From: Wenzhouxiangella sp.
GTDB lineage: Bacteria > Pseudomonadota > Gammaproteobacteria > Xanthomonadales > Wenzhouxiangellaceae
Assembly: GCA_007694055.1 (NCBI GenBank)
Contig: RECK01000094.1
Location: forward strand, 1-44,481
Length of the DNA stretch: 44,481 nt
Direction of reading: 5' to 3'
Made by a program: the position numbers and the translations under genes. Positions 1 to 44,481 of the stretch are shown here, piece after piece (the stretch's first letter is position 1; the number at the start of each line of letters is the position of its first letter). The notes under the pieces are model-generated. The model was not told the DNA's origin and made no database searches. It saw nothing but the letters and a program-made list of their open reading frames with translations.

Positions 1-116
1 ATCGACCGTTGGAACTGTGTCATGGTAAGTTGACCCGTAAGACGCTGAATGTAGGTCAATAATCACCTGTTCCGTTCTCAAAACCTGAGAAACACTGAGA
101 CACGACGCTAATCAGG

Positions 117-159
117 AAGGTTTAAGGGGAGGCTCTGATGGGTCTTTTCCTTAAACCTT
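117..159 (-). terminator. Inverted repeat downstream of rdgB, likely terminator
   Basis: An 11-bp perfect inverted repeat (AAGGTTTAAGG at 117-127, CCTTAAACCTT at 149-159) with a 21-nt loop lies just beyond the rdgB stop. The right arm is part of the heptamer array at 149-180. It would form a stem-loop at the end of the rph-rdgB transcript. No strong U tract follows, so intrinsic termination is uncertain. Confidence 0.4.
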
Positions 160-180
160 AACCCTGAAACCTTAAACCTA
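149..180. repeat. Heptamer tandem array at the rdgB 3' end
   Basis: Four 7-nt units (CCTTAAA, CCTTAAC, CCTGAAA, CCTTAAA) run into CCTA, whose CTA is the reverse complement of the rdgB stop codon TAG. On the other strand the units read GGTTTAA, GGTTTCA, GGGTTAA, GGTTTAA. This is one of six loci in the window with related units. Confidence 0.75.
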
Positions 181-774
181 TCCCTTGATCCCCTCAATCA
201 ACCCCGCCAATGCCTGCCCCCGATGGCTGATCCGGGCTTTTTCCGCCATCGTCAGTTCGGCGGCTGTGACGCCCAGTTTGGGGTCGAGGAACAGGGGGTC
301 GTAGCCGAAGCCGCCGCTGCCGCGCGGTGCTTCCAGGATCTGGCCGTGCCAGGTGCCGGTGGCGATCAGCGGGGCGGGGTCTTCGGCCGATTGCAGCATC
401 ACCAGGCAGCAGTGGAAGTGAGCGCTGCGGCGCTCGGGGGGTTGGCCGGCCAGGCGTTCCAGCAGCAGCTGGTTGTTGTCCTCGTCATCGGCCTCGGGGC
501 CGGCAAAGCGTGCCGAGTAAATGCCGGGTGCGCCGTTGAGTGCGTCCACGACCAGGCCCGAGTCGTCGCCCAGTGCCGGCAGGCCGCTGGCCGCGGCGGC
601 TGCGCGCGCCTTGAGCAGGGCATTTTCGACGAAGGTCAGGCCGGTTTCCTCGACCGGTTCCAGGTCAAAGTCGGCCTGCGAGCAGACCGCCATGTGCAGC
701 GGTTGCAGCAGGTGAGCCAGTTCCTTGAGCTTGCCGGCGTTGCCGCTGGCCAGAACCAGTTTTTCAAGCGGCAT
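178..774 (-). CDS. rdgB: XTP/dITP diphosphatase (RdgB/HAM1 family)
   Basis: Non-canonical purine NTP pyrophosphatase, 198 aa, the usual length. It hydrolyses XTP, dITP and ITP to the monophosphates and so cleans the nucleotide pool in the cytoplasm. Visible family motifs are the N-terminal [21 protein letters not shown], the segment GPEADDEDN, and [10 protein letters not shown] followed by a [14 protein letters not shown] region that forms the nucleotide-binding C-terminus. The start codon lies inside the end of rph (11-nt overlap), so the two are co-transcribed and probably translationally coupled. The stop codon abuts a heptamer repeat array. rph-rdgB linkage is common in proteobacteria; hemW, often next, is not seen before the window edge. 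Confidence 0.96.
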
Positions 775-1483
775 TGAGCGCGGCCTCCTGGATCTCGACC
801 AGATCCTTCACGCCTTTGGTGGCCAGCTCCAGCATGGCGTCGAGTTCCACGCGGCGGAACGCATGGCCCTCGGCCGTGCCCTGGACTTCGATAAAGCCGC
901 CGGCTTCGTTCATGACCACGTTCAGGTCGGTGTCGGCGGTGGAGTCTTCGGCGTAATCGAGGTCAAGCACGGCCTGGTCGCCGAGCATGCCGACCGAAAC
1001 GGCAGCGACGTGACCATGAATGGGGTTGCGCTTGATCTTGCCGGCATCGAACAGCTTGTCCATGGCGTCGACCAGGGCGACATAGGCGCCGGTGATCGAG
1101 GCGGTGCGGGTGCCGCCGTCGGCTTGCAGTACGTCGCAGTCCAGGGTCAGGGTGCGCTCGCCCATGGCTTCCAGGTCGATGACCGCGCGCAGGCTGCGGC
1201 CGATCAGGCGCTGGATTTCCAGGGTGCGACCGCCCTGCTTGCCACGCGTGGCCTCGCGCATGTTGCGGGTGCCGGTCGCGCGCGGCAGCATGCCGTATTC
1301 GGCCGTGACCCAGCCCGATCCCTTGCCGCGCAGCCAGGGTGGCACGCGTTCCTCGATACTGGCCGTGCACAGCACCCGCGTATCGCCGAAGGAGATAAGG
1401 ACCGAGCCCTCGGCATGCTTGGTGAAGTGACGCTGTATGGTGACCGCTCTGAGCTGGTCGGGACGTCGTCCGGAAGGTCTCAT
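764..1483 (-). CDS. rph: Ribonuclease PH
   Basis: Phosphorolytic 3'-5' exoribonuclease that trims tRNA 3' ends, using phosphate and releasing nucleoside diphosphates; it works as a hexamer. With the start at 1483 the protein is 239 aa, matching the family (about 238), and begins [12 protein letters not shown] as expected. A longer reading to 1891 only adds sequence antisense to yicC. Visible are the phosphate-binding TRNMREA segment, the [13 protein letters not shown] helix and the metal-binding region [15 protein letters not shown] purine-rich AAAGGATCAGG lies upstream of the start. It is divergent from yicC with 78 nt between the starts and overlaps rdgB downstream. Confidence 0.96.
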
Positions 1484-1561
1484 GGACGCACCTGATCCTT
1501 TCAATTTGATAGCCGGCAAGGGTACCATGACGGGCTTGTCCCAAGGTTTCAGACCCACGCC

Positions 1562-2431
1562 ATGATCCGAAGCATGACCGCCTACGCGCAGTGCGCGGCC
1601 CAGACCGCGCGCGGCCAGTTGACCTGGGAGTTGCGCTCGGTCAACCAGCGTTACCTGGACTTGTCGCTGCGCCTGCCGGAAGAGTTCCGCGTGCTCGAGC
1701 CCGATGTGCGCCAGCGCTTCAAGGAGGGTTTGAGTCGTGGCAAGGTCGAGGCGAGCTTGCGCTTCCAGTCGGATGCGGCCGCAGCCAGTGCCGATCTGCG
1801 GCTCAATGTCGACCTGGCCCGGGCCCTGGTCCGCTGCCACGACGAGCTGGCTGCCCTGAGCGGCGGCGCGGCCGATCCTGACCTGGTCCACCTGCTGGAC
1901 TGGCCGGGGATGATCGTCCAGGAACGTGCCGATTTCGGGAGCGAACGCGAAGCGGCGCTGGCGCTGCTGGACCAGGCCCTGGCCGCCCTGGTCGAGGCGC
2001 GTGAGCAGGAAGGCCGGGCCATTGCCGACATGATCGAATCACGCCTGGCCGGCATCGAGCGCCAGGTCGCCGAGGTGCGCGCTTGCGTGCCGCAGATTCG
2101 GACCGCGCTGGATCAACGCTTTCGTGACCGCCTGGCCAACCTGACGCAGCCGGTGGAGCCGGGGCGCATCGAGCAGGAGGTGGTGCTGGCGCTGCAAAAG
2201 CTTGATGTTGACGAAGAACTTGATCGCCTGGATGTCCATGTGGCTGAAATACGCCGTGTCATGACCCTTGAAGAGCCGGTTGGTCGGCGTCTGGATTTCC
2301 TGATGCAGGAGCTTAATCGTGAGGCCAATACTCTGGGCTCCAAAGCCGCCGTGGTCGAAACCGGTCAAGCCGCGGTCGAGCTCAAGGTCCTGATCGAACA
2401 AATGCGCGAGCAGATCCAGAATGTCGAATAA
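1562..2431 (+). CDS. yicC: YicC/YloC family endoribonuclease
   Basis: A 289-aa member of the YicC family, starting with the conserved MIRSMTAYA and the [18 protein letters not shown] segment typical of the N-terminal domain; the C-terminal DUF1732 part contains the conserved [27 protein letters not shown] and [18 protein letters not shown] stretches. YicC homologues are linked to stationary-phase survival and have been described as endoribonucleases; the precise substrate is not deducible here. The gene overlaps gmk by 11 nt, a pairing seen in many bacteria. No clear Shine-Dalgarno sequence lies at usual spacing; the start is chosen on the conserved N-terminus. Confidence 0.93.
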
Positions 2432-3056
2432 GGGCGAGCTTTACCTGATCGCGGCGCCCTCGGGAGCCGGCAAGACCAGCTTGATGAGGGCGCTGCTGGA
2501 GCGCTGCCCGCGCCTGGCGCTGTCGGTGTCCGATACCACCCGGCCGGCGCGGACAGGCGAGGTCGACGGCGAGCAGTACCACTTTGTTGACCGCGCCGCT
2601 TTCGAGGCCGGTATCGCCGCCGGCGATTACCTGGAGCATGCCGAGGTGTTCGGCAACTACTACGGCACCCGACGCGATCGGGTCGAGGCGCTGTGGGCGG
2701 CCGGCAAGGATGTGCTGCTGGAAATCGACGTCCAGGGTGCGGCCCAGGTTCGGGACCGGTTTCCGGGCCTGTGCTCGATATTTATCCTGCCACCGTCCAT
2801 GGACGAGCTGGCCAGGCGGCTCAATCAGCGTGGTTCGGACTCGGCCGAGGTGATCCGGCGCCGGCTGAGCGAGGCCCGGCGCGAAATAGAGGCTTGCAGC
2901 CAGTTTCGCTGGATGGTCGTCAATGATGTTTTCGAGCGTGCCCTTGATGAACTGGAGTCGATCTGTACTGCCTGGCCGCTGCGCCGGGCGCGCCAGCAGG
3001 CCCGGGTTGCGAAACTGTTGGATGAAGACGCCGGGCACAGTACAATAAGCGATTGA
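2421..3056 (+). CDS. gmk: Guanylate kinase
   Basis: Converts GMP/dGMP plus ATP to GDP/dGDP, the essential step of guanine nucleotide supply. The 211-aa protein shows the P-loop APSGAGKTS near residue 12, the GMP-binding [18 protein letters not shown] region, and the [11 protein letters not shown] and LLEIDVQGA segments of the family. It overlaps yicC by 11 nt and precedes rpoZ and spoT, the same order as in enterics, which ties guanine nucleotide supply to (p)ppGpp metabolism. Confidence 0.97.
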
Positions 3057-3154
3057 TCTTCCGAACGACGGGCTCGATGCTGACCCAGTCGTCTCCGGAC
3101 CGTCGGTCGGTTGCCGATCGACATCACCAGTTAGCGTTTCCAGGAGTTGCCCAC

Positions 3155-3427
3155 ATGGCACGAGTTACCGTAGAAGACTGCATTGATGCAGTCCCCAACC
3201 GTTTTGACCTGGTCATCACCGCGGCCCAGCGCGCCCGGATGATTGCCAATGGCGCCGATCCGCTGGTCGACGAAGCATCCGACAAGCCCACCGTGATTGC
3301 CCTGCGCGAAATCGCCGAAGGGGTCGTCAACGATGAAAACATCGGCGGCCTTCAGGCCGAGCTGGACGCTCGCCTGGCCGCGATGCAGGCGGAAGTTCCG
3401 CCGCCGCCCGACGACGATATGGATTGA
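3155..3427 (+). CDS. rpoZ: RNA polymerase omega subunit
   Basis: Small RNA polymerase assembly subunit, 90 aa. The start is the ATG at 3155, preceded by CAGGAG at 3141-3146; an upstream in-frame extension to 3053 has no family similarity. The protein begins [11 protein letters not shown] and contains the conserved [15 protein letters not shown] and [13 protein letters not shown] segments that contact the beta' subunit. The C-terminus is acidic and proline-rich. It sits between gmk and spoT; in gammaproteobacteria omega also contributes a (p)ppGpp-binding site on the polymerase. Confidence 0.96.
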
Positions 3428-3478
3428 TCGAACAGCGTTGCGGCGCGTGAACAGGATCTTGCCAGGCGGGGCAGCCTG

Positions 3479-5593
3479 ATGCTACCCGGCGCCGTACGCC
3501 AACTCCGCGACCTGCTCAATACCTATCTTGAGCCGGAGCAGGTCGCGAAGGTTCTGCGCGCCTACGAAGTGGGTGCCGAGGCCCACCAGGGCCAGAAACG
3601 CCGCTCGGGCGAGGATTACATCATGCACCCGGTGGCCGTGGCCCGGATTCTTGCCGGGATGCGCATGGACCATCAGACCATCACCGCCGCCATCCTTCAC
3701 GATACCGTGGAGGACACACCGCTGGAACAAGACGACCTCGAGCGCGAATTTGGCACCGAGGTAGCGCGCCTGGTCGACGGTGTCACCAAGCTCGACAAGA
3801 TGAAGTTCCGGACCCGCCGCGAGGCCGATGCGGAAAGCTTCCGCAAGCTGCTGCTGGCGATGAGCCGCGATTTGCGCGTCATCTTCATCAAACTGGCTGA
3901 CCGCCTGCACAACATGCGCACCATTGATGCCATGTCAACCGATGCCCGCCGCCGCATTTCGTCCGAAACCCTGGATATCTACGCGCCCATCGCCGAACGG
4001 CTGGGGATGAACGCGCTCAAGGAAGAGCTCGAGGCGCTGGGCTTTGCCAATCTCTATCCCAACCGGTACCGGGTCATCAATCAGCGCGTGGCCAAGGTGG
4101 GCGGCAATCGCCAGGAGATCATCGACTCGATCACGGCCGATCTGAAGAAGCGCTTGAGCGAGGCCGGCATCCCGGCCCGGGTTGAGGGCCGCACCAAGAC
4201 GCCTTACAGCATCTATACCAAGATGCGCGACAAGAGCCTGCCGTACACCGAAGTTTCCGACCTGTTCGCCTTTCGCATCATCACCCATTCCGAGCCCCAC
4301 TGCTACCAGGCCCTCGGCATTTGCCACAGCCTGTACCAGCCCAAGCCGGGCAGTTTCAAGGACTACATCGCACTGCCCAAGCCCAATGGCTACCAGTCCT
4401 TGCACACCGTGCTCAATTCACCGTTCCAGGTGCAGGTGGAAATCCAGATCCGCACCGAGGAAATGGACCTGGTGGCCGAGAAAGGGGCCGCGGCGCACTG
4501 GCTTTACAAGGCCACGCCAGATCGCTCCACCGCCATGCGCGCCCGTGAGTGGCTGCTGAAACTGGTCGATACCCAGTACCGGGCACCCGATGCCAATGAG
4601 TTTCTCGATACCGCCAAGTCCGAGCTGTTCCCGGACGAGATCTTCGTGTTCACCCCGCGCGGCAAGATCATTGATCTCAAGGCCGAGGCCACGGCCCTGG
4701 ATTTTGCCTACGCCATTCATACCGATGTCGGCAACCAGGCGGTCGGTGCCCGTATCGACAAGCAGCGCATGCCGCTGAGTACCCGTCTGGAAAATGGCCA
4801 GACCGTTGAAATCCTCACCGAAAAGGGCTCTGCCCCGCAGTCGGAGTGGCTGGAGTTCGTGGTTACCTCCAAGGCCCGGACCGCCATTCGATCGCAACTG
4901 AAGAACCTGGAACAGGCCGACTCGGTGGCGATCGGGGATCGGCTGCTCGACCAGGCCCTGGCCCGGCGCGGATATTCTCTGGAAAAAGTCTCCCAGCGCC
5001 GGCTCGAGCGCTACCTGGCCAAGCTGGGCCTGGAGCGCCTGGAAGATCTGCTGATCCGCATTGCCCGCGGCGACATGCTGGCCCGTGTTGCGGCCCACAA
5101 GCTTTTGCCACTGACCCAGCGCCACCGTGCCGAGGAAGACATTGCCACCTCGCTTAGCATTGGTGGCGAGGAAGGCAGTGCGATCACGTACTCGGTTTGC
5201 TGCCACCCGATCCCGGGTGACCCGGTCATGGGTTATCTGTCGCCGGGCAAGGGTGTGGTCATCCATCGCCAGCGCTGTCCCAACGTGCAGGGATTGCGCA
5301 AGAATCACGCTGACCGCTGCATCGATGTGACCTGGGAACCCCTGGTGAAGGGCCATTTCTCGGTGCTGCTGAAGCTGGTTACCGTCAACGGCCCCGGCGT
5401 ACTGGCCTCGGTCTCGGCCACCCTGGGCCAGGTCGGTGCCAATATCGAGCGGGTCGAGCAAAAGGAATCAACGCGCGAAACAGCAACCTTGTGGTTCGTG
5501 CTCAGCGTCAGGGGGCGCGATCAGCTGGCCCGGGTCATGCGCCGGCTCAAGCGCAATCCGAACGTGATGCGAGTGAGTCGGGAGATGGCTTAG
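3479..5593 (+). CDS. spoT: Bifunctional (p)ppGpp synthetase/hydrolase SpoT
   Basis: RelA/SpoT-family alarmone enzyme of 704 aa (E. coli SpoT is 702). Order of domains: HD hydrolase with intact HDTVEDT (His74-Asp75), so hydrolysis should be active; synthetase with GRTKTPYSIYTKM and catalytic-type Asp261 in VSDLFAFRII; TGS (FVFTPRGKIIDL...); helical and zinc-finger/CC-type region containing VCCHPIPGDPVMGY; and a C-terminal ACT domain. An intact HD motif separates it from monofunctional RelA. The stop codon TAG runs straight into a GGTGAAA heptamer array before ridA. Confidence 0.95.
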   Translation: MLPGAVRQLRDLLNTYLEPEQVAKVLRAYEVGAEAHQGQKRRSGEDYIMHPVAVARILAGMRMDHQTITAAILHDTVEDTPLEQDDLEREFGTEVARLVDGVTKLDKMKFRTRREADAESFRKLLLAMSRDLRVIFIKLADRLHNMRTIDAMSTDARRRISSETLDIYAPIAERLGMNALKEELEALGFANLYPNRYRVINQRVAKVGGNRQEIIDSITADLKKRLSEAGIPARVEGRTKTPYSIYTKMRDKSLPYTEVSDLFAFRIITHSEPHCYQALGICHSLYQPKPGSFKDYIALPKPNGYQSLHTVLNSPFQVQVEIQIRTEEMDLVAEKGAAAHWLYKATPDRSTAMRAREWLLKLVDTQYRAPDANEFLDTAKSELFPDEIFVFTPRGKIIDLKAEATALDFAYAIHTDVGNQAVGARIDKQRMPLSTRLENGQTVEILTEKGSAPQSEWLEFVVTSKARTAIRSQLKNLEQADSVAIGDRLLDQALARRGYSLEKVSQRRLERYLAKLGLERLEDLLIRIARGDMLARVAAHKLLPLTQRHRAEEDIATSLSIGGEEGSAITYSVCCHPIPGDPVMGYLSPGKGVVIHRQRCPNVQGLRKNHADRCIDVTWEPLVKGHFSVLLKLVTVNGPGVLASVSATLGQVGANIERVEQKESTRETATLWFVLSVRGRDQLARVMRRLKRNPNVMRVSREMA

Positions 5594-5627
5594 GGGCGGT
5601 GAAAGGTGAAAGGTGAAAGGTGAAAGG
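5593..5627. repeat. GGTGAAA tandem array between spoT and ridA
   Basis: Four perfect GGTGAAA units (5598-5625) follow GGGGC directly after the spoT stop codon, and the array ends in GG. The same 35 bp recurs exactly at 33517-33551 near msrB. The 3' end of the array supplies the AAAGGA ribosome-binding site of ridA. Confidence 0.85.
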
Positions 5628-5634
5628 ACGATTT

Positions 5635-6036
5635 ATGGAAAAGACTGTGATTCATACCGAGATGGCGCCGGCGGCGATCGGGCCTTATTCGCAGGCGGTG
5701 CGGGCCGGGGATACCGTGTATCTTTCGGGGCAGATTCCGCTGGATCCGGCTACCGGCGAGCTGGTTGGCGGCGATTTCTCGACCCAGGCGGCGCGAGTTT
5801 TCGACAACCTGGCGGCCGTTGCCCAGGCCGCGGGCGGGTCGCTGGATGATGTCGTCAAGCTCAATATCTTTCTGACCGACCTGGGCCAGTTCGGCGTGGT
5901 CAACGAGATGATGGCCGAGCGCTTCTCGGCACCTTACCCGGCCCGGGCCACGATCCAGGTTGCGGCATTGCCCAAGGGCGTGCCGGTGGAGATGGATGCT
6001 GTCATGGTGCTGGCCGGCGACGGTGACGGCAGCTGA
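5635..6036 (+). CDS. ridA: RidA family reactive imine deaminase
   Basis: RidA/YjgF/YER057c protein, 133 aa, which hydrolyses reactive enamine/imine intermediates made by PLP-dependent threonine and serine dehydratases. Family motifs: IGPYSQAV near residue 15, [15 protein letters not shown], the trimer-core KLNIFLTDL, and the arginine in [15 protein letters not shown] that binds the substrate carboxylate. The ATG at 5635 is preceded by AAAGGA at 5623-5628, which is made by the last unit of the repeat array; an in-frame GTG at 5620 lies inside the array and is less likely. The 3' end overlaps recG by 14 nt. It occupies the slot held by trmH in enterics. Confidence 0.95.
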
Positions 6037-8110
6037 CAGCGCCAACGGCGGCGACAGCCCAGGCAATCGTCCGGTCACGGAACTGCCGGGGGTTGGGGCG
6101 CAGGTTGCCGCGCGCCTGAAGGCGCTGGGCCTGGAGCGCGAACTCGACCTGTTGTTTCACCTGCCACTGCGCTACGAGGACCGCACCCGGATCACGCCCA
6201 TGAACCGGGTCCGGCCGAATACCACGGTCCAGGTCCAGGGACGCATCGTTCACCAGGAAATTCGCCAGGCACGCAGCCGCATGCTGCTGGCCACGCTGGC
6301 CGATGACAGTGGCCAGGTCGTGCTGCGCTTTTTCCGCTTTTTCCCCAGCCAGCTGCGTCAGCTCAGGGAAGGCGCGCGGGTGCGCTGCTTCGGTGAGGCG
6401 CGCTTTGGCCCCAACGGCTTCGAGCTGGCCCATCCGCAGGTGGTGTCGCTGGGGCGCGACGGCGGTCCGCCCCTGCCGGAATCCCTGACCCCCGTCTATC
6501 CCACCACCCAGGGCCTGGGCCAGGCCAACCTGGCCCGCCTGGTCGGACTGGCCGTGGAGCGACTGCGCCAGGGCCTGGTTCGACTCGATGATCCCTTGCC
6601 GGCAGACGATGAGGTGATGGGGCTGACCAATGCCCTGTTGACCATCCACGCGCCGGGTCCCAACGAAGACCTGGCCGCGCTGGTCGATGGTCATCATCCG
6701 GCCGTGCAGCGCCTGGCTGTTGAGGAGTTGCTTGCCCATCATCTTGCCCTGTCCCGGCTCAATCGGGCCCGGGCCCGCCAGCGTGCCCCGCGCCTGGAAG
6801 ACGGCAAGGGACTGGGCCGGCGCTTGCTCGAGGGACTGCCGTTCAAGCCCACCGCGGCCCAGGATCGGGTCATCCGGGAAATCCTTGAGGACCTGGCCGG
6901 AAATCGCCCGATGCGACGCTTGCTGCAAGGCGATGTCGGTTCGGGCAAGACCCTGGTGGCGGCGGCGGCGCTGGTCGTGGCGGCCGCCTCCGGTCGCCAG
7001 GCCGCCATCGTTGCCCCCACCGAAATCCTGGCCGAGCAGCATTTCCGGACCCTGTCGGCCTGGCTGGAGCCGCTGGGCCTGGAGACGGTCTGGCTGGCCG
7101 GCAAGGTCAAGGGCAAGGCCCGGCGCCAGGCCCTGGAGGCGCTGGCCGGGTCGGCCGCCATCGCGATTGGCACCCATGCCCTGTTCCAGGAAGGCGTGGT
7201 GTTTCGCGATCTGGGCCTGATTGTGGTCGACGAGCAACACCGTTTCGGCGTTCACCAGCGCCTGGCCCTGACGGCCAAGGGCCAGCGCGGCCGCATCCTG
7301 CCGCACCAGCTGGTGATGACGGCAACGCCCATTCCGCGCACCCTGGCCATGACCGCCTATGCCGGGCTGGATGTGTCGGTGATCGATGAGCTGCCGCCGG
7401 GCCGCAAGCCGGTCACCACGGTCGCGGCCAGTCAGTCGCGCCGTGACCAGGTGATCGAGCGCCTCAGGGCGGCCCTGGCCGAGGGGCGCCAGGCCTACTG
7501 GGTGTGCCCGCTGATCGAGGAATCCGATCTGTTGCAGGCCGAGGCGGCCGAGACCCGCGCCGCCGAGCTGACCCGCAGCCTGGCCGGCATACGGGTCGGG
7601 CTGGTGCATGGCCGCATGAAACCGGCTGACAAGCAGCAGGTGATGGACGACTTCAGTGCCGGGCGCATCCGTCTGCTGGTTGCCACCACGGTCATCGAAG
7701 TCGGGGTTGATGTGCCCAATGCCGGCTTGATGATGATTGAAAACGCTGAGCGTCTGGGTCTGTCCCAGCTCCACCAGCTGCGCGGTCGGGTCGGCCGCGG
7801 CAGCGACCAGGCCGCCTGCGTGCTGCTGTACCGGCCACCCCTGGGTGACATGGCCCGGGCCCGGCTGGAGGTCATGCGCGAGACCACCGATGGGTTCGTG
7901 ATTGCGGAAAAAGACCTGGAGCTGCGCGGCCCCGGCGAGGTGCTGGGCACCCGGCAGACCGGCATGCTGCGCTTCAGGATCGCCGACCTGGGTCGCGATG
8001 CCGACCTGCTGGAGCCGGTTCGGGCCCTGGCTGAACGACTCGATACCTCGGCCCAGACGCTGATCATCGAGCGCTGGCTCGGCCAGGCCGAGCAGTTCGT
8101 CGACGTGTGA
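6023..8110 (+). CDS. recG: ATP-dependent DNA helicase RecG
   Basis: Branch-migrating helicase that remodels stalled forks, D-loops and R-loops. With the GTG at 6023 the protein is 695 aa (E. coli 693). Visible: the wedge/OB region near the N-terminus, helicase motif [16 protein letters not shown] near residue 305, motif [13 protein letters not shown], motif [15 protein letters not shown], and the C-terminal helicase lobe ending in the QLRGRVGRG arginine-finger segment. The start overlaps the end of ridA by 14 nt, so translation is likely coupled; an earlier start at 5960 would be antisense-like extra sequence with no similarity. Confidence 0.96.
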
Positions 8111-8164
8111 CGACGGCTGCGCCTGGGCGAGGAATTCGCCAATTGCAGGGGAACGCGGTTCATA

Positions 8165-11100
8165 ATGCAGGTATTTAATCCTGTGGCAGTGGCCATGAAG
8201 CCCAGCCTGAAACACGCTTGCTCGTTCTGGCACGATGATCCGCGGTGTGCGGCAGGGTTGGGGTTTGCCCTGCTGCTGATCATGATCGCGCTTCCGCTTC
8301 AGGCAGCTACCCTGTTCGACTTCGAGCGCTTTTCCGACCAGCTCGGTGGCCGCCAGTCGACCGTTTACGACGTGTTCGAGGACCACCAGGGTTTTCTCTG
8401 GTTTGCCGGCGACACCGACGGCCTGCTGCGCTACGACGGATACGAGCTGATGAGCTGGAGCGAGGGTTTTCTCGCCACCGAGACCCGTCACAACGTCAGT
8501 ACCCAGATCATGTCGCGCAGCGGTCGTCTCTGGGCGGGCAGCTGGGGCAATGGCCTGCAGTACTGGGATCCGGCAGAGCAACGCTTCGTCCAGTTCCTGC
8601 ACGCGCCAGACGATCCGCACAGCCTGGCCGACAATCGCGTCCAGACCTTCCTTGAAGACAGTCGCGGCCGGCTCTGGGTGGGTACCGTGGCGGGCATCAA
8701 TATCGTCGATCCGGAGCAACCCAACCAACTCAGGCGCTTCGCTGCCGACCAGCCCGAGCACCCGCTCTATCGGCAGCGGATCTGGCGCCTGGTCGAATGG
8801 GACGGCTGGATCTGGCTGGCGACCTCGAATGGCGTGTTTCGCGTGGACATGGATAGCGGTGAGTGGCAGCGCTACTTGCTGGAGGCCGGTGATGAGGCGG
8901 TTGACCATGAGCGCAGCGACGAAGTCCGAACCGTGGCCCTGGCCCATGGCCGTGTCTGGGCCGCTTCCCAGCTGGGTGCCTTTGTCTGGGCACCAGCCCA
9001 GGGCCGCTTTGAGCGGGTCGAGTTTGCCCATGACGCCGCCCGCGCCCCGCCGCGCATCAACGAGCTGCTCGAAAGCCGCAGTCACGGTCTCTGGGTCGGT
9101 GCCCACGACGGTCTGTACCGCATCGATGCGGCTACCTCGGCTTTCGTTCAACTCGGCCAGCGCGGCCAGCTGATCCCCGATGTCGACGTGCGCGCCCTGC
9201 ATGAAGACGATGAGGGCAACCTCTGGATCGGCACCCGCGACCAGGGCCTGATCTTCGGTCGGCGCCAGCAGCAGACTTTCGCCCCGCTGCGTGAGCGGAT
9301 GCCGCCCGAGCTGGCCGAAGCGGGCGGCAGGCTCAGCTCTGCCCTGCTGACTGACCGGCGCGGCCGGCTCTGGGCCAGTTTTCCCGGCGGCATCCTCCGC
9401 CAGGACGAAGCAGGTGATTGGCGATCCTGGCGATTCGATCCCCGCGACGGTGTGCGCCGGGTCGAACGGCTGGTCGAAGATGCGCGGGGCTGGATCTGGC
9501 TGGCAACCGATGGCGGTCTGTTCGTGATCGACGAGGCCGACAATCTGCGCGCCGAAACCCGGATATTCGATCTGCTGGGCGTAGGTGTCTTGCCGGTCAG
9601 CGAGCTCTGGATCGGGCGTAACGGCTGTCTCTGGATCGGGCTCTGGCACTACGGCCTGGCCTGCTGGCAACCGGATGGCGATCATATCGATCTGCTGCTG
9701 ACCGAACTGCAGCAAACCCGGGGTGATTCGATCTATCAGCTTGCCAGCGACGACCAGGATCGTCTGTGGGTGGCAACCCGCTACGCCGGTCTGTTCTCGG
9801 TCGACCTCGAGGACCACACTGTGCAGCGCTGGCCGCTGGTCGACGGCGATCGCCACGAGCCTTCCTACTACTGTGCCGTGCCCGATGAGGGGCGCTTGTG
9901 GCTGTGTACCGGTGACGGCCTGATTGCATTTGACCCGAAAAGTGGCCGGAAACAGTCATACGGGACCGAACGCGGCCTGCCGGCAGCCCGTATCAGCGGC
10001 CTTTTCAAGCATCCGAGTGCGGGTCTCTGGGCGCTGACCCCCAATGGACTGGCCCGCCAGCTGCCCGGCCGTGACCGTTTCGTCAGCTACGGCCTGGCCG
10101 ATGGATTGCCAGGCCTGGGCTTGCAGCGTAATGCCGTCACCCTCGATCCGTCCGGTCGCCTGCTGGTTGGTACCAACCGCGGCGCGGCTGTTCTCCAGGA
10201 CCCGGAGTTGCCCCTGGACTACCGGGCGCCGCAGATGGTGCTCAGCCGGGTCTGGATCGGGCGTGAAGACCTGACCCGGCAGCTCGACCCGCACTCCCCC
10301 GAGGTGCGCCTGGCGCCAGACCAGCGCGACCTGATGCTCCAGTTCGCGGTGCTCGATTTCCACGATCCCGGCCGTAACGTGATGCGATTGAAGCTCAATG
10401 GCCTGGACGAGGATTTCGGCCCGCTGACCACCGAGCGCAGCGTCCGCTACCTGAACCTGGCGCCCGGACGCTACGAGCTTGTGGTCGAGGGCTGGAACAG
10501 CCGCGGTGTGCAGGCCGTGCAGCCGCTGGTGCTGTCCATCGTGGTCGCAGCGCCCTGGTGGCAGTTGCCCTGGGTCTGGCTGCTGGCTGCATCCGTCTTG
10601 CTGGTGCTGATCTGGCTGCTGGTCCAGGCGCGCCTGCATGCCATGCGCTCGGCCAACGCTCGCCTCCAGGTCATGGTGGATGAGCGAACCCGGGCCCTGG
10701 CCGATGCCAATGCCCAGCTGCGCACCCAGTCAACCCAGGACTTTCTTACCGGCCTGCTCAACCGTCGTGGCTTTACCGATCGCTTCAACAGCCTGCGCCA
10801 GGCCAGGGCGCAAACCGGCGAGCCACTGAGCCTGGTGCTGTTCGATCTCGACCATTTCAAGGAGCTGAATGACCGCCACGGTCATGATGCCGGTGACCGC
10901 GTACTGCGCCAGGTGGCCGAAATCCTTGGTCAGCAGCTCCCGGAGTCAGCCCTGGCCGCACGCTGGGGCGGCGAGGAATTCCTGATCGCACTGGACGGCT
11001 TGGACAGCGCAGACGCCGTTGCGGTTTGCGAGCAGTTGCGTGCCGCCTTCCGCGACTGCCCGGTTGCCGCCGATGGCACGATGGTCAGTTTTACCGCCAC

Positions 11101-11236
11101 TTTTGGCGTTGTGGTCAGCCAGGCCGGCGGCGCCAGCCTCGAAGACTGGATGCGCCAGGTTGACCAGGCCCTGTACGAGGGCAAGCGCGCCGGCCGCGAC
11201 CGCATCCGCGTTCACGACAGTGCCACGAGAACATGA
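8165..11236 (+). CDS. Two-component-regulator-propeller (Reg_prop) diguanylate cyclase
   Basis: A 1023-aa transmembrane sensor. An N-terminal signal sequence (to about residue 47, ending PLQA-ATL) leads into a long periplasmic beta-propeller made of about twelve Reg_prop-type repeats of the form D-x-x-G-x-LW-x-GT. Then come a Y_Y_Y-like domain (about 715-790), one membrane segment (about 800-822), a short coiled coil and a GGDEF domain with intact GGEEF (935-939), so it should make c-di-GMP. The usual upstream RxxD inhibitory site is absent (PESA instead), suggesting no product inhibition there. The start at 8165 has AGGGGA 12 nt upstream; an ATG at 8195 is an alternative that keeps the signal peptide. 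The ligand is unknown. Confidence 0.9.
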   Translation: MQVFNPVAVAMKPSLKHACSFWHDDPRCAAGLGFALLLIMIALPLQAATLFDFERFSDQLGGRQSTVYDVFEDHQGFLWFAGDTDGLLRYDGYELMSWSEGFLATETRHNVSTQIMSRSGRLWAGSWGNGLQYWDPAEQRFVQFLHAPDDPHSLADNRVQTFLEDSRGRLWVGTVAGINIVDPEQPNQLRRFAADQPEHPLYRQRIWRLVEWDGWIWLATSNGVFRVDMDSGEWQRYLLEAGDEAVDHERSDEVRTVALAHGRVWAASQLGAFVWAPAQGRFERVEFAHDAARAPPRINELLESRSHGLWVGAHDGLYRIDAATSAFVQLGQRGQLIPDVDVRALHEDDEGNLWIGTRDQGLIFGRRQQQTFAPLRERMPPELAEAGGRLSSALLTDRRGRLWASFPGGILRQDEAGDWRSWRFDPRDGVRRVERLVEDARGWIWLATDGGLFVIDEADNLRAETRIFDLLGVGVLPVSELWIGRNGCLWIGLWHYGLACWQPDGDHIDLLLTELQQTRGDSIYQLASDDQDRLWVATRYAGLFSVDLEDHTVQRWPLVDGDRHEPSYYCAVPDEGRLWLCTGDGLIAFDPKSGRKQSYGTERGLPAARISGLFKHPSAGLWALTPNGLARQLPGRDRFVSYGLADGLPGLGLQRNAVTLDPSGRLLVGTNRGAAVLQDPELPLDYRAPQMVLSRVWIGREDLTRQLDPHSPEVRLAPDQRDLMLQFAVLDFHDPGRNVMRLKLNGLDEDFGPLTTERSVRYLNLAPGRYELVVEGWNSRGVQAVQPLVLSIVVAAPWWQLPWVWLLAASVLLVLIWLLVQARLHAMRSANARLQVMVDERTRALADANAQLRTQSTQDFLTGLLNRRGFTDRFNSLRQARAQTGEPLSLVLFDLDHFKELNDRHGHDAGDRVLRQVAEILGQQLPESALAARWGGEEFLIALDGLDSADAVAVCEQLRAAFRDCPVAADGTMVSFTATFGVVVSQAGGASLEDWMRQVDQALYEGKRAGRDRIRVHDSATRT

Positions 11237-11314
11237 TCGCGCCCGACCGTCCGGCGCTTCCGGCTTCGGTCATGGGAATTGCCGGGCCGGCGCCTGGCCG
11301 CGAAGGAAACGCAC

Positions 11315-13336
11315 GTGGTACTGTCGGGGCTGGACCAGCTGAAAGCCGCGATGAACGAGGACGAGCGTTTACAAAAGGCCCGCAGGGAGCGTATTCGGGA
11401 AAGTTTTGAAGCCCCGGTGCTGGCACTGGAAGGCTATGCGAGCCTTTTGTCCGATCAGTTTGGCACCCTGGTCGATGATCAGCTGGCCAAAGCGCTGGCC
11501 GCTGACCAGGCGCGTATCGATGCGGCCATAGCCCAGCTGAAGGCGCTGGTTTCCGAAGCCCTGGACTGGGCCGGGAGCAATGCCGATGGTCATGCCGATG
11601 ACAGCCAGGCAGATGCTGACTCGCAGCGAATTCGCCACGACATGCGCAACGCGCTGGGTGCGGTTACCGGTTATGCCGAGCTGATTGCCGAAGCCCTGGA
11701 AGACGAGGGCAGCCTGGGCGAGCCGGTTGCGGTCTGCCTGACCCGACTGCAGCGTGAATCCGAGACCCTGCTGGGTACGCTCGACCAGCTCGATCCCGGC
11801 GCCCGGGCCGATGGGCCGGGAGTTGCAGGGCAGGGCGAGGTCGAAGCCATTTTCGAAAGCCTGGGCCAGGCCGATGAACGGGCCGACGATATTCCCGGCC
11901 GCATCCTGGTGGTTGACGATAACGAGAGCAATCGCAGCCTGCTGGCTCACCAGCTCACGGTTCAGGGACATGAAGTCCATACTGCCGCTTCCGGGCGGGC
12001 GGCACTTGCGCTGATGGACGAGTCGCTGCCTGACCTGGTTCTGCTGGACCTGATGATGCCTGACATGAACGGTTTCGAGGTGCTCAAGATCATGCATGCC
12101 CGGGCCGAGCTTCGCAACGTGCCGGTTATCGTCATCACCGGTCTGCACGACCAGCAGGGAGTGGTGCGCTGTATCGAGGCCGGTGCCCAGGATTACCTGG
12201 TCAAGCCACTCAACCCGGTCATTCTGCGGGCCCGCATGCGGGCCTGCCTGGAGCGCAAGGCCTGGCGTGACCGCGAACAGCGCTACCAGCGTCAGCTGGA
12301 GCGCAGCTACGAGTTCATTCGCAAGGTCTTCGGGCGCTATCTGTCCGACGATGTCGTGCGCCAGATCCTGGACGAAAAGGATGGCCTGAAGCTAGGGGGC
12401 GGGCTGCAGAAAGTCACCATCATGATGACCGATCTGCGTGGCTTCACCGAGTTGAGCCAGAAGCTTGCTCCGACCGACGTGGTCAGCCTGCTCAATCTTT
12501 ACCTTGAGGAGATGTCTGCCATCATCGTGCGCTACGGCGGCACGATCGACGAAATCATCGGGGATGCCATCCTGGTGCTGTTCGGTGCGCCGCTGGCCCA
12601 GGCCGACGATGCCGGCCGAGCCGTTGCCTGTGCCCTCGAGATGCAGCTGGCCATGGACAAGGTCAACGCGCAGGCGGCTCAACTCGGATTGCCGGCTGTG
12701 GAAATGGGGGTCGGGATCAATACCGGCGAAGTCGTGGTCGGCAACATCGGTTCCGAGATTCGCTCCAAGTTCGCGGTCGTCGGCCATCATGTCAACCTGA
12801 CCGGTCGGATCGAGTCGTTCAGCGTCGGCGGCCAGGTCCTGGTTTCCGAGTACACCGCTGCCGAAATCGGCGAGGCGCTGGAGTGCGGGCGCAGTTTCGA
12901 GGTTGACGCGAAGGGCATTGACCAGTCGGTTACCTTGCACGAGATCACTGGCATCGGCGAGCCCTGGTCGGTTCGGCTCGAGCCCGCTGATGAAGCCCTG
13001 GTTGAGCTTGAGGTGCCGCTGCCGGTTCGGTTTACCGAACTTACCGACAAGAAACTGGATGGCCCGGACCTGGCCGGTCAGATCGAAGCGCTGGGCAGTC
13101 ACCGGGCCGTTCTGAGCTGTGTCGGCCCGCTCGATACCATGGTCAACCTGCGGCTGCGTGCAGCGCCGGCGCCGGCCGCGATCGGATCAGACGCCAGGCT
13201 GGAAATTTATGCCAAGGTGATCGAACCCTGTACCGCGCGTGGGCCGGGGCGGTACCATATCGTCCTGACTTCCGTGGCGGCATCGGCCCGGCTAAGGGCC
13301 CTGGTCAATAAAGCGCCGCCCGCTTCGGGCGCCTGA
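11315..13336 (+). CDS. Receiver-linked class III adenylate/guanylate cyclase with histidine-kinase-like N-terminus
   Basis: A 673-aa soluble protein from a GTG at 11315 with AAGGAA 6 nt upstream. Order: a helical region resembling a DHp domain without the histidine (ESFEAPVLALEGYASLL), a second with an H-box (RHDMRNALGAVTGYAEL, His108) but no ATPase domain, a receiver (about 195-312, phospho-acceptor Asp245 in LLDLMMPDMNG), then a class III cyclase domain (about 365-515). Both metal-binding aspartates are present (Asp373 in MTDLRGFTE, Asp417 in IIGDAILVLFG), as are Asn494 and Arg498 of the transition-state pair. The base-specifying position, often Asp, is His491 (GHHVN), so ATP versus GTP cannot be called. 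The last 150 residues are beta-rich and unassigned. It is followed by a lone receiver and a hybrid kinase, probably its phosphate sources. Confidence 0.85.
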   Translation: MVLSGLDQLKAAMNEDERLQKARRERIRESFEAPVLALEGYASLLSDQFGTLVDDQLAKALAADQARIDAAIAQLKALVSEALDWAGSNADGHADDSQADADSQRIRHDMRNALGAVTGYAELIAEALEDEGSLGEPVAVCLTRLQRESETLLGTLDQLDPGARADGPGVAGQGEVEAIFESLGQADERADDIPGRILVVDDNESNRSLLAHQLTVQGHEVHTAASGRAALALMDESLPDLVLLDLMMPDMNGFEVLKIMHARAELRNVPVIVITGLHDQQGVVRCIEAGAQDYLVKPLNPVILRARMRACLERKAWRDREQRYQRQLERSYEFIRKVFGRYLSDDVVRQILDEKDGLKLGGGLQKVTIMMTDLRGFTELSQKLAPTDVVSLLNLYLEEMSAIIVRYGGTIDEIIGDAILVLFGAPLAQADDAGRAVACALEMQLAMDKVNAQAAQLGLPAVEMGVGINTGEVVVGNIGSEIRSKFAVVGHHVNLTGRIESFSVGGQVLVSEYTAAEIGEALECGRSFEVDAKGIDQSVTLHEITGIGEPWSVRLEPADEALVELEVPLPVRFTELTDKKLDGPDLAGQIEALGSHRAVLSCVGPLDTMVNLRLRAAPAPAAIGSDARLEIYAKVIEPCTARGPGRYHIVLTSVAASARLRALVNKAPPASGA

Positions 13337-13362
13337 ACCCCAATCAACTTTACTTAACTGTC

Positions 13363-13734
13363 ATGTCCGAAACCCTGCTCCTGATCGAAGACAACGAAAT
13401 GAATCGCGACATGCTCAGTCGCCGACTGGCGCGCAAGGGCTATGTTGTCGAAGAAGCGGTTGATGGCCAGGCCGGACTCGACCAGGCGGCCGCGTTGAGG
13501 CCGGACCTGATCCTGCTCGACATGAGTCTGCCGGTAAAGGATGGCTGGACCGTGGCCGCTGAACTCAAGGCCGATCCGGACCTGTCCGGCATTCCGGTCA
13601 TTGCGCTGACCGCGCACGCCATGGATGGTGACCGGCAGCGGGCGCTGGAGGCCGGCTGCGATGATTACGACACCAAGCCGGTCGATCTCAAGCGTTTGCT
13701 GGGCAAGATCCAGGCCCTGCTTGCATCGTCCTGA
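13363..13734 (+). CDS. Single-domain response regulator (CheY/DivK-like)
   Basis: A 123-aa stand-alone receiver with the acidic pair in [11 protein letters not shown], phospho-acceptor Asp53 in [13 protein letters not shown], the conserved Thr/Ala in IALTAHAM, and the lysine in DTKPVD. It has no output domain, so it acts by protein contact or as a phosphate shuttle. It lies 26 nt after the receiver-cyclase and 37 nt before the hybrid kinase, which suggests one signalling operon. The [12 protein letters not shown] ending is typical of receivers fed by hybrid kinases. Confidence 0.92.
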
Positions 13735-13771
13735 AGCCAGGACAGCACTGCCACAAGGGAGAAACCGAGTC

Positions 13772-16069
13772 ATGACTCTGATCACCCGTATCAGCCTGGT
13801 GTCTGCCATCGTGCTGGCTCTGTTCCTGGTCAGCAGCGGCATATTCCTGCACGCGAACCGGACCAGCAGCGAGGTTGTCGGCGCACTCCAGGCGGTCAGC
13901 GGCGCCCAGGCCGAGGTCAGCGAGCTCAGCCAGCAGATCGACGCGCTGAATCGCCAGCTCCAGGCACTTGAGGCGCTGGCCGGTCTGGACAACGGTGGCG
14001 TAATCTCGGACGGGGAGCGTGACAGCCTGCTGGCCAGCCTGGAGCAGATCCAGGCCCGCCGCGCCGCAGTACGCCAGATCCTGGACCAGCATGCCGACGC
14101 GGCGGTTGAAGACGCCGCGCTGGAGCGTTTGCTTGCGGCCTGGGCTGCCTACGCCCAACACCTGGCCGGGACAAGCTCGCCAGACAGGGAGGGACTGGCG
14201 CCGATCGAAAGCCCGAGCCAGTTGCGCGAGGCCCTGGTCGCCGCCCGGGCTGATCTGGCAGACAAGGCCGCGGCACTTCAACGTGCCGCCCTGGCCCTGA
14301 ACGACGACATGACCCGCGTCGTCGAGCGCAGCAGTCTGATCATCAAGGTGGTCTTCTCCGTGGCCCTGATCGCGGTGCTGGGGCTGGGTTACCCGCTGGA
14401 ACGCCACATCCGCCGCTCGCTGCGTGCATTGACTCGTGGCGTGGATCGGTGGCGGGGCGGGCGCTTTGATTACCGCATTCCCGACCTGGGCGGTGACGAG
14501 CTGGGTCAGCTGGGCAGCCAGTTCAATGGCATGGCCCAGCGCATCGAGGAGATGCTGACCGAACTGCAGGCCGCGCGTGCCCTGGCCGACCAGGCCAACC
14601 AGGCCAAAAGCGATTTTCTCGCCAACATGAGTCACGAGCTGCGCACGCCGATGAATGCGATCATCGGCTACAGCGAAATGATTCTCGAAGAAATCGAGGA
14701 TGATCCGGAGGTCGGGGCCCGGGAATTCGAGGCCGACCTGGGCAAGATCCAGGCCGCCGGTCGCCACCTGCTGGCCCTGATCAACGACATCCTCGACATC
14801 TCCAAGGTCGAGGCCGGCAAGATGACCCTGTTCCTGGAGCCGGTCCAGTTGCCGGAACTGGTCGACGACACGGTGGCAACGGCCCAGCCCCTGATCGAGA
14901 AAAACGGCAATACCCTGAAGCTGGAATTCGAAGGCCTGGACGGCCCGATCCAGGCCGATACCACCAAGCTCAGGCAGATTCTGCTCAACCTGCTCAGCAA
15001 TGCCGCCAAGTTCACCCGCCAGGGCCAGATTACCCTGAGTTCCCGGGCCTGCCGGGTACACGGACAGCCGCAGGTCGAGATTGCCGTGGCCGATACCGGC
15101 ATCGGCATGACCATCGAGCAACTGGAGCAGGTGTTCGAGGCTTTCACCCAGGCGGATTCCTCGACCACGCGCCAGTTCGGTGGCACCGGTCTTGGCCTGA
15201 CCATTTCCAAGCGCTTTGCCGAACTGATGGGCGGCAGCCTGACGGTGACCAGCGAACATGGCGTGGGCACCTGCTTCACCCTGACTTTCCCCTTGCTCTC
15301 GGCCGATGCCGAAGCCAGTGCCGGCGAACCGGCCAGCGTGCAGCGGTCGGGTGAGAAATCGCCCGTGCGCGTGCTGGTCATTGACGATGACTTCAGTGCG
15401 CGCGACATTGCCCGCCGCATCCTGACCCGAGAGAATTTCGAGGTCATTACCGCCGAAACCGGGCCGGCTGGAATTGCGGCCGCCCGCGAGCAGCGTCCGG
15501 ATGTCATCGTGCTCGATGTGCTCATGCCCGGCATGGATGGATGGCAGGTGCTGCAGGCGTTGAAGGATCATCCGGACACGGCCCGCATACCCATCGTGAT
15601 GCAGTCGATGCTCGAAGAACGAGAGCAGGGCCTGGAAAAGGGTGCTGATGAGTACCTGACCAAGCCGATCGAGCGGGGCAAACTGACCCATGCCATCCGC
15701 GCTCTCCTGCCTTCGAATCCAGCCGGCAAGCTGTTGCTGATCAGCAGTCAGCCGGAGCCGCTTGAAGACGCCGGTGACCTGATGGACGACAAGCGCCTGT
15801 CGCTGGTGCAGACAGACAGCCTGGATGAGGCCGAGGCCATGATTCGCTCGCAAGTGGTTGGCATGGTGCTGATTGGCTGGCACGAACGCCCCGACGATGT
15901 TGCCGCCTTGATGGGCCGGATGCAGCAGCGCCCGGAAACCCGCGGGATTCCGATGCTGTTGCTCAAGTCATCGCGTCAGCAGGGCAGCCAGGTCGAGCAG
16001 CTCAACCAGCACCTGATGCAATACATCAGCCGGCTGCGCCCCGATGGCGAGGTCGGCGACAGTAGCTGA
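13772..16069 (+). CDS. Hybrid sensor histidine kinase with C-terminal receiver and pseudo-receiver
   Basis: A 765-aa membrane kinase beginning at the ATG at 13772 (AAGGGAG about 10 nt upstream). TM1 spans about 5-27; a mostly helical periplasmic sensor follows to about 186; TM2 about 188-208; HAMP about 209-262; HisKA with [12 protein letters not shown] (His288); HATPase with N-box [11 protein letters not shown] (about 410), G1 ADTGIGM and G2 GGTGLGL; a full receiver with Asp582 in [11 protein letters not shown]. After residue 652 a further segment has the hydrophobic pattern of a receiver but Gly702 where the aspartate belongs (VLIGWHE). The stimulus is unknown. Its stop directly abuts the stop of the convergent lipoprotein gene. 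Confidence 0.93.
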
Positions 16070-16627
16070 TCAGCCTTCGCCCATGATCAGCTCGCGCAGG
16101 CGGCTGACGGTTTCCTCGGCCTGGGCTCGTTCAGCCCGGGCCTGTTCGAGTTCGCCTTGCAGCGCCCGATTGCGACCGGTGCTGGCTGCCAGTTCGCGCT
16201 GCAGCTGTTCCTGGCGCTGTTCCGACTCGATCAGGCGACCCACGGTCTGACCCAGGATCCAGTCAAAAACCGCCACACCGTCGGCTTGCTGAGCCGGATC
16301 GGCAATGCCTTCGAGACGCTCGGCGGCGCGGTCGAGATCGCGGCCTGACCAATCCGGGGCGGCATAAACCAGGGCCTGGCCCAGGCGCGCCCGGGCATTG
16401 AGTTCACTGCCTTCGGGAGTCAGTCGAATGACCTCGTCGAAGTTGGCCAGGGCGCGATCATGCCGGCCATCGAACAGCTGTTGCCAGGCGTCGGACAGGC
16501 GCGCCGGCGCCTCGCTTCGAGCTGCTGCCGGACGGGTCTGCTCATCGCCCCTTTCAGGCTGGGATTCCGGCATCAGCGCGCAGCCGACAAGGCTTAGCGC
16601 AGCGGTGATCAGAAGCAGTAGTCGCAT
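16070..16627 (-). CDS. Small TPR-like lipoprotein
   Basis: A 185-aa secreted lipoprotein of unknown function. The start at 16627 gives a signal sequence MRLLLLITAALSLVGC with a lipobox (LVGC) and has AAAGGAAC upstream; longer readings lack a signal. The mature protein has a helical, TPR-like part (about 45-85, SDAWQQLFDGRHDRALANFDEVIRL split as a helical hairpin) and a C-terminal coiled coil rich in E, Q and R (about 140-183). Asp at +2 is absent (Ala follows Cys), so outer-membrane sorting is expected by the usual Lol rule. It converges on the hybrid kinase with no spacer between stop codons. Confidence 0.8.
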   Translation of the reverse strand: MRLLLLITAALSLVGCALMPESQPERGDEQTRPAAARSEAPARLSDAWQQLFDGRHDRALANFDEVIRLTPEGSELNARARLGQALVYAAPDWSGRDLDRAAERLEGIADPAQQADGVAVFDWILGQTVGRLIESEQRQEQLQRELAASTGRNRALQGELEQARAERAQAEETVSRLRELIMGEG

Positions 16628-16726
16628 GGTGTTCCTTTGGGTGTGGATGGGCGAGGCCTGTATCCGGCAGTCAACGCCGGGCATTGTGCCATAATGCCTG
16701 CGCACTCACCTGCCGGGCCGTTGTCC

Positions 16727-17113
16727 ATGTTCACTGCCAACCAGATCGTGGCGCACTTCGTCGGCGATTACCTGCTGCAGAGCGACTGGATGGCCCAGAA
16801 CAAGCATCAGCGTCTTGATGCGGCCATCCTGCATGTGATTTTCTACACCCTGCCGTTCTTGTTCATCACCCAGGAACCGATTGCGCTCGCCTTGATTGCG
16901 CTGACGCATCTGGTCGTTGATTATTTCGGCCTGGCGCGTTACCTGGCCTGGCTGAAGAACCGGCCCTGGCCGGGCAGCCGGCCATGGAAGGAGTGCCGGG
17001 ACTCCGGTTTTCCCCCGGAAATGCCCAAGTGGCAGTCGAGCTGGCTGGTGGTCATCATCGACAATACCGTGCACATTCTGTGCAACGGTGTGGTGATCTA
17101 CTACTTCGGCTGA
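16727..17113 (+). CDS. DUF3307 membrane protein
   Basis: A 128-aa protein with the DUF3307 signature AHFVGDYLLQSDWMA at the start, followed by two hydrophobic segments (AAILHVIFYTLPFLF; ALALIALTHLVVDYFGL) and a C-terminal one (VVIIDNTVHILCNGVVIYYFG). The family is of unknown function; the conserved His and Asp residues in H-x3-D and THLVVDY could bind metal, but that is inference. The ATG at 16727 matches the family start; an ATG at 16694 would add 11 residues and overlaps a CATAAT box, so it is less likely. The 3' end overlaps the patatin gene by 13 nt on the opposite strand. Confidence 0.82.
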   Translation: MFTANQIVAHFVGDYLLQSDWMAQNKHQRLDAAILHVIFYTLPFLFITQEPIALALIALTHLVVDYFGLARYLAWLKNRPWPGSRPWKECRDSGFPPEMPKWQSSWLVVIIDNTVHILCNGVVIYYFG

Positions 17114-18927
17114 CCGTCCCCGGCCGCGCCAGCGGACTCGCTGATCCAGGCGCGCAGGCTTTCCAGGCTGCTCTCGTAGCCGGTCTGGACCAGGTCGTCG
17201 TACTGATTGACATCGATCATGTTGAAGCGCTCGATGGGCGGACGAATCAGCAAGTCAGCGCGATCACCCAGTTCCTGAACCCGCTTGCGCGTGCCCAGCT
17301 CGATCGCCTTGAGCATCATCGAGGCAACACCGGGCACTTTCTTGCGCTTGCCGAAAGGCCAGATCATGCCGCCCAGCACAGCCCAGGGCGAGGGGGCTTC
17401 GTCGAAATCGACCTGGCGCTGGCGATGCGCGCTCAACGTGACGGCGATAACCTGGCCGACCAGGCGTTGCTGCATGACATCGACGGGCAGGTTGTTGACC
17501 ACGGCCCCGTCAATGGTCAGCTCGCGCTCGTGTATGGCCGGCGGAAACAGGCCGGGCAGGGAGGCGCTGGCGCACAGTGCCCGCCACACGGGCCCGCTTT
17601 CGTGAATGTTGGTATCCCCGCTGTTGAGGCTGGCAGAGATGGCGAAGAACGGGATTGGCAAATCCTCGATACGGGTCGGAAAGAAACGGCGGGTCAGACG
17701 CTCCATCCGCTTGCCGCGCATCAGCGACAGCAGTGGCAAGGTGTAGTCGCTCAGTGGCTTGCCATCGACGAAGGCCTTGCGCGCCTGGGCAATGGCTTCC
17801 TCGCTGTTCCAGCCCATGGCCGCACAGGCGGCCATGACCGCCCCCATGCTGGTGCCGCCAACCCAGTCGATTGGAATGCCCAGCTCGCCCATGGCCTTGA
17901 TCACCCCCAGGTGGGCCAGGCCGCGCACCGCGCCGCCGCTCAAGACCAGGCCAATGGCCCGTCCGGTCAGGATGCGGACCAGTCGTTCCTGGTCGGCTGC
18001 GTGATCGGCCCGCACGTGCAGCGGGCGGGTGCCGGGGCGTGATTCGAGCCAGCTTGCCGTTCCGGTGATCGTGGTTGTGCCCGGACCATGCCAGAGCGCC
18101 AGCAGGCTTTCGCCGTGGGCAAGCCTGGACTCATCCTCGGCGACGGCTGACTCGATTGGTCGCCGTGACGGCTCGGCGTCGGCGCGGGCCAGGTAGACGA
18201 CCTGGTCGGCCTGGCGCAGGGCGTAGTCATTCCAGCCTGAAGGGCCGGATGCAACCTGGAAGACCAGGCGCTGGAATTGCTCTTCCTGCTCCGACAGCCA
18301 CTGTTTGAGTGCCGTGCCAGGGCTGCCAGTGTCGGTATCGATGCCGTCCGGAGCGCCGAGCGCTTGCAGCGCCTCCGGGCTGAGCGCCATCCCCTCGCCG
18401 TTGCCGCACAGGTCGTCGGCCAGGCGCGCTATCCAGTCCATCAGCTCCGGGTCGTTGTCCAGGGCAACCAGGGCCAGGGTACGCGGTGCCGGGCGGGTGT
18501 GGCGGCGCTGGGTATGCCGGGCCAGGCGATGGGCGACGCTGGCCGAGATCTGCATGACCATTTCAGGATGGCTGCGAGCCAGCTCGTCCAGGCTTGCGCG
18601 ATCGACCCGGAACAGCAGGCTGTCGCGGCGTGCGCGCACCCCGGCGCTGCGCGGTGCATTGGTCAGCAGACCAACTTCGCCAACCGCCTCGCCAGCCGCG
18701 ATCTCGTTGAGCATTCGCGCCGTGCCGTCGTCATCCTGATGCCAGGCCTCGAGGCGCCCGCGCACAAGAAAATACAGCGAATCTCCCGGGTCGCCCTGCT
18801 GGAACAGCCACTGGCCGCCATCGAGTTCGACCGGCTGCATGGCACCGACCAGGTCGGCATGGCGGTCTGGATCGAGGCCGAAAAAATCGCGCAGCAGGTG
18901 CAGATGGGTATTGTGGGCAGAAGACAT
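17101..18927 (-). CDS. Patatin-like phospholipase with cyclic-nucleotide-binding domain (NTE type)
   Basis: A 608-aa protein of the neuropathy-target-esterase/RssA group. An N-terminal CNB domain (about 10-135) has an intact phosphate-binding cassette, GEVGLL...PRSA with Glu84 and Arg93, the residues that hold the cyclic phosphate and ribose, so cAMP or cGMP binding is plausible. After a linker domain comes the patatin domain (about 325-540): oxyanion loop GGAVRG (331-336), nucleophile Ser360 in GGTSMGA, catalytic Asp473 in DGAVVNN. It should cleave acyl chains from phospholipids or lysophospholipids at the inner membrane. It is the last gene of the devBCA-like operon, 7 nt after the ATPase gene. 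Confidence 0.92.
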   Translation of the reverse strand: MSSAHNTHLHLLRDFFGLDPDRHADLVGAMQPVELDGGQWLFQQGDPGDSLYFLVRGRLEAWHQDDDGTARMLNEIAAGEAVGEVGLLTNAPRSAGVRARRDSLLFRVDRASLDELARSHPEMVMQISASVAHRLARHTQRRHTRPAPRTLALVALDNDPELMDWIARLADDLCGNGEGMALSPEALQALGAPDGIDTDTGSPGTALKQWLSEQEEQFQRLVFQVASGPSGWNDYALRQADQVVYLARADAEPSRRPIESAVAEDESRLAHGESLLALWHGPGTTTITGTASWLESRPGTRPLHVRADHAADQERLVRILTGRAIGLVLSGGAVRGLAHLGVIKAMGELGIPIDWVGGTSMGAVMAACAAMGWNSEEAIAQARKAFVDGKPLSDYTLPLLSLMRGKRMERLTRRFFPTRIEDLPIPFFAISASLNSGDTNIHESGPVWRALCASASLPGLFPPAIHERELTIDGAVVNNLPVDVMQQRLVGQVIAVTLSAHRQRQVDFDEAPSPWAVLGGMIWPFGKRKKVPGVASMMLKAIELGTRKRVQELGDRADLLIRPPIERFNMIDVNQYDDLVQTGYESSLESLRAWISESAGAAGDGQPK

Positions 18928-18934
18928 GCGGCAG

Positions 18935-20290
<1,356 letters not shown>

Positions 20291-20292
20291 GG

Positions 20293-21441
20293 TCAGAACA
20301 CCTCGGCGGGGTCGAGGCGGCGCACCTTGCGCATGGCCAGAAGTCCGCTCAAGGCGCACATGGCCAGGGTGGTGCCAAACACGCCCAGGGCGCGCTCGGT
20401 GGTGATGTAGAGCGGCAGCTGGGTGGCCTCGGCAGTCAGCCCGTACAGCCACCAGACCAGGGCCAGCCCGGGGAGATAACCGAGCACGGCCAGGATCGCG
20501 GCCTGCTGCAGGACGATGCCCGAGACGAAACTGTTGCGGTAGCCGATGGCGCGCAGGGTACCGTACTCATTGAGGTGTTCGGAGACATCGGCGAACAGGA
20601 TCTGGTAGACGATGATGCCGCCGACGATCAGGCCCATGATGGCGCCAAAGGCGAAAATGTAGCCGATCGGGGTGGCCGAGTTCCAGTAGCGCTGCTCGCG
20701 CTCGACGAAGTCGGCCCGGGTCATGACCAGGATATCGTCGGGCAGGCGCTGATCGAGGCGGTCCCTGACCAGGTTCGGATCGGCTCCCTCGGTGAGCTGC
20801 AGCAGTCCGAGCTGAATCCGGTTGCGTGATCGATCCGGGAACAGGCGCAGCCAGTTGTCGTCGCTGGTCAGGATCATGCCGTCGATGCCGAACGAGGTGC
20901 CCAGCTCGATCAGTCCGACCACCTCCATGTCGCGGTCGTTGATCTCGGTGGTCAGGCGGCTGCCGCCTTCCAGCACCGTGGCCACGGGGCCGAATTCCGG
21001 GCGCGATGCGGCGTCGAATGCAACCACGTTCTGCTGGGTCAGCAGGGGTCGTACGGCGTCGAAACCGGGAGCGTCGAGAATGTTGTGCTGAGGATCGAAG
21101 CCCAGCGCCGAGAGACTGCGGCGCTCATTGTTCCAGGGATTCTTCCACACCGCCGGGAACAGGTAGACCGGCATGACCTTGGCCACGTCCTCGTCGCCCA
21201 GGGCCTGGTACAGGCGGGCCAGGGGGAAGTCCTGCGGCCGGACGATAAAGACGCTGTCGACTGAAAACAGCGCAATGTCATAGTTGAGCTGGTTGTGCAG
21301 GCGCACCGAGCTCTCAAACAGGGCCGTTCTGAATCCCAGCTGCATCATGATCAGCAATACGGCAAAGGCAATACCGGCGATTGCCACCAGCAGGCGCAGT
21401 GGCTTGTGCTTGAGTTGCAGCCATCCGAGTGGGGTGCGCAT
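20293..21441 (-). CDS. DevC-like ABC transporter permease
   Basis: A 382-aa FtsX-fold permease. An N-terminal membrane helix (about 18-38) is followed by a large periplasmic domain (to about 255) and three C-terminal helices (about 262-285, 310-332, 350-370), the MacB/LolC topology. The start MRTPLGWLQLKHKPLRLLVAIAG and the ending RLDPAEVF agree with DevC proteins, which pair with DevA and DevB to export glycolipids in cyanobacterial heterocysts. The ATG overlaps the stop of the upstream adaptor gene by one base (TGATG), and the stop lies 2 nt before the ATPase gene, so the three are one coupled operon. The substrate is unknown. Confidence 0.92.
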   Translation of the reverse strand: MRTPLGWLQLKHKPLRLLVAIAGIAFAVLLIMMQLGFRTALFESSVRLHNQLNYDIALFSVDSVFIVRPQDFPLARLYQALGDEDVAKVMPVYLFPAVWKNPWNNERRSLSALGFDPQHNILDAPGFDAVRPLLTQQNVVAFDAASRPEFGPVATVLEGGSRLTTEINDRDMEVVGLIELGTSFGIDGMILTSDDNWLRLFPDRSRNRIQLGLLQLTEGADPNLVRDRLDQRLPDDILVMTRADFVEREQRYWNSATPIGYIFAFGAIMGLIVGGIIVYQILFADVSEHLNEYGTLRAIGYRNSFVSGIVLQQAAILAVLGYLPGLALVWWLYGLTAEATQLPLYITTERALGVFGTTLAMCALSGLLAMRKVRRLDPAEVF

Positions 21442-22421
21442 CAGGGATTGATCAGCACGGTGACCTGGAGATTGGTCAGCCCGGCGACCGCCTCGGGCTC
21501 GTCGAGCAGGATTTCGACCTCGATGATGCGGGCGTCCTTGCGTGCGGCCGGGTCGGTATCGGTTTCGTCCTGCTTGCGCACGCGCTGGCGAATGTGGCGC
21601 ACGCTGCCGGTCAGGTTCTGGGCCAGTACCGGGCTGCTGACTTCGGCGCGCTGGCCGACGGCCACGCGCGGCAGGTCGGCTTCGTAGACCTCGGCGATGG
21701 CCTGCATGCGGTCGACTTCGGCCAGCTCGATCGCCCCGGCCAGTCCCACCAGTTCGCCGGGCCGGGTAAGAATATCCAGGACGCGGCCGTTGATCGGCGA
21801 AATGATCCGCGCACGTTCGAACTCGGCCATGGCCCGGCGATGCGCAGCCTCGGCTACCGGCACGGTGGCTGCAACGGCCCGGGCCTGGTCGCGCGCAGAC
21901 TGGCAGGTGGCTGCGGCCAGGCGGGCATCAGCGCGGGCCCGCTCGGCTTCCTCGGCGGTCACGACTTCCCGGTCCAGCAGGGACTCGCGACGTTCGGCCT
22001 CGCGCTCGCGGACCTCGGCCAGGACACAGCGCTCTTCGGCCTGGCTTTGTGCCGCCCGCGCCTGGTGCCTGGCCAGGTCTATGGCCGTGCGGGTTTCTTC
22101 GGTGACGGCTTCGAGTACATCGGCTATGTCGGTGATGGCCAGTTCCTGCCCGACCCGCACATCGTCCCCCTCCTCGACAAACAATTCCTTGATCAGCAGC
22201 CCCGTGGTCGAAGCCAGCGGTGCCGGCGCGCCAAGACGGATGATGCCATTGATGGGTTCGATGCGGCCAAGCGCGGCCACCCGCTGACCAACTCCCGGCT
22301 GGGCGGTGAAGCGTTCAGGCAAGTCGGTGGCGCCAACAGGCTCCAGCAACAGCGCCAGGATGGCGGTGCCTGCGATCAGGCTGAGTGCGACGGCGGTCAG
22401 AGACCGTAGGATGACAGGCAC
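21441..22421 (-). CDS. DevB-like HlyD-family periplasmic adaptor
   Basis: Membrane-fusion protein, 326 aa from a GTG at 22421 with a strong AAGAGGGA 6 nt upstream; an ATG at 22484 would add 21 charged residues before the anchor. The anchor helix is near residues 5-27. The lipoyl/barrel-sandwich half-motifs (LGRIEPINGIIRLGAP; ARIISPINGRVLDI) flank an alpha-helical hairpin rich in A, E and R (about 100-200), followed by a beta-barrel domain. It should bridge the permease to an outer-membrane channel, but no TolC-type gene is nearby, so a shared channel elsewhere is implied. First gene of the operon devB-devC-devA/GAF-patatin. Confidence 0.9.
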   Translation of the reverse strand: MPVILRSLTAVALSLIAGTAILALLLEPVGATDLPERFTAQPGVGQRVAALGRIEPINGIIRLGAPAPLASTTGLLIKELFVEEGDDVRVGQELAITDIADVLEAVTEETRTAIDLARHQARAAQSQAEERCVLAEVREREAERRESLLDREVVTAEEAERARADARLAAATCQSARDQARAVAATVPVAEAAHRRAMAEFERARIISPINGRVLDILTRPGELVGLAGAIELAEVDRMQAIAEVYEADLPRVAVGQRAEVSSPVLAQNLTGSVRHIRQRVRKQDETDTDPAARKDARIIEVEILLDEPEAVAGLTNLQVTVLINP

Positions 22422-22736
22422 GATGATTCCCTCTTGGCGTTCTGAAAGCCGCTTGATAAGTGATTTTTGTGCCCTTTCAGGCATTCGGGTGACGTGGCAT
22501 GACGGCGACCGGCAGTCGATACTTTAAACTGTCTTTCCAGTCCATGCCAGCAAGGCTGGGACATGGATGCAATGAATTGCACGTCTGTGAGATACTAAGA
22601 AATTACGTACGGCCTCGTACTGGACGACTTTCCGGCGCCCCCAGTGGAGCGGAAACATCGTGGCCTTCCGCGAACCGGGAGTGACAAGCCCGAGCCCAGT
22701 GCTAGCCAATTGAACAAGCCCTTTAGGAGAAAGCCG
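22422..22736. other. Divergent intergenic region between the exporter operon and gltA
   Basis: No gene is seen in these 315 nt. They should hold promoters for both flanking genes. I see two inverted repeats (22568-22581 and 22607-22620) but no convincing sigma-70 hexamer pair; the best plus-strand match is ATGACG (22499-22504) with TTTAAA (22523-22528) at 18-bp spacing, which is weak. Confidence 0.5.
22568..22581. promoter_or_regulatory. Palindrome TGCAAT-GA-ATTGCA, candidate operator
   Basis: A perfect 6-2-6 inverted repeat lies midway between the divergent devB-like gene and gltA. Its size and symmetry suit a dimeric helix-turn-helix repressor or activator. A second, GC-richer repeat (GTACG-GCCT-CGTAC, 22607-22620) lies 25 nt downstream. 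No regulator can be named. Confidence 0.35.
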
Positions 22737-24026
22737 GTGTCCGAACGCAAACTGACCTTGACCGATCCCCAGACTGGAAAGTCGCTTGATCTGCCGGTAG
22801 TCGCCGGCTCCGAGGGGGATCCCACGCTGGACATCAGCCGCCTGCACCCGGAGCTGGGTTACTTCACCTACGATCCGGGCTATGGCACCACCGCCAGCTG
22901 CAAGAGCGACATTACCTACATCGACGGCAACGAGGGCATTCTGCGCTACCGCGGCTACCCCATCGATCAACTGGCCGAGCAATCCAGCTTCGTCGAAGTG
23001 GCCTACCTGCTGCTCTACGGTGAACTGCCCAGTACCGAGCAGTTCGCCCGCTTCGAGAGGGACATCACCTACCACACGATGGTCCACGAGAAGATCAACA
23101 GCTTCATGAGCGGCTTTCACTACAACGCCCATCCGATGGCCATCATGTCCGGGGTGGTCGGCTCCATGGCCGGCTTCTACCACGACAAGCTGGATGTCAA
23201 CGATGCCGAGCAGCGCGACCTGGCAGCCAAGCGCCTGATCGCCAAGATGCCGACCATTGCCGCGGCCGCCTACCGCCACTACATGGGCTGGCCCAGTGCC
23301 TACCCGCGCAACTCGCTGAACTACTCGGAACGCTTCCTGCACATGATGTTTTCGGTGCCGGCCGAGTCCTACGAGGTCAACCCGATTGCGGCCAGGGCCC
23401 TGGATCTGCTGTTCATCCTGCATGCCGATCACGAGCAGAACGCGTCCACCTCCACGGTACGCCTGGTCGGTTCCACCGGGGCCAATCCCTATGCCTGTGT
23501 GTCGGCCGGTATTGCTGCCCTGTGGGGTCCCGCGCACGGCGGTGCCAACGAGGCAGTCCTGAACATGCTCAACCAGATCGGCGACGTCAGCCGGGTCGGC
23601 GAGTTCGTCAAGCGGGCCAAGGACAAGAACGATCCGTTCCGCCTGATGGGCTTTGGTCATCGGGTGTACAAGAACTTCGATCCGCGCGCAACGATCATTC
23701 GAAAAGCCTGCCATGAAGTGCTGGGTGAACTCGGGCAGAAGGATCCCCTGCTGGACCTGGCCATGGAACTGGAAAAGATTGCGCTGGAAGATGAGTACTT
23801 CGTCGAGCGCAAGCTCTATCCCAACGTCGACTTCTACTCCGGCATCATCTACAAGGCGCTGGGCATTCCAACCAGCATGTTCACCGCCATGTTCGCCATC
23901 GGCCGCACGGTCGGCTGGGTCAGCCAATGGCTGGAACAGTCAGCCAGCCCGCACCGCATCGGCCGCCCGCGCCAGGTCTACACCGGCGCCGGCGAGCGTG
24001 ATTACGTCGATATCGACCAGCGCTGA
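22737..24026 (+). CDS. gltA: Citrate synthase (type II, hexameric family)
   Basis: Condenses acetyl-CoA and oxaloacetate to citrate, the entry step of the TCA cycle. The GTG start at 22737 has AGGAG 7 nt upstream and gives 429 aa (E. coli 427); an upstream ATG at 22644 lacks support. Active-site residues are His267 (PAHGGANEA), His308 ([14 protein letters not shown]) and Asp365 (NVDFYSG), aligned with E. coli His264, His305 and Asp362; the oxaloacetate-binding [12 protein letters not shown] segment is also intact. The gene is monocistronic, divergent from the exporter operon and convergent with the SDR gene through a strong hairpin. Confidence 0.97.
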
Positions 24027-24035
24027 AAAAAAGGA

Positions 24036-24082
24036 AAAGGGCTAAGGGGCGCCCGCGGAAAATGCATTCCCCTTAGCCCTTT
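24036..24082. terminator. Bidirectional hairpin between gltA and the SDR gene
   Basis: A 14-bp perfect inverted repeat, AAAGGGCTAAGGGG (24036-24049) and CCCCTTAGCCCTTT (24069-24082), with a 19-nt loop, sits 10 nt after the gltA stop. The left arm follows an A-rich tract and the right arm a pyrimidine tract, so it could end transcription from both convergent genes. Confidence 0.65.
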
Positions 24083-24105
24083 AGCCCTTTCACCCTTTCA
24101 CCTTC
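24069..24105. repeat. Octamer/heptamer array at the gltA-SDR junction
   Basis: Units CCCTTAG, CCCTTTAG, CCCTTTCA, CCCTTTCA and CCTTC follow one another; on the other strand they read GGTGAAA, GGGTGAAA, GGGCTAAA. This is the same family as the GGTGAAA arrays at 5598 and 33522, with an 8-nt period here. Confidence 0.7.
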
Positions 24106-24106
24106 T

Positions 24107-24931
24107 TCAAACAAACAAATCCGGCAACAGTTTTTCCCCCGGCTTGACCGCGTAGCGCTCCAGGTCCGTCACCCCGGCCTTTGCCAGCACCTCGTCATCG
24201 ATAAAGAAGTTGCCGTTGACCTGGCTGCCCGGCTGGGTCAGGATCCAGTGCGCTGCGTCAGCCATGATGTCCGGCTTGCGGCAGTTGTCCGGGTTGACCG
24301 CACCACCGAGCATGGCCAGGGCAGCGGTGGCGATGACGGTTCTTGGCCACAGCGCATTGACGCCGATTTTCAGCGGCCGGAATTCTTCCGCCATCCCCAG
24401 CACGCACTGGCTCATGCCATACTTGGCCATGGTGTAGGCCACGTGTGGTGCGAACCAGCGTGGTTCCATGTTCAGCGGCGGCGACAGGTTGAGTATGTGC
24501 GGGTTGTCGGCCTGCTTAAGGTAAGGCAGCGCGGACTGGGAACAGACGAAGGTGCCGCGAACGTTGACCCCGAACATGAGGTCGAAGCGCTTCATCGGCA
24601 CGTCCGGCGTCGGTGCCAGGTAGATGGCCGAGGCGTTGTTGACCAGGATGTCGATGCCGCCGAAGTGTTCGGCAGTACTCCGCATGGCCTCGGCCACGGC
24701 TTCCTCGTCGCGGATGTCGAGGCGGATGGGCAGGGCCTTGCCGCCGGCCGCTTCGACTTCTTCGGCCGCCGAGTGAATGGTGCCGGGCAGCTTGGGGTGA
24801 TTGCGATCGGTCTTGGCGGCAATCGCGATATTGGCGCCATCGGCGGCAGCGCGCAGGGCAATGGCCTTGCCGATACCACGAGAGGCACCGGTAATGAACA
24901 GGGTTTTTCCTTTCAGGCTTTGGGTCGTCAT
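24107..24931 (-). CDS. HSDL2-like short-chain dehydrogenase/reductase
   Basis: A 274-aa NAD(P)-dependent oxidoreductase of the classical SDR fold. Cofactor motif TGASRGIG at 14-21, NNAS at 98-101, catalytic Ser150 (in ILNLSPP), Tyr166 and Lys170 (YTMAK). The segment NLSPPLNMEPRWF and the C-terminal NGNFFIDDEVLAKAGV are characteristic of proteins resembling human hydroxysteroid-dehydrogenase-like 2. The substrate is unknown; fatty-acid or steroid-like alcohols are family guesses. It stands alone, convergent with gltA and divergent from the VTT/LssY gene. Confidence 0.9.
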   Translation of the reverse strand: MTTQSLKGKTLFITGASRGIGKAIALRAAADGANIAIAAKTDRNHPKLPGTIHSAAEEVEAAGGKALPIRLDIRDEEAVAEAMRSTAEHFGGIDILVNNASAIYLAPTPDVPMKRFDLMFGVNVRGTFVCSQSALPYLKQADNPHILNLSPPLNMEPRWFAPHVAYTMAKYGMSQCVLGMAEEFRPLKIGVNALWPRTVIATAALAMLGGAVNPDNCRKPDIMADAAHWILTQPGSQVNGNFFIDDEVLAKAGVTDLERYAVKPGEKLLPDLFV

Positions 24932-25011
24932 GGCTAACGGAACATCTCGGGTGTCGGTTGATTATGCTACCCGAGTCTGGGCAACAGCGTGATTGAGGCC
25001 GAACCGGGCTG

Positions 25012-26997
25012 ATGGAAGAAGGATTGCTGGATAGTCTGACTGCCGTGGTCCAGTCCCACCCGGGCTGGCTGATCGGCCTGGCTTTCGGTTTTGCCCTGCT
25101 CGAGTCTCTGGCCATAGTCGGCATCTTCGTGCCTGGCATCGTGCTGTTGTTCATGGTCGGCGCGGTCATCGGCATGGACCCCGGCCTGTTCCTGATTTGC
25201 TGGCTGGCGGCCAGCGTCGGGGCCTTGACCGGCGATCTGGTCAGTTACTGGCTGGGCTATCGCTTCAGCGATCGCGTCCCCGGCGTCTGGCCGCTGAGCC
25301 GACGTCCGGAAATGATGGCCGCCGGTCAGGTGCTGTTTGCCCGCCACGGCGGCAAGGGTGTGTTCATCGGTCGCTTCATCGGTCCGATCCGGCCGGTGGT
25401 GCCGCTGCTTTCGGGCACCATGGGCATGCGTCCGCTGGCATTCCTGGCCTGGTCCGTGCCGGCCTGCATCCTGTGGGCGCCGCTGTACCTGCTGCCGGGC
25501 ATGCTGTTCGGCGCTTCTCTGGAACTGGCTGCCGACTTCGGCGGGCGCCTGGTCCTGGTGCTGCTGATCCTCGTTCTGGGCGGCTGGTTCGTGATCTGGC
25601 TGACTCGCCTGGTCTACGAGTTCACCGCCCGCCGCTCGGGCTGGTGGCTGCGCAGCGTCATTCGCTGGAGTACCGACCAGCCCGGGGTTGGCCGTTTGCT
25701 GCGCCCGCTGTTCGAGCCCGGCGGCAGGGAAGTGCTGAGCGTGGCCTTGCTCGGTATCTTGCTGGTCGTGTCCCTGGCTGTGCTGATGGCGGTGCTGATC
25801 TCGACCCCTTTTCTCGCCCCGGCATGGGATGCCGAGTACCGGCTGGTCAACCTGTCGGCCAGCCTGCGCAACCACGTCGCCGACCCCCTGTTTGCCTGGT
25901 TATCCCTGGCCGCCGAGCCCCGGGTTGCGGTGACCGTGACGCTGCTCATGGGGCTGGTGCTGTTGCTGCTGGGGCGTAGGCTGACCTTGTGGCACTGGCT
26001 GGCTGCGCCCCTTGGTGCCTATGTGCTGGCTATTTTGCTCAGTGCCTTGATGGGCCTTTTGATCGACGGGCCCGAGTCGGTGCCGACGGTCGGGCAGGTT
26101 CCGCATCGTGGCATGGCCCTGACCACGGCCGTGCTCGGGTTTTTCGCGGTCATGCTGGCCAAGGACCTGGGTGCCCGGCGCCGCAAGTGGCCGTACCTGG
26201 TCAGTGCCGTGCTGGTTGCCGTGCTCGGTTTTTCCCACTACTACCTGGGCCTGGCCAGCCTGGCCGGATTGCTGGCGGGTATTGCCCTGGCCATGGGCTG
26301 GACCGCCCTGGTGGGCATCGCTTACCGCAGCCGTTCGACCAGCCGTCGCCGCCCGGTCTGGCTGTCGCTGGCTTTCTACTCGCTGATTGTCGTGGTGGCC
26401 ATCGTGCATGCCCGCGGCGAGGTGGCTGTTCGCCTGGACGCCACTCGCCTGGCCCAGCCGGATCGCAGCTATTTTTTCCTGGATTGGCAGGATGAGGGCT
26501 GGCGCCAGCTGCCCGATCGGGTGACCCGGCTGGGTCGCCATCACCGTTCGCGATTCGACTTCCAGGTGGCTGCCAACCTCAACCGTCTCGCGGAGCAGTT
26601 GGCCGATGAGGGCTGGCTTGAGGTCGAGGCGGGCAGCGGTGCTGCGCTATGGTCGCTGTTGCTGGGGTCGGATGACATCGCGACCCTGCCGCACCTGAGT
26701 CGAGACTTTGCCGGTCGCCCGGACGACCTGGTCATGCGACGGGAAGCGCCCGATGGTTCGGTTTACCTGGCCAGACTATGGTCTTCGGGCGCGCGGCTGG
26801 AGCCGGGTGGCGTGCCGATCTGGCTCGGCCAGGTGCGCCAGGTCCAGCCAGTTCGCCAGCTGGTGGTGCTCAGTCGCTGGGATGAAGTCGATGACGGCGG
26901 TGACCGGGCCCTGGCGCAGCTGGAGCTGGGTCTGGGCGCGTGGCGGATTGGCGGTCCGGAGGCGCGGCCGCGACTCTACGTTTCCATGTTCGACTGA
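25012..26997 (+). CDS. VTT (DedA)/PAP2-like/LssY C-terminal membrane protein
   Basis: A 661-aa polytopic membrane protein. An N-terminal VTT/DedA domain (about 15-205) has the FVPGIVLLFMVGA and GRFIGPIRPVVPLLSGTMGM motifs of lipid scramblase-like proteins. The middle (about 240-440) has the helix pattern of PAP2 phosphatases but the catalytic motifs are lost: PSGH reads PHRG (364-367) and the SR-x5-H-x3-D motif reads with His409, Ala415 and Gly419. The C-terminal soluble domain (about 475-661) looks like LssY_C. It is probably involved in membrane lipid handling, without phosphatase activity. Its 3' end overlaps the Lon-N-like gene by 22 nt on the opposite strand. Confidence 0.82.
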   Translation: MEEGLLDSLTAVVQSHPGWLIGLAFGFALLESLAIVGIFVPGIVLLFMVGAVIGMDPGLFLICWLAASVGALTGDLVSYWLGYRFSDRVPGVWPLSRRPEMMAAGQVLFARHGGKGVFIGRFIGPIRPVVPLLSGTMGMRPLAFLAWSVPACILWAPLYLLPGMLFGASLELAADFGGRLVLVLLILVLGGWFVIWLTRLVYEFTARRSGWWLRSVIRWSTDQPGVGRLLRPLFEPGGREVLSVALLGILLVVSLAVLMAVLISTPFLAPAWDAEYRLVNLSASLRNHVADPLFAWLSLAAEPRVAVTVTLLMGLVLLLLGRRLTLWHWLAAPLGAYVLAILLSALMGLLIDGPESVPTVGQVPHRGMALTTAVLGFFAVMLAKDLGARRRKWPYLVSAVLVAVLGFSHYYLGLASLAGLLAGIALAMGWTALVGIAYRSRSTSRRRPVWLSLAFYSLIVVVAIVHARGEVAVRLDATRLAQPDRSYFFLDWQDEGWRQLPDRVTRLGRHHRSRFDFQVAANLNRLAEQLADEGWLEVEAGSGAALWSLLLGSDDIATLPHLSRDFAGRPDDLVMRREAPDGSVYLARLWSSGARLEPGGVPIWLGQVRQVQPVRQLVVLSRWDEVDDGGDRALAQLELGLGAWRIGGPEARPRLYVSMFD

Positions 26998-27584
26998 TCG
27001 TTGGACTGGTCGCCGGCCAGCTGTTCAACCATGTCAACCAGCGCATCCAGACGTGCTGCCGGGTCGATCATCTCCAGCAGCTGCTGCGTACGGGGCAGGT
27101 CCAGCGGCAACAGGCTGGCCAGGTTGAAGCCCAGGCTGCTTGCATCGTCGATGTCCACGTCCAGCCGTTCGGCCAGCTCGCGACTCTGCAACACCTGCCG
27201 CATCAGGGTCTGCAGCGCAGCATGGCGCGGCGAAACGCTGCTGGCCTTTTCCTCGGCCAGCCAGCTCACCTCGCCGATCAGCAGGCCATCGTCGCGGGCA
27301 CGCGTGGCGCGGACGCGGAAGCGTCGGCAACCCTCGCAATCAATGCCCAGCAGTCCGTCTTCGAGAGTGGTGAAATCGCGAATCCGGGCCTCGGTGCCCA
27401 CCGGGGCATGGCCGCCACCGGCACCTGGCTCGGTATCCATGCGCCAGACCACGCCAAAGCCGACATCGTTGCGCAGGCAGTCGCGCACCATGTCGATGTA
27501 GCGCGACTCGAAGATGCGCAGCGGCACCCGGGCGCCGGGCAGCAGCACCAGGTTGAGTGGAAACAGGTATAGGGACTCGGTCAT
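26976..27584 (-). CDS. Lon N-terminal (LON substrate-binding) domain protein
   Basis: A 202-aa stand-alone LON substrate-binding domain, beginning LYLFPLNLVLLPGARVPLRIFESRYIDMV, the strongly conserved N-terminal signature. The usual beta-rich core (GVVW..., VGTEARI, GCRRFRV) is followed by a helical part. There is no ATPase or protease domain. Such proteins are common and poorly understood. It lies 60 nt downstream of mpl on the same strand and may be its operon partner. Confidence 0.9.
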   Translation of the reverse strand: MTESLYLFPLNLVLLPGARVPLRIFESRYIDMVRDCLRNDVGFGVVWRMDTEPGAGGGHAPVGTEARIRDFTTLEDGLLGIDCEGCRRFRVRATRARDDGLLIGEVSWLAEEKASSVSPRHAALQTLMRQVLQSRELAERLDVDIDDASSLGFNLASLLPLDLPRTQQLLEMIDPAARLDALVDMVEQLAGDQSNDQSNMET

Positions 27585-27644
27585 CGGCTAGTGGTCATCT
27601 GGCCCAGAAAACCGTAGGGTTCCAGAGCGACCATCAACGGCGTG

Positions 27645-29015
27645 TCAAGCGTAGCGGGACTGGAGGCGTTCGACGAAGCGTCGTGGCGCATGTCCGAAAC
27701 CCTTGTTGCTCATGAACACGACATGGTCGCCGGGGCGGACCACCTGGTCGATGTCGTCGAGCAGGTTATCGACCTGGCGGCGAGCGCGACCGGCCCCGTC
27801 GAGCTTGTTCAGCACTTCGTGCGGATCCCAGTCCATGGCCTCGGAAGTCCGCAGCCAGACATGATCGGCCGGCATCAGGGCCGGCGCCAGTTCGTGCACG
27901 TGATGACCGCCGCGCATGGTGTTGCTGGCCGGTTCCAGGGCGACCAGGATGCGGGCGCCGCCGACGCTCTTGCGCAAGCCCTCCAGGGTCATCCGTATGG
28001 CCGTGGGATGGTGGGCGAAATCGTCGTAGACGCGAATGCCCTCGATGTCGGCCAGTAACTCCAGGCGACGCTTGACCCCGCTGAAAGTGCCCAGGGCGGT
28101 CACAGCCTGGTCCGGGGCAACGCCTGCGGCTTGTGCTGCGGCCACGGCGGCCAGGGCGTTGAGCGCGTTGTGGCGGCCGTTCAGCTGCCAGTTCAGGTCA
28201 CCGGCCGGCTCGTCACCATGAACGAAGCGCAGCTGGCGCCCGCCGGGTTCGAGCAGGCGTACCTGCCAGTCGGCCGCGGCCGTATCGTCCAGCCCGAAGC
28301 TTTTCGTCTGGCTCCAGCAGCCCCAGTCCATGACCTCGCGCAGGTTGGCATCCTGAGCATTGGTAACGATGGTGCCATTGCCGGGTATGGTCCTGACCAG
28401 GTGATGGAACTGGGTCTGAATGGCCTTCAGGTCCGGGTAGATATCGGCATGGTCGAACTCGAGGTTGTTGAGCACGACCACCTGTGGGCGGTAGTGGACG
28501 AACTTGGCCCGCTTGTCGAAAAATGCCGTGTCGTATTCATCGGCTTCAACCACGAACAGGTCGCTGCCGGCGCGGGCCGATACGCCGAAATTGTTCGGGA
28601 TGCCGCCGATCAGGAAGCCGGGGTTGAGTCCGGCATGTTCCAGGATCCAGGCCAGCATGCTGGCGGTCGTGGTCTTGCCATGGGTGCCGGCCACGGCCAG
28701 TACGCGGCGGCCCGACAGGTAGTTCTCACCCAGCCAGCGCGGTCCGGAAGTGAACGGCAGGCGGTGATTGAGCATGTGCTCTACCGCCGGGTTGCCGCGG
28801 CTCATGGCGTTGCCGACCAGGACCAGGTCCGGGGCCGGATCCAGGGCCTCGGCGCCGTAGCCCTCGGTCAACTCGATACCCAGGGCTTCAAGCTGCGTGC
28901 TCATGGGCGGGTAGACGTTGGCATCCGAGCCGGTGACGGTATGACCGTCGGCCCGGGCCAGGGCGGCCAGCCCGCCCATGAACGTGCCGCAAATGCCGAG
29001 AATATGAATTTTCAA
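27645..29015 (-). CDS. mpl: UDP-MurNAc:L-Ala-gamma-D-Glu-meso-DAP ligase
   Basis: Mur ligase of 456 aa that recycles murein tripeptide by joining it to UDP-N-acetylmuramate. The N-terminal Rossmann-like segment IHILGICGTFMGGLAALARADGH and the ATP-binding GTHGKTTTASML (about residue 110) are typical, as are EADEYDTAFFDKR and the C-terminal VYDDFAHHPTAI. Meso-DAP peptidoglycan, hence a Gram-negative cell wall, is implied. Its ATG overlaps the stop of the upstream membrane-protein gene by 4 nt (ATGA). Confidence 0.96.
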   Translation of the reverse strand: MKIHILGICGTFMGGLAALARADGHTVTGSDANVYPPMSTQLEALGIELTEGYGAEALDPAPDLVLVGNAMSRGNPAVEHMLNHRLPFTSGPRWLGENYLSGRRVLAVAGTHGKTTTASMLAWILEHAGLNPGFLIGGIPNNFGVSARAGSDLFVVEADEYDTAFFDKRAKFVHYRPQVVVLNNLEFDHADIYPDLKAIQTQFHHLVRTIPGNGTIVTNAQDANLREVMDWGCWSQTKSFGLDDTAAADWQVRLLEPGGRQLRFVHGDEPAGDLNWQLNGRHNALNALAAVAAAQAAGVAPDQAVTALGTFSGVKRRLELLADIEGIRVYDDFAHHPTAIRMTLEGLRKSVGGARILVALEPASNTMRGGHHVHELAPALMPADHVWLRTSEAMDWDPHEVLNKLDGAGRARRQVDNLLDDIDQVVRPGDHVVFMSNKGFGHAPRRFVERLQSRYA

Positions 29016-29509
29016 AGTGAACCTGTCAGCGCGTTGATCACGAAAAGTGTTGCGGCAAACGTTACCACGGAGATGGCCAGTCCGCCGCCGAAAGAAATCT
29101 CCAGGGCGTGCCGCCAGATATGCCCGTTGACAGCCAGTGACCAGAAAAACAGCAGGACCAGGAACAGGCCGGTAAAGGCCGATGGTTGCCCGTTGGCGGT
29201 CAGGCCGAACGGCAGGCTCAGGGCTGAAAGTACCGCACTGGTGCCGAACAGGGCGCTGACCGTTTGCCCCCAGCGCGCCACTTTGCCGGCCGCGATGAGT
29301 ATGATGCGCGACAGGATCAGCGGCACGGCCAGGGCCAGGGTCATCACCACGACCGGGTTGTCCGGTGGCTGTGAAGTAACCAGGCTGATGCTGGTCACCA
29401 GGACATAAAGGCCCAGGCAGATGAGCGTTACGGTGCCGCCGGCCGGCAGATCCTGGGGGGCTGAGCGCAGCAGGGTGATGGCCAGCAGCCGTTGCAGAAG
29501 ATCGATCAT
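29012..29509 (-). CDS. Five-helix membrane protein of unknown function
   Basis: A 165-aa integral membrane protein beginning MIDLLQRLLAITLLRSAPQDLPAGG. Five hydrophobic segments are visible (about 25-46, 52-75, 83-104, 108-132, 138-160). The layout recalls small Yip1-like membrane proteins, but I do not recognise a family with confidence. It is translationally coupled to mpl (4-nt overlap), so a role near the envelope is possible. A longer reading to 29674 is antisense to the TusA-like gene. The start codon shares a CATG with a possible ATG of that divergent gene. Confidence 0.75.
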   Translation of the reverse strand: MIDLLQRLLAITLLRSAPQDLPAGGTVTLICLGLYVLVTSISLVTSQPPDNPVVVMTLALAVPLILSRIILIAAGKVARWGQTVSALFGTSAVLSALSLPFGLTANGQPSAFTGLFLVLLFFWSLAVNGHIWRHALEISFGGGLAISVVTFAATLFVINALTGSL

Positions 29510-29528
29510 GAACCGCCCGCGGGAGCTG

Positions 29529-29810
29529 ATGGTGGAATTCGAGCCGACAACCCGATCATGTGAGCCCGATCGACAGGTCGATGCCCGCGGCCAGCTGTGC
29601 CCGATGCCGGCCACGCTGACCAGCCGGATGCTCAAGCGCATGCAACCCGGGCAGCTGCTGGAGGTGCTCGCCACCGATCCGCTGGCCGAAATGGATCTGG
29701 CAGTGCTGTGCGAGATGCTGGGTCATGAGCTGCTGGCCACAGAGCGCAGCGACGAGACGCTGCGCATCCTGATCCGGGTCAGTGCAGGGCAGCGTTCAGG
29801 CGCTGATTGA
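29529..29810 (+). CDS. TusA family sulfurtransferase
   Basis: A 93-aa protein with the TusA/SirA signature DARGQLCPMP (active-site Cys24 in C-P-x-P), followed by the amphipathic helix and strand LEVLATDPLAEMDLAVLCEMLGHEL of the fold. TusA proteins carry persulfide sulfur, for example to tRNA thiolation or cofactor synthesis. Starts are ambiguous: ATG 29508 (100 aa, overlapping the divergent gene's ATG), ATG 29529, or GTG 29532, which has GGGAG at ideal spacing. The 3' end overlaps adk by 32 nt on the opposite strand. Confidence 0.85.
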   Translation: MVEFEPTTRSCEPDRQVDARGQLCPMPATLTSRMLKRMQPGQLLEVLATDPLAEMDLAVLCEMLGHELLATERSDETLRILIRVSAGQRSGAD

Positions 29811-30339
29811 TTTCTTCGATCGACCCCACGCCATCGACTTCCACCAGCAGGTTTCGATCGGCGTAGTAGCCGGTGACCGGTGCGGTCTGTTCGCGATACA
29901 CCGCCAGCCGGTTGCGAACGACCTCCTCGGTGTCATCCGAGCGACCTTCTTCCCGGGCGCGCTGGGCCAGCCGCTGCACGATCTGCTCTTCATCCACGAT
30001 CAAGGCCAGGGCCTTTTCTACTGGCAGCTCCATCCTTGCCAGGACGTCGTCAAGGGCGCGAGCCTGGGCCAGGTTGCGTGGATATCCGTCCAGGATGTAG
30101 CCGGACTTGATGTCGGCGGCCCCCATGCGTTCCTCGATCAGGTCGAGCATGAGTTCGTCGGAAACCAGTTCGCCGGCATCCATCGCGGCCTTGGCCTTGA
30201 TGCCCAGCGCGGTGCCGTCGCGAACGGCCGCTCGCAGCAGGTCGCCGGTGGAAATGTGGGGGACGCCGAGTCGGTCCTTGAGTAGGGCGGCCTGGGTGCC
30301 TTTGCCCGAGCCCGGTGGGCCAAGAAGTACGATGCGCAT
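29779..30339 (-). CDS. adk: Adenylate kinase (short form)
   Basis: Interconverts AMP plus ATP with two ADP. The 186-aa protein has the P-loop GPPGSGKGTQA, STGDLLR, the AMP-binding DGYPRNLAQA and a short LID (REEGRSDDTEEVV) instead of the long or zinc-binding LID, so it is a short-type enzyme as in several Xanthomonadales. It is divergent from pfp; a good sigma-70 promoter lies at 30381-30409. Next to a PPi-using phosphofructokinase, it groups energy-currency enzymes. Confidence 0.95.
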   Translation of the reverse strand: MRIVLLGPPGSGKGTQAALLKDRLGVPHISTGDLLRAAVRDGTALGIKAKAAMDAGELVSDELMLDLIEERMGAADIKSGYILDGYPRNLAQARALDDVLARMELPVEKALALIVDEEQIVQRLAQRAREEGRSDDTEEVVRNRLAVYREQTAPVTGYYADRNLLVEVDGVGSIEEINQRLNAALH

Positions 30340-30369
30340 GGCGATTGTCGTGGAAGTTCCGGTGATGGA

Positions 30370-30375
30370 TAGAAT
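30370..30375 (+). promoter_or_regulatory. Candidate -10 box of pfp
   Basis: TAGAAT matches TATAAT at five of six positions and lies 80 nt before the pfp start. The best -35 (TTGTCG, 30345-30350) is 19 bp away, longer than ideal, so the assignment is weak. It overlaps the region of the opposing adk promoter. Confidence 0.3.
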
Positions 30376-30380
30376 CGCTA

Positions 30381-30409
30381 AAAGTACTTGGGAAGCGAAC
30401 GGGTGTCAA
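30381..30409 (-). promoter_or_regulatory. Sigma-70-type promoter of adk
   Basis: On the minus strand TTGACA (30404-30409, perfect consensus) is followed after exactly 17 bp by TACTTT (30381-30386). Transcription would begin near 30374, giving a leader of about 35 nt to the adk ATG. Confidence 0.55.
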
Positions 30410-30455
30410 ATTGGCTATGCTGTGGCCGTATCAAACAGACCAGAGGACTTCATTC

Positions 30456-31709
30456 ATGGCCGGCAGGACCTTTCTGTATGCCCAGTCCGGCGGCGTAACG
30501 CCGGTGATCAATGCCACGGCGGCCGCGCTTATCCGCACGGCCCGGGCCAGCGGTGACCGGGTGCTGGCGGCGCGCAACGGTATTCTCGGCGTGCTGGAAG
30601 AGCATCTTGTCGATACCGCCAGCCTGACCGACGCCGACCTCGATGCGCTGGGTCATACACCCGGCGGCGTGTTCGGGTCCTGTCGCTACAAGCTCAAGGG
30701 CCTGGAGGAGAACCGGCGCGAGTACGAGCGCCTGATCGAGGTGTTCAGGGCGCACAAGGTCGACTGCTTTTTCTACAACGGCGGCAATGACTCGGCCGAT
30801 ACCGCGCTCAAGGTCTCCGGCCTGGGCGAGATCATGGACTACCCGATCCAGTGCATCGGCGTGCCCAAGACCATAGACAACGACCTGGCCGTGACCGACA
30901 ACTGCCCCGGTTTCGGCTCGGTGGCCAAGTACGTGGCCGTGTCCATCCTGGAAGCCAGCCTGGACGTGATGTCGATGTCATCGACTTCGACCAAGGTGTT
31001 CATTCTCGAGGTCATGGGCCGGCATGCCGGCTGGATTGCCGCTGCCGGCGGCCTGGCCGCTCGCGCTCCGGGCGATCCGCCCCAGATCATCCTGTTTCCA
31101 GAAATTCCTTTCGACGAGGAGCGGTTCTGTGCTGCCGTGCGCCAGTCGGTCGAGCGCCATGGCTATTGCTCCGTCGTGGTGTCGGAGGGCCTGCGCAATG
31201 CCGATGGTGAATTTGTCGCCGCCGCGGCCAGCCGCGATGCGTTCGGCCATCACCAGCTCGGCGGGGTTGCGCCGGCGGTGGCCAACGTCGTCAAGCGTGA
31301 ACTGGGCTACAAGTACCACTGGGCAGTCAGCGATTACCTGCAGCGCTCGGCCCGCCATATCGCATCGGCCACCGACGTCGAGCAGGCCGAGGCGGTCGGC
31401 CAGGCGGCCGTGACCCTGGCCCATTCCGGCCACAGCGGGGTGATGCCGGTCATTCGTCGCATCTCCGATGCGCCCTACGAGTGGGAGATTGCCACCGCCG
31501 AACTCGACCAGATCGCCAACCACGAGAAAAAGATGCCGCGCGAGTACATCAGCGAGGACGGCTTTGCCATCACCGAGGCAGCGCGCCGTTACCTGGCGCC
31601 CTTGATTCACGGCGAGAGTTTTCCGCCGTTTGGCGCCGATGGGCTGCCCGAGTACCTGCGGCCCGAACTGACCGAGCTGGATCCGCTTTTGCCGGAATTT
31701 CGCGTTTGA
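30456..31709 (+). CDS. pfp: Diphosphate--fructose-6-phosphate 1-phosphotransferase
   Basis: PPi-dependent phosphofructokinase, 417 aa, which phosphorylates fructose 6-phosphate reversibly with pyrophosphate, so it can serve both glycolysis and gluconeogenesis. The pyrophosphate signature is visible: GGND (109-112) where ATP enzymes have GGDG, and PKTIDND (137-143) with Lys138, in place of the ATP-type pattern. The ATG at 30456 follows AGAGGA by 8-9 nt; upstream in-frame codons to 30411 are less likely. It is divergent from adk and followed 53 nt later by a nucleoside transporter. Confidence 0.94.
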   Translation: MAGRTFLYAQSGGVTPVINATAAALIRTARASGDRVLAARNGILGVLEEHLVDTASLTDADLDALGHTPGGVFGSCRYKLKGLEENRREYERLIEVFRAHKVDCFFYNGGNDSADTALKVSGLGEIMDYPIQCIGVPKTIDNDLAVTDNCPGFGSVAKYVAVSILEASLDVMSMSSTSTKVFILEVMGRHAGWIAAAGGLAARAPGDPPQIILFPEIPFDEERFCAAVRQSVERHGYCSVVVSEGLRNADGEFVAAAASRDAFGHHQLGGVAPAVANVVKRELGYKYHWAVSDYLQRSARHIASATDVEQAEAVGQAAVTLAHSGHSGVMPVIRRISDAPYEWEIATAELDQIANHEKKMPREYISEDGFAITEAARRYLAPLIHGESFPPFGADGLPEYLRPELTELDPLLPEFRV

Positions 31710-31762
31710 CGGGTAACGGTCAGGGGGCTGTTGGTCCCGCTTGCAAGCCGGGCGCTTGAGTC

Positions 31763-33025
31763 ATGGGCGGCGTGCTGCACGGACTTTTCGGTATCGCAGC
31801 CCTGCTCGCGCTGGCTTGGCTGTTGTCCGAAAAGCGCTCCGCCATTGCCTGGCGCACGGTGCTGGTGGGCCTTGCCTTGCAGTTCGGGTTGGCCGTTTTC
31901 GTCCTGTGGGTGCCGATTGGCCAGCGCTTCTTCCAGTGGCTGGGCGGGTTGTTCGTGACCCTGATCGGCTATACCCGGGCCGGCTCGGAGTTCGTTTTCG
32001 GGGCGCTGGTCGATGTCGACAATTTCGGCTTCATCTTTGCCTTCCAGGTGTTGCCAACCATCATTTTCTTCGCCGCGCTGATGGCCTGTCTTTATCACCT
32101 GGGCCTGATGCAGCGCCTGGTCGAGTCCATGGCCTGGGTCATGAACCGCCTGATGGGCGTGTCCGGCAGCGAGTCACTGGCTACCGCGGCCAATGTGTTT
32201 GTCGGCCAGACCGAGGCGCCGCTGGTGGTGCGGCCCTTCATCTCGGGCATGACCCGATCCGAGCTGTTTGCACTGATGACCGGCGGCATGGCCACCATCG
32301 CCGGTGGCGTGCTGGCCGCCTACGTCCTGCTGCTGGGCGGATCGGACCCGGAAACCCAGACCTTCTTTGCCCGCCACCTGATCTCGGCTTCGATCATGGC
32401 CGCTCCCGCCGCCCTGGTCATGGCCAAGCTGCTGGTGCCCGAAACCGCGCAGTCGGAGACGGCAGGGGCGGTGCGGGTGGCGATCGACCGGCCCCATGTC
32501 AACCTGATCGAGGCGGCCGCCGGCGGTGCCGGCGAGGGCCTGAAGCTGGCCCTGAACGTCGGCGCGATGCTGCTGGCTTTCCTCGCCCTGATTGCGCTGA
32601 TCAACGGCCCGCTGGGCTGGTTCGGGTCCATCACCGGCCTGGAAACCTGGCTGGGGCAGCCGCTGAGCCTGGCCCTGCTGCTGGGCTGGCTGTTCGCGCC
32701 GCTGGCTTTCCTGGCCGGTGTGCCGCTGGCCGAAGCGGTGACCGTCGGCAGCCTGGTCGGTCAGAAGGTGGTGGCCAATGAATTCGTCGCCTACATTGCC
32801 CTGAGCGAGCTGCAGGATGGTCTGTCCGAACGCTCGGTGCTGATTGCCACCTACGCCTTGTGCGGCTTTGCCAACTTTGCCTCGATCGCGATCCAGATCG
32901 GCGGCATCGGCTCCATCGCCCCGGCCCGCCGCCCCGACCTGGCCCGCCTGGGTCTCAAGGCCGTGCTGGCCGGGACGCTGGTTTCACTGCTGAACGCTGC
33001 CTGGGCGGGGATTTTGGTGGGTTAG
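31763..33025 (+). CDS. CNT-family concentrative nucleoside transporter (NupC type)
   Basis: A 420-aa inner-membrane symporter with multiple hydrophobic segments. Family landmarks are the [23 protein letters not shown] start, the [23 protein letters not shown] segment, the substrate/ion-binding [16 protein letters not shown] loop, [18 protein letters not shown], and the C-terminal [17 protein letters not shown]. It would import nucleosides with H+ or Na+. It follows pfp on the same strand and may share its transcript. A GGTTTAC repeat array begins 7 nt after its stop. Confidence 0.93.
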
Positions 33026-33031
33026 AAGGCC

Positions 33032-33054
33032 GGTTTACGGTTTACGGTTTCCGG
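33032..33054. repeat. GGTTTAC/GGTTTCC array after the nucleoside transporter
   Basis: Units GGTTTAC, GGTTTAC and GGTTTCC followed by GG. The last 17 bp (33038-33054) recur in inverted orientation at 33571-33587, so copies flank msrB. Confidence 0.7.
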
Positions 33055-33102
33055 AAATTCGCTCAAGGGTAGCCCGGCCCCACGCGGCCGGGATTCCGAA
33101 CC

Positions 33103-33504
33103 TCACCGGCTACCGCGAGGTTTGAAATTGAGCGCGGCTGAATTGATGCAATAGCGCTGTCCGGTCGGGGGTGGGCCGTCATTGAAGATGTGGCCCAGGT
33201 GGGCGTCACAGCGCGGGCACAGCAGCTCGACCCGGCGCATGCCGAAAGAATCATCGAAGCGCTGCTTGATCCCGGCATCGGCCAGTTCGGAGTGGTAGCT
33301 GGGCCAGCCACAGCCGGAGTGGAACTTGGAGCCAGAGTCGAACAACGGGTGGTCACAGCACACGCAGTGATACACGCCTGCCTCGGTGTGGTCGTTGTAC
33401 TCACCGGTAAACGGCCGCTCCGTCCCCGCCTTGCGGGTCACCCGGAACTGCTCATCGGTCAGCCGCTCACGCCACTCGGACTCGGTCAACTCGATCTTCT
33501 TCAT
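33103..33504 (-). CDS. msrB: Peptide-methionine (R)-S-oxide reductase
   Basis: Reduces methionine-R-sulfoxide in proteins, 133 aa. Zinc ligands are the pairs in HCVCC (Cys47, Cys50) and CPRC (Cys96, Cys99); the resolving-type Cys65 lies in SGCGWPS and catalytic Cys119 in RYCINSAALNF. The start has AAAGGAG at good spacing. The gene converges on the nucleoside transporter and is flanked by heptamer arrays on both sides. Confidence 0.96.
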   Translation of the reverse strand: MKKIELTESEWRERLTDEQFRVTRKAGTERPFTGEYNDHTEAGVYHCVCCDHPLFDSGSKFHSGCGWPSYHSELADAGIKQRFDDSFGMRRVELLCPRCDAHLGHIFNDGPPPTGQRYCINSAALNFKPRGSR

Positions 33505-33516
33505 TCTGTCTCCTTT

Positions 33517-33610
33517 GGGGCGGTGAAAGGTGAAAGGTGAAAGGTGAAAGGCTTCTCCGGAAACCGGAAACCGGAAACCGTAAACCGTCTTTTCCCGAAA
33601 CCTAACCCTC
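33517..33610. repeat. Composite heptamer array between msrB and the methyltransferase gene
   Basis: Four GGTGAAA units (33522-33549) are followed by CCGGAAA three times and CCGTAAA (33557-33584), then CCCGAAA and CCTAACC (33594-33607). The CTA at 33602-33604 is the reverse complement of the methyltransferase stop codon. The first 35 bp match 5593-5627 exactly. Purine-rich units on one strand face GGTTTCC/GGTTTAC units on the other, so the array has an inverted layout. Confidence 0.85.
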
Positions 33611-34348
33611 CCCCTTCCCCGCCACCACGATCAACCTTTCCGACTCCAGATCATACCCCGCACCATCGTGGTTTCCGTAAAGGCCCATTACCTCGAAACC
33701 GCTCTCCGCGAGCAGGGTGCGAATCTCTCCGGCTGACCAGACCCGGTGGGAAAAGTGCTGGCGCAGGACGTGATCACCGTCGATCAGCAGCCACTCGTTG
33801 TCCAGGCGGGTCATGTCGTCGACCAGGTTGGGCCGCTCCAGCAGCAGGCGGCCGTCCTCGTACTCGGTGACGTGGGCGGGTTCCAGGTTGCGGCACAGGT
33901 ACTCCAGGCCGACCAGGTCGAGCACCAGGCGACCACCGGGGCGCAGGCTCTGATGAATGTTGGCCAGCACCCGGCGGTGATCGGCTTCGTCTTCGAAGTA
34001 GCCGAAGCTGGTCCACATCACCAGCACCAGGTCAAACGCCTCGGGCCGGACGAATTCACGCATGTCGGCCTGGACACTTTCGATCGGCAGTTCGCCGCGC
34101 GCCTGCTCCAGGTGTTCAAGCAGGGTCTGGCTGGTATCGACCGCGGTGACCGGATACCCTGTGGCCGCCAGGGGCAGGGCGTGTCGACCCGGTCCACAGC
34201 CGAGGTCCAGGACCCGCCCCGGTTCGATGCCGACCAGTTCCAGCAGTCCCGGCAGTTGCTCGGCAGCTTCGCGAAAGCTGTCTTCGCTGAACATCAGAGG
34301 GCCGAAATTGCGCCAGAATTCGTCTTCCAGGTACCAGTCCTTGCTCAA
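33602..34348 (-). CDS. Class I SAM-dependent methyltransferase
   Basis: A 248-aa methyltransferase with motif I VLDLGCGPGRHALPLA, an acidic residue ending strand 2 (AVDTS), QADMREF and FDLVLVMWTSFGYFEDE. The substrate is unknown. The TTG at 34348 has AAGGA 8 nt upstream and gives the family-like start SKDWYLEDEFWRNFGPLMF; an ATG at 34396 would add 16 residues and lie further inside the divergent lipoprotein gene. The stop codon is part of a heptamer array. The start overlaps that of the divergent aminopeptidase by 8 nt. Confidence 0.85.
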   Translation of the reverse strand: MSKDWYLEDEFWRNFGPLMFSEDSFREAAEQLPGLLELVGIEPGRVLDLGCGPGRHALPLAATGYPVTAVDTSQTLLEHLEQARGELPIESVQADMREFVRPEAFDLVLVMWTSFGYFEDEADHRRVLANIHQSLRPGGRLVLDLVGLEYLCRNLEPAHVTEYEDGRLLLERPNLVDDMTRLDNEWLLIDGDHVLRQHFSHRVWSAGEIRTLLAESGFEVMGLYGNHDGAGYDLESERLIVVAGKGEG

Positions 34349-35375
34349 GCTCGTTTTCCTTGTGTTGATGGGGTCGGGTCTGAGCGCATGCGCCACCCTG
34401 AGTTGGTACGGTCAGGCCATCAGCGGTCACCTGGACCTGCTGTCCAGGCGTGAGCTTATCGCAGATCTGATCGAGCGACCGGATACCGACCCCGAGCTGG
34501 CCCGGCGCCTGGCCCTGGTGCTGGATATCCGGGCCTATGCCGCCAGCGAACTGGGCCTGCCCGAGAGTCGCTCCTATCGCCACTATGCCGATCTCGAGCG
34601 CGATGCCGCGGTCTGGAACGTGGTCGCCGTGCCGCCGCACAGTTTCAAGGCCCACACCTGGTGCTACCCGATTGCCGGCTGCCTCAACATGCGGGCGTTT
34701 TTCGACCATGACAGGGCCAGGGCCGAGGCCCGTCGCCTGGCCGAGGCCGGGCTGGATGTCGCGGTTTTCCCGGCGGTTGCCTATTCCACCCTGGGCTGGT
34801 TCTCCGACCCGGTGCTCAATACCATGCTGAACTGGGACGATGCCCGCCTGGCCGGCTTCCTGTTCCACGAGCTGACCCATGAACGACGCTACGTGGCCGG
34901 CGACCTGGCCTTCAGCGAGGCCTACGCGGTTACCGTCGAGCGCTTCGGGGTGCGACGCTGGTTGCTGTCCACGGGGCGCGAAGCGATGCTGGATGACTGG
35001 ACGCGCCGCCAGGCCGAGAGCGCGCAGCTGGTCGACACGCTGCTCGCTGCCCGCGCCGACCTGGCCGAGATTTACGCCAGCGGGCTGGAAAGCGATGCCA
35101 TGGCAAGGGCCAGGCAGGCGCGCTTTGAACGCCTGGCGATCGACCTTGATAAGGCTGCCCGGGCGCTGGATAGCCGCTTGCTGGCGCATTGGGCCGGGCT
35201 GGAGCTCAACAACGCCCACCTGGTCATGACCGCGACTTACGAGGCCGGCGTGGCGGCATTCGAAGCCTTGCTGGCTGAATGTGACGACGAAATCCACTGT
35301 TTTCACGCCCGCGTCGATGCCCTGGCCGAGGCGGATTCGGAAGCCCGGGCGAAGTTTTTGGCTCGCAAAGATTGA
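34341..35375 (+). CDS. Putative aminopeptidase lipoprotein (PF10023-like)
   Basis: A 344-aa predicted zinc aminopeptidase anchored as a lipoprotein. From the TTG at 34341 the signal sequence reads LLKLVFLVLMGSGLSAC with a clear lipobox. The mature protein carries HELTHERRYV with a downstream Glu in AFSEAYA, the HExxH-like zinc site of the Aminopep family, and the typical VVAVPPHSFKAHTWCYPIAGCLNMR and YSTLGWFSDPVLNTML segments. It would act in the periplasm or at the outer membrane. The function of the family is poorly known. It overlaps the methyltransferase start and precedes lptD by 47 nt. Confidence 0.88.
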   Translation: MLKLVFLVLMGSGLSACATLSWYGQAISGHLDLLSRRELIADLIERPDTDPELARRLALVLDIRAYAASELGLPESRSYRHYADLERDAAVWNVVAVPPHSFKAHTWCYPIAGCLNMRAFFDHDRARAEARRLAEAGLDVAVFPAVAYSTLGWFSDPVLNTMLNWDDARLAGFLFHELTHERRYVAGDLAFSEAYAVTVERFGVRRWLLSTGREAMLDDWTRRQAESAQLVDTLLAARADLAEIYASGLESDAMARARQARFERLAIDLDKAARALDSRLLAHWAGLELNNAHLVMTATYEAGVAAFEALLAECDDEIHCFHARVDALAEADSEARAKFLARKD

Positions 35376-35422
35376 TCATTTCGGCCGACTGTGCGACTTT
35401 ACCCGGCTTGATCCACTTAGCG

Positions 35423-37600
35423 ATGCCGGTCTTGTTTCGAACCCTGTCCCTGGTCATCGGGCTGACCATGCCCCTGCCACTGCTGGCCCAGGCACCTGCT
35501 GGCGGCAGCGATCGCCCGTCCCTGGTGTGCGTGACGCCGGAGGAAGAATCTCCCCGCCGGCGGCTGGACCGCGACGGCAGCTCGCCGCTGCGCATTTTTT
35601 CCGAGCAGTTCGAGGCCTTGTACGAGCAGCCCGTGCGCTTTCACGACTCGGTTCGGGTTGAAGTCGGCGATCAGCGGCTCGAGACCGACGAGCTGATTTA
35701 CAACCGTGACACCGGTCGCATCGATCTGCCTTCGCTGCTGCGCTACAGCGATGCGCTGATCATGCTCGAGGCCGAGCGCGGCTGGGTGGAAACCGAGACT
35801 TCGCGGGGGCGCTTCGAGGCGGTGGATTATCGTTTCACGCGCGGCGAAGGCAGCGGTGAGGCCGGCAGCGTGGAGCTGCTCAGCCCGACTACAGCCCGTG
35901 TTGAAGGCTTTACTTTCACCACCTGCGATCCGGAACAGCCGGACTGGCAGCTCAAGGCCGGCCAGGTTCGCCTGGATATGGAAAGCGGGCAGGGCGTGGC
36001 CCGTCACGCCCGGCTCGAGTTCAAGGGCGTTCCCATCCTGTATTCGCCGTGGCTGAGCTTCCCCCTGGATGATCAGCGCAAGAGCGGATTTCTCTATCCC
36101 AGCCTGGGCTTTTCCAGCGACGATGGCTTTGACCTGCGCGTGCCGTGGTACTGGAACATCGCCCCCAACCAGGATGCCACCCTGACCCCGCGCTGGATTC
36201 AGGACCGCGGGGTGTGGCTGGGCACCGAATACCGGTTCCTGACCCGCCGCCAGCGTGGCCAGCTGGACCTGGAGGTCCTGCCCTCCGATCGCGAGGCTGA
36301 CCGCAACCGCTACTATGGTCAATTTGACTGGCAGGCGCGCCTGGCACCACGTTGGTCGGCCCATGCCGATCTGAGGCGGGCCAGCGACGATGATTATTTC
36401 GTCGACCTGGGCAGCGACCTGGCCGACTCCGCGGTTCAGTTTCTGCGCTCCAGCCTGGGTGCGCGCGGCAGCGGCCGGGCCTGGTCGCTCCAGGTCATGG
36501 CCGACGCCTTCCAGGTGCTGGATCAGAACGTGGCTCCGGGCAATGAGCCTTACCGCCGTCTGCCGCGCATCCAGCTTGATATTGATCAGCCGCTGGCGCA
36601 AGGCTTCGAGTTCGTGATGGACAACGAGCTGGTGTATTTCGATCGCGACGCCGGCATCACCGGGGCCCGTTTCGATGCCCATCCGCGTCTGCGTTACAAC
36701 CTGCTTCGCCCGGGCTGGTTCGTGCGTCCCGAGCTGGGCTTCCGCACCACCGCCTACGATGTCAGCGGTGCTGATGTCTCCAGTCCCAGTCGCACCACCC
36801 CGATCGCCAGCTTCGATGCCGGGCTGATCTTCGAGCGGCGCACTGCGCGAGGCCATGTCCAGACCCTGGAGCCGCGCCTGTTCTACCTCTACGTGCCGTT
36901 CGAGAACCAGGACGATTTGCCCAATTTCGACACCCGCGAGCTGACTTTCGGCATGAGCCAGCTGTTTCACTACAACCGCTTCAGCGGCGCGGACCGGCAG
37001 GGCGATGCCAACCAGGTTACCCTGGCCCTGAGCTCCAGGCTGATTGGCGCCAGCGATGGACGCAGCAGACTCGAGGCCAGTGTCGGCCAGATTTTCTATT
37101 TCCGCGACCTGAAAGTTCAGCTCGATGGCGCGCCGGTCGACGACCGCAACCGCTCGGCAACTGTCGCCGAGATGCTGTGGCGCCCGGCCCGCCAGGTCGT
37201 GCTCAGCGCCGGTCTGCAATGGGATCACGAAGAAAGTGAAACCCAGGTGGCTCGATTCGGTCTGAGCTTTGTAGGCCGCGATTCCCGTCAGGCTGCAATC
37301 GGCTACCGTTATCGACGCGACCGGGTTGATCAGATCGATGTCAGGTTTCGCTACCCGGTGCTGCACAACGTGAACCTGATCGGACGGGTCAATTACTCGT
37401 TCGAAGATGACGAGACCCTGGAACTTCTGGGCGGAATCGAATACGAAAGCTGTTGCTGGGCCTTGCGCCTGACCGGTCGCGAGTACATCCGCGATCGTGA
37501 CTCGGAGAGTCGCCGCACGGTCTTCCTGGAACTTCATTTGAAGGGTCTGGGCAGTCTGGGACGGCGTCCGTATCCGCTGTTTACGCATCAACAATTTTGA
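35423..37600 (+). CDS. lptD: LPS-assembly protein LptD
   Basis: Outer-membrane barrel that, with LptE, inserts lipopolysaccharide into the outer leaflet. 725 aa with a signal peptide (MPVLFRTLSLVIGLTMPLPLLAQA). The N-terminal OstA jellyroll (about 60-200) is followed by the barrel. The four cysteines of the disulfide switch are present: Cys36, Cys168, and the pair Cys677-Cys678 (ESCCW), matching E. coli C31, C173, C724, C725. The start is set at 35423 because of the signal peptide. It heads lptD-surA-pdxA-ksgA as in E. coli. Confidence 0.95.
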   Translation: MPVLFRTLSLVIGLTMPLPLLAQAPAGGSDRPSLVCVTPEEESPRRRLDRDGSSPLRIFSEQFEALYEQPVRFHDSVRVEVGDQRLETDELIYNRDTGRIDLPSLLRYSDALIMLEAERGWVETETSRGRFEAVDYRFTRGEGSGEAGSVELLSPTTARVEGFTFTTCDPEQPDWQLKAGQVRLDMESGQGVARHARLEFKGVPILYSPWLSFPLDDQRKSGFLYPSLGFSSDDGFDLRVPWYWNIAPNQDATLTPRWIQDRGVWLGTEYRFLTRRQRGQLDLEVLPSDREADRNRYYGQFDWQARLAPRWSAHADLRRASDDDYFVDLGSDLADSAVQFLRSSLGARGSGRAWSLQVMADAFQVLDQNVAPGNEPYRRLPRIQLDIDQPLAQGFEFVMDNELVYFDRDAGITGARFDAHPRLRYNLLRPGWFVRPELGFRTTAYDVSGADVSSPSRTTPIASFDAGLIFERRTARGHVQTLEPRLFYLYVPFENQDDLPNFDTRELTFGMSQLFHYNRFSGADRQGDANQVTLALSSRLIGASDGRSRLEASVGQIFYFRDLKVQLDGAPVDDRNRSATVAEMLWRPARQVVLSAGLQWDHEESETQVARFGLSFVGRDSRQAAIGYRYRRDRVDQIDVRFRYPVLHNVNLIGRVNYSFEDDETLELLGGIEYESCCWALRLTGREYIRDRDSESRRTVFLELHLKGLGSLGRRPYPLFTHQQF

Positions 37601-37637
37601 AATTGACTTGCAAGTACCCCATTTCCACAGGATGACC

Positions 37638-38912
37638 ATGAAAAACTCTTGTCGCGGCCTGCTGGCCGCACTCATATTGCTCCCCGCGCTGGCCCTGGGC
37701 CAGGAGGCACGACCGCTGGACCGAATCGTCGCCCTGGTCGAGGAAGACGTGATCCTGCAAAGCGAGCTGGATCAGGCGATTGACATGATCGAGCGCCAGG
37801 CGCAGGCGCGCGGCGATCGGCTGCCTTCGCGCAGCGTGATCCAGGAGCAGGTGCTCGAGCGCCTGGTGCTGACCCGGCTCGAAGTATTGCGGGCCGAGGC
37901 CACCGGAATCCGGGCCTCGGACGCCGATGTTGACCAGGCCCTGGAGCAGGTCGCCCAGCAGAACCGCATGAGCGTTGGCCAGCTGCGGGCCGCGATCGAG
38001 GCCGACGGTATCGATTTCCGCGAGTTTCGCCGCGACGTGCGCGAAGAATTGTTGACCAGCCGCCTGCGCCAGCGCGTGGTCAACAGCATGGAGGACATTA
38101 CCGAAACCGAGGTCGATATCCTGCTCGCCTCCGACCGCTTCGGGGGCGCCGAGTACCTGCTGTCGCAAATCGTGATTTCCGTGCCCGAAACGGCTTCGCC
38201 TGCCGAGATTGCCGAGGCCCGCGAGCGCGTTGATGAAGTTCTCCGCCGTCTCGGTGATGGCCTGGATTTCAGCACGGCGGCGCTGACCTTCTCGCAGGCG
38301 CCGGACGCCCTGGAAGGCGGTGATGTTGGCTGGCGCAGTCTCAATGCCATGCCGCCGCTGTTTTCCGACGCCGTCGAGGCAACCCCGGTCGGGACCTATA
38401 CCGATGCCCTGCGTACACCGGGCGGTTTTCTCATTCTTTACGTGCGCGACCGGCGCGAGGAAACCGAGGTGATCGTGCGTGAGTACCGGGCCCGTCACCT
38501 GATGCTCGAGCCGTCCGAGCTGGTCACGCCGCAGCAGGCCCGTGATCGTCTGTTCCGCCTGCACGAGCGCATCCTTGACGGCGAGTCCTTCCCCGATCTG
38601 GCCCGTGAGTTTTCAACCGACGAGACCACCGCCAACATCGGCGGCTTGCTGAACTGGTTCCAGGCCGGCGCATACGGCCCGCAGTTCCAGGCCATCATCG
38701 ACGAGCTGGAACCCGGCCAGGTCAGTGATCCCTTCCAGACCGCCATGGGCTGGCACCTGCTGAAGCTGGAAGATACGCGTCAGGCCGATCGCACCACCGA
38801 AACGCTTCGGGCCGAGGCCCGCGACATGCTGTTCCGGCAGAAGGCCGATGACGAGGTCGAACGTTTCCTGCGCCAGATGCGCGATGAATCTTTCGTCGAA
38901 ATTCGCCTGTAA
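37638..38912 (+). CDS. surA: Periplasmic chaperone/peptidyl-prolyl isomerase SurA
   Basis: A 424-aa chaperone for outer-membrane proteins, including LptD. Signal peptide MKNSCRGLLAALILLPALALG is followed by the N-terminal chaperone domain (LDRIVALVEEDVILQSELDQ), two parvulin domains (about 160-260 and 275-375), and a C-terminal helix that completes the core. The ATG at 37638 follows CAGGA by 5 nt; an ATG at 37632 is equally in frame. It lies 37 nt after lptD, its best-known client. Confidence 0.95.
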   Translation: MKNSCRGLLAALILLPALALGQEARPLDRIVALVEEDVILQSELDQAIDMIERQAQARGDRLPSRSVIQEQVLERLVLTRLEVLRAEATGIRASDADVDQALEQVAQQNRMSVGQLRAAIEADGIDFREFRRDVREELLTSRLRQRVVNSMEDITETEVDILLASDRFGGAEYLLSQIVISVPETASPAEIAEARERVDEVLRRLGDGLDFSTAALTFSQAPDALEGGDVGWRSLNAMPPLFSDAVEATPVGTYTDALRTPGGFLILYVRDRREETEVIVREYRARHLMLEPSELVTPQQARDRLFRLHERILDGESFPDLAREFSTDETTANIGGLLNWFQAGAYGPQFQAIIDELEPGQVSDPFQTAMGWHLLKLEDTRQADRTTETLRAEARDMLFRQKADDEVERFLRQMRDESFVEIRL

Positions 38913-38930
38913 GCTGAAGGCGGAGTCTTG

Positions 38931-39896
38931 ATGCCAGCCGGGCTGCTGCTGACGCCCGGTGAGCCGGCGGGCATCGGTCCGGAAATCGCCTGCCGGCTGG
39001 CCGCGACCCGTCCGGAGCTTTGCCTGGTGGCTGACCCGGACCTGCTGGAGCGCACGCTGGAGCGCCTGGGCCTGGATCGTGAGCTGCTGTTGCTTGACGC
39101 GCCCGGGCCAGGCCGTCCCGATACCATTGCCTGCTTGCCGGTGCCGATGCGGCGTCCTGAGCAGGCCGGCCGGCTCGACCCGGCCAATGCGTCATACGTT
39201 CTTGAAACCCTGCGCGTGGCCGCGGATTTGTGCCTGTCCGGCGAGGCAGCCGGCCTGGTCACTGGTCCGGTGCACAAGGGCGTGATCAACGACGCCGGGG
39301 TGCTCTTCAGTGGCCACACCGAGTTCCTGGCCGAGCGTGCCGGGGTGGAAAAAGTGGTCATGCTGCTGGTCGCCGGGCGCCTGCGCGTGGCACTGGCGAC
39401 TACCCACTTGCCGCTGGCCGCGGTTGCCGCTGCCATTCAGCCCGGGCCGCTGACCGAAACGCTGAAAATTCTTGATCTCGACCTGCGCCGCCGCTTCGCC
39501 ATCGCCAGGCCGCGCATTGCCGTGCTCGGGCTCAACCCGCATGCCGGCGAGGGCGGCCACCTGGGGCGCGAGGAAATCGACATCATTGAACCGGTTCTCG
39601 ATGCGCTGCGCTTGCAGGGACTGGACCTGGTCGGCCCACTGCCGGCCGATACCGCCTTCGTGCCGGAGCGAGTACGCGGCTTCGATGCCGTGCTGGCGAT
39701 GTACCACGATCAGGGTCTGCCGGTGCTGAAATATGCCGGTTTCGGCCAGGCCGTCAACGTCACCCTGGGTCTGCCGTTCGTGCGCACCTCGGTTGACCAC
39801 GGCACGGCCCTGGATATTGCCGGTCGCGGCCAGGCCGATACCGGCAGCCTGGCTGCTGCCGTCGACCTGGCCATCCAGATGAGCCGTCCCCAATGA
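38931..39896 (+). CDS. pdxA: 4-hydroxythreonine-4-phosphate dehydrogenase
   Basis: NAD-dependent oxidation in DXP-dependent pyridoxal phosphate synthesis. 321 aa from the ATG at 38931 (CGGAG 5 nt upstream). Typical motifs: [24 protein letters not shown], the metal-binding [10 protein letters not shown] region, and [12 protein letters not shown]. The stop overlaps the ksgA start by 4 nt (ATGA), the classic pdxA-ksgA coupling. Confidence 0.96.
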
Positions 39897-40693
39897 GCGC
39901 GCATCGGCCGCGCAAACGTTTTGGTCAGCACTTTCTGCGCGATCGTCAGGTCATCGATCGCATCGTTGCGGCAATCGATCCCCGGCCCGGTCAGCGACTG
40001 GTAGAAATCGGCCCGGGTGAAGGCGTGCTGACAGCGCCGGTGCTGGTCCGTGCCGGACGATTGGAGGTGGTCGAGCTCGATCGTGACCTGGCCACTACCC
40101 TGGCCGGGCGCCTGGGCAACCCCGAGGGCCTGACCATTCACCAGGCCGATGCATTGAAGTTCGATTTCGCCGCCCTGGCTGACCAGGGACCGCTGCGGGT
40201 CATCGGCAACCTGCCCTACAACATCTCCACACCGCTGATCTTCCACCTGCTTTCCCAGGCCGGCGTGATCAGTGACATGCTGTTCATGCTGCAAAAGGAA
40301 GTGGTCGACCGTCTGGTTGCCCCGGCCGGCAGCAGCGCCTACGGCCGACTGTCGGTGATGGCCGGCCATTACTGCACGATGAACCGGCTGTTCGATGTGC
40401 CTCCGGAGGCCTTCTACCCGCCGCCGAAGGTCGACTCGGCCATCATCCGGATGCTGCCAAAAACCCTGGATGCGGGCGAAACGGCCCTGTTACCGGCACT
40501 GGAGCGGGTCGTCAGAACCAGCTTCGGCCAACGCCGCAAAACCCTGCGCAAAAGCCTCAAAGGCCTGCTCGACGAGGCCGACTTCGCCACCGCCAACATA
40601 GACCCCACGGCCCGCCCCGAAACCCTGACCCTGACCCAATTCCGCGCCCTGGCCGCAACCCTTGAACCTGACCCCGTAAACCGTAACCCGTAA
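39893..40693 (+). CDS. ksgA: 16S rRNA adenine dimethyltransferase (A1518/A1519)
   Basis: Dimethylates two adjacent adenines in the 3' hairpin of 16S rRNA during 30S assembly. 266 aa. Motifs: [10 protein letters not shown] at the start, IGPGEGVLT (SAM binding), and NLPYNIS (catalytic motif IV). The last residues, PVNRNP and the stop codon, are encoded by a CGTAACC-type heptamer array, so the C-terminus has been shaped by repeat insertion or growth. Coupled to pdxA; converges on the DUF2782 gene. Confidence 0.96.
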
Positions 40694-40704
40694 CCCGTAA
40701 CCCG
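40674..40704. repeat. CGTAACC heptamer array across the ksgA stop codon
   Basis: Four units (CGTAAAC, CGTAACC, CGTAACC, CGTAACC) starting near 40675 and ending in CGG. The third unit supplies the TAA stop of ksgA. The other strand reads GGGTTAC and GGTTTAC, the same family as at 33032. Confidence 0.75.
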
Positions 40705-40707
40705 GTC

Positions 40708-41058
40708 TTACCACTCCACAATCTTCCATCGCGCCGGATGCACCGGATCAATCTGGTCATGGTAATGACGGCTGTCGAAATTGCCGTCACCGGTGGTGTC
40801 GATCAGGTAGTAAGCAGGACCGGCGACCGGGATCACCCGGATCATGTAAACCACCCCGCCGGACATGTATTCCTCGATCGTTCGGTCTTCTTCGCGACGG
40901 ATCACGACCTGGGGCTCGAGCTCATCTTCCGGATCCAGCACCTTCGGCGGCAGCGGCTCCGGTTCCGGCATGGGCGGTGGCGGCGGTGCGTCGCTTTGCA
41001 GTGCCAGGGCAAGCGAGGTCGCAAAAAGCAGGGGAATCAACAGCAGGGCTTTGTTCAT
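40708..41058 (-). CDS. DUF2782 secreted protein
   Basis: A 116-aa exported protein of unknown function. The start at 41058 gives the signal peptide MNKALLLIPLLFATSLALA; longer readings lack one. A proline/glutamate-rich linker (about 23-43) leads to the conserved domain with VVIRREEDRTIEEYMSGG and IRVIPVAGPAYYLID then GDGNFDS. Linkage of DUF2782 to polA is seen in other gammaproteobacteria. A TGC-TACACT extended -10 lies at 41090-41098 on its strand. Confidence 0.85.
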   Translation of the reverse strand: MNKALLLIPLLFATSLALALQSDAPPPPPMPEPEPLPPKVLDPEDELEPQVVIRREEDRTIEEYMSGGVVYMIRVIPVAGPAYYLIDTTGDGNFDSRHYHDQIDPVHPARWKIVEW

Positions 41059-41089
41059 GGCCAACAGCCTTGTCGGGAACTTGCCCAAG

Positions 41090-41098
41090 AGTGTAGCA
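41090..41098 (-). promoter_or_regulatory. Extended -10 promoter element for the DUF2782 gene
   Basis: On the minus strand TGC-TACACT matches the TGn-TATAAT extended -10 form, about 32 nt before the start codon. No good -35 hexamer is seen, which an extended -10 can tolerate. Confidence 0.35.
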
Positions 41099-41137
41099 GA
41101 GCGGCACCGCTGCACGGTTGATCCGCATCACATCCCG

Positions 41138-41143
41138 TATCAT
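41138..41143 (+). promoter_or_regulatory. Candidate -10 box of polA
   Basis: TATCAT lies 39 nt before the polA ATG. The nearest -35-like sequence (TTGATC) is only 14 bp upstream, so this is a weak call. Confidence 0.25.
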
Positions 41144-41182
41144 TCGGGGATCAAGCCAAAAATTCGAGCAAGCGTTTACGCC

Positions 41183-43858
41183 ATGTCCAAACCCGAAACC
41201 CTGTGCCTGGTCGACGGATCGTCGTACCTGTACCGCGCCTTTCACGCCCTGCCCAGCCTGACCGATGCCCAGGGCAGGCCTACCGGGGCGATCTTCGGCG
41301 TGGCCAACATGCTCAGACGCCTGACCGAATCGCAGGCACCGGAGCGGATGGTGGTGGTGTTCGACGCACCCGGTCGCAACTTCCGCCACGAGCTTTTCGA
41401 AGACTACAAGGCCAACCGGCCGCCGATGCCGGATGAACTGCGCGCCCAGATCGAGCCCCTGATGGAGCTGATCGATGCCTTGGGGCTTCGCCGCCTGGCT
41501 GTCGACGGGGTTGAAGCTGATGATGTCATCGCCACGCTCACCGCCCAGGCCCGTGACCAGGGGCTTGAGGTGCTGATCTCGTCCGGCGACAAGGACCTGG
41601 CCCAGCTGGTCCGTGACGGCGTGGTGCTGGAAGACAGCATGCAGGAAAAGCGCTACGACCGCGATGCCGTGGTCGCCAAGTTCGGCGTACCACCCGAGCG
41701 GGTCGGCGACCTGCTGGCGCTGACCGGCGACAGCTCCGACAACATCCCCGGTATCGACAAGGTCGGGCCCAAGACCGCGGCCAAGTGGCTGGACAAGTAC
41801 GGTGACCTGGACAGTCTGATCGAACATGCCGACGAGGTCGGCGGCAAGGTCGGCGACAACCTGCGCGCAGGACTGGAGCAACTGCCGCTGAGCCGCAAGC
41901 TGGTGGCGCTGGATGAGCAGGTGGATGTTGACGTCAGCGTGGCGGACCTGGGGCCTCCGCAACCGGACCGGGCCCGCCTGGTCGAGCTGCTCAAGGGCTT
42001 CGGCTTTGCCACCTGGCTGAAGTCCTACCAGGAAGAGGCCCAGGCCGACCAGCCCGAGCTGGAAGTCGAAACCGTGACCACGGTTCAGGGGCTGAACGAT
42101 CTGCTGGCCACGCTGGAGCAGGCCGAACTGATCGCCTTCGACACCGAAACCACCAGCCTGGAACCGCTGGATGCCGACCTGGTCGGCTTCGCCTTTGCGA
42201 CTCAGCCCGGCCGGGCCTGGTACGTGCCGCTGACCCACGCCGACCAGGACACCGAGTTCGACCGCGACCAGGCCGTGGCCCTGTTCAAGCCGCTGCTCGA
42301 GGACGCCGACCGGCCCAAGGTCGGCCAGCACCTGAAATACGACCTCAACGTGCTCAAACGTGCTGGCGTCGACCTGGCCGGCATCGTCCACGACACCATG
42401 CTGCAAAGCTATGTGCTGCAGTCCACCGGCACCCGCCACGACATGGATTCCCTGGCCACCCGCTACCTGGGACGCCAGACCACCAGCTACGAGACCGTTG
42501 CCGGCAAGGGCAAGCAGCAGCTGCGTTTCGACCAGGTGCCCGTGGCCAGCGCCGCCGCCTACGCCGGCGAGGATGCCGAGGTCACCTTGGCCCTGCACGC
42601 CGTGCTGTGGCCGAAGCTGGGCGAGCAGGACGGCCCGCGGCGCATCTACGAGGAGCTGGAAATACCCCTGATCCCGGTGCTGGCGCGCATGGAGCGGCTG
42701 GGGGTGGCGCTGGACCCGGACCAGCTCAAGGTCCAGAGCGGCGAAATCGAGACCCGCCTGGCCGAGCTGGAGGAGAAATCGCACGAGGTGGCCGGCAAGC
42801 CGTTCAACCTGGGCTCGCCCAAGCAGCTGCAGGAAATCCTGTTCGGCGACCTGGAGCTGCCGGTGGTGCGCAAGACGCCCAAGGGACAGCCGTCCACGGC
42901 CGAAGACGTGCTGCAGGAACTGGCCGCCGAGTACGAGCTGCCGCGGCTGATCCTCGAACACCGCTCGCTGGCCAAGCTCAAGAGCACCTACACCGATCGC
43001 CTGCCGGAAAAGATCCATCCCGACACCGGCCGCATCCACACCCACTACCACCAGGCCGTCACCGCCACCGGGCGGCTGTCGTCCACCGACCCCAACCTGC
43101 AGAACATTCCCATTCGCACTGCCGAAGGCCGGCGCATCCGCAAGGCCTTCATCGCCCCGCCGGGACGGGTGCTGCTGGCGGCCGACTACTCGCAGATCGA
43201 GCTGCGCATCATGGCCCACCTGTCCGGCGACGAGGGTCTGCTGGACGCCTTTGCCAAGGGCCAGGACATCCACCGGGCCACCGCCGCCGAGGTGTTTGAC
43301 GTGGCCCTGGACCAGGTCAGCAATGAGCAGCGCCGGGCGGCCAAGGCGATCAACTTCGGCCTGATGTACGGCATGAGCGGCTGGGGCCTGGCCCGCCAGC
43401 TCGAAATCCAGCGCAAGGAAGCCGATGCCTATATCGAGCGCTACTTCGAGCGCTACCCGGGCGTGCGCCGCTACATGGACGAAACCCGGGAGCGCGCGCG
43501 CGAGCAAGGCTACGTCGAAACCCTGTTCGGGCGGCGCCTGTGGCTGGAAGAAATCCGCTCGCGCAACCCGGCCCGGCGCCAGGCCGCCGAGCGCGCCGCC
43601 ATCAACGCGCCCATGCAGGGCTCGGCCGCCGACATCATCAAGCGCGCCATGATCGACGTCGACGCCTGGCTCCAGTCCTCCGGAGCGCGCGCCAGCCTCG
43701 TCATGCAGGTCCATGACGAACTGGTCCTGGAAGTCGACCAGGATCAGCTGGAACAGGTCCGATCAGCCGTGGTCGAACGCATGCGGGATGCAGCCAGCCT
43801 CGATGTGGTCCTTGAAGTCGAGGCCGGCACCGGTCCAGACTGGGATTCCGCCCACTAA
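41183..43858 (+). CDS. polA: DNA polymerase I
   Basis: Repair and Okazaki-fragment polymerase, 891 aa from the ATG at 41183 (MSKPETLCLVDGSSYLYRAFHA); upstream in-frame sequence to 40865 is antisense to the DUF2782 gene. The 5'-3' exonuclease occupies about 1-295. The 3'-5' exonuclease is intact: AFDTETTS (about 320) and YAGEDAEVT. The polymerase domain has motif A ADYSQIELRIMAHLSGD, motif B RRAAKAINFGLMYGMS and motif C MQVHDELVLEV. All three activities are predicted. It is followed by an A/T tract and an sRNA gene. Confidence 0.97.
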   Translation: MSKPETLCLVDGSSYLYRAFHALPSLTDAQGRPTGAIFGVANMLRRLTESQAPERMVVVFDAPGRNFRHELFEDYKANRPPMPDELRAQIEPLMELIDALGLRRLAVDGVEADDVIATLTAQARDQGLEVLISSGDKDLAQLVRDGVVLEDSMQEKRYDRDAVVAKFGVPPERVGDLLALTGDSSDNIPGIDKVGPKTAAKWLDKYGDLDSLIEHADEVGGKVGDNLRAGLEQLPLSRKLVALDEQVDVDVSVADLGPPQPDRARLVELLKGFGFATWLKSYQEEAQADQPELEVETVTTVQGLNDLLATLEQAELIAFDTETTSLEPLDADLVGFAFATQPGRAWYVPLTHADQDTEFDRDQAVALFKPLLEDADRPKVGQHLKYDLNVLKRAGVDLAGIVHDTMLQSYVLQSTGTRHDMDSLATRYLGRQTTSYETVAGKGKQQLRFDQVPVASAAAYAGEDAEVTLALHAVLWPKLGEQDGPRRIYEELEIPLIPVLARMERLGVALDPDQLKVQSGEIETRLAELEEKSHEVAGKPFNLGSPKQLQEILFGDLELPVVRKTPKGQPSTAEDVLQELAAEYELPRLILEHRSLAKLKSTYTDRLPEKIHPDTGRIHTHYHQAVTATGRLSSTDPNLQNIPIRTAEGRRIRKAFIAPPGRVLLAADYSQIELRIMAHLSGDEGLLDAFAKGQDIHRATAAEVFDVALDQVSNEQRRAAKAINFGLMYGMSGWGLARQLEIQRKEADAYIERYFERYPGVRRYMDETRERAREQGYVETLFGRRLWLEEIRSRNPARRQAAERAAINAPMQGSAADIIKRAMIDVDAWLQSSGARASLVMQVHDELVLEVDQDQLEQVRSAVVERMRDAASLDVVLEVEAGTGPDWDSAH

Positions 43859-43866
43859 ATACCTGA

Positions 43867-43903
43867 TTTCAAAACGAAAAAATTTTTTTGAAATTTTCGA
43901 ACC
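43867..43903 (+). promoter_or_regulatory. A/T-rich tract upstream of the sRNA promoter
   Basis: A run of A and T, including AAAAAATTTTTTT at 43877-43889, stands out in this GC-rich DNA. It includes an 8-bp inverted repeat (TTTCAAAA 43867-43874, TTTTGAAA 43886-43893). Its right half falls at about -40 to -60 of the predicted sRNA start, where an UP element would lie; it could instead end polA transcription. Confidence 0.4.
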
Positions 43904-43909
43904 AAACTG

Positions 43910-43936
43910 GAACTTTTCCTCGGCCTGCCCGTCTCA
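43910..43936 (+). promoter_or_regulatory. Sigma-E/AlgU-type promoter of the sRNA
   Basis: GAACTT (43910-43915) is followed after 16 bp by TCTCA (43932-43936), a close fit to the extracytoplasmic sigma-E/AlgU pattern GAACTT-N16/17-TCnnA. Transcription would begin about 43942-43944. No comparable sigma-70 pair is seen. Confidence 0.6.
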
Positions 43937-43942
43937 GTAGTT

Positions 43943-44060
43943 ACCATGCGCATGGTGCGGTTCGCCTCCCTCCCTAGGCGGACCACAGGATTCGGTTACA
44001 GTCCCCAAACCGGATCCGACTCTAGGCCCCGGGTCCTCCCTCGCCCGGGGCCTTTTTTAT
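43943..44060 (+). ncRNA. polA-downstream sRNA with three C-rich hairpin loops (sX13/ErsA-like)
   Basis: A predicted RNA of about 118 nt. Hairpin 1: an 8-bp stem at 43959-43966/43977-43984 with loop UCCCUCCCUA. Hairpin 2: a 10-bp stem at 43988-43997/44008-44017 with loop ACAGUCCCCA. Hairpin 3: a 9-bp GC stem at 44025-44033/44044-44052 with loop UCCUCCCUCG and a terminal U run. Every loop exposes CCUCCC or UCCCC, able to pair with Shine-Dalgarno sequences. Position after polA, size and C-rich loops match what I recall of Xanthomonas sX13 and, with the sigma-E-type promoter, Pseudomonas ErsA. Homology is inference. The first 14 nt are a perfect palindrome (43943-43956). No good open reading frame is present. 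Confidence 0.75.
44025..44060 (+). terminator. Rho-independent terminator of the sRNA
   Basis: A perfect 9-bp stem, GGCCCCGGG with CCCGGGGCC, and a 10-nt loop are followed by TTTTTTAT. This is a textbook intrinsic terminator. Confidence 0.9.
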
Positions 44061-44135
44061 TCCCACCGCACTTCTCTCCCTTGCGTCTGGCGCAGGTCAA
44101 GTTCGTCCATGGTCGTTTGGTCAAGGCGTGGGCCA

Positions 44136-44165
44136 TTGTCGACTCGACCCCGTCGGGCGTATGAT
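44136..44165 (+). promoter_or_regulatory. Candidate sigma-70 promoter of the LolA-like gene
   Basis: TTGTCG (44136-44141) and TATGAT (44160-44165) are 18 bp apart, giving a start near 44172 and a leader of about 57 nt. The rest of 44061-44228 shows nothing else. Confidence 0.45.
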
Positions 44166-44228
44166 CGAGCCTGGTTCGCCCTGCTGCTTGTCGCGAGGAC
44201 ATGGATTTCACCATGCGGGAGAAGTGAG

Positions 44229-44481
44229 ATGAAGCCTTTGCTGGTAGTGGTTTTTCTGGTTGCCTGGCCAATGGCCGTGTTTGCCGAGCGTTTTCCGGAG
44301 CTGACGACAGCCTATTCTGCCGATTTCACCCAGACCGCCGGTGATGTCGAGATGACCGGCAAGGTATGGGTTGACGGCGATCGCCAGCGGGTGGAATCGA
44401 TGATGGATGGCGAGCGTCTGGTTTCCATCGCCCAAAAGGATACCGGGACGGTCTATATCTTCACCTTGGGTGAGGGCGCGG
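44229..44481 (+). CDS. LolA-like exported protein, N-terminal part (runs off the window)
   Basis: The first 84 codons of an open frame that continues past the window edge. The ATG at 44229 has GGGAG 7 nt upstream. A signal peptide (MKPLLVVVFLVAWPMAVFA) is followed by beta-strand-like sequence (TTAYSADFTQTAGDVEMTGKVWVDGDRQRVE split over strands) that resembles LolA/outer-membrane-lipoprotein-sorting-like or DUF4412 proteins. The family call is tentative because only the N-terminus is visible. Its ribosome-binding site could pair with the CUCCC loops of the adjacent sRNA. Confidence 0.7.
   Translation, partial: MKPLLVVVFLVAWPMAVFAERFPELTTAYSADFTQTAGDVEMTGKVWVDGDRQRVESMMDGERLVSIAQKDTGTVYIFTLGEGA

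What the first reader, a model, noticed from the sequence alone, without database searches (positions are those of the whole stretch)
17101..22421. Possible cyclic-nucleotide-gated exporter/phospholipase operon (devB-devC-devA/GAF-patatin/CNB)
Seen: four tightly coupled genes (1-nt overlap, 2-nt gap, 7-nt gap) encode a periplasmic adaptor, an FtsX-fold permease, an ATPase fused to a GAF domain, and a patatin phospholipase with a CNB domain. Two unrelated cNMP-type sensor folds in one operon is unusual. Known: DevBCA exports glycolipids in cyanobacteria, and NTE-type patatins act on phospholipids. Inference: a second messenger may switch lipid export and lipid cleavage together. A class III cyclase lies about 4 kb away.
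Basis: partly seen in the sequence, partly recalled or inferred. Interest (0 to 1): 0.82.

Follow-up and report, generated by a model that had tools for sequence, protein, structure and literature searches.

The report
Cyclic-nucleotide-gated lipid exporter and lipase operon
A four-gene bacterial operon pairs a lipid-type exporter whose motor carries a cyclic-nucleotide sensor with a lipid-cutting enzyme carrying a second, unrelated sensor, in some lineages beside a predicted cGMP-making enzyme, which suggests that a small messenger directly switches lipid traffic.

Summary
Window 17101-22421 (-) encodes devB, devC, devA fused to a C-terminal GAF, and a CNB/NTE-type patatin, spaced as stated. 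(1) By sequence the GAF is of the phosphodiesterase/CyaB2 kind; pocket and NKFDE positions are almost invariant in 44 rows, with lysine replaced by arginine. (2) The CNB keeps its phosphate-binding Glu and Arg in 39 of 39. (3) The pairing recurs: 38 of 43 fetched DevA-GAF loci carry the CNB patatin (one partial); among 121 relatives the same 14 genomes have both. (4) The nearby receiver-cyclase has the guanylyl-cyclase Glu and groups with Synechocystis Cya2 (support 100/96); it lies near the operon in several gene orders. So the messenger here is probably cGMP, not cAMP. Limits: most operon-bearing genomes searched show no Cya2-type cyclase, pockets show no clear-cut difference with or without one, cargo and sign of control are unknown, nothing was assayed. 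Best reading: a two-component guanylyl cyclase feeding cGMP to an exporter ATPase and a lipase. New variant of known kinds; three searches of open-licence papers found no description.

The parts
21441..22421 (-). devB, periplasmic adaptor (GTG start at 22421; an upstream ATG at 22484 is possible)
   Evidence: TIGR02971 171.3 bits, cut-off 129
20293..21441 (-). devC, FtsX/MacB-type permease
   Evidence: TIGR01185 429.4 bits, cut-off 290.35
18935..20290 (-). devA-GAF: ABC ATPase (about residues 7-224), helical linker, C-terminal GAF
   Evidence: TIGR02982 and PF01590; ABC motifs invariant in 11 rows
19019..19405 (-). GAF domain of DevA (residues 296-424)
   Evidence: PF01590; PDB profile search and model
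19043..19081 (-). NKFDE-type motif N404 R405 F411 D415 E416
   Evidence: 44 rows: N, F, D 44 each; E 43; R 43 and K 1
17101..18927 (-). CNB - NTE P-loop-like - patatin phospholipase
   Evidence: PF00027, PF24179, PF01734; model mean pLDDT 82.7
18568..18831 (-). CNB domain (residues 33-120), with E84 and R93 of the phosphate-binding cassette
   Evidence: E84 and R93 in 39 of 39 rows
17476..17949 (-). patatin catalytic domain (residues 327-484), S360/D473 dyad
   Evidence: S360 39 of 39; D473 38 of 39, the other row (L058) being cut by a contig end
11351..13336 (+). receiver - class III cyclase, Cya2-type predicted guanylyl cyclase (ORF listed from TTG 11279; ATG 11351 more likely); Pfam also marks a HisKA-like stretch N-terminal of the receiver
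   Evidence: PF00072, PF00211, PF00512; 2w01 E 1.9e-62; Glu at 12551-12553 and Ala at 12773-12775; tree
13363..13734 (+). single-domain receiver protein
   Evidence: translation; a short receiver ORF lies beside the cyclase or kinase in other loci
13772..16069 (+). hybrid histidine kinase (HAMP-HisKA-HATPase-receiver); ORF listed from 13625, start judged by eye
   Evidence: Pfam
8165..11236 (+). two-component-propeller/GGDEF protein upstream of the cyclase; seen in that place also in L040 and L131
   Evidence: PF07494, PF00990

Best explanation
A second-messenger-gated lipid export and cleavage unit. A hybrid histidine kinase, through a receiver relay, activates a receiver-linked Cya2-type cyclase that makes cGMP. 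cGMP binds the GAF on the DevA ATPase (probably as a dimer) and the CNB domain of the patatin. This switches, most likely on, ATP-driven export of a lipid or glycolipid-like cargo by DevBC and an outer-membrane factor, and phospholipid or lysophospholipid hydrolysis at the inner membrane. Shown here: the genes, their order, domain families, motif conservation, recurrence, and the cyclase's clade and specificity residue. Inferred: ligand binding, cGMP rather than cAMP, the phosphorelay, activation rather than inhibition, and the lipid cargo. In lineages without a Cya2-type cyclase the same sensors may read cAMP.
For: GAF: a profile of 15 tails hits CyaB2 1ykd (E 1.7e-53), PDE5 3lfv (1e-41), PDE2A 1mc0 (3.5e-39), PDE6 and PDE10, whereas the heme GAFs listed as 2vzw and DevS 2w3d are at 5e-06 and 0.003. 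The model's high-ranking structural matches include PDE10, PDE5, PDE6, CyaB2 and PDE2. In 44 rows D374, T381, Q401 are 44 of 44; R312 and S314 42 of 44. Control: of 369 class genomes, 15 others have such a GAF at 1e-25, and in 11 of these 15 its ORF also holds a class III cyclase. CNB: E84/R93 39 of 39. Co-occurrence: CNB-patatin on the same strand in 38 of 43 loci, one of them only the gene's start at a contig end; in 121 relatives the 14 genomes with DevA-GAF are the same 14 whose CNB-patatin hit exceeds 480 bits, next best 365. Cyclase: top PDB hits 6fht (bacteriophytochrome-cyclase fusion) and 2w01; Glu plus Gly/Ala in all 10 cyclases above 200 bits against Lys in 17 of the 20 weaker hits fetched; clade with Cya2 at 100/96. 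Linkage in several gene orders, including kinase, receiver, devB, devC, devA-GAF and patatin on one strand in L058, L060, L070 and L044. Acidobacterial L095: DevBCA-GAF follows genes for an AMP-ligase/carrier/ketosynthase protein, a thioesterase and a phosphopantetheinyl transferase, with an outer-membrane efflux gene and a CNB protein beside it.
Against: No binding or activity data. NKFDE lysine is arginine in 43 of 44; alanine at each motif position abolished cGMP binding in PDE2 GAFb (passage of PMC11977230), the effect of arginine is unknown. Of 31 genomes behind further operon loci only 4 have a Cya2-type cyclase (one of the 31, that of L063, appears to be the MAG also searched as G092); six relatives (G049, G059, G074, G080, G092, G118) have the operon without one. 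Pocket residues show no clear-cut difference between 12 GAFs with and 32 without a Cya2-type cyclase in the locus or genome. Fold alone does not discriminate: an HD-GYP protein's GAF (4mcw, also 1.5e-27) has the highest Z, 20.8, and PtsP GAFs (3ci6, 3trc) have Z 18.8 and 18.7 beside CyaB2's 18.9. G110 has the cyclase module without the operon; in G098 the two lie on different contigs. Four of 43 loci lack the patatin (L084, L095, L096, L097; L097 is only a short match).
Confidence: 0.55

Rival explanations
1. Both sensors bind cAMP; the adjacent cyclase serves other effectors or makes cAMP despite its Glu.
For: Most operon-bearing genomes searched show no Cya2-type cyclase, and many of them have Lys/Thr cyclases. 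Pockets show no clear-cut difference between the groups. CyaB2 is activated by cAMP through its GAFs, and its isolated GAFb binds both nucleotides (abstract and passages of PMC4411481).
Against: Glu is conserved in all 14 Cya2-type cyclases found and they group with Cya2. The GAF pocket pattern R-x-S, D-x-x-T, Q reads like PDE5 in the alignment. The CNB cassette has Ser/Thr after Arg in 34 of 39, as in cGMP-type sites but also in CRP (recalled).
Confidence: 0.25
2. The GAF and CNB are relict or structural dimerisation domains without cyclic-nucleotide control.
For: GAF folds bind varied ligands; the NKFDE Lys is Arg; GAFs of other function have nearly as high structural Z; no biochemical data.
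Against: Near-invariance of ligand-pocket positions in 44 GAF and 39 CNB rows, against 65% and 57% mean column identity in alignments of 35 and 30 of them; two unrelated cNMP folds together; cyclase linkage in part of the loci.
Confidence: 0.15
3. A defence unit akin to Pycsar or CBASS, with a cyclase and a patatin effector.
For: PADLOC hits: PycC models to the cyclase (best 1.8e-17) and TIR-effector/PycTIR models to the CNB (1.6e-15, 2.1e-15); CapV/CapE patatins match the patatin fold.
Against: The cyclase groups with Cya2, is receiver-linked and accompanied by a kinase; the core is an exporter; the window's other identified genes are mostly housekeeping.
Confidence: 0.03

Closest known systems
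DevBCA-HgdD glycolipid exporter of heterocysts (TIGR02971/TIGR01185/TIGR02982)
   Same: Three subunits above the curated cut-offs, gene order devB-devC-devA
   Different: DevA here carries about 225 extra residues with a PDE-type GAF; patatin partner, and cyclase partner in some lineages; cargo unknown
PDE2/5/6/10 and CyaB2 cNMP-binding GAF domains
   Same: Nearest solved relatives by sequence profile; pocket and NKFDE positions
   Different: Attached to an ABC ATPase rather than a cyclase or phosphodiesterase; single GAF; Arg for Lys
NTE-type patatins (PNPLA6/7 and bacterial CNB-patatins)
   Same: CNB, NTE_Ploop, patatin; Ser/Asp dyad
   Different: One CNB, not the three cNMP sites described for PNPLA6 (passage of PMC6852622); sits in an exporter operon
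Synechocystis Cya2 guanylyl cyclase
   Same: Catalytic domain aligns to 2w01 without gaps over 193 residues; Glu specificity residue; clade 100/96. That 2w01 is Cya2 is recalled; the PDB listing calls it adenylate cyclase
   Different: Linked to a receiver here, to CHASE2 in Cya2 (passage of PMC5995499)
Xanthomonas XC_0250/XC_0249 cGMP pathway
   Same: Guanylyl cyclase linked to a CNB effector in a gammaproteobacterium (passages of PMC3770947)
   Different: That effector is a GGDEF protein; no exporter or lipase described in the passages seen
OpuA-type ABC importer gated by c-di-AMP through CBS domains (recalled, no call)
   Same: Second messenger gates an ABC ATPase through an added C-terminal domain
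   Different: Importer, cyclic dinucleotide, CBS fold

Membership tests
DevBCA exporter | DevA, DevB, DevC models above curated cut-off | tested here: met
DevBCA exporter | Active ABC motifs | tested here: met
   Walker A, signature SGGQ, Walker B DEP and switch His invariant in 11 rows
DevBCA exporter | Glycolipid cargo | not testable with these tools
   only contextual support in L095
DevBCA exporter | Works with a TolC-type outer-membrane protein | not tested
   none of the four genes is one; an outer-membrane efflux gene lies beside the system in L095
cNMP-binding GAF | Closest relatives by sequence are PDE/CyaB GAFs | tested here: met
cNMP-binding GAF | Predicted fold closer to cNMP-binding than to other GAFs | tested here: inconclusive
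   PDE and CyaB2 rows rank high, but an HD-GYP protein's GAF and PtsP GAFs are tied with them
cNMP-binding GAF | Exact N-K-F-D-E motif | tested here: not met
   N, F, D kept in 44 of 44, E in 43; K is R in 43 of 44. I therefore claim 'PDE-type, probably cNMP-binding', not proven membership
cNMP-binding GAF | Binds cAMP or cGMP | not testable with these tools
   needs assay
Cyclic-nucleotide-binding CNB domain | PF00027 above cut-off and Glu/Arg of the phosphate-binding cassette | tested here: met
   (which residues matter is recalled)
NTE-type patatin | NTE_Ploop and patatin domains with GxSxG and the catalytic Asp-Gly | tested here: met
NTE-type patatin | Three CNB sites as in PNPLA6 | tested here: not met
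   one CNB; I file it as a single-CNB NTE-like patatin
Cya2-type guanylyl cyclase | Glu at the purine-specifying Lys site, non-Asp partner, both metal Asp, Asn/Arg pair | tested here: met
   Glu and partner residues of GCs as in passages of PMC4215837
Cya2-type guanylyl cyclase | Groups with Cya2 apart from the Lys/Thr cyclases | tested here: met
   100/96
Cya2-type guanylyl cyclase | GTP turnover | not testable with these tools
   needs assay
Pycsar/CBASS | Cognate pyrimidine cyclase or CD-NTase with matching effector | tested here: inconclusive
   PADLOC hits without curated cut-offs; cyclase clade is Cya2

The most novel reading that the evidence does not exclude
An ABC exporter gated directly by cGMP: a PDE-type GAF on the ATPase and a CNB on a partner phospholipase are switched together by cGMP from a dedicated two-component guanylyl cyclase, so that bacterial lipid export and lipid cleavage are under one cyclic-nucleotide command.
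Probability: 0.4. Interest if true: 0.85.

Novelty: new variant of a known kind. Interest (0 to 1): 0.7.

Why it matters
Bacterial cGMP has few known effectors, and cyclic mononucleotides are mostly known to act through transcription factors, enzymes and channels (recalled). A cyclic nucleotide acting directly on an ABC exporter motor would be a new output, and it would give bacterial CNB-patatins a physiological setting. The predictions (GTP-specific cyclase, two binding domains, ligand-dependent ATPase and esterase) can each be tested with single purified proteins.

Tried and rejected
No Rfam match in the window. No sigma-70-like promoter in 16000-22800 (0 found, 0.6 expected from shuffles). 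A comparison of 12 GAFs with and 32 without a Cya2-type cyclase gave no clear-cut pocket difference: the largest among the positions inspected is 377 (Ser 7, Thr 5 against Thr 27, Leu 3, Phe 2), with smaller shifts at 313, 330, 331 and 371; in the CNB cassette (12 against 27) E84 and R93 do not vary, while positions 80, 85, 91 and 95 shift somewhat. Defence reading examined with PADLOC and set aside. Recurrent neighbours in the marine Lysobacterales loci (a response-regulator/kinase pair, a dus-like gene, electron-transfer genes; named by eye) were judged general genome context.

Paper searches for a described DevA-GAF or GAF-gated exporter: 'devbca'+'gaf domain' 0 papers; 'abc transporter'+'camp-binding gaf domain' 0; a five-term search 4 papers, unrelated by title and start of abstract. 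These cover open-licence PMC text only. Four-term patatin search 1 paper, seen as a listing; 'nkxnfx3de' 0.

Fisher test of Cya2-type cyclase against operon in 121 relatives (8, 2, 6, 105; p 1.4e-7) is not independent of ancestry, and it counts G035 as lacking the operon although its contig ends inside a divergent devB. So I do not lean on it.
Full report
OBSERVATION. Pfam finds GAF on DevA and CNB, NTE_Ploop and Patatin on the fourth protein. The TIGR02982 model is 220 positions long, so about 225 of the 451 residues of DevA are an addition: a helical linker and the GAF, modelled on their own at mean pLDDT 81.4, with the first 15 residues poor.

WHAT THE GAF IS. A profile of 15 tails against the PDB puts CyaB2 first (1ykd, 1.7e-53), then PDE5, PDE2A, PDE6 and PDE10. 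An HD-GYP protein's GAF (4mcw) follows at 1.5e-27, and the heme GAFs 2vzw and DevS 2w3d are at 5e-06 and 0.003. Structure ranks the same families high but does not separate them from other GAFs: 4mcw Z 20.8 (rmsd 3.7, 176 residues), PDE10 20.5 (2.5, 160), PDE5 19.6 (2.8, 168), CyaB2 18.9 (2.0, 151), PtsP 3ci6 18.8 (2.9, 149) (Foldseek list). The case therefore rests on sequence. CyaB2 contacts named in passages of PMC4411481 (Arg291, Thr293, Asp356, Asn359) correspond, by my reading of the alignment, to R312, S314, D374 and S/T377. In 44 rows (window included) R312 is R 42/K 2, S314 is S 42/T 2, D374 44, S377 T 32/S 7/L 3/F 2, T381 44, Q401 44; NKFDE positions N 44, R 43/K 1, F 44, D 44, E 43. 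As a control, among 369 genomes drawn from the class only the own genome gave the DevA-GAF; 15 others have similar GAFs (E 1e-25 or better), and in 11 of these 15 the best ORF also holds a class III cyclase domain. The other four do not (L134, L143, L145, L146), so such a GAF can also serve other outputs.

WHAT THE PATATIN IS. A single-CNB NTE-like patatin. Its CNB hits PKA, SthK and CRP. In 39 rows cassette Glu84 and Arg93 are 39 of 39; the residue after Arg is Ser 25, Thr 9, Ala 4, Met 1; Ser360 39 of 39 and Asp473 38 of 39, the other cut by a contig end. The patatin fold is nearest PlpD.

CO-OCCURRENCE. In 121 relatives, own included, DevA-GAF occurs in 14 genomes (13 full-length, one, G098, split in two frames), and the CNB-patatin above 480 bits in the same 14; 25 further genomes have weaker homologues, the best 365 bits. 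A scan of one-genome-per-species contigs, with two short peptide patterns and therefore a floor, gave 43 loci, all titled MAG. Some are the same operons as above. Titles include Wenzhouxiangella, Lysobacterales, Chromatiales, Pseudomonadales, Steroidobacteraceae, Myxococcales, Deltaproteobacteria, Acidobacteriia, Bryobacterales and Sumerlaeia. 37 of 43 have the patatin on the same strand (L058 and L060 cut by contig ends), L075 has only its CNB end at a contig edge (38), L063 is cut 52 bases after the DevA ORF, and L084, L095, L096, L097 have none (L097 is only a short match). In L079, L083 and L091 the patatin precedes devB, so the association survives rearrangement.

THE CYCLASE. The class III cyclase domain hits 6fht (5.2e-63) and 2w01 (1.9e-62), the latter without gaps over 193 residues. 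That 2w01 is Synechocystis Cya2 is recalled; 6fht, labelled bacteriophytochrome/adenylate cyclase, fits the Cya2 E488K fusion of PMC5995499, and its aligned stretch has Lys where 2w01 and the window have Glu. Passages read: Cya2 is a guanylyl cyclase whose E488K change switches substrate (PMC5995499), and guanylyl cyclases carry Glu for Lys with varied partners including Gly and Ala (PMC4215837). Of 30 hits fetched from relatives, the 10 above 200 bits (L098-L107) have Glu with Gly/Ala, one weaker hit Glu/Thr, 17 Lys, 2 Asn. Of 30 fetched from 31 genomes behind operon loci, 4 have Glu/Gly, 24 Lys, 1 Gln, 1 Asp. In a tree of 63 rows the 14 Glu-Gly/Ala cyclases and Cya2 form one clade at 100/96, with the Glu/Thr row as sister; the 14 without Cya2 are joined at only 84/21 (long branches elsewhere in the tree).

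LINKAGE. In the window's genus the same six genomes, own included, have both the operon and a cyclase hit above 200 bits. The cyclase lies near the operon in the window, L056, L057, L081, L044, L058, L060 and L070, and about 10 kb away in L045. In G028 the cyclase contig ends inside the kinase gene, and the operon contig carries a kinase end. In G035 a contig ends inside a divergent devB. Layouts differ: convergent (window, L056), divergent (L057, L081), same strand at a distance (L045), and kinase-receiver-devB-devC-devA-patatin on one strand with the cyclase divergent (L058, L060, L070, L044). Against: six operon-bearing relatives show no Cya2-type cyclase, nor do 27 of the 31 genomes behind further loci (their completeness is not told, and one, that of L063, appears to be the MAG of G092); and G110 has the cyclase module without the operon.

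LIGAND. Cyclase identity argues for cGMP where linked. The sensor pockets show no clear-cut difference between 12 GAFs with and 32 without a Cya2-type cyclase in the locus or genome, so the ligand elsewhere could be cAMP, or the cyclase could have been missed.

CARGO. Unknown. DevBCA-HgdD exports heterocyst glycolipids (passages of PMC6161253). The distant acidobacterial locus L095 has genes for an AMP-ligase/carrier/ketosynthase protein, a thioesterase and a phosphopantetheinyl transferase before DevBCA-GAF, and an outer-membrane efflux gene after it, which fits a lipid-like cargo. In G110 the cyclase module lies on a stretch with MlaE, MlaD and ABC ATPase genes and a YegS-type lipid kinase (L129); L130 of G098 looks alike in its Mla part by eye only. 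These are hints only.

MECHANISM. Most likely: kinase, receiver relay, receiver-cyclase, cGMP, GAF closure on DevA and CNB closure on the patatin. Activation is my choice by analogy with PDE5 and CyaB2 GAFs; inhibition, as in c-di-AMP-gated OpuA (recalled), is possible. Evidence that CNB sites control NTE activity in animals is indirect (passages of PMC6852622).

NOVELTY. Each part is known. Their combination, above all a PDE-type GAF on an ABC exporter ATPase, was not found in the papers searched. I rate it a new variant of known kinds.

Noticed in passing
8165-11236: A two-component-propeller/GGDEF protein directly precedes the receiver-cyclase; homologues in that place in L040 and L131, suggesting cGMP and c-di-GMP cross-talk in this clade.
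   Followed up: partly
L062:4163-4570, L065:6144-6533, L072:1728-2120: Stand-alone CNB proteins of about 130 residues lie on the opposite strand within about 1 kb of devB in three loci.
   Followed up: partly
16637-17113: A DUF3307 gene converges on the patatin stop, also in L044, L055, L056, L062 and L070.
   Followed up: no
L129:2154-5154 and 14367-15284: The receiver-cyclase/kinase module of G110, without the exporter operon, sits on a stretch with MlaE, MlaD and ABC ATPase genes and a YegS-type lipid kinase.
   Followed up: partly
L095:3-13133: Acidobacterial DevBCA-GAF after genes for an AMP-ligase/carrier/ketosynthase protein, a thioesterase and a phosphopantetheinyl transferase, with an outer-membrane efflux gene and a CNB protein.
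   Followed up: partly
16070-16705: A 211-residue minus-strand ORF without a Pfam match at 1e-5, conserved at 61% and 57% in L040 and L041.
   Followed up: no
25012-26997: A protein with an N-terminal VTT domain and a C-terminal LssY_C match below the curated cut-off.
   Followed up: no
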